Assembly: GCA_903813345.2 (NCBI GenBank)
Contig: CAIIXF020000001.1
Span: 37,725,366-37,789,365 of the forward strand
Source: Owenia fusiformis
Lineage: Eukaryota; Annelida; Polychaeta; Sabellida; Oweniidae
Direction: 5' to 3'
Length of the DNA: 64,000 bases
Part shown: piece by piece, positions 1-64,000 of the stretch
How positions within the stretch are numbered: the stretch's first letter is position 1
Layout of the letters: every line of letters starts with the position of its first letter
The notes under the pieces: model-generated
What the model was told of the DNA's origin: nothing
Database searches by the model: none
Seen by the model: the letters and a program-made list of their open reading frames with translations, nothing else
Program-made: the position numbers and the translations under genes

Positions 1-109
1 AAACACGATTTTAAATACATATTAAGCATTGCGTTTTCAATTAATTTCACTCACTCTAAATGGTTTGCAGATACTACTTTGAAATGTTACAAACATAAGT
101 ATACCAAGT

Positions 110-3100
110 ATGGATCCGAACCACAAGAAGATACTGATCAAAAACAGAGTGGCGTTGATAGATTTAGACGTCAACGAAGAGTTCATCGGCAATCTTAAAG
201 CAAATGGGGTTTTGTCAAGAAATATGGTAGAAGACATAGAGGTACTATTGAAAGATGATCAGTAATTTAGTTTCATTTTTTTGTCTTAACCAAAACCAAG
301 TTTTACTTGACGTCTAGAGATAGTGTGACTATTGGTAATTGGCATCGTTTCAAATGCATCAATTTTCCAAAAGGAAAGATGAATTAAAAATTATGCATAT
401 AAACATAATAGATAGATATTTTTTTACAAGTTATGCGCTAAGGGCCACGCCCATTATTCAGCTATATGACAGGCAATGAGGTGGATGAATTTCATGCTCT
501 CCAACAGAAAATATTCATCCTCACGCAATTTATAGCACTCGGAATTTTCTATTTTAAATCTGTTGAATTTTTATCAATTTAAAAGTGATAAATTTTTATT
601 TAGTGAAAGAATCATTGCTCGATTATAGGTAGAACAACGGCGATCCAGAAAGGCCGGTGTGTTCTTAGATATTTTGGAACGAAGGGGTGAAAATGCATTC
701 GATGAATTCTATGAAGCGCTTATAAAGACTGAACAAGGTCACCTAGCAGACATTCTGAAGCCGGATATGGCTGCATCACGGAAATCCGAACAACTTGCAA
801 GAATTGCAGGCAATAAATCTGCATTACCACAATCAAATTCAACGGGACGCCATTTTCAGTCAAGCACGGTTCAGAGTATGAACGGACAACATATACATTA
901 CCCATCAGAGGATTTCAACGTCCGTTCTTCCATACCAGTTGAAGATGAGGAATTACCCAGTGGTAAGCATCAGACAGTATAGTACACCTTGTACACTACC
1001 TTTCAGTATACTAAACAAGGATAGTGTAGTCCAGAAACGCTAGAAGTCACACTTTAGTAACCATCTTTAATATGTTCCGCCACATTCACTTTTCAAATGG
1101 TATGATTCATTTGATTACGAAAATGCTGTTTGCTATAAACGTTTTTTTAGGATTATTGTATGTGTTTAGAATTGTATTGACAATTATATGAAGATGTCAC
1201 GAGGCTATCGTATTTTCAGAGTGGCCACCCAAGAACTGGGATCCGTATAAAGAAATAGAACAAATGAAAGTCATGGGGCATCCGTCTGACTGGCCGACGA
1301 AAGTTCACGATCGTTTTGTTGGAAATAGTAAAGAGGTAATCGTTTACGAATCTCTGGGTACCAATTTTTACGATCAAATCAAATTATAACATATTCAAAG
1401 AAGACACCCGCCATGGTGAAGATTCAATAGACCAAATTAAGAATTAAAGTGCCCGATAAACTATAAAATGCGCATGCGTCCAGGTGTTGATAAACTATAA
1501 ATAGCGAAAATCCAGGGTTTGTCATCACAAGGTAAGCCAGGACGTGTTGAGAGAACAGCTAGTGTTGATATTGAATTTATATGTAGCCAGATAAACTTCC
1601 TTATTGAAATTACATATGGTTATTAGCAATACTTTGTAGGTGCTAAATAATAAAATATTTAGAGTATATATGAGAAAAATTGGTCATTTCGAACCTGTTG
1701 AAAAGTTTGTGGCTCTCGGCTACACCGGGGAATTTACTTCCATGAGTACACACATAAATGTGGGGTTCCCCAAGAGGTACGCGACAAGGTGACCTGGCAT
1801 CAAATGTGCTACTAAATGCTACTATCGAGAAGATAAAATAACGAATACGACAATAAGTTATAATTGCATGTGACAATTCCGAGCCTTCATCTCACTGAAG
1901 TATTTTGAAGTGAAAATAGGATTTTTGTTTTGATACATGGATTCAGATGAACGTAACTTTATTCTGACAACTAATCAAAACTGAACAAAATTGATTGTAC
2001 GTAACAGACAATTTATTGTTTTACAATGTTCTGATTGGCTAAACGAATGAAACCAACAAATTATGACATGTAAAATGACAATTTTGAAATGTAAAATTTA
2101 AAAGTGACAAACACAACCTCCCTATCCACTCTTTGAGAGCCCTAGTAAATTAATAATATGTACATGCAGCAGTGGTCACTGGCATGTAGCGATTATAGCG
2201 GTCCTGTCTTGGCTTATTGAATTGTTACGAAGTTACGTATGCGGTGCGGAAGTTAGAGAGCAAATGACCATCATTTCAATGTAATAGTTTATGCAGGAAA
2301 ATTGAGATTAGGCCATTGGAGTATTTGTTTCATGCATTTGTAAAACGTTGCCCACTCATAGGTCATACTTATCGTTAAACCAATAACTCAAATATATGCC
2401 CTTGTACACCGATCACCTGTTGAAATTAATACAGGCCGATTTCAACAAATGTAAACGGCGATATATTTAAAATCGTATTCAAGCATGACCACGTCCCAAC
2501 TTCTTTTGTTTTCTTTACAACTAAGCTATGACTGCAGTCTATTCAGTGTTGCGTATCGAACCTTGTTTATTATAAAAATAGTGCAACAACAAGCAGAATT
2601 CACACATTTACCTTATACTTATTCTCAACTGAAGACATTGAATTTATCTCTTAGGTTTTACATTATAAATATCTTAACATGCAGAATACGAAAATAGAGG
2701 CTTAGGCCCAACTTTGTATGAATTTTATGAGAATAATCTGATTTTAGAGAAATGAAAAGAAAAATGTCCACACCCTACACAAAATATTTATGGTTCCCCG
2801 GGAATACGTATGTGCTGCTTGTATATTAGAATCATATTCCAGTTACAGAAAGAAGTACATATCATGCTAAACTATATACAACAGTTATGCACTTGGAGGT
2901 TTTGGATAAAATAACCATAACCCCTATATATTGGCCAAGGGATAATCCCAATATCCTGACTATAGGATATGTTTATCCCATACCAATCTTGGTCATCTGG
3001 TTCACATTGTTAAATCGTGGAAATATTTTAGAATATTCATGTCCAGTTTTGTTTTCTTGGCCGTGGGCGGATTTTCATGTTCTCTCAAATATTCCCATAT

Positions 3101-6100
3101 TTATTTTCTCGAATTTTTTATTGATAAAGTGGATGCTCTTTCCCTTTTTTTAACTACAGACCCTGATTGTCTGTGTTTTCTCCATTGCCGTTTACAGTCA
3201 TTCCGCGAACGTTACAAATTATGAACAAATATGCAAGCGGCGATTATGACGTAGCGGGCAGATATACTATATCTGCCCGCTTGGAGCGGGACGTAAAGCT
3301 TTATCCCATGGTTGCAAGGAGGATATACGAGGGGTGATCAATAAGTAATGGACGCTTTTTTACACAGATACTTTTTATTGACCAATCCCTTTGATTTTCC
3401 TACCAGTGATACATCATTCAATTATCTATCAATTCTGAAGATTTGAAGACAAAATATATAATACATGTTGATATATCCTTATTTCCGTGAAGGAGGTACA
3501 GGTACCCCGGGACCGACATTTACGTCACATATTCAGTTTTTAGCCAGTTTGGTAGATTTGAACTTTTTATATGCAACAAGTGTTGTATTGGTTGAATTTT
3601 TTTGCTGACTGGTAACACATAAACAGAAAGTATTGTAATGTCAGAGTGTTGTATGGAAGGGGTTTGCAGGTCAATTTGAGAAAGCATTGTGGAAGAAAGG
3701 GGTGGTGAGAGAAGGGAAAACCCTACTCCATATGGTCAATGCATCTGCCCATAGATCTCAAAATGTTCAGAAAACAATATCCCTGGACCTCAAAATTGAG
3801 CCCTTGGCCAATGCACTATATTGCCCAGATCTGCTCACATGTGACTTGTTTATTTCTATATACTACTTATTTCTATAGAGAAAGAGAGGTTTGAGACATA
3901 TAGAGACGCAGGTTTATTAACATTGATTAAATAAAACAACCCATGCAACTGTATCTTGCAACCATGTCAGATAATGGATTCAGCCTTGTCTTACAATCTT
4001 GAGTTAAGAGGATGAGGAATTGTGTACATGTAGCACTTGATGGAACCTATTTAGAGGGCCCTGTGGAATAAATGTGGCATGAATACCACATAGTGATGAT
4101 AAAATATTCAAAATCAACTATGGCATAACAAAATGGGGTAATTCATGACCATAATGGTTTGTTTTGTTCAGCCTGCATTCAACTGCATTGCATGTTAAAC
4201 ACGCTAAAATATCTTCAGAATATGTGACGTTAATGTCGGTCCCGGGGTACCCGTACCTCCTTCACAGAAATGAGGATATATCAACATGTATTATAAATTT
4301 TGTCTTCAAATCTTCAGAGTTGATAGATAATTGAATGATGAATCACTGGTAAGAAAATCGAAGGGATTGGTCTATAAAAAGCATCTGTGTAAAAAAGCGT
4401 CCATTACTTATTGATCACCCCTCGTAGATCGAATATCACATGATGATATATTTGATATGTGGATCAAGATATCATATTTTAGCAAACAATTTACAAACCA
4501 TCGAATATCACTTTTAAACTATCGAATATCACATCTTAAATAGAGGATATCCAGTGATTTATGAGTGATATGATTTTTATCCACGAATGGATATGATATC
4601 TGCACGAGTGAGCGTAGCGAGAGAGTGCAGATATCAACATCCATGAGTGGATTAAAATCATATCACGAGTAAATCATAGGATGTTCTTTATATTCCATAG
4701 TTAAAGTCATCATCAGAATCTTCGGGAATTAAGTGATTTAAAACGAATTTTCCAAACGATACGGCAATATTGACACTTAGCCTCGTTTTGAGTCTGAAGT
4801 AGCAAAAATCCATAAACCATGGCATACGGCGCCGCATGTCATGGCTAAAACACCGTATGCTATGGTTAAGTGAAAATTTGCCAAAAATATCATATTTTAC
4901 CACTGATTTCAAAAATACCGTTTTTATTTTGACATGTTATCCTATGGATATCATGCTAACTATGGAATAATATAGGAATATCCTATGGCTCTGAAAAAAT
5001 ATCACTTATATCCATGAGTGGATATTGATATCTTGGCGAGTGAGCGCAGCGAATGAGTGAAGATACTGATATCCATGAGTGGATATAAGTGATATTTTTG
5101 AAAAACTATAGGATTGTCCGTTTATCCCATTGGGAATTATTATCCAGCGAACATTGAATAATCAGATAAATTGCAATGGAAATTCCATTTCGTCTGACAT
5201 TTTGATTGCGATAATTCAACGAACGTCATATACGTGACGTAACAGAGTGGTTTGTATTTAATGCGAACGCCGTAAAAACAAGATCCCAAAAAATAAAAAT
5301 ATATAATAAATATATAATTCAATTCAATTCAATTCAATTTATTTCATAATTCTTATATAATATACACTATAAAAACAAGCCGCTAGACACCCTAGTGGGT
5401 ATATGTTGCGGTCTAACAGAAATCATTAAAATGACATCTAGACTACATATAAAAGAAAATACTTATATTATGTTACATGTAGGTATATAAAAATGGTATT
5501 AACAATTAATCTAAGGATGTACAATGTAAAAATGTTACAAAAATCAGGTATCAGTATAAAATCAACAGTATAGTATGATATTGGTATTATACATTATCGA
5601 TAGATGAGTAGTTTTTTATATGAAGATTTGAAAATATTTAGAGTGGAGGGTTTTATAATATCATGGGGTAGAGCATTCCAAAGATTAGGACCTAGATAGC
5701 GAAGGGAAAGTTTAGAGCATTTAGGGATATGAAAATAATGCAATTGTCTTGTGTAATGATGATGAATATTAATGTTGATATCAAACAAGTCTTGAATAGA
5801 TTTTTTGGAAGACTGGGGTGCTTATTAAAGATTTTGTACATGAACTGACCAGTACAATATCTGTTGACATCAAAAATATTTAATATGTTAAGATCTTTAA
5901 ATAAGGGAGCGGAGTGAGAAAGTCTATCCTTATTTAAAGCTAGTCTTAAGAATTGTTTCTGCAGTTTATGTAGACGATCATAAAATGATTTAAATGTGTT
6001 ACCCCAGATTATGTTGCAATAATTTAATTAAGAGTGTATCAATGAGTAGTAAATTGTTTTGAAACTGTCTATTTGAAGTAGATGTTTAATGTGATAAAGA

Positions 6101-9100
6101 GAACCAATGACGCGAGAAATCTTTGTTTCAATAGATTTTATGTGCTCTTTAAATTTCAAGTTTTTATCAATAATAATTCCAAGAAAGTCAATTTTATCCC
6201 GGAAATTTATGTTCTCATTGCGTATTTTGAGATTCAGATTTGTTTGATTTTTTTGGGTCCAAATAGAATAGCATTGGTTTTGCCAATATTAAGTAAAAGT
6301 TTGTTTGCTTTTATCCAGTCATCTATTGAATTCAAGTTTGCATTAGTTCTAGTCATAAGTTCATTTAAATCATAATCACTATCAAGAAGATTGGTGTCAT
6401 CAGCAAACATAATAAATTTTAGATTAGGGTCAACAAAAGGCAGATCATTTATGTAAAGAATAAATAATAGTGGTCCAAGTACCGAACCCTGCGGAACACC
6501 ACAGTTTAGAGATGATTGTTTAGATTCATAATTGTTAATGGTGACATATTGTTTGCGGTCTTTTAAATAACTTTCAAACCAGGACTTAGCTATTCCTCTG
6601 ATGCCATAATATTCAAGTTTTTGTATCAAAATGTCATGATTAATTGTGTCAAAGGCCTTGGAAAAATCTAATGTTATGCCAATGCTCGTTTTCCCCAAAT
6701 CAGTTGATTTTCGAATTTGTTCAATGAAATATAAAATGGCCATGTAGGTAGAGTTGAATTTCTGAAATCCAAATTGATAAGTAAAAATAATTTAAAAACG
6801 TTCTAAAAACCAGTGAGTTTGGCGTGCATGAGCTTTTCTAACAATTTAGAAAATACCGATAAAACTGAAATTGGTCTATAGTTCGAAGGATTTGTAGTGA
6901 CTCCTTTTTTAAATACAGGTGTTACTTTGGTCAATTTGAGGGCGTCTGGGAAAATACCAGATTTAAAAGATAAGTTAAATATATACAAGAGTGGATCAAT
7001 TAAAAACTGTCTTACAGACTTAATAAGTGATGGTAGAATCCCATCAGGTCCAGGCGAGGAAGATTTTGGAAGACATATTTCTAATTCAAGCTCAGTTTTT
7101 GAGGTCTTTTTGAGATACATAGATGATTGAACTTTTTGAGCTCTTGCTAGGTATTCATAAACAATCGTTTTGCTGAATTAATAATAAAAATTGAAAAAAT
7201 CAAAACCATCGAATATCACTTTTGAAACCATCGAATATCACTTTTGAAACCATCGAATATCACCTTTCAAAGAGTGATATTCGATGGTTTCAAAAGTGAT
7301 ATTCGATGATTTGGGAATTATATCTTCACGTGATATTCGATCTATATCCTTGTAACCATGGGATAAATAAGGGTTATGTACTGGGAGGTTTTGGATATGG
7401 GGTTTTTCCAGAGGGAGATATGCATATCTACCTGAGGGACCGTAGGGACAGAAAGTAGATGTGCATATCTCACGAGGGATGAACCCAATATCCAAACCGA
7501 CCGTACATAACTGCTTTATCCTATACCAAGTAGAGTTTTCAGTAGTACAAGGTGTAAAAAATAAACAAATCATTCATATGCAAAGTCATTTTATTGCATT
7601 TCCACTTTTTTTGGATGCGGGAAGATACGCCCCGAAGCGGGAAGATATGCACCGAAGCGGGAGATATGACGGGAGATATGAAGGTTCTTGATATGGAAAC
7701 CTCAAAATCAGGATACGGGATATATCTTACCAACTTATCTCCCTAAAACCCTACTTGGCATAGGATAAATCAAGATAATTTCTACTCGCATCTAGTCTAT
7801 TCCACATGTTTGGGAAAAGTGTACAGGAAAATCTCCATGTTCAACTGATGTATGATCAACCCTCATAGGGGTCAATCCAGTTATCCGAAACCCAGTTGTC
7901 CGAAACTCAATTCTCCGAAACCCAGTTGTCCGAAACCAAGTTCTCCGAAAATTAGGGGATCTTATCAAAAAATACAATTTCTTTAAACGAATCTTGTTGC
8001 AACCTCTGCGAATCACGACAGCATAACATTTGAATCACGTTGACATCATTGCAAAATTAGGCTGAATATGCTAAGTCAAGACGTTAATTAGCCCACGAAA
8101 GTTCATGGGTAACTTGAGAACTACAAAATACAACCAAATACTTTTCGAACGTACAATAGCAATATTTCTCACCCAACGTCTTCATAGTTTTAGGAACGTA
8201 TTTTAAACGCATGATAGCCAAATATATCAAGATACTATATCTGCCTAAATGAAGTTATCTAGTGTTGACAAAGTTTTGAAATATATTTTATCCAGATCCA
8301 TCAGAAATTAACTTATCCAATACATTTGTTCATAAGAATTCTTTAATTCTACCTCGTTCCCAATACGTCCTCAGACAGACAAGAAATTGAAGTCACACCC
8401 GTTTGTTTGCGTGGCATATTTATACGTATACGCACTTTCTCTGATTATTGTCAAACAAATACATTTCAGGAGAAGAACATAAAAAACAAATGCCTGAAAC
8501 GAATGCCGAAACACAAATCCCAAGTGATTAAGTTTAGAATGTTTTATTCTTTTACGATTTGATAAGAGACTGAGACTAAGAAATTAAATGCGACGAAATA
8601 TTTTGACAACGTAATTTGTATACTGTTTTATTCTTAAAGTTCTATGCGATTACTTATTTTATCTGTTTCAAAATGTTTCATTTTATTTTGCCTATATAAA
8701 AGAGATTAAAGAAGATAAGATAAACTGTTCCGTAATATATATTGTGTTTTAATAACCTTTTTTAGAATCACAATGTAAAATAAATCTCCCGTTCCTGCCA
8801 TTCTGGTAACGCCATGCATTGGATGCAATTCAAAGTGAGAGAGAGATCTATGAATATCAGAATGCGTCCATGCCATTATTTTGGCCAAATACATGGCATG
8901 AAACTGACGTAAGCTTAAGTAAGCTACGCCCCCCCCCTTTCTCTGGTAAATTATGACTTTATTTTTCGGAGTAATGGGTTTCGGACAACTTGGTTTCGGG
9001 GAATTGGGTTTCGGACAACTGGGTTTCGGACAACTGGGGTGTCAATATATACGAATCGAATGTATTCTCGTGTGCATTACAATATCCCCATTGAAACATT

Positions 9101-12100
9101 TTTGGCCTGCAATGGACGTATAATGAATTAGAATATGAGGCCGTGTTATCATTCTAATGTAAAGTCATGGTATTTACTGTGGTATTGGGTTGCAAGTTAA
9201 TATCAGATTCAATGCAAATTAATCATCTAATATCAGATGCGCGATCAGTCCAATAATCTAATTTCAGGTCATCAGTTCGATATCTAGCACTTGTTCTAAC
9301 GACACGGTATTACTAGACTATCATATTATAAATACACACACATATAAAACAATCAAACTGGTACACGATATAAGCACGACTGCTCTTTCAATTGAGTATA
9401 AATGTTGATAAACTTACCCGGAAGCCAAGACATACACGTTTAGACGATGCTATTTTCAGTTCAGTGTAAGAGTAAATGCCCGGATATCGAGGCTTTTTCG
9501 TGTAAAGTTTTAACCAAGCATCTAAAATCGGGTTATATTGCGTGTAGAATTTATCGATATCAGGGCCGCTACATGCCAGTGAGTGGTAGTGTACAGCTTA
9601 TTATCACACTCCGCTTTGTATTCTAAAGCCTGTTGTTTGTAATAACACTGTTCACACTGTGTGTGGGCAGTCAACGATAATCATTGTTTTATCCCGGTAA
9701 TATGACCTCGTAGGTGATGGGCTAGCTCTTAAATTGCGGTATGGAGGTAGAATTTTGGAGACCATGCTAGTTACATCCTAATTTGTAATTCTCACCACAA
9801 TTTGGCAATAATTAAGCAAAATTTTACAGCGTTTAGGAAAAAATCAATATTTATACCCCCCCCCCCACATGACAAAAGTAGGGGGTACATAGAAAATAAT
9901 TAATAACTTTACAAAAACATTATGAATAACCACATTTTTTTCAGAATATATGCACATATATGTCATTAATAACTGGTAAAAAATTGGTGACTATAGGTAT
10001 GATGGTTGCTATGGAAACAGAATGTGATTGTCAACATTTGCTAATTTGTGTCTATTTTGGGGGGCTCGTTAACGAAAAAATGCTATGTAAGCAAGTTATG
10101 CTGCAAAAATAGCATTGATTTAAGGTTTAGAAAATTGCATATATATGTCCTGCATGCATTAAAACTGGAATGATGATTGAGTCTCAATCAGAAATATTTT
10201 TAAAAAAAATTTCTATGACCCACCCCCTCTAAATAATCCAAAGTGGGCGTGGCATTTAAGTGAATGATCAAGCCTACTTAACAGTAGATAACTTCAATTG
10301 TATAACCAGTATTATCACAATTTCAACAGAATGTAGGATTCTGGTATCAGTTAACAGTTTATATGATTTTGTTCATCCCCCTCAATATTTATAACCCCTC
10401 CTTCGTCACCACCACCCCTCCCGCGTGACAAAAGTAGGGGATACCTTGAAAATGATTAATAACTTTACAACAATGCAGCGAATAACCATCAATTTTTCAG
10501 ACAGGATAAATCTATATGTCATCAGTAATTGAAAAAATTCTTGGTAATTATAGGTATGATAGTTTCTAAACAGGATTTGATCTTCACAACTTGTGAAGAT
10601 ATTGGGAGGGGGGGGGGCTGGTTCACAAAGAATACTATCCTAGCGAATTCTGCTGCAGAATTAGCATTGTTTTAAGGTTTAGAAAACTGCATATGTATGT
10701 CCTGCATGCATTAAAATGAAATGATGATTGGGTTTCAATTAGATTTTTTAGATTTCACTATGACCCATCCTTCTTTATAATCCAAAGTGAGTGTGACATT
10801 TAACTGTATGATCAAACTTACTTAATAGTTCAACATTTCTACACAATGTAGGCATCAGTTAACTTTTTATCATTTTGTTCATCCCCAAATATTTATGCCA
10901 CTCCCCTCGTCTTAACATACTAAAAATTACACATGTATATGTCATAAGTAACTGGAAAAAGATTATGGTGATTATAGGTTTGATGGTTGCTATGGAAAAA
11001 GGATTCGATTGTCAAACAAAGGACCGCATGTTGTTTGTAGAATGAATCGGGTTAAAAACATCAATACACTTTAAACCATTTTATTGACTATAAAACTGCA
11101 CCATATAATCCCCAAAAGACATTTCTCTTTTCAAGGATTATCTATGGATTAACACCCAGGTTTTTTATTTTTCAAACTTCAGAGGGCTAGGAATCATTGA
11201 TTATGATCATATAAATGCTGTTTTAAAATAGGTTTAATGTATGCCAATAATTTCTCAAATCGTGTAAATGGTACCCATTCCTTATTCCCTACAATTTTCT
11301 CTTTGAGGAATTCCCATAGCAATCCTATGGTATAGTTCCAAGCAGATTTTGAGATAACAGGAAAGTTAATCATTTATACACACCTCATTGGGTTGTGATA
11401 TAAACCAAAATAATACATCTCTTCATCACTTCTGATCATCAGAACCATGCCTGCTACAATATAATGTATCTTCTGACATTGCTTAGTGTAGATACAATAT
11501 TTCCTGGTGTCAAATCCTAGCTAGATGATGGGGAGATGTACCATAAAAGGAGGTCACGGGGTAGGTACAATGCTGTCAAAATCAAAACCTCAACAATACA
11601 ACCAACAATCAACAGGCACGCAAAGTTCCTTATTGGTATTAAAAAGATTCAGTCACAAACATGTTGTTTATGATGATCAGTGATGAAGATAACAGTTAAC
11701 GTCCATTTGACAGCTTCACAGGCAACAGTACCGTAAAATTACATACAGTTGTGTATTTTCAACAGTATGTTATGGTACTGTTTGGGCTATGGTACTGTAT
11801 GGTATGGTAATATATGGTACCAGACTAAAATAGTATTGTACAGTACCATGGACACTGTACACCACCATAATAGAATGGCACTGTACGGTACTATTAATGT
11901 ACCATGAGTGCAGATTGGTGGTGTTTATCAAGCCATTTGATATCACAGAATCAAGACTCCTATGCATATCATCAGGACTTCCAGCACTTACTCAAGTCAA
12001 AAAATCCACCCAGTGTTAGGAGCTATTGCTTCTTAAGAATTTGTTAAATGCCCGTATAAGGATCAATACTAAATCATTTGATGCGCCCAAATCAAGATGA

Positions 12101-15100
12101 AGAAACACCATTCAGTTTGTAATAAAAACTCATGGAGAGCCATGGAATCATGGAAAGTCCATGAGGACAGATTCTATGGTGCTTAGCAAAAAGCAAATTG
12201 CAGTTATCCAGGGAGAAGGGTGTGTCACAACTTACAAAACAGTGAAAGTGTTTGTGGCAACATGTCCTTTTACCAAGTAGCCAAATTTTCAAACACATTT
12301 TGTCAATTGGCTGATGTTCCATTCTCTGGTGTTTCAAAGTACAGTGATATATCAATCATGTTCTGATATGTAACTCAGTATTGGACAGTCTTTCCAAACT
12401 TTCCATTCTTCATGTCATTCTTAAATGTTTGGTACTTTGTGATAACTCATTGTTTTCAATATCAACTAAGGCTTTAGTTGAAGTAGCAGTAATATAAGTT
12501 ATTGAATGATTTGAAATGCAATACAGTATATATTCTGCTCAAGAAATTCTGTGTTGGAAAGAGACAAAGTCGAGTGCCAATATATAATATTGAGAGCAGA
12601 ATATATCCTGTATTGCACCTCAAATCATTCTATAACATTTTTATCGTGTGGTCTTAGGCCAATACATTTTACTCAGAAGGTAATTCCTATGAAATATTCT
12701 GTATTGCTACTGAGATTGTCCCCTCCGTCCCAATATTTTTTGTATTGCTAAGGAGATGATCAATAAGGACAATCTCAGTAGCAATAGATTGGTACAGAAC
12801 AAGAACTGACCAATCAGAGGGCTTCATTTTACAGATCATACGATAAGTAAGCTGAATACTCTCCAGATTCATGGAATTTTGAAATCAACAAGGATTCCAA
12901 TTCCTCATTCCTGACTTTATGAACTCTGAAGGCCTTGTTGAAGTGTTTTCCACTACCATCAATTGAACTGCAAATATCTAAGATTCTATAAGAATGTCAT
13001 CGAACCCTTAATCTCATATATTTTCCCACAGCACAGAAGGGTATGGAATGTCCCCAATCTAATGAAAGCATTGCAGTGAAACATTAAAGGATCGGGCAAT
13101 ATTATAGACCTTCTTTTCTGCTGCTAAATCAAAGTTTGTTAATGTCACCTATTTTTATAATCTCATCAAAAATTTATTTGTGAATGACATCCTATCATTA
13201 TTTCAGTTTTAATATATAAAGGACACAGTTCCTAAACCTTAAAACAATGGTATTTTGCAGCATAATTTACTAGCATCTACACAAATTCACAACAATCAAA
13301 TCCTGTTTCTATAGAACCATCATCACCAAGAATTATTTCAAATTACTGATGACATATACATTTATTCTGTCTGAAAAATTGGTGGTTATTTGCTGCATTG
13401 TTGTAAAGTTATTAATCATTTTCAATGTATCCCCTACGTTTGTCCTGCGGGAGGGGTGGTGGAGGAGGGGGAGGGGTTACAAATATTGAGGAGGGATAGA
13501 AAAATCATAGAAAATGTTAACTGATACAAGAATCATACCTTCTGTTGAAATTGTGATAATACTGGCTATACAATTGAAGTTATCTACTGTTAAGTAGGCT
13601 TGATCATTCAGTTAAATGCCACGCCCACTTTTGATTATTTAGAGGGGGTGGGTCATAGAAAAAAAATTTAAAAATATTTCTAATTGAGACTTAATCATCA
13701 TTTCAATTTTAATGCATGCAGGACATATATATGCAATTTTCTAAACCTTAAAACAATGCTATTTTTGCAGTATAACTGGCTAGCATAGGATTTTTTCGTT
13801 AACTAGCCCGCCCAAAATAGACACAAATTAGCAAATTTTGACAATCAAATTCTGTTTCCATAGCAACCATCATACCTATAGTCACCAATTTTTTACCAGT
13901 TATCAATGACATATATGTGTATATATTCTGAAAAAATTGTGGTTATTCATAATGTTTTTGTAAAGTTATTAATTATTTTCTAAACCGTACTAAACGAAAA
14001 AACGCAAATAAGAGAAAGCTTTCACACACATATAAAAAATGAACTAGTCTAATCCGCCAGTATAAACTCTGTGCTATACGTCGCCGGGCCAGGCGCACAC
14101 TTTAAGTACAGTATTTGAACCCATAGTCCCACCTATAGAATCTGATATTTTAATAATTTTCAATGAGATAAATATGGCTCAGAGAATTGGGCTAACTTGT
14201 AGATTATGTACCGCGGCGTGAATTATTTTTGAGCAAATTTTTCTCCCCGTGATGTGATGAATTCTTGGAGTTGGGACCATCCCCTCAAAAAGGTTTTACC
14301 ACTTCTTTAGATTGCCTATGTGGAAGTTTCATGTTTACACCCCCCCCCGCCCCCCTTTATAAGTCTAGTAACTGGAAGTCCCCCTTTGGAACACTTATGA
14401 AAGTCTGTTTATGTTTTGTAATTAGAAATTCAAAAAAGGGTTAATTGCCGAAATATCAAGAAACAAAATTAAGATTTAAAACATTGACACTCTGATATGC
14501 TATCCAATGCCAAACTTATGGAGGGGGTGTACATCATTCGTTAAAAATGTCACTCTCAGAATCATCTTGATCCATCAAGGTAATTCATAACTGAAGGAAT
14601 ACACTTGTTTAACAGTATGTCCAGAATGAATTTTGAATTTTGAGGCTACATATGCATTTTAAGATAAAGTATTTTATTTCTAAGACATTTTCCAAATTGA
14701 ACTTTTCAAGGTTTAAGTGTACTATAAAAGATTTTTTTATCATAACTGTGGATTTTTTTGATATTCACAGATGGGTCTGATATTCCAAGATATGGCCAAA
14801 TGATATGTTTTATTTTAGTGCTATGCGATGAAAGGTAGGAAAGGAAGAGCAGTGATCATCAACAACCAGAACTTTGATGACACGAGCACTTTGACGAATA
14901 GATCAGGTTCTGAACAAGATGCAGAGATCCTCTCTAAATTATTCACAAAACTTGGATACGATGTTCGTAAATATGATAATTTGACTGCATGTGTAAGTTT
15001 ATAGTGTACAATTTTAATAAACACATTTCTAAAGTGACGAAAACCGCGAACGAAAATAGATCATTACAAGTCACCACTTGCCATTTGTTACAGACGCCGA

Positions 15101-17306
15101 AAATTGATAAATGACCCTTTCTATTTATTTTCCGTTCTCCATATAATTGCAAAAACAATATTTAGAAATAACAAACGTCATTAACATCTACATATTTCTG
15201 ATATTAACTCCGTGATCAATAATGAGTTTTGCCTAAATTCATATAGGATATGCAGAAATATTTGAACAACGAGGCTAAGCAAGATTATCATAACTATTGC
15301 TGCTCGTTTGTTTGTGCTATTCTAAGCCATGGGGGTGAGGGAAACACAATATATGGAGTGGACGGAGACACAATGAGTGTGAAGGACATCACACTGATTT
15401 TTAACAATCAAAATTGTGAATATCTATCTGGTAAACCGAAGATTTTCATCATTCAAGCCTGCCAAGGAAGTAAGTTTTCCAAGTTAAGAATTCTTTACCT
15501 TTCGAAAAAGAGCCATTCTGTTGAATTTACATGCACAGGATAGAAGAGTCCTCGATTTCATTCTCTTTTGGTAATTTATTTAGATACAAAAGACACTGGT
15601 GCACTCGACAGAAGTGATAGCAGTAACAATATCCTTGAGAGTTTGTCACTTGACACAACGGATGGTTCCATCAGTCCTCTGAAAGGCGGGTGTGAATCAT
15701 CTCATGGGAGATATTATGTTCCCGATGGCGAAGATTCAGTTGATGGTTCTTATCCGGGACTTGATAGATGCGACAGTGTACCAACTGACTCGGACATCCT
15801 GGTGGCCAATTCAACCACTGAAGGTAAACACACGTTGGTAACTTATTTCTTATCGCCAAATAAACTGACTGCATGACGTCTTTGTAGTACAATTGTGACT
15901 TTGTGTCTAAATTCTTAGAGGTCGGGAGTGTAGGTTCTTTTAGGCGCTACCAAAATTGAATTCCTGCCTGCGTTAGTCTCTTAAATAACAAGCTATCACT
16001 GATCATTATTAGAATTAATTGTCTTATGATTTTTACTTTCATGTTTTTCATGCTTTTAGGGAAGACTTCATGGCGTGTAGGTGGTCGGGGCAGTTGGTTT
16101 ATACAAGCTGTTGTATATGTGTTTGCTAAAATGGCCCACAATACTGATATCAGTAAACTATTTGTGAAGGTAAATTGCATCATATTCATTTTAGTAACAT
16201 GAATATTCCCACTCCCTTGGTTACCAATATAACTTCAAACTAAGCATAGAACAAATAAACTTGATGGAATTATATCATATTGAACATATTTGTCATTTGT
16301 CAGTTACCATGTCAACAATATATACTTTTATTATATCATTGCTAGAATTTGTGTCCTTTGATTGGCTGATTCAGTACCATGTGATCAAAAATACCAAAGC
16401 GTATTTCACAGCTCCCTTAATTTTGGAATTATAAAAGACGTATTGCCCGGCGTATTGCCCGCCCGGGAATTCTGAATCGTCCCGTTTCAGTTGTGACGTG
16501 CATCAAAAAGGCAGACTGAAAAAGATTTAAAAGTCTGAATTCCGATGAAAAGAACGACATCTTGACGGATGTGCATCGGAATGACATCTAATGTCTTAGA
16601 ACATTTTCAAGTGTTATGTGGACGAAATAGACGTTAAATCTATCGATAAAATCGTTCTGGATGGAATTTTAGAGGATTTTTTTGGGAACTGCGAACTTGG
16701 GGAATATTACAAGAGTGCCAGTCTGCAAAGTAAGCGAATGTCTAGCAATGATATAATAAAACAAATATTTCATTCTATGTTCGGGCAATACCTGTTACAC
16801 TTTCAATGATTTTTGCAGCATGTATTTCCCTCGCCCTCCGGGCTGCGGGCAATACATGCTGCAAAAATCATTGAAAGATGAACAGGTATTGCCCTCCATA
16901 GAATGAAATATTTGCTTAGTATGTTAAGATTGTTTTGGATACACTTTTCACTCAATCTTTGCACACCGGTGTAAAAGAAATTATGGTCCACTGGGGATTA
17001 TGGTCCCCTTTCTTAAAGGCCCTTACTGGCCCTGATTGTGGATACGATAATAAGGGAAAGAGTTGTGTTTAGGTCACCATATAAATCAATGGAAAGTAGG
17101 ACCATACTTTGATAGGACCTCCTACCCTTTTACACCGGTTCTAAAATTTGAAAATAATTCATATAAAAAATATGGCTATCTTTTAGGTTAATGGACTCGT
17201 CTCAAGCGCAACAACTAAAACAAATTTCAAACAAGCATCGAAAGTGGAAAATACGCTAAGAAAAGATCTGTATCTCTATCCTGGTATAGGCGAAAGTTAC
17301 TGCTAG
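110..17306 (+). CDS. CARD-containing caspase (caspase 1 of a tandem pair), 8 exons, 482 aa
   Basis: Predicted cysteine-aspartate protease of cell-death or innate immune signalling. Exons: 110-241, 629-962, 1220-1335, 14819-14992, 15247-15469, 15584-15823, 16060-16169, 17187-17306. All junctions are GT-AG and the phases join without a stop. The CARD occupies about residues 1-90, across exons 1 and 2. A linker follows, then the p20 subunit with the pocket Arg in NRSGSEQD, catalytic His280 in ILSHGGEG and catalytic Cys324 in QACQG. An Asp-rich inter-subunit linker (exon 6, e.g. VPTDSD) comes before p10 with SWR (410-412), GSWFIQ and the terminal LYLYPG. The start at 110 is preceded by an in-frame TGA at 80-82, and its MDPNHKK matches MDSKHKK of the paralogue at 21230. 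Intron 3 is about 13.5 kb and full of transposons. All catalytic motifs are present, so it should be an active enzyme. Whether it acts as initiator or in inflammation cannot be told. Confidence 0.9.
2885..3310 (+). repeat. Dispersed repeat family Z, copy 1 (palindromic GCGGGCAGATATA core)
   Basis: This segment has a clear reverse-complement match at about 48300-48850. The shared parts include the stretch around TGTCTGTGTTTTCTCCATTG, the TTACAAATTATGAACAAATA stretch and a nearly perfect palindrome of about 28 bp (GCGGGCAGATAT/ATATCTGCCCGC) at 3258-3285. Open frames here are not conserved as protein between the copies. It appears to be the outer part of an older inverted-repeat element that was interrupted by the mariner at 3328. 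Confidence 0.7.
3328..4424 (+). mobile_element. Mariner-family DNA transposon, 1097 bp, long TIRs, decayed transposase
   Basis: The ends CGAGGGGTGATCAATAAGTA and its complement are inverted repeats that continue for about 200 bp on each side (3328-3545 and 4205-4424). The element is bounded by TA at 3326-3327 and 4425-4426, the Tc1/mariner target duplication. Inside, 3687-3878 on the plus strand still resembles the mariner transposase C-terminus: LLHMVNASAH stands for the usual LLHDNAxPH and YCPDLLTCDLF for YSPDLxPxDYxxF. The rest of the transposase is gone, so it is non-autonomous. Confidence 0.88.
4427..5114. repeat. Palindromic repeat block with two GAGCGYAGCGA hairpins
   Basis: Copies of CCATCGAATATCAC at about 4440-4540 precede two large hairpins. 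One is at 4555-4677, with its loop around GAGTGAGCGTAGCGAGAG. The other is at 4980-5114, with its loop around GAGTGAGCGCAGCGAATG. Both have arms of about 45-55 bp containing ATCCATGAGTGGAT. No coding potential is convincing. The block looks like part of an older foldback-type element. Confidence 0.65.
5312..7185 (-). mobile_element. LINE (non-LTR retrotransposon), 5'-truncated, CR1/Jockey-like reverse transcriptase remnant
   Basis: On the minus strand, 7120-6803 encodes the RT start (SSSPGPDGI, NYRPISVLSVFSKLLEK). The frame breaks near 6790. Then 6743-6234 encodes palm motifs A (LDFSKAFDTINHDIL), B (GVPQGSVLGPLLF) and C (FADDTNLL) and a downstream GKTNAILF. Region 5788-5594 encodes the usual C-terminal tail TRQ...GPNLWNALPHD. 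The 3' end at 5317-5338 is a (TTGAA)n run instead of poly(A), as in CR1/L2-type LINEs. No endonuclease domain is present and several frame breaks exist, so the copy is dead. The exact clade needs a tree. Confidence 0.88.
7200..7370. repeat. Tandem and inverted CATCGAATATCAC repeats; right arm of the older element
   Basis: Three direct copies of about 20 bp (ACCATCGAATATCACTTT) are followed by inverted copies, making a local hairpin. Positions 7321-7370 are the reverse complement of the sequence split by the mariner at 3300-3327 plus 4427-4455, so the two flank the LINE as arms of one older inverted-repeat element. Confidence 0.65.
7371..7760 (+). repeat. Dispersed repeat family Y, copy 1
   Basis: Begins with the GTACTGGGAGGTTTTGGATA motif and ends near a CCCTAAAACCCTACTTGGCA stretch. 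A reverse-complement copy lies at about 43540-43795. Internal short direct repeats of CGAAGCGGGAAGATATG occur at 7617-7670. No coding capacity was recognised. Confidence 0.6.
7866..9041. mobile_element. Foldback/MITE-like element with ends built of GTTTCGGACAACT repeats
   Basis: The left end (7866-7950) holds about five units of the type CCGAAACCCAGTTGT. The right end (8965-9041) holds the same units in inverse orientation. The roughly 1 kb between them is AT-rich with no recognisable gene. Terminal inverted repeats made of short tandem units are typical of foldback elements. Confidence 0.65.
11722..11912. repeat. GGTACTGTAT-rich low-complexity patch
   Basis: Irregular repeats of GGTACTGT and its complement ACAGTACC, in both orientations, inside the centre of the 4.1 kb inverted-repeat element. 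Confidence 0.5.
12499..12637. repeat. Long hairpin
   Basis: About 43 bp starting AGTTATTGAATGATTTGAAA is repeated in inverse orientation at 12594-12637 with few mismatches, leaving a loop of about 50 bp. A second hairpin (ATTGCTACTGAGATTGTCC) is at 12704-12785. Confidence 0.7.
15067..15105 (+). repeat. ACAGACGCCGA repeat, truncated copy
   Basis: TTTGTTACAGACGCCGAA next to GTCACCACTT. The same motif pair occurs at 21413-21525, 24903-24978 (inverse) and 37145-37270. This copy lies in intron 4 of caspase 1. Confidence 0.55.
16440..16917 (+). mobile_element. Transposon fragment with possible tyrosine-recombinase-like coding remnant and a large hairpin
   Basis: Lies inside intron 7 of caspase 1. 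From 16618 to about 16740 the plus strand reads LDGILEDFFGNCELGEYYKS, followed by ASLQSKR. This recalls the N-terminal region of animal Crypton-type tyrosine recombinases (a leucine-rich helix followed by G-E-Y-Y and a short basic stretch). That is family memory, not a search. It runs into a hairpin at 16758-16917 with arms of about 75 bp and a GC-rich loop, both arms containing GGGCAATAC. No catalytic recombinase residues are present. Confidence 0.4.
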
Positions 17307-17669
17307 AGTGATTGCGTTGACTCTATTAATACGTCCTTAAAGTGTATCATAAGTTGACGATGCAACTCACTGTTTAAACGTTGTCAAAATGATGGGATAC
17401 TTCTACTTTTTGTGAAAATATTCTTTGATGTATCGACTTCAGTATCTTTCTTCGAAGTGTAATGACATAGGATTCTCAGCTCCAAAGAAACAATTTGTGA
17501 AAGGATCAGCCTCACCACTCAGGACAGTGTTGAAACATAAAATGCTAGGAACAACTAAAATGAGCGAAAGCTATTTATATGCCATCCAGATTATCGTAAA
17601 GACTGTCTGTCAACAGAAGGGAAGGGGCATCACGTTGTTATTGATGGAAATCAATCAGACGGACTATTC

Positions 17670-17727
17670 TTGAAATAAAAAGTTACAGCATTTTGAAAAA
17701 AGTGGCGTCTTTTTGGCCCACCCTGTA
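17670..17727 (-). mobile_element. Single mariner-type terminal repeat
   Basis: The sequence ends GGCCCACCCTG followed by TATA, the standard right end of a Tc1/mariner-type element (compare ends at 52674 and 59063). No matching left end was found nearby, so only a fragment remains. It sits downstream of the caspase 1 stop. Confidence 0.45.
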
Positions 17728-19952
17728 TATAGAGTCCCCCTAAAGATTAATTACTGAATTAATAGTATTAATTTAACTTAAATGCCTAATGCTATAGAAA
17801 CCAAAATACTAATATTATCAAATGTCTTTGATGCTGTTGATATCTTTTGAGTTTCTAATAACAACCCTATTGCTAATGCAAGTACCTATAAATGCAATCT
17901 TAATGAAGTATAAGAATAGTGGATGGTTATATTCAAAGAAATAAAACAACGTTTTTGAAAATAATCTTTGAAATATTAGTTAACTCAAATATTAGTCGCT
18001 TTACTTCACAAACAACGTTTTTTAAATTTTTTGTACGCAGATATAGTGACCCAGACATATCTTTACATTCGATTTCAATCATGTAAAAGTACAGGTATTC
18101 ATTGATTGCAACCAACGTTTTACATATAAATTATCAAACATTTTCTAGCTACATGTAGGCTATATGAATTGATTAACCATGCCTTGTATAATGCCATGCA
18201 TGCATTTGGCGATTGAAGATAATTTTGTAAATGTAACTATGATGATAATTTATAAATAAATAAATAAAAAATGAACCCTGGCTCTGTAAAGAAAAAATGT
18301 TCATTGTCCTTTACCAATCATATCCTTTTTATTTTTCGTTATCATTATCCAAACATTAAGACTTAGAGGTATAATGTATGTATACTTTGACCAATTGGAG
18401 AAAATTTCAAATTGAAGAACGATTAACAATAAATAATGAAATTGTCATAGATTTTCAATGGAAAGTGCCATGGAAGTCGTGGACATTTTTATTCATGAGT
18501 TTACTTTTATTAAGTCATGATATTCATCCTTTATGATTATACTCACATTTGAGATTGTGGTTCTTTTATGTGACTTGCGCATGTTTACACCATGCGACTT
18601 CCTACACAACATGGGATTACCAATTTTCTTTAAAGGGGTTTCAAAACGAAACTGACGAACAGTTTTGTGAAAACCTAAATCATCAAAGGCGACAAATACA
18701 ATGTCCTGGACTTAAGTTTTAGAGTGTTGCCACTAATACAAAAAGAACATTAAGCTGGGTCCTCTGCATTTTTGAGTGCAGGCTGAGACTAAAAGGTGCA
18801 GGTAAGCAAGTGCTTGAAGCAAATTGAAATTATAATTGCCATGCTTTTACCTCTGGGTTATTAAAGGTATTATAAGCCCTTCCCCATTCAAAAACACATT
18901 TGAGGTTTGAGGTACACGGTTTCAATTTTAGCGACACTAGGCATTTTGATCTCCCCGGACCCGTGTACGCCAAGTCAAAGATGCAAGGTGCAATGAAGTT
19001 GTCATTAGAGCCACCTATAACATATTATATAAGTTAAGGTTCAATACGTCGGCAAAATGACTATGTCAAAAGTGATTCATTATATACAATGCATAACACG
19101 TCGATGAAGTTAATGAGAATCTGAATATGAAATTACTATGGCAATTCGAAACAGCATTCCCGTATTTATTGCATTTCCACAGACAGTGTTTTTTCTAATT
19201 TACAAGCTGACGACAATATCATACCTTTTTAGTATAGGTATAAGGAAAGGAGTATCTAAATCAAATCCACGAGCATACATATGACAAATTATGGATTATG
19301 CTATGGTTTTACGTTGTTTTCAGGGGCTTTATTGTTCTTTTTTGAACCATTTGCATATGCACAAATCAAATATGTACTCTTTTTAAAAATACCTAGGACT
19401 TCTTAACATACGTTATTTGGCTGGCCTATAGAATGTTTCAATAAGTTAATGTTTAACATACTCAATAGCTATTGATGACAGACTGGCACCTAGTACCTAG
19501 TAAACATACGATGTCACCTCAATGTTTTCGTGTTATCGAGTCTTACGAAAAAAAAGAAAACATGAAATGAACATAACAGCATGCGTCGCATATGTCAACA
19601 AATAGATCTAGTTGACGTAACCACTTTTTATGTGTCGACCAAATCTCAAAAGCAATCAAGGGCAACAATGACATAATATATGAACAAATACATCCTGACG
19701 TTTTTTACAAGAGAAACATGTTTACTTCACGTGAAACTATTTATGTAATTGAATATATACAATCACGTTTGTTTGTATCTAAAATTAAACATAAATAATT
19801 TTCCATTTGATGTTTCATGGTGGTCCCCTGATTACATTGACATTTTAGCTGAGTTAAGTTTGACTGACTCCCCAAAGGTGATCAGGTAAACGGTGGCATT
19901 ACATGTAGTACCAAATAAAAATTTCAAAAAAGGCCTTTTAGTTAAGCTTTAA
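17728..19952. other. Intergenic region between the two caspases, no gene seen
   Basis: AT-rich with several AATAAA runs near 18250 that could serve polyadenylation. I see no exon-like segment, no recognisable transposon end and no conserved motif in it. Confidence 0.5.
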
Positions 19953-21023
19953 TGTCCTGTTTAAAGTCCCCGTCTAAAGTTTGAAAATATTTTTTTATCA
20001 TTCATTTACTATTTGTCAGGACGTAAAAAGTGATTTTAGAGATTTTTGAACAAAAAAAATTTTTGAAAAAAAAGTTGTGAGCATTTCATTTCTCAAATAT
20101 TCAAATTTCCCGCCATTTTTCAAAAAAAAGTTGAAATTTCTTAATCATCAAATATTTCTTAATGCATTTCAAAAAAGATTATCTTTTTAACACCAATGCA
20201 AAGATTGAACAAAAGACACACTATTTCAATAATAAAATGTCATATTTAATGAGCCACTTCAATGTTTTAGCTTTTCAAAAATATTTTGAAACATTAGTGA
20301 TGTCACTAAGGTAACAAAAACTTTTTGAAAAAAATTGAATTTTTTTTCGATGTCAATCTTTCCTAAATATGCTAGACTTTCATAAAAAACGTTCATTTCT
20401 TTTTTATCAACCGTTTTTCTTAATTTTTTCGGCAAAAAACATGGGAGGATGAATGCTACGCATTGGTATGAATTGTGGCTAATTAGAAGATATGAGTGAC
20501 CTCTAAAAGTTTGTTTTGAATAAATTCACAAATTTTGGAACAAAAAGTCTGTCAAAAACCACTTTTTGAAATTAAAAAAAAAAGTTTCACATATCACACT
20601 TTGATAACATTGGATAAGACTACAATATAAGTCAAAGTGGTTTAAACTTTACATGGGGCCTTTAAGGGCCCCTGTTGTAGCTATTGAAAATGGATTCTAG
20701 CAATACTCACCAACATGAATCTACTTGTTGAGGCTCGATCAACGAGAAAATGTGGATTTCAGCAAGGAGATAGACGTCCTTGATTTCATCAAGGGTGTCA
20801 TTGACTTATTAAGGGGATACAAACGATTTCACCCTGCATATCTACAGTACATATGCAGGATGAACTCAATTGCATCCCCATGTTAATCCAATGACACCCT
20901 TGCTGAAATCGTCATTTTCTCAGAAGAACTGAAGTTGATTGAGTCTCAACAAGTAGATTCATGTTGATGAGTATTGCTTGAATCCATTTTCAATAGTTCG
21001 AATAGGGGTTCTTAAACAGGACA
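19953..21023. mobile_element. Inverted-repeat element just upstream of caspase 2
   Basis: The outer ends TGTCCTGTTTAA and TTAAACAGGACA are inverse. An inner inverted repeat of about 75 bp joins 20664-20740 and 20925-21005 (ATGAATCTACTTGTTGAG and complement). The left half is rich in TTTTTGAAAAA-type runs. No transposase is visible. It ends about 200 bp before the first caspase 2 coding exon. Confidence 0.55.
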
Positions 21024-21229
21024 TTGTGCTTGCTTTTTAGAACTTTTTGTTGGTACTAATGGCGAAACATTAAGATCATATATAAATTGTTAATCTCTCT
21101 TGTCGACATTTAAGTAGAGCCTATAGTATTTTTTGACAGCGTAACTATTTGTATCATGTTAAACTTTAAAAACAGTTTTTAATGAATCAGGTATCGAAAC
21201 ATCAACAGGTGCTTAAAAGAACAGGCAAA

Positions 21230-24200
21230 ATGGATTCCAAACACAAAAAAGTTCTGAACAAGTACAGAGTGAGGTTGCTACAACATCTAAAAATCAGTTC
21301 TTCGTTTATCAGTTACCTTCAAGCAGTGGAGATTATGTCAAGGGCCATGAAAGAGGATATCGAGGTATGTTAAGTCTTACAACAGCAAATAAGGCATAAA
21401 CATACAATATGTCACCGCCTGTCATTTGTTACAGACGCCGAACGCAGAACACAAACCACCAAACGCCGAACACCGTCCACAAAAATGTTAGAGACTTGAA
21501 CAATATGTCACCACTTTTGGTGATTACATAAAAACGAGTACCTGGCAACGATGTGTTCGGGACAGTACTCTGCAAGTTTCGCTTCAGTGTTATTCATATC
21601 CCCACTTACACCAGTCAAATAAAAGAATGAATATGTCTTCCATAAAATAAAGCATTACATCGACCAACCGAAAATGATAGAACTACTTTTCCCAAAACTC
21701 TATCTTATATTTAGATTGAACAGAAACGTTCCAAGAAAGCAGCACTGTTTCTTGATTTGTTGGAAAGGAGAGGGGAACGTGCTTTTGATGAATTCTATAA
21801 TGCGCTCATTCACACTGACCAAGCTGAACTTGCAGATCTCCTGAAGCCAGGCGTAGCAATAGAACGCAGAGCTATACAACAGCAACGTGTTGAAGAGAAG
21901 AGTGCTCAATTGGCTGCGATGAGTTATCAGTTGCAACTGAATCCTGCCGTTGTGGATCAATACCAATCAAGCCAATCAAGCCAATATCAATCAAGCCAAA
22001 ATCCAAAGGGCCAATCTCAGCCAAACGACATAGTTGTTATTTCTAATATGAACTCGATGCGTGGGCAACCGTTGGGCACATCTTCAGATGACGGAAATTG
22101 CATAAGTATAACCTCTTTGGTTGAATCAAATCAGTCCTCCTGTCCAATAGAAAATGATGAGAGACCTTTGGACGGTAAGACTACTCATATATTTTAAACA
22201 TTGACAAAACCGATCTTGTCTTTATATACGTCCGACCTTTAGAAAGAAAATAGTCACTAATGTTAGCAGGATACCTAAACCTTTAAATCATACATCATTC
22301 ATCCCCTTTATAGAATGGCCAGCCGACGATTGGGCTCCAGTTACAGAAATAGATAAAATGAGGACAAGTCCAGATGATTGGAAAACTCGAATTTCAGGCG
22401 GAAATAAGGTTAGTACTTAAATATTTGGGTATAACTTTATTTTATTTATTACAATTCTTGATCTCCCACATATGATAATCTTTTCAGTATTACACAATGA
22501 TGAAAAGAGGAAGGGCTATTATCATAAACAATGCCAAGTTCAATGGGAAGATGGGTAACAGACCAGACTCCAAAGAGGATGTAAAAAACCTTACCCATCT
22601 ATTTAGTCATCTTGGATACACCGTTTCACCAACGAAAAAGTGGCAGAATTTAACTGCAGAGGTTTGTCTTTTACATTTACATTTTGTGTACATTAGTAGA
22701 AAAGAACATCCTGATTAAGATTTCAGACAAGTTGTATTAGCATTGTTTGATTGCACAAGATATTGTTGAAAAGGCAAGCCTATGTAATTTTAGAACATGC
22801 GTTCACAATTGCGTAAAGAGAGCAGACATAACGATCACCAGGATGTTAGTTCATTTGTTTGCGTCATCTTGAGTCATGGGAACAATGGATTGATATACGA
22901 TGTGGACGGTGCTATTATAACAATTGAAGAAATAAAGACAATGTTCAACAGTAAAAATAGTCCACATCTGGCTGGTAAACCAAAGATCTTCATCATTCAA
23001 ACCTGCAAGCTCAGTAAGTTCATCACTAAATCTTGCATAAGCCATTAACCATTTTTGTACTGCGTACATACATAGCATGCATTGTAGCTTTTTCACCGAT
23101 ATAAAATAATTGATTATAAACGTTGAACATTCAAAAGTTCTATATAAAGGGGGGGGGGGCAAAAAACAATACCCAAGTTTAAGGATGAATATCATATGAT
23201 ACATATCATATGTGCTATTCACTGCTGATTTCCAAATTGTGGAAAATTGACTCGGTAAAACGTGAACTTTGGCATCTTCAAAAAAGGTACATTTATACAA
23301 GTTTAGTGCAAACTTCAATAACAATACTAATATCTTTTAAATTAATTATAAATTGTGTAATACTCTCAAATAAATTTATGATGATTCAGTCAAGCATATT
23401 GAGTGCATCTGTACTGCACTATGGAGGGAATTTGGGAATTTTCATTTTTTTTTAAATTTTGGGCGCTCATGGCACCCATGGTGTCATGCCTCCACAATAA
23501 AACAAAGATTTTTCAATCGGAAAGTGTCATATTGTTAGGAAATGACTTATCTTTAAAAGGATATATAATACATAAAATGGTTTAGCATATATCATATGAA
23601 TCATTCATGTTTAAACTTGGGTAATGTTTTTATGGCCCATCCTGTACAATTCTTGATTTTGTTATATGCTTATGTTGGCTTTCCAGCTGCCAATGGTATG
23701 GACAATGAGTCTAGCATAGAGTCGAACTTGAGCAGCATGCCAAGCATGTCATTTGACATAAATGATGGTGATCGTAAAGGACTCCAAGGTCCAAACGATG
23801 TTAAAGAAGAGTGTGACAGTGTACAAGTCCCCGATGATTCAGATATGATAGTCGTTTCTTCAACGACAGAAGGTATTTTTGTGAATACCATACCACCTTT
23901 ATTCTAACAGTATGTCAGTAACTGACATTAATCACAAGGAAATACATTAATGCTTATTCAAGAACATCTGTTCTATTTGCATTCAACGAAGTTAACGTTG
24001 ACACAGAGGACATGATAGAGATATCTAAAATCATCTTAAGTATGACAAACAAAAGGTCACGCATGATGAGAGCCTATGTAGGTAACACAGGTTGCTCTTA
24101 GTTATTGACAGTATTTAAACAATCGGGTAATACTGCAAGTTTGTGTTTCAAACAAAATAACAAAGACATGTACATAATATAGATTGGTTTATTTTTATGT

Positions 24201-25225
24201 TCGATTTCACAATACATAGATTGTAATTTATAATGTGTTAAACTACTCTGTTTAAATACAGGCAAATAAATGATAATAATTATAATAATAATAATAATAA
24301 TAATAATAATGTCGCTGCTAAAATCTCCACCAAAAAATACAATTTTTCAGACATCGCACAGGCCATCATATGTGAGAAATTCTGCATTTACTTTAATTGA
24401 CATTTTCAAGTGATATGTTAACCGCAGTACATCTTTCATACAGGTACAGATTCATTTTCTTCTGGCCGCAAAGGCAGTTGGTTCATACAGGCTGTGGTTT
24501 ATGTGTTCGTGAAGCATGCACACAACACAGAAATAAGAGAGCTCTTCACCAAGGTAACAAAAACTGGTTGAATAAATACTTAAATAATTTTAGTATTTTA
24601 ATGTACTATTGTAGTAAATCTTCTTATCACATATATTTTGGAGTTACTGTGTCCCATCATCAGCAATAGAGCTTGTCTGGTTCGATCCTTGTTTAGAGTC
24701 CTCCAGCATTCTATAACAACCAGAATATACCAAAAACGTGGTGTGGGAAAGTGTCTGCCTCAGCTAAATACATTATTATCGCACTTTCAAAGTGCTATAC
24801 TGTCGCCGTCCTATGTTCGTTGGCTTGCTTGCGTCGGTGTAGTCTTGTTTTCCACTTTGGCTTAATGCATGTTGTCCTCCTAAGGTACTGCCAGTTACAA
24901 TTCAATTTTATGGTCGGTGTTCGGCGTTAGGCGGTAGGTGTTCCGCGTCTGTAACAATTGTCAAAAGTGGTGACATTTGCCTGTTAATGCCTTGCATCTT
25001 GCAGGAACTTGTCATTGTACATTGCCGCAATCTCATAATAAGTATAACCAATTGATGATTTCATATCAGTTCCATTATGTATTGTAGGTCAACCAACTTA
25101 TGTTAAAAGAGGGTACAAAGCAAGCCAGGAAACAGCACGCCAGCGATACACCCAAATTGACTTCGCAGATTGATCACACTTTACAGAAGGACCTCTATCT
25201 TTATCCTGGATTGAACTCCGATTGA
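21230..25225 (+). CDS. CARD-caspase-like protein (caspase 2 of the pair) with degenerate active site, 8 exons, 505 aa
   Basis: Tandem paralogue of the gene at 110-17306. Exons: 21230-21364, 21715-22174, 22314-22408, 22488-22661, 22794-23013, 23687-23872, 24444-24553, 25088-25225. Intron phases are identical to those of the first gene, and exons 4 and 7 have identical lengths (174 and 110 nt). The CARD is at about residues 1-90. The CARD-p20 linker is long and Gln/Ser-rich, with a YQSSQ-type repeat at about 128-140. The p20 His316 in ILSHG and Cys359 are present, but the pentapeptide is QTCKL instead of QACxG. The pocket motif RxG is RPD, and the p10 SWR is SFS (427-429), so the Arg that binds the P1 aspartate is missing. 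GSWFIQ and LYLYPG are kept. The reading frame is fully open, which argues against a pseudogene. It may be a regulatory pseudo-caspase or an enzyme of changed specificity. A start at 21182 is also open, but 21230 aligns with the paralogue. Confidence 0.88.
21413..21525 (+). repeat. ACAGACGCCGA repeat with internal short tandem units
   Basis: TTTGTTACAGACGCCGAA is followed by irregular 7-8 bp units of the type CCGAACAC or ACCACCAAA and then AATATGTCACCACTTTTGGTG. It lies in intron 1 of caspase 2. Confidence 0.6.
23145..23650. mobile_element. MITE in caspase 2 intron 5
   Basis: AATACCCAAGTTTAAGGATG near 23170 and its inverse near 23610-23630 form terminal repeats of about 45 bp that begin GGGC next to a poly-G run and end GCCCATCCTGTA, a mariner-like end. 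No transposase was seen. It makes up most of the intron directly after the active-site exon. Confidence 0.55.
24271..24311. repeat. (TAA)n microsatellite
   Basis: Uninterrupted AATAATAATAAT run of about twelve units in intron 6 of caspase 2. Confidence 0.9.
24903..24978 (-). repeat. ACAGACGCCGA repeat, inverse copy
   Basis: The reverse complement reads GTCACCACTTTTGAC, TTGTTACAGACGC and a GGTGTTCGGCG-type unit row. It lies in intron 7 of caspase 2. Confidence 0.55.
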
Positions 25226-25549
25226 TCTGAAACTTTAAAAAAACAATTCCTTCGGGGGACTCATATTCCCACATGCACCATACGCCAAAATTGTGTTATA
25301 ACTTTATGGTATATATAACGTGACTGAAATCATTGCTAAAACCATTATTTCTCTAAAGTCATCATGTATCCTCCATTGATCCCATATGCGTACACTTCGT
25401 CTTCACTGCTTCTAACTTGATCAAGGTGAATATGAAGATGTGTATCTATGAGTTTTCGACACATTTCAATCGCGACACATGACACGATCCATTTTTAGAT
25501 AAATTCAATTATTTTTGTTCAACATCACCACAGAAAACATATGACTCCT

Positions 25550-26605
25550 GCTTCAAAAGCTTGCCTACTTTAAAAAAGCTGCCATTTTTGTCTCGCAAAA
25601 TTTACTTTTAGACCATGTACTAGTTAGCTTACCTCCAGCGATGGGATTTCCCTTTTAAATTGTTTTGGAGCAAAAATGTTTCAATCATGTGTCTTATCTG
25701 CAATTAAACACATGAACTTATTGAACGACCTGGTATGTTATATGAATGAAAAAAAGTAAAACATATATGGCAAGAAAAAAGAATACAATTAAAATGTGAA
25801 ATTATGTATCAACATATTGTTTTAGGATTTTTATCTGGAAATAACATCACCAACTAGAAATGTCATAAAAACAATTTTAGGTATCACAATGCATAACAAC
25901 TGGTGTAAATTTTCAGAAGACAATAACAGTCGGAGACTATTTGAGATTCGAACAACTTTTATGAGAAATTCAAAATATAATTCATGCTTATTTAAACTCT
26001 AAAAATGAATATATATTTTGTCTGTATGGATTGAAACCATCATCAAGAACTTTTGAAAAAAAAACATTTATTTTTATCAATATTTTTGTAAATCCTGCTT
26101 ACACTCAATTTATTGTATTGTTATTTTACATGTTTTATATTTGTGAATAAAAAAAATAAAAAAATAAATACAGAAAACCCCTCTATGACTGATTTAAAAG
26201 CGCCTACTTTCAAAATGGTCGGCACTTTTGTCTCACAAAATTCACTTTCGACCATTTACTAGCTAACATAATATTATATGTTGATAGGATTCCCATTTTA
26301 AATTATTTTTGTTCATTTTTACTAACTTTATAAATTGTTGAACATCAATACAAAAATCCTCCCACCCCCAATGATTCCTGATTCAAAAGCTTTATTTTCA
26401 AAATGGTCGCCATTTTTGTCTCGCAATATTTACTATCACACCTTTCACTAGCTATTTTTTTTATCTGTCGAAAGGATTCCCTTATGTTATTTTTGTTTAA
26501 CATCAAAACTGCAGGAACTTCTGCTTCAAAAGCTTGCATATTTTCAAAAGAGCCACCACTTTTGTCGCAAATATTTCACTTTTTGCCCTGTACCATGTGA
26601 GCCCA
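25550..26605 (+). repeat. Diverged tandem repeat, about four units
   Basis: Units start near 25553, 26190, 26375 and 26520. Each holds a CAAAAGC or AAAAGCGC motif, a GCCATTTTTGTCTCGCAAAA-like core and an ACTAGCTA stretch followed by GGATTCCC. The last three are spaced about 150-185 bp apart. An insertion separates the first from the second. It lies downstream of caspase 2 with no coding function seen. Confidence 0.6.
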
Positions 26606-28119
26606 GTGCCCACGTAATATTTTTTTAACAGTAGCAGTTGAACAGTAATAATCTGAAATGCAAAGGTGATGCGAACTTTGATAAATAAGAACACCTTAAA
26701 ATACTTAATCTTTTTGGCGATCCAATGAAATTGAGAATGTTCCACAAACTAGGACCTCTTGTACCATTCTTAATTTTATCTCAACACACATATTTAGCAT
26801 TGTACTTTCGCTCTTTACGCATATACACACCTTACATCGGCAAAAGGGGAAAGCTTTTGAAGATCGAAAAGCAAAACTGATTAGGAGAGGACATTTAGCT
26901 CGAATTAGACAAGTGTGCGCTGCTCAAACTAAAAATCCCAACAAATAATAAACACAAAAGAGCTCTATAGTTTCGAATGAGAACATAGTAAACCTTGACA
27001 AAAAAGGTGGAACAAGTTTCTATTGATCAATCTTGGATCTTAATAATGTTGATGGCCGAAATAAAAATGGAAATCTTAATGAATATCTAAGCACGAGTGC
27101 CAAAGGAAATGACCGAAAGTTGTAATGGAACCTAGCGAGAAAAAGCAAACTCTAAGTGCATACCAGTCAAGAAAAACAAACCCTTTATATCCCAAAACCA
27201 TGATCTAACGTGAAAAGAAACAATGTCTATAATACCCCCTTGCCCCCCACCATTCAAGAACCGATATCACAATCGAAGACCAGAACACCAAGGGACATTT
27301 CATTCATACTGAAGTCATTACAATACATGTTGAAGAAATTGATAGCCAATACTCAAAACACCAAAAATAGTTTTAGATACAAGTACTCATACAAGATAGA
27401 GCATTCAGTCTCAAATGATGTGGGATAGATAAAACCCAGTCTCCAAGTCCATAGGTCGTCGCCATAATCCATAAAACATGATATAGACATACCCTTGGAA
27501 CAACCTGTATGCCACTGTATGATATAATAGGCTTAATGCCAGGGACATACGCCCAGGACACCCTGTACCACCACTCTATATATAATCTAATTTACAATTA
27601 TATAAAGCTTAAGATCCTATTACCGATCAAAAGTAAATCCAAGAAGTATGTTAACAGGTACGTTGCAATGGTAATCCTATACCAGTAACTGTAATATTTT
27701 TATTTCGGTTTTACACCATTAATGTTATAATGTGCAATGCGTAATAATTTGTCGGTCAAAAGAATTCTCGAGTTGTTGCTTTTTGTTTGAATAAAGACTT
27801 GGAGGAACTGTAACATAAAATGTTAAAAGACAAAGATGTATTGGCATCAGTTGTAAGTTTGTTTGTTTTTATGTTAAATATCTTATTTTTATCTCTAAAT
27901 AAAAAGTGAAATATATTGCTTTAAATAAAGCCGTGTTGGTTTATTTAAACTTGATTACAATAATTCGATGTTTTTATGCAGCATTTTGAATTTGTTTGTT
28001 ACCTTAAGCAGTTTGGAATATTTTGTACGGAGTGGATTAAAAAAAATCTTAATGGATGGATCGTTTCAGATTTGTTAACTAAAATGCTGTAAAAGGTGTG
28101 CTTGTGTATGAAGTCCATA
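26606..28119. other. Intergenic region before the first Ly6 gene, nothing recognised
   Basis: AT-rich, with short open frames that have no recognisable domain. The promoter of the downstream Ly6 gene should lie in its 3' part, but no core promoter motif stands out clearly. Confidence 0.4.
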
Positions 28120-30993
28120 ATGATGTACAACAAACTAAGAAACAATGGTATGTAGCAGCAATGCGTATAATATTCAGGAAAAAGAATCTAGTAAATAAAA
28201 GTTATTAGAATATGGCCAAGTTTCGATTGAAGTAACTGTCTAACTTGTTTTTTACTTGCTTGTGCGTATTGATCACTACTGTAATGAGTGTTTTATATCA
28301 TTGTAGTATGTGTGCTGATTATTGAAGTGCTTGTGTGCCTAGCTACACTGTCAGATTGCTGTTTTTCTTCATTGGCCTCGCAAGAAGAAACACTGGGACA
28401 CGGTAGGTTAAAATATCAGGTTTGCTTTTGATTAAAGCAAATAGATTGTGCATGGATTAGGTATGTACTTTATTTCATGAAACTTGCTAAATCTTAAATG
28501 TGTTCAAATACTACAAAAGATGTCTCCATAATACTTCGAAAATCACCACATTGTTTCTAATGACAAATCATCTCGAACCAAAGAATTGTTAGTTAATCAT
28601 TCTTCGAAATCATATTTTTAAATGATTTTAATCTAGATGATGATTTGGATTGTTGATGTTACATTTTCCAATACTTTCATTTCATGCTTATTGATATAAT
28701 CGACTCAAATTGTGTATGATTTACTCCCGGGGCTTTACTATATCATTACTATATGAGCCTGTACATAAACCCAATCTGGGTATTCTATTCCATAATTCTT
28801 TTCGTGCATTGCACAATGAGATAATATACGATTCTTTAACACACCTGTTTTTAAATAGCAACACATTTATGACGCTGCGTTCTAGGCTTTTCTGAGATAG
28901 TTAAGTGATAGAAAGAAAAGTCCTCTTACATGAGCTACACTACTACCATCTTTATATTGGCATAAAAGCATAACACCGTTTGATGTTAATACAATAGATA
29001 CAATATAAATTATAATGGACATGTTTGATGAACTCAAATAACCATCTACCTGTTCTATCAGCAAACTACTATGCAGCTGTTGATGTATATGACTCTTTGC
29101 AGTTCCTATAACATGCTACAAATGCAAAGGCAATGCCAATGACAGCTCGTGTGCTGACCCAATAATGGAAAGAAAGAATGGGTTACAAATGGATAAGGTT
29201 CTGTGTGATTATGGTATGTGTCTCAAATGGACATACATGTCGAAAGGTAAGTAATTGTGAACACTGAAACCTCATTTTGAAAATTAGACATCAGTGTCAG
29301 CAGATGGCGTTTAAACTAATTCAACACTTCAAATGTGTTTCATCCAGGCAATATATTTAACAATTATACGGGCAATATACAAGCTATACGTATATCGCAT
29401 TACAGGGTGACGCCAAAAAACAGAACCCTCCACAAATAAAATAAGTTATATTAATACAATCAGCTTCATTTTTCATGTACAGAAACTACAGTCTATGGAT
29501 GACAATGTGGCACTAACTTTTTTACATATGATTCAATATTCTTGCTAATTTGCTCACTTTTGACAGAAAAGAAAATGTAAGATTTTCGTCTCAACCAAAG
29601 GGTTACACATCGTTTGTTTTAACCAATCACATTATTTTAGTTTTAAGGCACTTTGTTAGTATAGAGGTTGAGATCATTAATGGGGAAGTATCCCAGCAAC
29701 CTTTAAGCCACCTTTAGGTATGGCTGTACCTTCTGAGTGATGTTTTGAAACTGCGTTCAATGCAATCACATTGCTTTCAGGCACTTTCATTGCTTTCAGG
29801 CTTTCAGGATTTCAGATAGGAAAGCCGATCATTTTTTCCATCCAGGTATTTATAAGTTCTCCTTTCTCTCTCTCTTCTCTCTTCCAATTCATTTTCAAAC
29901 ATTTGAATTGTAATACCACATGTTGTACAATGCTCTTGATCAGAATATTGTACAGCGTTTGAGGTGTTCATGCCCAGTGGCCAGAAATTTCTGTCAACCT
30001 GATTTTTTCTATAGGTGTTTTACCATTGTTTATTCTTCATTTTTTCAATTAAAATATTAAATGGGACTTTGATTTTACGTCTTGTTTGGAATTTCTTTCT
30101 GAATTTCTCATAAAATCTTTGCCAAAATGTTGATTTTTTGAAAATTGAACACATTCTAAGATCATCCATATATCACAAATAATCAATTTACTGAAACAAC
30201 CTTAATATCATATTATCATCCACAGATTATTATTCATGCACAGAAAAAACTGGGTATATAGGTATTTAAGAAATTATTACACGTTCAGAGGGTTCTGTTT
30301 TTTGTGTCACCCTGTATTCCAGATATCTAACTAACTGAGTTTCTGGTATATTGGAATTTTAAACCCATTCCCGATAACAAATATCAATGAATATAAATAA
30401 CTTCTACACTACTTTTTTATTTTACATATTTATTTTCCACAATTAACAAGTTCAAATCTCCCAGGTTATTATCAAAATTTGCAAAGTCGAAAGACAAGGA
30501 GTAATCTGGTCGATTCATTTAAAATATGTGCGCATACATGTACGATTCGAATTCGTCAACAACAAGACTTATTTTAATCAATCAGAGTTCTTTAGATTTT
30601 GCCTACCAATACTAATAAGGAGATATGATTTAGCAATCTAAAACCATGAAGCCATTTAATGACATTCCCCACAAAAATTGTAATCGGTAAATCTTATCAT
30701 AATATGTTTAACTATGCTACCAGATGCTACTAAATCATCGATTCCATTAATCAACTGACCTCATTCCAGGTGAACTGATCATGGAGAGAACCTGTTCATC
30801 GAGTGATAATATAGAATTTAGATTAAACTTTTACGAAGTTTGCATTTCTGAGAAGTCTCCAGCTGTTGGAAATTTGTGTATGTGTGGAACTAATTTGTGC
30901 AACGGAGGACGGACAATAAATCCCAGGACAATTGAACTATCTTTCCTGGTTATGGGACTTCTGTTTTATAACAGTGCATTAATTAGCCAGTGA
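28120..30993 (+). CDS. Ly6/uPAR (quiver-like) ten-cysteine protein, GPI-anchor candidate, 4 exons, 163 aa
   Basis: Small secreted or surface protein of the three-finger/Ly6 type. Exons: 28120-28147, 28307-28402, 29103-29246, 30770-30993, all joined in phase 1 at GT-AG sites. Exons 1 and 2 encode a signal peptide: a basic start MMYNKLRNN followed by a hydrophobic stretch to about residue 33. The mature part begins VPITCYKCKG and has ten cysteines: CYKC, SSC, LCDYGMC, RTC, VC, LCMC and the closing LCNGG. A hydrophobic tail ends at residue 163, as in a GPI-anchor signal. The tryptophan motif CLKW and the cysteine spacing resemble the quiver/sleepless family of insects. That is similarity by eye, not a search result. 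An AATAAA sits at 31138, 145 bp after the stop. Intron 3 carries an inverted-repeat element at 29403-30314. The first exon is the least certain part, because it rests on phase and signal-peptide logic only. Confidence 0.75.
29403..30314. mobile_element. Mariner-type TIR element in Ly6 intron 3, 912 bp
   Basis: The ends CAGGGTGACGCCAAAAAACA and the inverse with TGTTTTTTGTGTCACCCTG are flanked by TA (29401-29402 and 30315-30316). Inverted homology is about 30 bp. The interior has no transposase that I can recognise. Confidence 0.75.
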
Positions 30994-31137
30994 TTGATCA
31001 TTGCCATGAGAAACTATCCAAGGAGTATTACATTATCGCTTTTTGCGACCGTTTTATATCAAATCGTTTTTTATTGAAATTGATTTTTTGGTAAACCAAT
31101 TTATGTCCTCACGTCGTCCTATCTTGTAAAAAGCCAC

Positions 31138-31143
31138 AATAAA
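31138..31143 (+). promoter_or_regulatory. Candidate polyadenylation signal AATAAA
   Basis: First AATAAA after the Ly6 stop codon at 30993, a plausible 3' UTR distance. Confidence 0.5.
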
Positions 31144-31743
31144 AGCATCATACGATTTCAAACGACATTTTATGCAATTATATTATGGTTCGTCAATTTC
31201 ACGGATAGTCGATATTTTTGGAGAATAGTTAGTTTCGTTTCGCATCTGGATGGATGGAATTCAATTGTCTGTAGACTCTAATCGGATCACTATCAACCGA
31301 CAGAGCTCCAGAACAAAATTTATAAAACAGAGTTCATCAGTTGAAATATTGTCCATTTATCCCCCAAACCAGCTATAGCTAAGGTTACCATTCCCAAGGG
31401 AAATACTTCAATTGCAAAATACATGTATACCAATCCAGCTTGGTTTTCAAAGCTTTTAAGTCATCGAATCTCTTTGAATCCGTTTCATTGGTTTTGGGAG
31501 TTAATATTAGAATTGATTATCGCTCCCGGTGTAATTGCAGATGCTGGTAGCCTGGTATATCTGTTCGTAATGAAGACTGCATATATCTTAAATATATGGC
31601 ATATTTTAGCTGGGGATGGTCTCGGCAAATAATGCAATCAATTTTAGTCAGTCAATTTTTTATCGTTACAGTTATGGCAAATGTATTTATTTTGCCAGAA
31701 CGTCAATCACTTCTGTAAAGGAGACTGTACTGACTTCATGGCC

Positions 31744-32078
31744 CACTGGCGGATATGGGGGGGGGCCCAGGGGCCCGGGCCCCCCCCCCCTTGGGTGGGC
31801 CCAGAAAAAAAAAATTGTGCCCAAAAAAAATGTTTAGCCTAAAATGGCTTTAAGGCCCCAAAAAGTAGGCCATTTTGGTCATAAATTGGCCTTGTAAGGC
31901 CTTATTTGTTAATTTTAGGCCAAATTTTGAAGAAAACGGGCCTCAAAATTTCAAAATTTGGGCCCACTTTTGGGTTTATGGGGCCCAAAATTTTTTTCCG
32001 CGCAAGCGCGGACGTTTTTTTCTCAGACCACAAGTTTGTGCCCCCCCCCCCTTGTTGGTTCCCAGATCCGCCCCTGTG
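31744..32078. mobile_element. GC-rich MITE family, copy 1
   Basis: Starts CACTGGCGGAT with a poly-G/poly-C stretch and ends with a GATCCGCCCCTGTG-type complement. The interior has repeated GGGCCC, GGCCCCAAAA and the CCGCGCAAGCG motif, which recurs at 47555. Open frames here are low-complexity artefacts. It differs sharply in base composition from its surroundings. Confidence 0.7.
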
Positions 32079-33094
32079 GCCCGATCTTGGAGATAGGAAT
32101 TGTCGTGAATAATATTAAGTTGAAAGCAATGGGTCATCTCTACGGTAAAATAACGAACTTTGTTTTGGGAAAATGCTACTAACCATGAAAAACCATTAGT
32201 CTCTAATCCACCAAAATGTCTGAACGCATCATATCAAAAATGACCGGAACGCCACACCATCTTGATAGGGATTTTTCCGAGGCAATAAATAAAGAAACCA
32301 CAAAGGCATGAAGAAGATGTAAAATGATTGATAGAACCTAATTTAGTTTCTTGCTACTTTTACGGCTGATGAAGCAATGTTACAAAACCAGACACATTTA
32401 TTCAAAGCTATTTGCACATGTGTTTGTGTGATAGTTAGCATGATCGCATTTGACCGAAACGTCAACTTGATTGATTGGTGTTTCCTTTAAATTTATTCTA
32501 TTTTCTCCAGTTAAAATATACAATTTTTAATTAGAATCAACAGCGTGCTGTTGTATTGGTTCAGTATATTCAGTGATTGTCTATTATGCCACGGCCCGTG
32601 TTTGATAATCAGAATACCACTAACGTTTTTATATATGTGAAATATATAATGGCAATGTTACAAAAGGTATCTTATTCTCATTTGAATGAGAGACCTTAGT
32701 TTAGAATTTGTTTTTTCGCAAAAAATGTATTTTCTCCTCCAAATTGCTTGTTCAAAAGGAAGAATAGATAGTTATATGACTTCATGCCAAATATCACTTT
32801 GATTCCATACCAATAACAATGTCTAAACAAGATAAGCATTTAATCACTTAAAACAACGTTTTAAAGCGATGGCTCGAAATAAATGAATCTGATGTCGCAG
32901 TTCACACATTTTTATAAGTTATAAACATAAGGGATTAAATCATACGTGCTACATGCTATAAGTGCTAAATGCAATATATCTCTATTGGTTGTACACTGAT
33001 GTATACTGATGGGGCACTCATTGATTTCACAAAGATCAGAATATGAACCAACCTCTACCATTCATTACTCGATCATCTGTTGATTTGTATATTC
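32079..33094. other. Gene-free stretch
   Basis: AT-rich with scattered GAACGTCAA-like words that also appear in the arms of the neighbouring palindrome. No exon or transposon boundary was recognised. Confidence 0.4.
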
Positions 33095-33404
33095 ACCGTT
33101 CCACAACTAGTAACTTTGACGGAACGTCAATGTAACAAAATGGATGAACTTCCTGGTTACGAGTTTTTTTTGTTTTGTCGATTTAAACCTACTTGTAAGT
33201 CAAGTTGCAGATTATAATTTGGCACAAAGCTAGAAAATATAGTCTAGTTTTGATAAATTTCTTCGATTTGGAATTTGTTTTTTAAATGAAGTTGCAATTC
33301 TTATATTTAGCCCCTCGCTTGTGTTACATTGACGAAAATCCGTTATATTACCAATCTATGTTACTTCGACGACCATATGTATGTGCAAGATAACCCTCCA
33401 CTGA

Positions 33405-33540
33405 TCTCCATACACCCCCAATTTGAATCCACCTGATTTCTTTTTGTATGGCTATTTGAAAGACAATTGCATTCCAAAACAATCCTCAGACAATTGCTGA
33501 CCTTAAGGAGGCTATCACTGCTAAATGTAATGCTATAATA
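33405..33540 (+). pseudogene. Tc1/mariner-type transposase C-terminal fragment
   Basis: From about 33418 the plus strand reads PNLNPPDFFLYGYLKDN, the remains of the SPDLxPxDFFLWGYLK block around the third catalytic Asp. The frame then breaks. No other transposase part is present. Confidence 0.6.
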
Positions 33541-34074
33541 ATAGTCCGGATGTGAAGTGCCATATTTTACGTGAAGGTGGAAATGCTTATTATATGAACT
33601 TTTTTTGCATTTTCTGTTTAAACATGATATCCATATTCAGAAACTGTCGGATGCCCAACGGGCACCCTTGAGGAATTTTTTTGGCGGCCATTTTGAATTT
33701 TCACACGTTTCATGTATTTTAGCCAGCATATTAAAACAGAAAACTAGCATACACATACACAAATCTTGCTGTTTTTCTATAATAGAGTTTTAATATGATG
33801 TATACCAATATGTTAGGTTCCAGAAATGTTTCTTGACAAAAATAAAAAAAATTCAAGATGGCCGCCAACCTTACAATTTATGAAATGTCTCATTCTGTGA
33901 TAATATCAAATGGATATTAGTGTTTCCTACAAAATTATCAATAAATAATACTAAATACATCTGATTATGATCTCTTTGTCACATATAAAATATCTGAAAT
34001 GAGTAAAAAGTAACCTACATAATAATAATGATGTTCCACAAGGGTCATTTCTTGGTGCTATATCTATCTTGAAT

Positions 34075-35555
34075 TTATGAATTCTCTTCTTTTACTAAGA
34101 TTTCATCAAGGATTTCCCTCAATAAATCCTCATCAGTTTCTTCCAATTCCTGTTCAGTTACTGTCTTTGTATGTTGGTTATTGCATTCATTCCCCTTGCA
34201 AACACAGAACAATGTACATGATAAAGATGCCTTGGAGCATGAACATTGCCCAGTTCTACATACATTGCCCTCTGATGCACATGTGCACTTAATGAGCTGG
34301 AGAATCCCTTCAGGGGCACAGGGTGTATCCTTGGGCATTGTTGTTGGGACAATTGAGCCTGTGCTGTTAATTTCCCAACCATAATCTGTCGGAAGGATAA
34401 GTGGGGGGTCAGGCATATCAGCATTTTTCCATACAGCTACTTGGAAATGAGCTCGCTTCACATGCTGGAAAAATGCTTCTGTTGTTTGTGGGAGGGATTT
34501 TAGCTTTGGTGCATTTGTAATGCGTTTTGCAGCAATTTATTTGCCCATACAGCATATCTCACATCAGACATTTTGTCTGTGACTTTAGGTGTAATTCCAT
34601 AACATCTAGAAACAAATTCTGTTGAAGTTTTCTCAACTTCAGTCATGTCTGCATTGACATCTCCCAAGTTAGTGAATGAGTATCTATTTAACACCTACAG
34701 GACTGTTAGCTTGCCAATTCCATGCATGCAAGATGTTGTATCACTGCCAGAGAGACCATGCGCAGCTAACAAGTTTGGGATTTTTAATTTGTGTTCATTT
34801 ACGGTTACATTTATGTTAATGTTTGCTCGGCCAGATGATGTTCCCTCCATTATGATGTTATTTTCCATTAACTTGTGCTTGAGACAGTGATGAAGAAGTA
34901 GAAGGAAAACATCAGTATCATCACTGAGTACACTGCTATTCTGTTGGCCTTTACTGGCAGCATGCAGAACCTGGTGTACGATAACAACATCTGCTTCTTC
35001 TTGAGTGTTCCTTAAGTCATCACATTGGTCAATATTGCTTTTGTGAATTTGTACAGGTGTTGGATCAGGACCTGTGATAACAAGGATGTTGGAGAATGAT
35101 CCTTCACTAGCTTTTTGAGTGAGATGGTCGATGACACATTTTATCAACTGGACCTTGTTCTCAGTCACATTCAGAACAACATTCTGTGCAGGGAGAGGTG
35201 TGTCAGAGCTGAACTTATACACTCTCCTGGCTGATTGAGCTCGAGATGACCTGGTGCTGTTCTTTATGCTATTGTCTTTATATCTGTCAAAGATAAGGTA
35301 TACATCTGATTTGGTTAGGAGTCTCAGGATGTACTTAGTGAAAGCAATACAGAAGTTTTCAATTTTGCCAGCCATCGGCCATGTTATGATCCAAAGGATG
35401 GCACACCCATCAACGACACGTACATTGCAATTGTTTCCTCTTGAGGTCTCCTCAATCTGTAACTTTTGTTTCAGTGTTGATTTTGAAGTTGTGATATTAA
35501 TTTCTCCATATTCATCAAATAGTGATAATGGAGGGAACATCATCTGGCAGAGCAA
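34075..35555 (-). pseudogene. Decayed transposon protein with GSDTTS block and Cys-rich tail, left/middle copy
   Basis: Three minus-strand pieces in order: 35555-34695, 34694-34500 and 34461-34075. The first contains IFDRYKDNSIK, SDDTDVFLLLLHHC and AAHGLSGSDTTSCMHG. A TAG stands where the other copy has Lys (GKLTVL/K/VLNRY). A frameshift follows near 34500. The last piece has PTDYGWEIN and a Cys-rich tail (CTCASEGNVC, CSCSKASLSC). This domain order is known to me from uncharacterised transposon-borne proteins in cnidarians, echinoderms and other invertebrates, often compared with PIN/FEN-type nucleases. The N-terminus is cut by the inversion junction. Confidence 0.65.
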
Positions 35556-36305
35556 ACATTAACATTAATGCAACTGTAAATGAACACAAATTAAAAATCC
35601 CAAACTTGTTAGCTGCGCATGGTCTCTCTGGCAGTGATACAACATCTTGCATGCATGGAATTTGCAAGCTAACAGTCCTGAAGGTGTTAAATAGATACTC
35701 ACTCACTAACTTGGGAGATGTCAATGCAGACATGACTGAAGTTGAGAAAACTTGAACAGAATTTGTATCTACTATAGATGTTATGGAATTACACCTAAAG
35801 TCACAGACAAAATATCTGATGTGAGATATGCTGTATGGGCAAATAAAATGCTGCAAAACACATTACAAATGCACCAAAGCTAAAATCCCGACCAACAACA
35901 GAAGCATTTTCCCAGCATGTGAAGCGAGCTCATTTCCAAGTAGCTATATGGAAAAATGCTGATATGCCTGACCCCCCACTTATCCTTCCAACAGATTATG
36001 GTTAGGAAATTAATAGCACGGGCTCACTTGTCCCAACAACAATGCCCAAGGATACACCCTGTGCCCCTGAAGGAATTCTCAAGCTCATTAAGTGCACATG
36101 TGCATCGGAGGGCAAGGTATGTAGAACTGGGCGATGTTCATGCTCGAAGGCATCTTTATCATGTACATTGTTCTGTGTTTGCAAGGGGAATGAATGCAAT
36201 AACCAACATACAAAGACAGTAACTGAACAGGAATTGGAAGAAACTGATGAGGATTTATTGAGGGAAATCCTTGATGAAATCTTAGTAAAAGAAGAGAATT
36301 CATAA
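35522..36305 (+). pseudogene. Same transposon protein, inverted right-arm copy
   Basis: The plus strand holds 35522-35755 (AAHGLSGSDTTSCMHG) and 36042-36305 (the Cys-rich tail), with breaks between them. It is the mirror copy of 34075-34860 and lacks the nuclease-like part, which lies only in the unpaired centre. Confidence 0.65.
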
Positions 36306-37144
36306 ATTCAAGATATAAATAGCACCAAGAAATGACCCTTGTGGAACATCATTATTATCATGTAGGTTACTTTTTACTCATTTCAGATATTTTATATGTG
36401 AGAAAGAGATCATAATCAGATGTATTTAGTATTATTTATTGATAATTTTGTAGGAAACACTAATATCCATTTGATATTATCACAGAATGAGACATTTCAT
36501 AAATTGTAAGGTTGGCGGCCATCTTGAATTTTTTTTTATTTTTGTCAAGAAACATTTCTGGAACCTAACATATTGGTATACATCATATTAAAACTCTATT
36601 ATAGAAAAAACAGCAAGATATGTTTATGTGTATGCTAGTTTTCTGTTCTAATATGCTGGTTAAAATACATAAAACGTGTGAAAATTCAAAATGGCCGCCA
36701 AAAAAATTCCTCAAGGATGCCCGTTGGGCATCCGACAGTTTCTGAATATGGATATCATGTTTAAACAGAAAATGCAAAAAAAGTTCATATAATAAGCATT
36801 TCCACCTCTACTGGCTCTACATCCAGACTATAAGGGTTGAATGGGATAAGGGTAATTGATAATTTTGCCATATGAATCCAGCTCTGCCTTTTGCTCAAGT
36901 GTGGCCATTTGGAGCATGTAATGTAAATGATCACAGTTCCTGAACCGATTGACTGGTTATATTGAAACTTTCAGGAAACAAATTTCCATAGAACTGTGCT
37001 GGTGTGTGCACATTTTCATTGATGTCACTTGTCTAGTTTAGGATATATTGCCTACTTCAATGGTCTCCTTTTTTCCGGTCACCCTGTAGATGATTTTGAA
37101 AACAATTGAAGTCAGTCTATGCAGTATTTGTTAAATTGTTGGAA

Positions 37145-37270
37145 GTTGTAAGAATTTGTTACAGACGCCGACCACCGATTGCCAACCGCCAACCACCAAC
37201 CTCTGACCGTCGACCGCCGTCAAAAAACGGAGACCATAACAATATGTCACCACTTTTTGATGGTGACATA
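37145..37270 (+). repeat. ACAGACGCCGA repeat, longest unit row
   Basis: TTTGTTACAGACGCCGAC is followed by about seven CCGACCAC/CCAACCGC units and AATATGTCACCACTTTTTGA. It lies inside the right part of the 33.1-37.4 kb palindrome. Confidence 0.6.
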
Positions 37271-37430
37271 ACAAGGCTATATTGTCTAACTTTGTGCCAA
37301 ATGATAATGACTTAATGACGTAACATGACTTATACGTAAGTTTAAATCGAGAAAACAAAAAACTCATATCCAGGAAGTTCATCCATTTTGTTACATTGAC
37401 GTTCCGTAACTAGTAGTGGAACAGTGATAT

Positions 37431-40400
37431 TGAGCACTTCGTTGATTTATTAATGTGCAGTTGTTGTCACGAAGCCAATGTTGTAACAATACATTCATAT
37501 ATCAGGCATTAATGAACTGTCTTGTATCGTGGATAGGTACGATCCTCTTGGGGCTAGTTAGAAGGTAAACCCATGATATATAAAGAGAATATACGATCTG
37601 GCTGTATATTACGATTCGGGGTTTATCGAACGAACGCATACAACTCGGTTAGTATATCGAGTGTTTTAAAGATCAATCTTTCGGTTCTCAATTTACTACC
37701 ATAACCGTTTTACGGATCTGATTAGTAGGGATATTTTCTCGTAGGCTTCTGTCATTCGTTTTAATGTGTGGATCGGTTAGATAACCTGTGTGGGTTCTCA
37801 CATAGGCTAACGACATTTAAATGCCTTTGGGACCTATCATACTACAATCACTGGATTATTTTACGATTTCATTATTCGCTGGTAACCCAAAGGAGACAAC
37901 TTGTGACTTTTAAGAGGCTTAATGTGTAAGGATATGTGGAAATTATTTTCTAGATTTGACAAATTTCGCGTTAGATCTGTGAAAAGTGTATGTAATCATC
38001 AGATCTACACATTCTCCATCAGTTGTATGCGGAGCGGACCGTGAATGGAATCCTTACTGACTTTTCCCATGCAATACATCCATCTGACGTTGATCCTCGG
38101 GAGATCCCAAATGGTCCCACAGGTGAATCGATACAATATTCAGTCGGTATATCGACTTACTTGGTCTTTTTAAATTAGGCACGAAATGCAGGCTGCAATT
38201 AATTCTATTGTTGGAGTATAAAGCGTCTTCAATAATTAATCGTATTAGGCGGAATAAGGTGTAGAACATAGCCAATCAAATACATCCTGCCGGTTCAAGA
38301 CAGACGTACTACTACATACATCAGATGGAAGGATCAGTTTGATCAGTTTTGTTAAAGCCACTGAATCAAGGTATACTCCATATGGATCTTAAGTGAAGAG
38401 TCGGAAGACTAATAGTGTTCTTAACAGGTAGATTAGAAATTACCATCGAGACATCATCTGCGTCTGAACGGCTTTCTACAAAAAGCCATCAGTATAATAA
38501 CGGTCTACCTGGCTAGATAACCTAGATAGATACAAGAAGAAATTGCTCCAACATTATGCCCTTTAAGTTGAGGAGGAGGAGGTTTATATCGTGCTTCTAT
38601 AAGCTAGTTCCGAGCCAACCCAGGTAGGCTGATAATTACAGCACATTTTTACTCGACACAGGTATCATCGAAACCCAGTTTCGGATTTCTAAACGCTGCC
38701 AATAAAACTTCCAACGGCTTCTTAGGCGAAGGTTATTTATACATTCACAAGAGGAACGAAGGTAGATACCAATCAGCTGGTTTGTGGAAAAAAGAATGTA
38801 GCAAATCATATCATGTTGTTGGTGCATAAGTTCTCAGCCACGCCAATATCTCGGATATACGATGGGGTTTGCTGCTGTTTGGATATGACACATTGGTTCC
38901 ACATCACAAGTTTAGGTAAGGCTTAACATATAGCGCATATCTTTTAGCACGAACTACTCCATCAGTTACACGGTCTAAATAGAGCTTGCCCGCATTACAT
39001 ATATTTCACCCTGGTAGAAAAGCAAACCCCAGACCTAATTTTATATCCTGCCATGCAATGCTTTCCAAACTAACACACAGATCAATATTGGATAGGTTTC
39101 TTTGAATATTTTCTCTTTGTGGAATCAATATATTGACAATAAATATGCATTTGCCAATATGTAATAACAAACTATATTCTCTGTGTGGATTAACTATTTT
39201 CTAAGAGTTAAGTAGAGTTCTAAATGATTCGAACTTGGAAATCAGAAGTACTGCGTTTATTGAAAATAGATCATTAGAAAATGAAGTATAATTTATCTAC
39301 ACTATTTGAAAGCACTCTTTGCAGAAATGGTAAAGTTCTGCCAATATTGTTATATACTGTTTCTGTTAATGCTGAGTGTCTGCTATACATTATCTGCATA
39401 CCTGATATGCTTACCTGAGCCATTATTATTCAATTTTAGCATTTATGTAGATCAATACGGAATTCTGGATGATGGTTCTCTACTGTGTATTTACCGGGCC
39501 AATAGTCTTAGTTTATGTATTACTTAGGTAGTTCCAATATTGACCACTTAGCCGTATTATCAGAATTGTAGGTAGAACTCAACAATAATACAAACGATCG
39601 TTTCATCCGGCCACTAGCATGCACTACAAACATGGCAGTACACATAACTGACGTTCTGCTGTATCTATCTCAGCTCTAATCAAATTAGTTTTAACCTTAT
39701 ACCACGCGTTAACGTAACACTGAACGACAACATAGTTGCTATTTCCAAGATAGATTTTTCAATTTCGATAGATAGGAGATTAATTATAGATATTCATGCT
39801 TCGTGATTTCCATGCTTTGAAGATTTTACAATTAGTTAGGTAGACCGCGTTTGGTATTGGTCGATATCTGGAGTTATTAACTACCAACATATGAAATGAC
39901 TGAGACAGCCATCGGGTTTATTTCATAATTCTAACTATGAAATTGTTATAGACGTAGAACCAAATAACTTCATAAGAAGATCGATTAGACTTGTATTCAT
40001 TCCCTTATTCCTGAATTGGGTTCCGTCGTGTTATTTTAAACTCAGATTATAATAAGTATGATATCAATGATGAGAATGGAATGTATCTTTAGTTATCGAT
40101 ATTCGTTAATTAAACATATTTGTTTCTGGCATTAATACACTTATACGGATAATCAACTCTATTAATTTGCCTTAATCTCCCAATATGGTCAGTTGTACTT
40201 TTTCATCTCTTTTTGGTTTTCTAAATAGTTGAACGTCATCTTTATCATGTTTGGCGTTTTTAAAGCCATTGATTTATTTTATTATTCAAACCCAAACAAG
40301 TTGTATAGCTGTATATCAGTAGTTTGTTATATGTCACCACCAAGAGCATTCTCAGTTATGTGTATCGTCATCGTGATATCCATTTGAAGTTGTTCCTGTT

Positions 40401-42080
40401 TTTTTTTGTCTGTAGAACTCTTAAAGTAATCATTGCTAATGGATACGTGTATAGTTTTCGAAGGCAATGTTAATCTTTCACCAAGAACAAAGGAAGCGCC
40501 TCTCTGGCTTCCTTCATTCATTGTGAACACATTCAGCGTTGATCGCAAGTTGGAAGAAGTTGGAACCGTGTGCATTTCAATATTTTGATTTCACATTCCA
40601 TCTAGGCCTTATATTATGGAATTGGGCCATGCCGTACGAAACTTGTGGAGAAAGGCATGTATTTAATGTTGCCTAGTTTCGGAGTATGGACTTGCCCGCA
40701 TCGCAAAACCCAAGTCCCTCTCTCCCGAACGTTCCAAAGAGGCCACGCAAGCGGCAGGTAAGAGAGGGTCTGGTAAATGACTTGCCCGAGCCGTAACATT
40801 TCAGTGCCTTTTCAAAAAACATCTCTCAGTTATAAATAGCTGTTGAGAAATACTGAACGATATAAATAACTTGAAACATCCAGGTCCATGGGATGTTTAT
40901 TTTCCCGACCTTCATATGGGCTTCGTTTAGATAGAGAGTAGTTGTTATTCCGTACGAAATCAGTTCATTCGTAAATGCAAACGTATGTTACTGATGTTAA
41001 GCGTCTTATTCGAGTCCATCCACATGGGAAATGTATCTGAACTTATCTTGTTCCTCTGTGTATCTCTTGGATCCTCTTTGAATTGCTATCAGTTGTTTTT
41101 CGGCACGGAAGTTGGGTTTAGTATTAAAAGAAACATTGAGTTCTGGAATATCTTAGTTTCCTCGTCGTGGAGAAAATGTAGGCCTAATGTGGTGAGTTGG
41201 ATTGTGAAGTGATGGGAACCGGGCTAGTGGAAGGAACACTTGAATTGAGTGTTATAAAATTAAGGTCTACTACGAGCCCTTTTTGCCAATTCCTTGAAGA
41301 GCGAAGGAAATGTATCGAGAAAACATGGGAAATAATTTAATTATCAGGGAAGGAAACGATTGCATAATCAGTCCTTTCTGATATCACTCAAGTTTCATAC
41401 TCCCATGTGTGGAATTATTACGTAAACGGATTCAACCATTCTAACCTGCAGTCTAGTGAAACGGTGGTGGATAACACTGACAAGGCGGCTGGCGGGCATA
41501 ACTCAATGCTTACATTCACAGAAGTTTTTATACCTGACATTTACAAATCTACCTTCGTGTTTACACTTTTGAAAATATTACACACATACTATCGAGAATC
41601 TTCTCTTACCCTAGAAGCAATCTGGATTTCTAATACACAATATTTTAGTTTGGTATTTAATATGAAGAAATTGTATTCATATACTTAGCTTATTCTGATG
41701 CTCATCAGATGATGAACAAGACACACAGTCATAATCAAGCCTTGAAGAGCAAAATGGTCACCGTGTCATTCAGCCAACATACCCAAAACCTAATCATATA
41801 TTTACACTAGTCTGCTCTTGCATCTATTAAAATTTCAAGATTGCATCTGTAAATATTTCAAGTTGAACAGGTTTTCCTGGATTTTTTGATGACAAGAATC
41901 GATCTTTTGTCCCAACTTTGATAAACTTAGATAACATCGTTTGTGACCTAGTTTGATGACCTTGACCTTCGACCTTGACATTTTCTATTTTCAGACCTCG
42001 GTGGGTATTTTGTAATTTAGTTGACCTTTTCCAAAGTTGAACAGGTTAGCGGTTTTCTTGGAATTATTTTGATGAGTTGA
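37431..42080. other. Long gene-poor stretch
   Basis: No recognisable domain, splice-consistent exon series or transposon end was found, apart from the minus-strand frame at 40327-40575 listed separately. The base composition looks like ordinary intergenic DNA. Confidence 0.4.
40327..40575 (-). CDS. Possible hypothetical ORF or exon, unrecognised
   Basis: An 82-codon minus-strand frame from an ATG to TAA with mixed, protein-like composition (LRSTLNVFTMNEGSQRG, FVLGERLTLPSK, ISNDYFKSSTDKKK). I recognise no domain, signal peptide or membrane segment, and there is no clear partner exon on either side. It could be chance. It is listed because it reads better than the surrounding frames. Confidence 0.2.
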   Translation of the reverse strand: MHTVPTSSNLRSTLNVFTMNEGSQRGASFVLGERLTLPSKTIHVSISNDYFKSSTDKKKQEQLQMDITMTIHITENALGGDI

Positions 42081-42084
42081 TTTG

Positions 42085-42460
42085 TAGTCTCGAATAACTC
42101 CATTATGGTTATACCTTACGATTGTGATCATTAATAGTAAAAACTAAAACGGGACCTTTAAACATTGCTCCCTGTAAAACATACATACGGTACATACAAA
42201 TGTATCATGAACTAGGTTTCTTGAGAACTTTTAGATGATTCAAAATGCCCGATTTATCAAAATGGCCGCCATGTAACAAAGCCAGCATACTCAAAAGCTG
42301 TAACTGTAAAACTCCATTGTGGTTATACCTTACGGTTATGATCATCAATAGTAAAAACTAAAATGGAACCTTCAAAGATTTTAAACATTGTTCCCTGTAA
42401 AATATAGGCCTATAGTAAGATAGTAAGTACTCTGGTACATATCACGAACTAGATTTCGTT
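42085..42460 (+). repeat. Local tandem duplication, about 215 bp apart
   Basis: ACTCCATTATGGTTATACCT at 42088 recurs with few changes at 42308, followed in both by GATCAT-AATAGTAAAAACTA, CCTGTAAAA and ATCA(C/T)GAACTAG. No coding role was seen. Confidence 0.65.
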
Positions 42461-43539
42461 AGGTTCGGGCCTTTTTCCTTTGTGCCATATGGCCGTGAAT
42501 TGGACTATCCTAATACACGACAAAATATTCTACTTTGAGAAAAATGGAATTGATTTTCCTTACTGTTCCAGAGAAAGCACCACTGTCCTAATCGACTGAC
42601 TGAATACTGAATAGTTAAAGCATTTGTCTTGAGTGTAACAGAGAGCATTTTGGCAATGCAACATTTTTAGTATTAGAAGTGCTCAAATTAAAAGCGGTTT
42701 AGATTGAGAGAATAATTCACAAATAGTTATTCAAAAATGATATCACATATAGTTTTTGACTAACCACCCATGCAGAAGTCATGGAAGTCGAGAACTACTC
42801 TAATTTGAGCTTAAAACCCTCTTCTGTAGTAATTACATTTGGTCTTGAATTGAGCAGTAGCACAGTGCTATTTCTAAATACTTCAATTTGTAACGAAAAT
42901 AACCCAGAGAGCTTGTCAAAGCAATATGTCTGGATGATTTTTTTCATGAAACGAACAGAAATGTGTTGCTATTTGTTTTCAAGTAATGCTCAATTTTCTT
43001 ATATCCTTTAGCGTCATGAAATTTTCAAACTTGAACCAATTCAAATATTTTGAGCATGTCGTTTTTAATTATAACCCTTTAAAAATATCTTAATATGCAT
43101 TTTTTGTTTAGCCTTGGTTGTATTACACGAAACATGAAGATAAATCCTCTACTGAGGGGAAAACAATTACACAGCTATAGCCAGGGGTATCATTGAAGAA
43201 CATGACCAATTAAAAACTTGCTAGTCAATTATCATAAGGATTACCGAGTCAAATAATGGCACCTGCTCGTGGATAGTGTAGCCGATTTGGGATTTTCTTT
43301 CTGAATGCCAAAAACTCCTTGTTGTAATTAAATTGCGTTTTAGATTAAGCTTTTTTCCATTAGCAAAGAGTGATGAGAATTTTAGATGGTTAGATTGGAT
43401 TGATCGGTGGAATGGAATATGACATCTCGGTGGGATTACGTAGGTCAGATCCAGAGCCCATTGTAATGTAATGTATACTTACTTCAAAGCTACTTGCCTT
43501 GGGTCAGATAAATGTTGCTATAAAGTACTATACATTATC

Positions 43540-43795
43540 CAATGCCCAGTAGTGTTTTAGGGAGGCAAGCTGATGAGATAATCTGTATCCTAATGTTATG
43601 GTTCCCATATCCAGAACATCCATATCTCCCCCTCCTGGGCATATCTTCTCACTTCCGGCCAAAAAATCTTTTTTTTAAATTAAGAATTTTTTTAACAATT
43701 GTGAAACAAATAGTTACTGGGTATATGATTAAGCAGTTGTGTACTGGGAGGTTTTGGATATAGGGTTTATCTAGAGGGATGCATATCTACCTCAT
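43540..43795 (-). repeat. Dispersed repeat family Y, copy 2 (inverse)
   Basis: Reverse-complement match to 7460-7760, then the GTACTGGGAGGTTTTGGATA motif at about 43741 in plus orientation. It directly abuts the satellite that starts near 43797. Confidence 0.55.
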
Positions 43796-43796
43796 T

Positions 43797-46180
43797 GATA
43801 TTGACATATTAGTCAATATTTAGAAACACTTACAATAACTCCACCATCACACACTATCTGGAATCACATATTAACTATTGCACCAATTAGTAAATATTTG
43901 AAATCACATACGCCTTATTTATTTCACGATTATGCTTCTGCCACAATTCTTTTATCAAACTGAAAGAAAATGAATGTTCAGGACACTCAAAAATCTATAC
44001 TGGGCTTTCCTCATCTTATACGATGGGCAACACTACCTGTGTATTTCCAGATAGTAATAATTACTCATTTCAAGATATTGTGTAATGGTCCAGTTAGTAC
44101 CAAGGCATTCCCACACATCATAGTTAGCAATCATGGGTTTGCATATATCATCATGTAATGATAGATTTAGGTTTTTCCAGATATTTATTCATGCAATAGG
44201 TGCAATAGTTAATCAATGTTTTCAGATATTGTGCGATGGTCTAGTTATTAAAGTGTTTCCAAATATTGACTCAATCATGAGTGTGCAATAGTTAATAAGT
44301 GTTTCCAAGTTTTTGTGACAGTAGAATTACTAATTAAAGGTGTTTCTAATGATTGACTGATAATTGTGCAATGGAATAAGTGTTTCCAGATATTGTGTGA
44401 TGGTCGAGTGATTAAACTGTTTTCAAATATTGACTAATGAGCGTGCAATAGTTGGTAAGTGTTTCCAAATATTTTGTGATAGTAGAGTTGCAAAAGTGTT
44501 TCCAATGATTGACTAATAAGTTTGCAATAGGTGTTTCCAGATATTGTTTGATGGTGGAGTATTAAAAGTATTTCCAAATATTGACTAATGAGTGTGCAGC
44601 AATTAATAAATGTTTTCTGATATTATTTGGTGGTGGAGTTATTAAACTGTCACTAAATATTGACTATCATGAATGTGCAATAGTTGATAAGTGTTTTCAG
44701 ATATTTTGTGATGCCGGAGTTCCTACTAAAGTTTTTTCACAAATATTGACTAATGTCAATAAGTCCAGAAATTGTGTCATGTTGGAGTAATTAAAGTATT
44801 TACAAATATTGTCTAATGAGTGTGCAGCAATTAATAAATGTTTTCTGATATTATTTGGTGGTGGAGTTATTAAACTGTCACTAAACATTAACCAATGAAT
44901 GTGCAATAGTTGATAAGTGTTTCCAAGTATTTTTTGATAGTAGAATTACTTATATGTTTCTAATGATTGACTGATAATTGTACAATAGTAATAAGTGTTT
45001 TCAGATATTGTGTGATGGTCGAGTGATTAAACTGTTTTCAAATATTGACTAATGAGCGTGCAATAGTTGATTAGTGTTTCCAAATATTTTGTGATAGTAG
45101 AGTTGCAAAAGTGTTTCCAATGATTGACTTATAAGTTTGCAATAGGTGTTTCCAGATATTGTTTGATGGTGGAGTATTAAAAGTATTTCCAAATATTGAC
45201 TAATGAGTGTGCAGCAATTGTTAAATGTTTTCTGATATTATTTGGTGGTGGAGTTATTAAACTGTCACTAAACATTGACTAATGAATGTGCAATAGTTGA
45301 TAAGTGTTTCCAAGTATTTTGTGATAGTAGAATTATTTAAGTGTTTCTAATGATTGACTAATAATTGTGCAATAGTAATAAGTGTTTCCAGATATTGTGT
45401 GATGGTCGAGTGATTAAACTGTCGCCAGATATTGACTAATGAGTGTGCAATAGTTGAAAAGTGTTTCCAAGTATTTTGTGATAGTAGAATTACTTAAGTG
45501 TTTCTAATGATTGACTGATAATTGTGCAATAGTAATAAGTGTTTTCAGATATTGTGTGATGGTCGAGTGATTAAACCGTCGCCAGATATTGACTAATGAG
45601 TGTGCAATAGTTGATAAGTGTTTCCAAGTATTTTGTGATCGTAGAATTACTTAAGTGTTTCTAATGTTTGACTAAAAATTGTACAGTAGTAATAAGTGTT
45701 TCCAGATATTGTGTGATGGTCGAGTTATTAAACTGTAACCAAATATTGACTAATGATTGTGCAATAGTTACGAAGTGTTTCCAAATATTTTGTGATAGTA
45801 GAGTTACTTCAGTGTTTCCAATGATTGATTTATAAGTGTGCAATAATTATTAAGTTCAGATATTGTGTGACGGTGGAGTGTTCTCAAATAATTACTAATT
45901 GGTGCAATAGTAATAAGTGTTTCCAGATTTTTTGTGATGGTGAAATTCCAAAAACTTACTAATGGGTGCAATAGTTAATCGGTGTTTCCATTATATTAGT
46001 AATTGATTGTCGGGCTACTGTTTAAAGTATGACTTCATATCAAGTATTGCGTCCAATGATTGACTTGCATTCAGAACATTATGCAATGAACAAGATTCAG
46101 AAAAGTGATAGAAATGTGTCTGCAACGTTCTAGATATCAACTAATAGGCGCAATGATCAATCAGTGATTTCAGATATTAT
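43797..46180 (+). repeat. Satellite array, about 78-79 bp monomer, partly dimeric
   Basis: The monomer runs from TGACTAATGAGTGTGCAATA through AGTGTTTCCA and GATATTGTGTGATGGT back to TTGACTAAT. Alternating monomer types of 79 and 78 bp give a dimer of about 157 bp in the section around 45280-45690. About 30 monomers are present. The first 200 bp (about 43800-43990) contain monomers in the opposite orientation. Confidence 0.88.
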
Positions 46181-47454
46181 GAAATTGACGTAAATAACCT
46201 ACAGACACCGTCCCCTTGGAAAAGAGATTTTGTCGACTGTGCCAATTATTACATGTATCAATTCACAGATCATACCCCTAAACTACAAAGGGAACTGTTT
46301 CTATTTATGGACCAGTTTGGACCAGATGAGACTATCCATTAGGGAAGAATCGATTGTTCTTGCATATAAAAATAAACGTTTTTATTAAACAGATCAGACC
46401 AATGCTATACTTTAAAAGCAATGTGATCTATTGAGGCCATAGATATAAACCATTCGGGTGTAACAATTAATAGGCATTCGATAAATCAAACTATGTAATG
46501 GCATCTAAAGAAACAGAAATTGATATGATTCCGTAATAATACAACAAAAACTATTTTATGTCTACCTAAAGCTAAAATTCCTCAATGTTAATGATGTATA
46601 TTTCAACGTAACGTGTTATTTTATCTCCCGATTCACAGTTGTAAAGTTGAATTACAGTGGCGTAACTCTTAATAAATTCTCATTTTCTCGAATTCTTATT
46701 TTCCCATTTTTTATTTGGCCCTTTCCATATCGTACCAAACTAATATCTTTTGAAATTAAAAAGTCACTTTGCGGTGTGAACATTTCAATAGTAATATTAT
46801 ATCTTTGTACAAATATTATATCATATAACATGCGTTGAGGTCATCTTGCCAAAGCCATTTTGCTTGCTATTTTTGTTCCACTATTTTCAGAAATTACACT
46901 GATTAAAAGGAATGTAAAAACTTTAAAAAATAATTTCCTCATTGATCTTAGCCTTTTTCCTCGTTGTGTTCTATCGCAAACAGCGTTCTTGTGTAACCTA
47001 CACTCCCGGCTCTAAGTTTGGAAAAATATATTTACATTTAATACGGCAACTTTTGAAAATCGCTTCTACTATGTGTGTATTGGCTAGAAAATATTGCAAC
47101 TAGCAGTGAAGTAATATTATATAATCTGTTTTATGAGGTTTCTAGCGAGCGTGTTGTCTTTTGGTGTTAGTTTGAGATGGTTATCATGCGTTAAAGCTAT
47201 AAAGCAATGAGACCATTGGTTTTGGGCAAAATGTTGTTATGATGCAGTTGCAAATGAATAATCAAACATTTCCGAAATGTACTTCATATGGTTTAATACC
47301 AATGTATATTTTTTTGTAAGTTCCAAAGTTTTGGATGGGAGTGTATAAAAATAGCACTGTGTGAAACAGTTTATATTATCGAATGTTTTGAACGTTGTGG
47401 TACTTGATGTTTAGCTCTTGATGAATCCGGATATATCCACAATCTGCTCTATGG
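46181..47454. other. Gene-free stretch after the satellite
   Basis: Nothing recognised. Degraded satellite-like words fade out by about 46180. Confidence 0.4.
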
Positions 47455-47636
47455 CCTCTATGGCCTTAAGGCCCCAAAAAGTGGGCCTTTTGGTCATTAT
47501 TGGGCCTTCTAAATTTGGGCCCACTTTTCGGTTTTAGGGGCCAAAATTTTTTTCCGCGCAAGCGTTGGTTTTTTTTCTCTGGCCTCAAATTTGGGCCCCC
47601 CCCCCCCCCTGTTGGTTCCTGGATCCGCCACTGCTG
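47455..47636. mobile_element. GC-rich MITE family, copy 2, left-truncated
   Basis: Carries GGCCCCAAAAAGTGGGCC, CCGCGCAAGCG, a 14-bp C run and the terminal GGATCCGCCACTG. The left end is missing. Confidence 0.7.
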
Positions 47637-48299
47637 CTTGCACCGTATTCAGAAATTAAAGGGGCTCATTTTACCCCATCCTTTTTATTTATAAAACAGA
47701 TTTATCCGCATACATTTAAGGAAGGTATGATTAAGGAAGCTGAGATGTACGTATATAAAGTACTGATTCACTCAATATCGAATTGAAAACAAACCTCTTG
47801 AAATTTTCGTCCATTTGATTGGTAATATACATTATGTATATATCTGCGTAATTTGACATTTATATAGATGCTGATTTAAAATATTGTCTGAGTCTCATTG
47901 TCTGGCATACTCAAATTGATGATGTGAATGAGATAGATTCATGAATTCATTTTGATATCAAGATAAGTCTTACATTCTATCCTTTATAATGTAAGCTTCA
48001 TTTTTGTCACAGGATAAAAACATTAAGCAAGCTCTCATTACAATTATTAATAATGCATATAAAGATCGTATACATCGCAAAATGTCAACACCTGGTTTCA
48101 TAAATTATCGGCATTCGATTTTTCTTCTGATTTTGGATTTCATTTCCTATTTACATTCATCAATCGTTGTAAACAGTACCGCCATTATACCGGTAGAGTC
48201 TATTTCCGTGTCCCCCTGGGACAATTGCCCCCCTTATGTAATGTCCGTATTGGTCCCGATTGATCATACGCTCATGAGGTAATTGATTTTATCCCATAC

Positions 48300-48850
48300 T
48301 TCGACGTGTTACAGGTACATAAAGCCGGTTTGTAAAAACTTATATTTTCATCAGCGGGCAGATATAGCTTTACGTCCCGCTCCGAGCGGGCAGATATAGT
48401 ATATCTGCCCGCTACGTCATATCGCCGCTCGCATATTTGTTCATAATTTGTAACGTTCGCGTAATGACTGTAAACGACAATGGAGAAAACACAGACAATC
48501 GCCGGGGATCTATTTGATGGTTTAGAAAACGGAAGGAGCATCCACTTAATCAATCAAAAATTCGAGAAAATAAATATGGGAATATTTGACAGAACAGGAA
48601 AATCCGCCCACGGCCAAGAAAACAAAACTGGACATGAATATTTTAAAATATTTCCACGATTGAACAATGTGAACCAGATGACCAAGATTGGTATGGGATA
48701 AACATATTATCCTATAGTCGGTTCAGGATATTGGGATTATCCCTTGGCCAATATAATATATTTTCCCTCGGGACCTGCGGCCCTCGGGCAGATATATTAA
48801 ATTTGCCTCGGGATAATCCCAATATCCTGAACCTCGTATAGGATAATCTC
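48300..48850 (-). repeat. Dispersed repeat family Z, copy 2 (inverse)
   Basis: Reverse-complement match to 2885-3310, including the palindrome GCGGGCAGATATA/TATATCTGCCCGC at about 48384-48413 and the GAGAAAACACAGACAATC stretch. Open frames here on both strands are not conserved as protein. Confidence 0.7.
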
Positions 48851-51677
48851 TATGTATTTAGGTCACTACCAATGGGAAGGGGGACAATTAATAAGCCTAA
48901 AGGACTTATCCTACAACATTGTCTGACACATTTACTCATTACTAGCGTTTAATTAACGTAACCTTGAGCTATGGTTTTAATAAGCTTTCTGTCAATGTCT
49001 ACACAAATATTTATTTTGATGCAATGTTCTCGTTCTCGGTTCATCACATTCCTTCGGATCAATAGAACGAGAGATTTTCTTCATCTAAGTGAAAATTGAT
49101 CTTCTTTTATGAAAGGTCATTCGGATTCGCAATTAAACACTTTCTTCAATTTTTGCAATTTCTTCAGTCTTGTTAACTTTGGACCAATAAAGCGTATGAC
49201 CTTGGACGTGTCAGCGTTGGTGAAATCATACATCTTCTTATTGTTGCGCTGCCCAATGTGAGGGCCGATCAATGAACAAACTGACTTTATTCCCTGTTTT
49301 TTAACGAGTATGCGCCATCGTGCATAGATGCACCAACCATCAAATCCACCTTGAAGGGAAGCATTAAATATGTTTGATTTCATATCTTTATTTGTTGATG
49401 GCAGCGCATTTGATGTATGTTGAATTTAGTAATGTTCTAAGAATTCATTAGTTATTGCTCTGCCCGCTCATTTAGTGTACTTAAAATGACGTACTAGATA
49501 TTCAGCATACTTATGTAATGCACATGCAGATTTAGAATTATATCACGACCATCACATTCCAGTGGATACTTTCGTTACCAATATTATTTATGTGTGTAGG
49601 TTTGAGATCATCTTTGGATTTTCTTTGGAATTTGATTCATTTCTATCGCAATCATGCGAAGCAGGTACTTGCATGGGGAGAATATTGGATTATATCCATG
49701 TGTTTCTTATATAATAGATACCGACTATACTTGGATACATTAGTAGATTAGACGTAAATAATATATTAAGTCCATCAGGGTTAGTTCTATGTGCCTACCG
49801 GGCCTCTTCTATCAAAGTTTTGTGGCAGGCATATCCCGGCTTGAAACTCCATGGGACATTAGTGTTAATTAATTACTCGACCTTTTCAGCTACATATGTG
49901 AATTTGTTACGAAATACATAATTACCAAATCATGGTGCTCACGTTCGACTTAAACTTGTGTGACTAGGTCTTACTGCTATAAATGGGATGGGAATGGGAT
50001 GAAAGAAGTTTGTTTGACCCTGGCTATGTCTATGTATGTAAATTGTATCTTTGGCTGTGTAAAAATGATGATTGATGCTGGATGATGATGGATACTCTGG
50101 ATTTTAAGATTGAACTTATTTATTATGTGAAACGACTGTCCAACTTAACCTTGCTTGTATTCTGATATCAGCAGTGACATACCGATCGCATATGCGTTTT
50201 GTGTTGTGACTCGTATTTTCGCTCTATAGCTATCTATCGCATTTTGCATATTTTGTTATTAGCATGTTTTAGATTTGGAATTGGCATGAGTTCTTTGGAA
50301 TATTCCAGAAATCCGATTTTGCTGTTTCTCTGGTTTCATTTTTCAATGTTAACATTTCTGGAATACATCAACGACATTATTTATGTCAGAACGAACCAGT
50401 TGCTCGGGTCATTCTAACCATGTTAGTATTCAATCATACTTTTGAAGTTGTTAACACCTAGTACAAGCAAATGATGGCGAGATGGACTTTTTAATTTCCC
50501 ACTTCATTTCCAAGTTGTTTTCCAAGATTTCGTTCTATTTGCTCTATGTAGGAATCAAATGTCTATTGACATTTTCATATTAAGATAACACGAAAATTAT
50601 TGATATTGATCAAAACATACAACAATACTAGTAATCATCTCTATTCTCTCTGAAGCTATCATACCTGTTGGTGCACTGTTTCTACCCACACACTTCCCAG
50701 AAAACATTCTCAGATGGCGTTCTTCTTTTTAATCACAGAGATAAGTAGATGTATTTACATTACTATATACATAGTGGTCCAAGAAGCGGAACGATTGCTA
50801 AAATTGCAGAAAATCCTTTAAAAGTCACAAAATATATACAGCACACTAAATCACCGTGTAGGTAACGTTATCATTTCTATCAGTTTTCTCACCCAACGGT
50901 CACCTTTTTAAACTAATTAGTATAGCTTAACATTGCTGTATTACATAAGATGTGGTATTGACAGGGCTAGGTGAACCACCTGATCAGGATGGCCTACCAG
51001 CTCTGGGTCCAAAGAATTTAGATGAATGCAACGCTGCCCTTAGTGATGCTCCTAGTGAAATCAAATAAATACATGCAATTTTCAAAATTTCAAGAGCCCC
51101 TGCAGCAGAACTCCTCGTAAAAACCAATAAGGTTACAAACCCTGTACAGTGTACATCAATCACGAAAGTATTAAGAATTCTATGTGGCGCCTCATTTGGC
51201 TGGTGGCCTGACAAACTTGTTCAGACCGTATGATATGTAATGCATGCCATTCCAAGCAGTATTTGCCATTTGAAATGGTAAAATTGAGACAAAATGGCAG
51301 TCAATCTCTAGATAAAGAATGGGTGTCACATTTTGTGTAAGGTTTTAGATGTGAAAAACTTAATAACTTTCAGTTATCCAATCAAGAATATGGGAGGGGC
51401 CTCATTTCTGATAATAACCAATTCGGGTACAAAATGTTGATCGTGTTGCCAGATTTGATCCTCCAAAACAAACATATTATATGGACGTTTAGAAAAGTTT
51501 AAGATTGTTATCAAGATGCCTTGAAGGAAAATCAACAAACAACAAACTAAAAGAATAATTTCGAAACAAACACCTGAGTTTGAACCATGTCCAACATTGG
51601 CTTGTTAAATCTATAGGCATGATAAATGATACACTGCATCTATAAACTTAATGCACGGTTAAAAACAATGCTTGGTA
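48851..51677. other. Gene-free stretch
   Basis: No supported gene. Short open frames at 49117-49383 (minus) and 50984-51214 (minus) have no recognised domain and no matching exons. Confidence 0.35.
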
Positions 51678-52674
51678 CAGGGTGTCCAAAAAAAACAGGA
51701 CCGTAAGAAAGTTGAATAACTCGATCAATTTTGCATATTTTGCCTTGAACTTTGAGAATTATTTAGTTCATTCAATGTGAATTTTGTTCTGAGAGTTTGA
51801 TGATAATCTGTTTATTGTGTCAAAAACTACAGTCCTTTACAAAACATGCTCAAAGTGGGCACTTCTCCTCTCTATGCGCAAACGAACCCTGCAAACAAAG
51901 TTGTTAATGACCCTTACCTATCCACATTAATGTGGATGGTAAATATTGGGGTAGTTATTGCCCTCTTAAGATTGTTAGGGGCCTGTCAGTAAACACATTG
52001 GTTTTGAGAAATCCTCAAAGATAAAAATTTGGGGGATTTAGATCAGGCGAATGAGCTGCCCATATGGTTTGCGTTCTGCAACTGATGAGCTGGCCACCAA
52101 AGCATTGCCTAAACCATTTCAGCATATCATTTGCAGTGTTGGGGTGGTATTGGCTTGTTGAAACCACTGCTTAATTATCTCCTTAGATGTCCATTCTGGT
52201 GCTTAGTGACCTCCAAAACTTGGTGAGAACTTACTGGTCCTAGTTCATGATGATAGCAAGTCCCCAGTCACCTTCGAACCAAAAGGGACTAATGATTCCA
52301 TGTTTCCTCATTGCCACCCAGGGAGTGCATTGTTCAGAATGCAATGGATGCTGTAACACTTCATCAGGAGGATGTAAGCCCCAGTAGCAATTGTTCTTGG
52401 AACAAACTTGTCCATTCAGAAAGAAATGTGTGTAGGAGGATCATCAACAGCTTTGTTCGCCGGATTGAATTGTGCATAGAGATGAGATTTGCACATTTGG
52501 GGCATGTTTTGTAAGGAGCTGTAGTTTTTGACTCAATTGGTAGATTATTATCAAACTTTCACAACAAAATTCACATTGAATGAACTAAATAATTCTGAGA
52601 TTTCAAGGCAAAATATGCAAAATTGATCGAGTTATTCAACTTTCTTACGGTCCTGTTTTTTTTTGGACACCCTG
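51678..52674 (-). mobile_element. Mariner-type transposon, 997 bp, about 190-bp TIRs
   Basis: The ends CAGGGTGTCC and GGACACCCTG are flanked by TA (51676-51677 and 52675-52676). Inverted homology runs about 190 bp inward on both sides and is strong. On the minus strand around 52080-52020 a remnant of the transposase reads AAHSPDLNPPNFYL, the block holding the third catalytic Asp position. The rest is degraded. Confidence 0.85.
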
Positions 52675-52676
52675 TA

Positions 52677-53971
52677 TATCGGCATTTTAAAATTGAATTG
52701 ATAGCTTATTCTTCGCTCTGTGTATATGAAATAAACTACATATATCATATTAACGATTTGTTCCGTTTTTGGAACAGCCTGTACGTATCACCAACCCATC
52801 TATGAATCATGTTCATTACTGCCATTTGTTGGAGATAGAGATCGATGTGCCATATAGTTGAGAACAATTCATACTTATACTTTGGCAGGTGTGAATCATA
52901 ATGTCTATTCACCAACTGTCAAGATCTACTTTAATGCCAATGGTGTCATTTTTGTTGATTGCATGGAAAAATTAATATTTAGGTGCATAGTTATTAAGTA
53001 TCAATACTAGAGAAAATCAGTTCAAAAGAAATTCCACTTTGATCGAAAAATGTTCAAATCTAACAGATTGTCTCCCTTTAAACTGTATTATTGCTGGTTA
53101 TAATGACTCAAAACGTTTAACAACAATAGTTTGATACTGATATGGATAGCCTGACTAAGCAGCTTAGTAATGCATATAAGGATCGGAGTGATTACCAATG
53201 GCACAAACAACTCCTTTTAAAATAAAAAAGAAATTAAAAATCAAATATTCTTTGATAATTTTTTTACTGGTGTCTCTTTTGATGAGCAATGCTTTAAAAT
53301 TGCAAATATACGATAACTTCCACTGTTAGTTCCTGTTATTCTAAAATTATCTCGTATTTTATTTATCACATATACGTTTGAGTTCAGCTGATTTACCTTA
53401 CCAATATATCCACTTCTACTCGTTAGTGTTATGTTGTGAAAGTAGTTTTGTATCTCATTATAACGTCCTTAATATCCGGATCAACAAAAAACAAGTTGCA
53501 GAAGTTTTCACTAAAATGAATCTATTTGGGATTTTTATCCAAGTTACTCAAATTGATTTCCCAAATTTACCCAGTTGATCCCAACATATTGTATTTTAAT
53601 GTGGTAAAATGACACCTGGCAAAATGGTACAAGACGTAAACAATCAACTCATATATAACCATAAATCATGTATTTTATATGTGATGTTATTGTTTATACA
53701 TGTATACATAACGCGTGACACTTTAATAAAATTATACAATATACTATACAATACAATACAATATAATACAATACAATACAAAATAACCAGTATTACCATT
53801 AAGACTCTGACATATATTGTTGTTCTGTTGACAGCTATTTTCATTCAGTGTCTTATTCAGTTTCTTATTCGGATATCCATGAGGATTTTTTTCAATAATA
53901 CGCACAATTACATCTCCAAAGTAAATGTATTTCAGCTTGTATTTTTAACAATTATACTCATGTATTTCCAG
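52677..53971. other. Upstream region of second Ly6 gene, initiator exon not found
   Basis: By analogy with the first Ly6 gene, a short ATG exon ending in phase 1 should lie here or further upstream. I found no convincing candidate. A (AATAC)n microsatellite occupies about 53735-53783. Confidence 0.3.
53735..53783. repeat. (AATAC)n microsatellite
   Basis: Imperfect run of ATACA/ATACAATACA units. Confidence 0.8.
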
Positions 53972-56900
53972 TACTGTTACTCTGCCATCTAGTCGGGTGC
54001 AATCCAGACGATTGCGGAACAGGTAAGGATGACATAGGTAACTCACCATTTATTATCAATTTCTAACATCACTGAACGTATTTATCTAAATATATATAGC
54101 ACCTTATATATTAACATCAGTACCTTCCACTTGAATACATTGCAACTACACTCTTCCCCATCAGCTTGGAAATTAAGGTTTACAAAATGAAGTCCTTTGG
54201 GCTGTGTCTTTAAGCATTACTACTAACCAACTTGTTAGACAAAGCAAATAAAAAATTGATGTTCAATAATATACAGTGCTATATAAAAAGCTTAATGTTA
54301 TGTATGTGAAACTATAGAATAACTGTTGCTAATTAGATGTTATACAAATCCGATATATTTCATTAAAAAAAACAAATCAATGTGCAAACGTGCAGTTGTT
54401 CTATAGTTGAGCATGGTGTATTATTATGTGAATTTCTATTAACCATATCTGCAATTGATTATCACGATTCCCAGGCTGTTCTTTGTTGGTGTTAACATCT
54501 TCCTGTATCTTGAAACCTCTGTTCCCTGCTTGAGGGGAAATTGGAATGACACATAACGTGATGTTGATCAATATAGGGGCGGTAAGGTAAGACAATGCCA
54601 AAATGTTTTGAAATGGCGTAGCTGTATGTACCTTCAGAAAATGTCTAAACAGAATGCAGCGACTTTGATAACTTGCTAAACTACTATACGCTGTGATAGA
54701 TTTCTTAAAGTCAATAATGGTGTTAGTTTATTTTAGGCTAACTGTAGGTATGGCCACATATCTTATCTTGTTAATTAACGACATATCTTTCCAAAGTTAG
54801 GATCTCCTATAAGTGAATACTGCGAACATACATATAAAGTCTCCATGCGAACACATTTTTTCATCAATAACAACTGTCTAAGTAGCACTGGGATATTTAA
54901 ATATAACCTCATATGCAGTTATCAGATAAATAAAATATAGCAAATATGTCATATTCCCTTCTAAAGTAAAATATATCCTTACAGAATTGATTTTATCAGA
55001 AGATGGAAGTGAGTATATAATATGAATATTTGTACTATTTTAATATGAATCGTTTATGTTATTTACACACTGAAAGCGAAACATTGAACCTACCTGAAAG
55101 TATTTGCTTACATACATGAAGTATGGGGGTAGACATAACGCCTACATTGTCTTCTTGCCTATCATCAAGAACGATAGTCAATAAATGGAGTGGATAGAAA
55201 AGTTACATTTCCATCCAAAAGTTTGGAAACCTATTTTCCTCATTGAACTACATTTTGATCAAAAACCGGTTACAATTCTTGTCTTATGAAGAATTATTAC
55301 TAAATTGACCTAACTTTAAGTTTCTCGGAATTTTCTCGACTTTTTCCTTCATGTATTTACTTTGATGATCATTTGATTAAATCTTTACGTTATTTTCGCC
55401 GTGTACATGTCATTTTAATACGAAACAGTGTGTTTGCGACAAATAAGATAACACATTTGTTCATTCAGTCATTAAGCAAAAATTACTGCCATATAGTGCA
55501 TTGAAGTGCCTACAAGTCTTATATATTTGATTGCTTCGTGAAACAAAGTTACATAGTATTAAGTATATTTCGAATAATAATTCTTCGCCTAGCTTACATG
55601 TTATTTCATTGAGATGTTTTTTGGAAAATCAAATTTGATTTTAAGGACCTTTAACGTTTTGTCTTGATAAAACCTATTCACTTCTTGTCAAAAATAATTA
55701 GCAAAGACTATTTTCTACAGAGCTATTGAGATTTCTGCAAGCACACCATTAACAATGGGACTACAAAACATCAATTGTATCAAATTTCGACAATTTGTGA
55801 GTGAAGAAACATTCAGGGAATACCTGAGAAAAAAATGAAGTCAATTAATGTGATCAAATTACTAAAATAAGTCTTCGTTGGTCTTTGAATAATAAGTTCA
55901 AACACGAGTACCATTGAACATGTAGTTCAATGAAAAAAGGTTTCCAAGCTTTTGTAGGGGAGGTAACATATAAGTCCTAAAGTGTTTGGAATTCAGTGTA
56001 TTATATTCAGTATATTAATATATTTATCTAATTTCATGATCATCACCTTAAATTACATTTAACATAGTAACACCACAATATATAAAACCACTTAATAATT
56101 ATTACGTACACTTTTAATATCCCTTAAAACTCAGTACCAGGGTACATTTACAGTGGTAACGGTGTCCTAGTACTGACCCGTTCCAATTTAATTTTATTGA
56201 CGACCTTTATCAATAAGTTCAATTTTCAATAATCATTCGATTTAACTGTTTCTTTACTTCACATTTATACGATTAAAATTTTAAATGTACACTCCACACC
56301 ATAAGTTTGGCAACCTTAGCTCCCCCATTGGAGTACGTGTTAAAGCCTCTTTACCTTTTTTACTTAACCTGCCAAGAAAACACTTATACTATTGATGGAA
56401 ACGTAGTTTAACTTTATTTCCAATACCTCCAAATTTTCTCAATTTTTTTCCTCAATTACAATAGGTCGAAATTTGATGATAAATTTGATGAATTTTTGAA
56501 AATTGACACTCCCATGTTAACCAATGGGAAATGGTAGGTTTGCCGCAAATCATACAGAATATCCATCAATCCGAGTCCTTGCAAAAATACAAGTTAGGTA
56601 GGCAATTGAGATTGATACAATCCATCAGGTTCAATAAAGTTATAGGTCTTTAAAGTCAAAATTGTTTTTCAAAAATATCTCCTATTGAAATAACAAAGGA
56701 GGCGAAAAATGGTTTCCAAACATGACTTTGAAGCTCTGTAACTTTAGTATTCATCAAGTAAACTAAACACTAAGTGTACAAAAAAAAGTTAGACAATTCA
56801 AATTTCTATACAATTTTTTGTTGAATATTTTACTGAATAGATATCCTGATTTCTTATTTACCCCGAACACACCATTTCCCATTGGTTTACATGGGAATGA

Positions 56901-59474
56901 CGATTTTCAAAAATTCATCAACTTTATCATCAATTTTCGACCTTTTCCAAGAGGAAAAAAATGGAAAAATTTGGAGGTATTGGTAATAAGGTCAAGCTAC
57001 GTTTCCATCAATATTTTAACTTATTTCATCGCAGGTTAGTAAATAAAATTTAAACATAAAGAGGCTTTAACACGGAGTTCAATTGGGGAGCTAAGGTTGC
57101 CAAACTTATGGAGGAGAGTGTAAGTATTAAATAACCACTTGATATGCGTATCGTTTAATTGCGATGCATCCCTCGAGATTCATTCAATCAAGTTTATAGT
57201 ATTTCTATTATTACGTAGCATGAAAAGTGTTGTTCACATATCTCATGCAGATTAACGATTCACCATGTTGTAATGTTCATTTTATATTCATCTTTTAAAA
57301 ACTTTAAAAAATTGGCTATCCAGACTCTCCTTTGAATAGCTTGGCTTGTGGCTTGGCCTCCTAATGTTTGAATTCGAATAATATTAGGTCGGAAATTTAT
57401 AGCTAATTTGGCAAATGCATACAGGCCTAAATACAGGATCCAATGGGGAAGTTGGGTTGCCAAACCTTTTGTGGGGAGTGTACGTGTTGCTGCTTTACTT
57501 TTTCACAACACTTTTTACTTTATCATTGCCATCTATCTTTCATTGTGATATAATTAACTAACTATATGTACTCGTAATTTACGTAAGCATTACATCAAAC
57601 CAACTAACGATGTTTAACTATAACTCAATAATTTTATATTTGTGTTCTGGTATTTCCATAACATTTCCATTTTCTATATCTTTACCAGATTCTTTTCCAT
57701 ATTACACCATAGTGTTTATATTATAGCATACGCCGCCCAGGTTCCGATAGATTGTTATGATTGCTCAACATTTAACAACGGGGAAGACTACTGCGCCGAC
57801 CCCTTCAACTACAGCCATCCAAATGTTAGAACTGTCCGCTGTACTGCAGCTTGTGCAAAATGGGTACGCACAACCAATATCCCAGGTAACTGATACGCCA
57901 TACCTTTATATCTCATGGTGTTATCTGTAGCAGAATAGGATGTAGTTTAATTCAACACTCAAAATAATTATACATACAAAGATTACAATTCCACTTGTTC
58001 AGATTACAATTCCCCTTATTGTGTTAGCAGTTGCTGCACATGCTTGCTCATGAATGTATTGATATCCACTCGGGGGAAAATGATATCCTCCAAGGATGAT
58101 TCTCCAAGGTGATTCTCTATGCATATGAATTCACTCTGAAATTATACGCGGATATGTTATGTACAGGGTGGTCAAAAAATGGAAACCCTGCATTTTTCTC
58201 ATATCTTTATTTGGGAGGCCGGGTCGGTATTTAAGGTATCAGATTTTAGGGAGAAAATAGTAAATCTGCGGAATAATGTTAATTTTTTATTTATAGAATA
58301 TCATTTTGTAAGGTGAATACATGCTTGTATATTTGCATATTGTGTGGCTAAACTTATTGTTTATGAATTTTAGTGTTGTTTATTATCTATAAGTACTCAA
58401 ATGGGGTCTGTTAATGGAGACATTGGCATTTCTTTGCAAACAAGGTGTCAGTTTGATTGATCTCGATGCTTGGCCACCCAACAGCCCCGATGCTAATGTG
58501 TTTGATTGCCGTACATGGAGCCATCTCGAGGAAATGGTACAATCAAAAGCATCCAATAAACAGCATTGGTGAGCTGAAAAAGAATCCTAAACTGCTGAAA
58601 TGAATTGCAACAGAAATCTCTCAATAAGGCTATTGATGGATTGAGCTACCACTTGAAGTTTATTGTCCATGCAGAAGGAAGGGGGTGGGGGTATATTAAG
58701 CAATTGTGAAAATTGTTTAAATAAATAAAGTGTAAAATTTTATAATACAACACTGAAATTCATAAACAATAAATTTAGTCACACAATGATGCAAATATCA
58801 ATATCCAAGCATGTATTCACCTCACAAAATAATGATATTCTATAAATAAAAAATTAACATAATTCCGCAGATTTACTATTTTCTCCCTTAAATCTTATAA
58901 AAGTCTTATAAAACTTTACTATTGATTTCATGACATAGTGTTATATACCAAATTGTTTGAAATTGTATAACCTTTAAAATGATATGTAAGTCAATGTACC
59001 ATATTTAATGTAACTATTTCTATCCTTATTTGAAGTTTGGTATTGGTTTATTGGCCCACTCTGTATGTATATTTCTTTTTTCCAGGGATAAACCACTACA
59101 TAAGAACCTGCTCTTCCTTACTGAACATGCAGATGCCCGTCTCACTGGTGTGTATGCAAGAATCCAGACCAGGCCATGGTCACTTATGTTTCTGTAAGAA
59201 AGGAGAATGCAATAACTCTAATAGTGCGCGATACCAGTCATGGTTATTGCACGTCACGGTGCTGCTGAGTTCTCTCTGGGTGTTGTCCAATTGGACAGCG
59301 TCAAACATTCAAGAGGAAATATACACAATGTGGTGCAATACTAGGCCATGGACCATTTCTGGATTTACTTTACCATTCATATTTGTTGCAGGAATCATTT
59401 ACCAGTTTACCATGTACGAGGTATACGGCTTCCCACAGCTTCTCAGGATATTTCATTATTTTATGACGACATAA
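53972..59474 (+). CDS. Second Ly6/uPAR (quiver-like) ten-cysteine protein; start not found
   Basis: Paralogue of the gene at 28120-30993. Firm exons are 57727-57885 and 59086-59474, both entered in phase 1 like their counterparts. They carry VPIDCYDC, YCADP, RC, AAC-KW, RTC, VC, LCFC and ECNNS, which is the same ten-cysteine plan. A likely signal-peptide exon is 53972-54022 (LLLCHLVGC), with good AG and GT sites and the right phases, separated by a 3.7 kb intron holding two TIR elements. The initiator exon was not found. After the expected GPI-type hydrophobic run (WLLHVTVLLSSLWVLS) the frame stays open for about 70 more residues, including a second hydrophobic stretch. This differs from the first gene, where the protein ends there. 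The acceptor of the last exon lies about 20 bp beyond a mariner-type element. Confidence 0.68.
55206..55963. mobile_element. TA-flanked TIR element, 758 bp
   Basis: The left end CATTTCCATCCAAAAGTTTG and the right end CAAGCTTTTGTAGGGGAGG are inverse with mismatches, followed inward by CATTGAACTACAT on both sides. TA lies at both outer borders. No transposase was found. The family resembles the element at 56290 (GTTTGG near each end). Confidence 0.6.
56290..57120. mobile_element. TA-flanked TIR element, 831 bp, about 240-bp TIRs
   Basis: CACTCCACACCATAAGTTTG and its inverse ending GGAGAGTG are bordered by TA at 56288-56289 and 57121-57122. The arms include AATACCTCCAAATTTT and GGAAACGTAG in both orientations. 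It has no visible transposase and is probably a Tc1/mariner-derived MITE. A related single end (GGTTGCCAAACC...GGGGAGTG) is at 57425-57480. Confidence 0.75.
58164..59063 (+). mobile_element. Mariner-type transposon, 900 bp, in last intron of second Ly6 gene
   Basis: The ends CAGGGTGGTCAAAA and TTGGCCCACTCTG are flanked by TA (58162-58163 and 59064-59065). Inner inverted repeats of about 170 bp join 58220-58380 and 58740-58900. At about 58465 the plus strand reads WPPNSPDANVFDCRTWSHLE, the C-terminal block of a Tc1/mariner transposase, then breaks. Confidence 0.82.
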
Positions 59475-60327
59475 GGAGTACGAGTCTGGATAGTGATGTA
59501 CAGGTGGTGTCCTCTTTATGATATTCAAATGCACTCTGTATGCAAGAGCGCATTATCACATGATGACACGGTGCTTGCTGGGAATTCGAACCTTGCATGC
59601 TGCCTAATTGCGCTAATTGATCTATGCTTGGTTTTCTTTAACCAAAATAGATGATTTTATTGGATATAGTTGGCCCTATATTGAATGCAACTTCAAATAA
59701 TTCAAGTCCACGTGAATCCATGGTAAGAAATCCAGTTGATTATTGGCAACCGTGACATTGCTTGATTATATGAAGTCCCAATCCGATACCTCCCATCATG
59801 TAGGAGTATTTCACGTATACGATAATGAAAAGGTCGACCCAACAAAGAAAGACGTGTCGATAAAAGATCATTTAAACCTAAAACATTTACAACGATCTTT
59901 TGGATGGACTGGTCGATATTTGGTAAGGTGTAAAGTACGTACCGTCTGCGTATTTTTTTCGCAAGGAATTAGTTGAACCGTAAATTGTTTATCCCTGTAT
60001 GTGATGAAGAGAAGGATTTTATTTCACTAATTGCCCCTTACACTTCATGTGGATGTATTTCCATCATTTCCTATTGTCGACTTTGAAACGACAGAAATTA
60101 TGGAAATATTATCCTAAATTTGGGCGAGGTCTGACAACTTCCAGACGATGCAATAAAATATTACTGTCAACACAGAATCAAAAGTTCAAATGATGGAAAT
60201 GCTGTAATGTACTTTTTGATATTACCATTTCTAAATAAGCTTCTTGCTTAACTCATTTATCACTTTTTATGTACAAAGATTATTCGGATATATGCTGCAC
60301 AAATCTGCTCTTCATAGCTGCAGGATA
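59475..60327. other. Gene-free stretch
   Basis: Downstream of the second Ly6 gene. No exon or transposon was recognised. Confidence 0.4.
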
Positions 60328-60580
60328 CACTAGCGGATCCAGGGGAGGGATGCCCCCCCCCGTAGGTGGGCCCAGAAAAATGTTTGGGCCCTAAAAAATG
60401 TTTAGGTCCAAATATTTTGTAGGGCCTCAATTGGTGGGCCTTATTGGGTATTACTTGGCCTTTTTAGACCATTTAGGCCTAATTATCGAGAAAGGGGCCC
60501 ACAATTCACGCAAGCATAATCTTTTTGATAAAGTTTAAATTTGCCCCCCACCCCCCTGTTAGCTTCTGGATCCGCCAGTG
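60328..60580. mobile_element. GC-rich MITE family, copy 3, complete
   Basis: Both ends are present: CACTAGCGGATCCAGGGG and the inverse CTTCTGGATCCGCCAGTG. The interior is the usual GGGCCC-rich sequence with C runs near each end. Confidence 0.78.
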
Positions 60581-62250
60581 TAATATGCATAGATAGCTGC
60601 AGAATATGCATAGGCAGCTACTTGACATAATCATATATGTACTTAAATGGTGTGCAACCATCTTGATTTATTTTATCTTTAGTTTACATAAAAAAGAAAA
60701 GTAGCCAGCCGAGAATACAATGCTACATACATCTGGGTCGGATGGATCCATTTCACTGTTTTTTGGTGATTCAATATAACGCCATACATTGAGGCCTTGA
60801 ATGATGTAAACTTGCTATAAACAATTAGCTATAGGTTATAGAATAATTGTTAGTTCTATCTGCTCATTATATGGATGTATATATTGCTAAAGCTATCATA
60901 AGGTGGCCTATTCCTGATGTATATAATGGTAATCTATATTTTGTTAAGTTTCTCACGTTGTTTACTAAGCAAGTTAATGTAACATTAAGAATATATATAG
61001 TTGCACGTTATTTAAAATATTTATTCATATCATGTAAAAATGTACATATGTTCTTAAATCCCTTTCATCACCAAGCGATATATAACTAATTAATTATAGT
61101 TTAGACTGTATTTTTGTATGCCCGCGGTGCTAGTGAATTGCGAAATATTTTCCTGCGTTTTCTCCCCAGGTATCACTAAAGAAAACAAAGAGCCCTGCAG
61201 TGCAAATTGCATGCTCAAGTGTTATCAATACAAATAGTTCATCCAAGCGCATTTACACTCGCATTTCATAATTATTATGAAAGACGTCATGGTTTATTGC
61301 GATCGACCTCCTGTGGTGCACTAGCAACTAGACGACCCTGTTGACACATGCGGTTCGCCGATAAGATTCACCCAACGTAATAAGCGGCGTAAGTGTGCTT
61401 GAATAGGCAATTTTTGTTGAAAACGTGTGAGCATGTAATTTGCAACGCAGGGGGTCATTGTTCTTTTCTTGATACCTACTGTACGTATTGGGAAAACTCG
61501 TTAAATATTATGCAATACACTTGCGCCGCGGGCAGTTCAAAAACGCAGTCTTAAAGTTTCTACAGCAAACTATTCAAAAATTCAATACAATTTCTATGTA
61601 CTACTTCTACTTTATCATTTGAGTAAAAACAGAAAATGGAACGACAAATTGTATTATTATATCCGGTTGGTAAAAAACCAATAAAATATGCATTATATGA
61701 TTTGTCTTTGAGACAGAAATGAATAAAAAATGTTTTCACATAAATATGCAAAAGTTATATTTAATTTGTTTTGTATGTGGATGTTCGCATTACAAGTTTC
61801 AGCCTATGATCAGAGGTTCAATGCCTGAAACAACACAAATGAGATTTAGCGATATCGGGTTACGTGCACTCACTAATGTTTGTATAATGTTTGGATATAT
61901 AATTGTTTTTATATATCCGTCGCCTTTCATATTGAACACCTTGATAACTTACTGATTTTAGAATTTCATTTGATAAAGCGGTTGTGGGAGAGGTCATATT
62001 AAGTATCAGACAAATAATTAGAGTGTCCCATCATAGTTCATACTTATCTATAATGACCCTGGTTTTGACTTTTCATACATGTAAGTACTAAGGCTGTCAT
62101 TCACACACGACAAAACACAAATAAAACATTTGTTAAAAGTGTATTGTTACCTGCAAATTAATTCTTGAAATAACCGATAAGAATGTCTTTGAGGGGTCAC
62201 AAAGTACATCGCATCACATTCAGTTTCTCGTAGGATTCTCAACAAGGACC
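60581..62250. other. Intergenic region before the CUB gene
   Basis: AT-rich and nothing recognised. The CUB gene promoter should be in its 3' part. Confidence 0.4.
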
Positions 62251-63798
62251 ATGATTTTCAATACATTAATTATATTTACCTTAATGATTTATTTTCAAGG
62301 TAAGCAACATTTTGTTTTAACATCGATAGCCAGTGGTTGATAATGGTTAATTATAATCTGATATTGAATCAACTATTTTATGTTACATTTTACATTCCTT
62401 GGCAAGGAAGACAAGTACTTATTGAAAAATTGCGTGGCAGTAAAATGTCAAAATCTGTATCTATGGGCATTATCCTTTATTCATTATTGTTAATTAAAGT
62501 TGGTCACTTAAATAATAGACTGTTTGATTACATTGAATCTTCAGTTCAAAATTGAAACATATACTCATTTTTGAAGGTCAAAGGTCATCTAGAAAACGAA
62601 AGATTACGTCTTTAAAATCCATTTTATAGAAAACTTACTCATTTCAGCATTTTTCAAATTAAAAATCCTAGACCTTTTTGTGAAAGCATTATTTAGTCAA
62701 ATTCATATTGTTATATTAGTTATATCCTTATTCCTGAAATGTCCCGCTTTCTAATGGTATATGAAACCATGGAAAAGCAGCGCCATTCTTTTGACTCCCG
62801 ATTTCTCAACTGATAAGTGCTTTGGTGCGTTCAATGTAGATCACCCGAAAATGTATAAATATATTTTAGAGTCATCATGTCAAAACTGCCATTTCAAAAC
62901 TGATCCATCGACGGATAAAGGTCACTACGAATCGCCTGGCTTTCCTAACAATTATGCTAAAGGTGGCGTTTGCTCCTGGAAAATCAGCGCGCCATCTGGT
63001 GCTGGTCAAGACAACAAGAGGATCAAGATTACAATAAATAAGTTAGACATCAAAAAAGGAGATGAGGTGATAATATGGGATGGCCCATCCTGCGATGACG
63101 ATGACATACTCCCGTCTATTTCACTGAAGGAATATTCAAAAAGTATTCCTGGGACAGACATTGTATTTAGCATGGAGTTTGATGTTTGTGTGGAGTTAAA
63201 ACGACCCTCCTCTTCTGACCGAGCGGCAGGAATATCATTTGATTGGGAGAGTATGTTCTTAAATATAGATACTACCCGTTTGAAATCGTGATTCCAACGA
63301 CCTTTTCAAATTCTATTTCAATGTCGAGTATCAATATTTTGACTTTTCATCTATTGTTCTATTGTATTTCATCTATTGTATTGTTGATTAACTAATGCGA
63401 AAATCAAAATAGTTCATCTTGTTAATTTATAGCAATTCCTGGTTGTGGAGGTACTGTCTCAAAAACCACAGATATCTTGACTCCAAGATATCCTACATTT
63501 CCGTATGTACCAGAGCTCGAACCTTGTGATTGGTCATTCAAAATGGGAACAGGACAGAAAATGCTGTTCGAATTTCAAGAATTTAAGCTGAGGGGGCCTA
63601 GTTTATTCATTGATTGTGACATTGATTGGATGATTTTGAAAGGAATAGATGGATTCCAAAATAATCAAAAGTTATGTGGAGAAAGGAAAAATCTTGGGCC
63701 GTATAAAAGCACAGGCAATACAGCAGAGATGATTTTCAGAAGTCAATTAGATCTTATTGACCTTATTCCCAAAAAAGGATTTTGGATACGTGTTACAA
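62251..63798 (+). CDS. Secreted multi-CUB-domain protein, 5' part (continues past window end)
   Basis: Exons: 62251-62299, 62870-63250, 63433-63798. Exon 1 starts at an ATG and encodes a 16-residue hydrophobic signal peptide ending in YFQ, with donor GTAAGC. Exons 2 and 3 each encode one CUB domain and are bounded by phase-1 introns at both ends, the usual arrangement for shuffled extracellular modules. CUB1 has the typical YESPGFPNNYAKGGVCSW start and an acidic DEVIIWDGPSCDD turn. CUB2 starts GCGGTVSK with TPRYPTFPY and EPCDWSF. The last exon ends in a GTAAGA donor with no stop, so the protein continues beyond the window. CUB proteins include proteases, receptors and adhesion molecules, and nothing visible decides which this is. 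The frame around exon 2 is open upstream to 62761, so a longer exon 2 is possible. The acceptor before 62870 was preferred for its pyrimidine tract and phase. Confidence 0.75.
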
Positions 63799-64000
63799 GT
63801 AAGATACATTTCTTTTGAATGGAATTTCCTCAAAATTATAATACATATTACAATGTTTTTGTAATCACCTATTGTAGTATCAAAATACTACAATAGTCTC
63901 AAGGTCAAAAAAAGTTTAAAATGTGGTAACGTACATCTACTAGTTTATGACTGTTCCACACATGGATGACAGATAGTTTCCAATAGCTCATCATGTTTAC

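Follow-up and report, generated by a model that had tools for sequence, protein, structure and literature searches.

A CARD-caspase gene of Owenia fusiformis with an altered substrate pocket, adjoining a canonical paralogue

Two caspase genes are found on the forward (+) strand of the window, i.e., of the 64,000-nucleotide stretch of Owenia fusiformis DNA that was analysed and to which all positions given here refer. The downstream of the two, ‘gene 2’ (21230–25225, +), is an intact CARD-caspase gene of eight exons, encoding 505 amino acids in a single frame with its first stop codon at the end, and each intron of the eight-exon model is bounded by GT and AG, in agreement with the original prediction of intact splice sites. 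Exon 1 (21230..21364) encodes the N-terminal half of the CARD and exon 2 (21715..22174) its C-terminal half along with linker, as supported by gene model, Pfam, and splice-aware alignment, while exon 3 (22314..22408; gene model and splice-aware alignment) encodes linker. The large subunit starts in exon 4 (22488..22661), with R255-P256-D257 at 22560–22568 where RSG would be expected. Exon 5 (22794..23013) follows, carrying S315-H316-G317 at 22872–22880 and QTCKL at 22998–23012, and then exon 6 (23687..23872), which specifies the intersubunit linker and includes residues 363–412, the segment showing the longest gene 2 branch. S427-F428-S429, standing for SWR, are encoded at 24452–24460 of exon 7 (24444..24553), with GSWFIQ from 24473, and exon 8 (25088..25225) supplies the end of the small subunit, with KDLYLYPG, and the stop codon. 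The span originally singled out, 22794–24553, corresponds to exons 5 to 7. All of these exons were reproduced, the last minus its stop codon, upon splice-aware alignment using gene 2's own protein as query, the aligner being a home-made one whose paralogue models contain a few false introns in linkers.

The resemblance to caspases goes beyond chance. Pfam places a CARD at residues 7–89 (E 1.5e-12), the prodomain consisting of this one CARD, and Peptidase_C14 at residues 237–476 (E 9.3e-50). The closest solved relative is CED-3 (E 1.6e-36), and the closest solved CARDs are those of Apaf-1, RAIDD, and caspase-9. By descent, gene 2 is a CARD-bearing initiator caspase of the C14 family, its architecture being that of CED-3, caspase-2, and caspase-9, and its CARD is spread over two exons just as described for caspase-2/9 and for oyster (PMC7836458).

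The upstream neighbour, ‘gene 1’ (110–17306, +), ends 3.9 kb before gene 2 on the same strand, shares both the architecture and the eight-exon plan, and is canonical, i.e., RSG, SHG, QACQG, and SWR all are present. Its CARD is encoded by exon 1 (110..241) and, together with linker, by exon 2 (629..962); exon 3 (1220..1335) is followed by a 13.5 kb intron, after which come exon 4 with RSG (14819..14992), exon 5 with SHG and QACQG (15247..15469), exon 6 with the intersubunit linker (15584..15823), exon 7 with SWR and GSWFIQ (16060..16169), and exon 8 with the stop codon (17187..17306). Exon 7, of the small subunit, is the best conserved exon of the pair (24/37 identical), and GSWFIQAVVYVF along with KDLYLYPG are preserved in gene 2. 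What gene 2 does not share with CED-3, caspase-2, caspase-9, or gene 1 is a canonical pocket.

The gene model bears out the motif changes originally described, QACQG to QTCKL and SWR to SFS, along with the residue numbering, that is, Arg255-Pro256-Asp257, Ser315-His316-Gly317, Gln357-Thr358-Cys359-Lys360-Leu361, Ser427-Phe428-Ser429, and GSWFIQ from 434. The replacement of RSG by RPD is seen as well, although the Arg itself, an S1 residue (R255), is still present. The QACxG pentapeptide is absent from gene 2, while the His-Cys dyad (H316, C359) is retained, as is Gly317. The oxyanion hole is formed by the backbone NH of the catalytic Cys and by that of the Gly following the catalytic His. The original prediction had instead assigned this role to the Gly two residues past the Cys, which is the wrong residue, and both actual donors, C359 and G317, are present in gene 2. 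The residues binding P1 in caspase-1 are Arg179, Gln283, and Arg341 (PMC11121540), and of this Arg-Gln-Arg pocket gene 2 keeps R255 and Q357 and has lost the third (R429S). The SWR Arg, originally named as a P1 binder, is one of three such residues, of which the other two are kept. Between TTEG and GSWF the loop is equally long in gene 1 and gene 2, so that the Arg to Ser change is not an alignment artefact. Nor is a restoring exon at hand: positions 22200–26500 were scanned on both strands for xACxG, QxCxx, SWR/AWR/SFR/AMR, GSWF, and SHG, and within them there is no exon restoring QACxG or SWR, the matches apart from known exons being scattered and out of context.

Sixteen other loci of the genome (17 stretches) were fetched, of which two were dropped before counting, C4:21.08M having yielded no usable caspase alignment and C6:35.65M lacking a small subunit within the 5.5 kb that were read, such that the aligned set consists of 16 sequences, i.e., 14 other loci along with gene 1 and gene 2. 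This list of loci is a lower bound, as the genome search scored best candidates only. The SWR Arg is present in 15/15 other aligned sequences and is missing from gene 2 only. Relative to residues that are near-invariant in the other caspases of the genome, gene 2 differs at 6/30, namely G257D, C344S, A358T, G361L, G367D, and R429S, versus 0/26, 0/26, and 2/27 departures for the other three CARD-caspases under the same leave-one-out rule. Active-site alteration is seen in gene 2 only among the CARD-caspases found, which are at least four in this genome, since intron-split CARDs score weakly in the genome search and more may exist. Clustering of the six losses at the active site is not significant (4/10 versus 2/20, p 0.14, with a site set of our own choosing). 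Beyond the CARD-caspases, departures are found in C1_60.9M (13/33), C2_6.53M (5/30), and two C7 genes (3/29 each), so that gene 2 is not the sole deviant caspase, a point which counts against the explanation favoured below.

Phylogenetically, the four CARD-caspases are split from the other 12 sequences with support of 98.5/98. Within them, AU tests on the caspase domain give 0.59 for gene 2 as sister to gene 1 and 0.37 for gene 2 as first branch; grouping gene 1 with C1_26.77M is rejected (0.02). Codon-model likelihoods for three topologies were -5214.5, -5221.1, and -5220.2. The pairing of gene 1 with gene 2 is favoured by these likelihoods, and weakly by the AU test. Four-fold site identity between gene 1 and gene 2 is 43% (31/72, p 0.002) versus 27% by chance, with the other five pairs at 28–36% (p 0.07–0.44).

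Gene 2 has evolved faster than gene 1. Its branch in the tree is 0.81 versus 0.32, and in relative-rate tests changes unique to gene 2 versus gene 1 number 71 versus 34 with C1_26.77M as outgroup (p 0.0004) and 59 versus 30 with C4_11.0M (p 0.003), with a doubtful stretch of the latter's model (gene 2 residues 45–67) masked wherever that sequence entered a codon or rate test. Divided by part, and with C1_26.77M as outgroup, the counts are 8 versus 7 for the CARD, 13 versus 10 for the first linker, 21 versus 9 for the large subunit (p 0.04), 15 versus 3 for the intersubunit linker (p 0.008), and 14 versus 5 for the small subunit (p 0.06). A ‘spared’ CARD was considered and is not upheld, as CARD versus caspase part gives a Fisher p of 0.12 with this outgroup and, with C4_11.0M (CARD changes 10 versus 5), of 0.75 and no trend.

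In terms of selection, comparing gene 1 with gene 2 gives a pairwise dN/dS (w) of 0.19; w=1 is rejected for the whole (LRT 112) and also by part (CARD 28, large subunit 27, small subunit 44), and no run simulated under neutrality with 0.4 substitutions per codon or above stayed free of stops (0/1000). Given also 505 codons without stop or frameshift, gene 2 does not have the appearance of a dead gene. Branch-wise w was estimated over the four CARD-caspases using a custom codon model, with synonymous sites near saturation, and under that limit the gene 2 branch has w 0.27 versus a background of 0.07 (p 0.027 on the preferred topology, 0.08–0.10 on the other two). With gene 1 at w 0.22, likewise at near-saturated sites, gene 2 is not separated from its neighbour, and the branch most unlike the rest is that of C1_26.77M (w 0.024, p 0.0045). 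For neither gene taken singly is w=1 rejected under the preferred topology (gene 2 LRT 3.28, p 0.07), whereas on the two less likely topologies it is rejected for gene 2 (LRT 5.1 each, p 0.024). For the CARD subset, whose 66 codons are too few, the gene 2 branch has w >1, not different from 1.

The original description, of an intact gene 2 whose substrate pocket is damaged and which adjoins a canonical paralogue, agrees with these observations. With the pocket so changed, caspase-type cleavage by gene 2 has probably been lost. Our tentative reading, to which we would assign a little under an even chance, is of a tandem duplicate of a CARD initiator caspase (caspase-2/9/CED-3 type) which has kept recruitment and fold while losing the canonical Asp pocket. 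The most likely role then would be that of a proteolytically crippled paralogue, recruited via its CARD and modulating gene 1 or a sister caspase. That is, S429 in place of an S1 Arg, D257 two residues past the remaining S1 Arg, and L361 in the active-site loop would leave little or no caspase activity; the CARD would still join the platform of gene 1 or its sister caspases; and the caspase domain might pair or compete with an active paralogue, tuning activation either up, on the pattern of the dipteran decoy and cFLIP-L, or down, which is what has been proposed for caspase-12. Consistent with this are the intact frame, the retention of the CARD, of the dyad, and of two S1 residues out of three, the loss of both the SWR Arg and the QACxG Gly, and the faster change. 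Counting against it, His316, Cys359, Gly317, Arg255, and Gln357 together are more than a dead enzyme needs, gene 2 does not stand out by its branch dN/dS, and the case for a spared CARD is weak.

The retained residues H316, C359, G317, Q357, and R255 speak instead for an active cysteine protease of changed P1 preference, cutting after non-Asp residues or broadly, the pocket being predicted to be less basic for having Ser429 where Arg would stand and Asp257 next to Arg255. This is an unlikely reading, though one to be taken seriously. Pairwise constraint (w 0.19) would suit it, clan CD P1 preference varies with the pocket residues at such places, these being, e.g., acidic in MALT1 and gingipain-R (PMC4626109), broad substrate recognition has been suggested for Mytilus coruscus caspases with altered Arg/Gln (PMC10967218), and C. 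elegans CSP-1 is active despite its SACRG, killing cells in a Cys-dependent manner (PMC3591282). Variation within a bivalve caspase-3/7 group falls at exactly the last Gly of the pentapeptide (PMC7836458). The prediction that gene 2 is ‘inactive or no longer Asp-specific’ fits its residues, but a non-canonical pentapeptide by itself, as CSP-1 and bivalves illustrate, does not mean inactivity. G361L and A358T, however, affect the active-site loop as well, beyond the P1 pocket. The intersubunit linker is the site of activating cleavage in caspases, and of five segments measured it is the one with the longest gene 2 branch. A single S1 change in mouse caspase-12 (Arg341Lys), moreover, has been read as loss of function (PMC11121540).

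In a more specific version, which seems quite improbable, the S1 pocket would have been ‘re-cut’ and gene 2, as a functional initiator protease recruited via its CARD, would cleave after a non-acidic residue on the platform of its Asp-specific neighbour. Here Asp257 would pair with and mask Arg255 while Ser429 removes a second Arg, yielding a non-acidic P1, and, if true, this would represent a change of P1 class inside animal caspases. It is likewise improbable that gene 2 is an ordinary Asp-specific caspase with its changed residues tolerated or compensated, as the dyad and two of three S1 residues might suggest, bivalve QTCRA and QACRX proteins indeed being catalogued as caspases (PMC7836458); the SWR Arg, however, is found in all 15 other sequences, 22200–26500 holds no restoring exon, and six near-invariant residues are altered together. 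About as improbable is a duplicate in decay, its constraint relaxed, in which a stop codon has yet to arise, for which the longer branch, the faster change (most marked in the intersubunit linker and the caspase part), and non-rejection of w=1 on the preferred topology may be cited, and against which stand the open frame and intact splice sites, the lack of stop-free neutral simulations, the low pairwise w with w=1 rejected throughout, its rejection for gene 2 on the two less likely topologies, and preservation of GSWFIQAVVYVF and KDLYLYPG.

Among known systems, caspase-12 bears a CARD and sits among active relatives. The mouse protein has Lys for Arg341, is called a pseudocaspase, and is a proposed modulator of an active relative (PMC11121540). 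The same S1 Arg thus is substituted as in gene 2's R429S, and likewise in a CARD-caspase, though caspase-12 belongs to a vertebrate inflammatory group, with gene 2 apparently found in another animal lineage, and gene 2 has a changed Cys loop as well. cFLIP-L is a pseudocaspase with a death-fold prodomain and caspase domain that is encoded beside an active initiator paralogue (PMC11121540, PMC7586951), just as gene 2 adjoins an initiator paralogue with canonical residues, but it has tandem DEDs rather than a single CARD, and it has lost the catalytic His and Cys (R315, Y360; PMC7586951), both of which gene 2 has kept. A likeness to cFLIP ‘but with a CARD’ had been proposed; a pseudocaspase bearing a CARD is nothing new, caspase-12 being one. 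The Aedes aegypti caspase-like decoy (Bryant 2010, cited in PMC3141678) is an inactive duplicate said to enhance its paralogue's activity, resembling gene 2 in being a duplicate of a caspase paralogue and differing in its insect lineage. In oyster, Mytilus coruscus, and blood cockle, caspases are described with altered pentapeptides (QTCRA, QACRX, others) or P1 Arg/Gln, as are members resembling caspase-2 in which the p20 motifs differ greatly and the Cys is kept, and tandem duplicates, including two caspase-2/9 genes (PMC7836458, PMC10967218). These non-canonical caspase-2/9- and 3/7-like paralogues are like gene 2 in altered pentapeptide or P1 residues and in tandem duplication, while no bivalve caspase in the excerpted portions of PMC7836458 and PMC10967218 combines QTCKL, SFS, and RPD with an intact dyad and a canonical CARD paralogue alongside.

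Intact caspase duplicates with an altered site are already known, from cFLIP, caspase-12, the dipteran decoy, and many bivalve caspases, and as the kind is not new, the gain lies in comparison and not in concept. Gene 1 and gene 2 constitute a clean pair, one canonical and one altered, adjacent, of the same exon plan, and in one genome. The pair lends itself to asking by what route the P1 pocket of an initiator caspase is lost when the recruitment domain and dimer-forming part persist. Should gene 2 regulate its neighbour, then CARD pseudocaspases would have arisen one more time, in a lineage other than that of caspase-12.

The window lies on C1, a contig of chromosome size in a genome of 498 Mb that, by gene content, is probably an animal's, and gene 2, the CARD-caspase duplicate, occupies eight + strand exons there, i.e., 21230-21364, 21715-22174, 22314-22408, 22488-22661, 22794-23013, 23687-23872, 24444-24553, and 25088-25225. 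Its introns are GT-AG throughout with consistent phases, its 505-residue product has no internal stops, and the same exons are recovered by splice-aware alignment using the gene's own protein as query. In that product Pfam recognises a CARD (residues 7-89, E 1.5e-12), followed at 237-476 by a caspase domain (E 9.3e-50), and C. elegans CED-3 is the protein's closest solved relative (E 1.6e-36). Nearest to the CARD alone are Apaf-1 (9e-6), RAIDD (5.5e-5), and caspase-9 (5.7e-4).

The residues named in the original prediction, that is, QTCKL, SFS, and RPD in place of QACxG, SWR, and RSG, are all correct, with C344S and G367D seen in addition. As counted along an alignment to caspase-3, R255 matches Arg64 of that protein and S429 matches Arg207. 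Further caspase loci from this genome were excised and modelled, giving 16 usable sequences in all, and a position is described here as ‘near-invariant’ if, on a leave-one-out basis, it is common to all other sequences or to all minus one. Gene 2 deviates at 6 of 30 near-invariant positions (G257D, C344S, A358T, G361L, G367D, and R429S) and retains 24 of 30, including R255, S315, H316, G317, Q357, C359, G434, and W436. Departures by this same rule number 0/26 in gene 1, the canonical CARD-caspase paralogue upstream, and 0/26 and 2/27 in two further CARD-caspases, C1_26.77M and C4_11.0M, respectively; among the remaining 12 caspases they number 13/33 in C1_60.9M, 5/30 in C2_6.53M, and 0 to 3 in the others. 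The S1 arginine of SWR is found in 15/15 sequences other than gene 2, and the QACxG Gly is absent, among the 16, from gene 2 and C1_60.9M only. The oxyanion hole uses the Gly after the catalytic His, not the Gly of QACxG. Residues binding P1 in caspase-1 are given as Arg179, Gln283, and Arg341 in a figure legend of PMC11121540. As gene 2 keeps two of these three, and its His-Cys dyad is whole, its substrate pocket is weakened rather than erased.

The C1_60.9M locus (L005, G000:C1:60912000-60915500, minus strand, matching C1:60913296-60913922) is a second, more degenerate caspase, in which SHG has become TQG (i.e., the catalytic His is lost), QACQG has become QRCQW, SWR has become NLR, and GSWF has become GSLF, with its second exon open across 210 codons. 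It is a stronger dead-caspase candidate than gene 2. A minus-strand locus on C6 (L009, G000:C6:35649500-35655000) encodes a caspase large subunit with QACQS, no small subunit being found within the 5.5 kb read, and clusters with three other caspase loci at 35.65-35.93 Mb. Another adjoining caspase pair, L013 and L014 (G000:C7:23.67-23.69 Mb; support 99.9/100), carries SFR rather than SWR in both members.

Gene 1 extends from 110 to 17306, with its own CARD exons at its start, and encodes 482 aa (CARD, E 1e-11; caspase domain, E 1e-56). Its eight-exon plan and intron phases are identical to those of gene 2, which argues for tandem duplication. It also carries a 13.5 kb intron containing a reverse-transcriptase fragment. 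LINE-like pieces in intron 3 (5692-7573, minus strand) include one with a Pfam match to RVT_1 (6234-6791, E 1e-24), the adjacent piece at 6803-7177 having none, and an inverted repeat in the same intron (3322-3534 and 4218-4430; 213-nt arms, 94% complementary, spaced by 683 nt) looks like mobile element ends. Elsewhere in the window, three long open stretches of 153, 287, and 115 codons (34075-35862, minus strand), lacking any Pfam match, are possibly a mobile-element gene, and CUB domains occur in two open stretches at 62755-63818 on the + strand (E 9e-7 and 7e-7), which are part of an unrelated gene.

A pairing of genes 1 and 2 is the best-supported arrangement suggested by comparison of the CARD-caspases. 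Under codon-model likelihood with one w (dN/dS), this quartet is ahead of the other two by at least 5.7 log units, and among six pairs only this one has four-fold-site identity significantly above chance (31/72, p 0.002; others, p 0.07-0.44). Support in the caspase-domain protein tree is just 54/60, and the AU test, which rejects gene 1 with C1_26.77M (0.02), still allows gene 2 to branch first within the CARD group (0.37). With protein identity at 47.0% over 449 positions, the duplication is an old one.

Pairwise dN/dS between the two genes is 0.19 (449 codons). The LRT rejects w=1 not only overall (112) but also separately for the small subunit (44), the CARD (28), and the large subunit (27); had gene 2 always been neutral and gene 1 constrained as usual, the ratio should have come out close to 0.5. 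Neutral simulations left 16/1000 frames stop-free at 0.2 substitutions per codon and 0/1000 at each of 0.4, 0.7, 0.85, and 1.5. Branch tests put gene 2 at w 0.27 against a background of 0.07 (p 0.027) when the favoured topology is used, without rejecting w=1 (p 0.07). Under the two alternative topologies this excess falls short of significance (p 0.08-0.10), and w=1 can be rejected (p 0.024). The gene 1 branch is much like that of gene 2: its w is 0.22, and on the favoured topology w=1 again stands. C1_26.77M departs furthest from the other branches (w 0.024, p 0.0045).

Gene 2 has accumulated more unique changes than gene 1, i.e., 71 versus 34 with C1_26.77M as outgroup (p 0.0004) and 59 versus 30 with C4_11.0M (p 0.003). 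By region, these counts (gene 2/gene 1) are, with the first outgroup, CARD 8/7, first linker 13/10, large subunit 21/9, intersubunit linker 15/3, and small subunit 14/5, and with the second, 10/5, 9/10, 17/11, 11/2, and 12/2, so ordered. The intersubunit linker and small subunit are conspicuous under both; a sparing of the CARD relative to the caspase part is not significant with either (p 0.12 and 0.75, respectively).

Pseudocaspases are established, e.g., cFLIP beside caspase-8, and caspase-12, which like gene 2 has the identical S1 arginine substituted (PMC11121540 and, for the former point, also PMC7586951, both as excerpted). A dipteran decoy duplicate is reported to enhance its paralogue (Bryant 2010, as cited in PMC3141678). 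Variants of gene 2's sort are common in bivalves, going by extracts of two surveys. For Mytilus coruscus, 40 (78.4%) caspase domains are reported without canonical pentapeptide residues, the P1-binding Arg or Gln is missing in many, and tandem arrays include two caspase-2/9 genes (PMC10967218); for oyster and cockle, a QTCRA motif is listed, along with one group variable in the last residue of QACRX only, and caspase-2-like members with strongly divergent p20 motifs (PMC7836458). Among the titles and abstract openings listed for pseudocaspases, none mentions such a gene in a comparable genome, which carries little weight. The finding is real and well characterised, yet its kind is already known.

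The main rival reading is that gene 2 is an active protease of altered specificity. Its dyad is intact; CSP-1 provides a precedent, with SACRG and Cys-dependent killing (PMC3591282, in extract); and in clan CD pockets the P1 class varies with residues at corresponding places (PMC4626109, likewise). The best-supported reading is instead that gene 2 is a CARD-recruited paralogue which, with little or no Asp-directed activity, acts on an active caspase. Its frame, domains, residues, and faster rate are observed; inactivity, recruitment, pairing, and regulation are what we infer. The CARD would provide recruitment, and the dimer-forming caspase domain would pair with an active caspase, regulation proceeding through both. 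Gene 1 would be the obvious partner, but other candidates exist, since there are two more canonical CARD-caspases (C1:26.77M and C4:11.0M) on which gene 2 may act.
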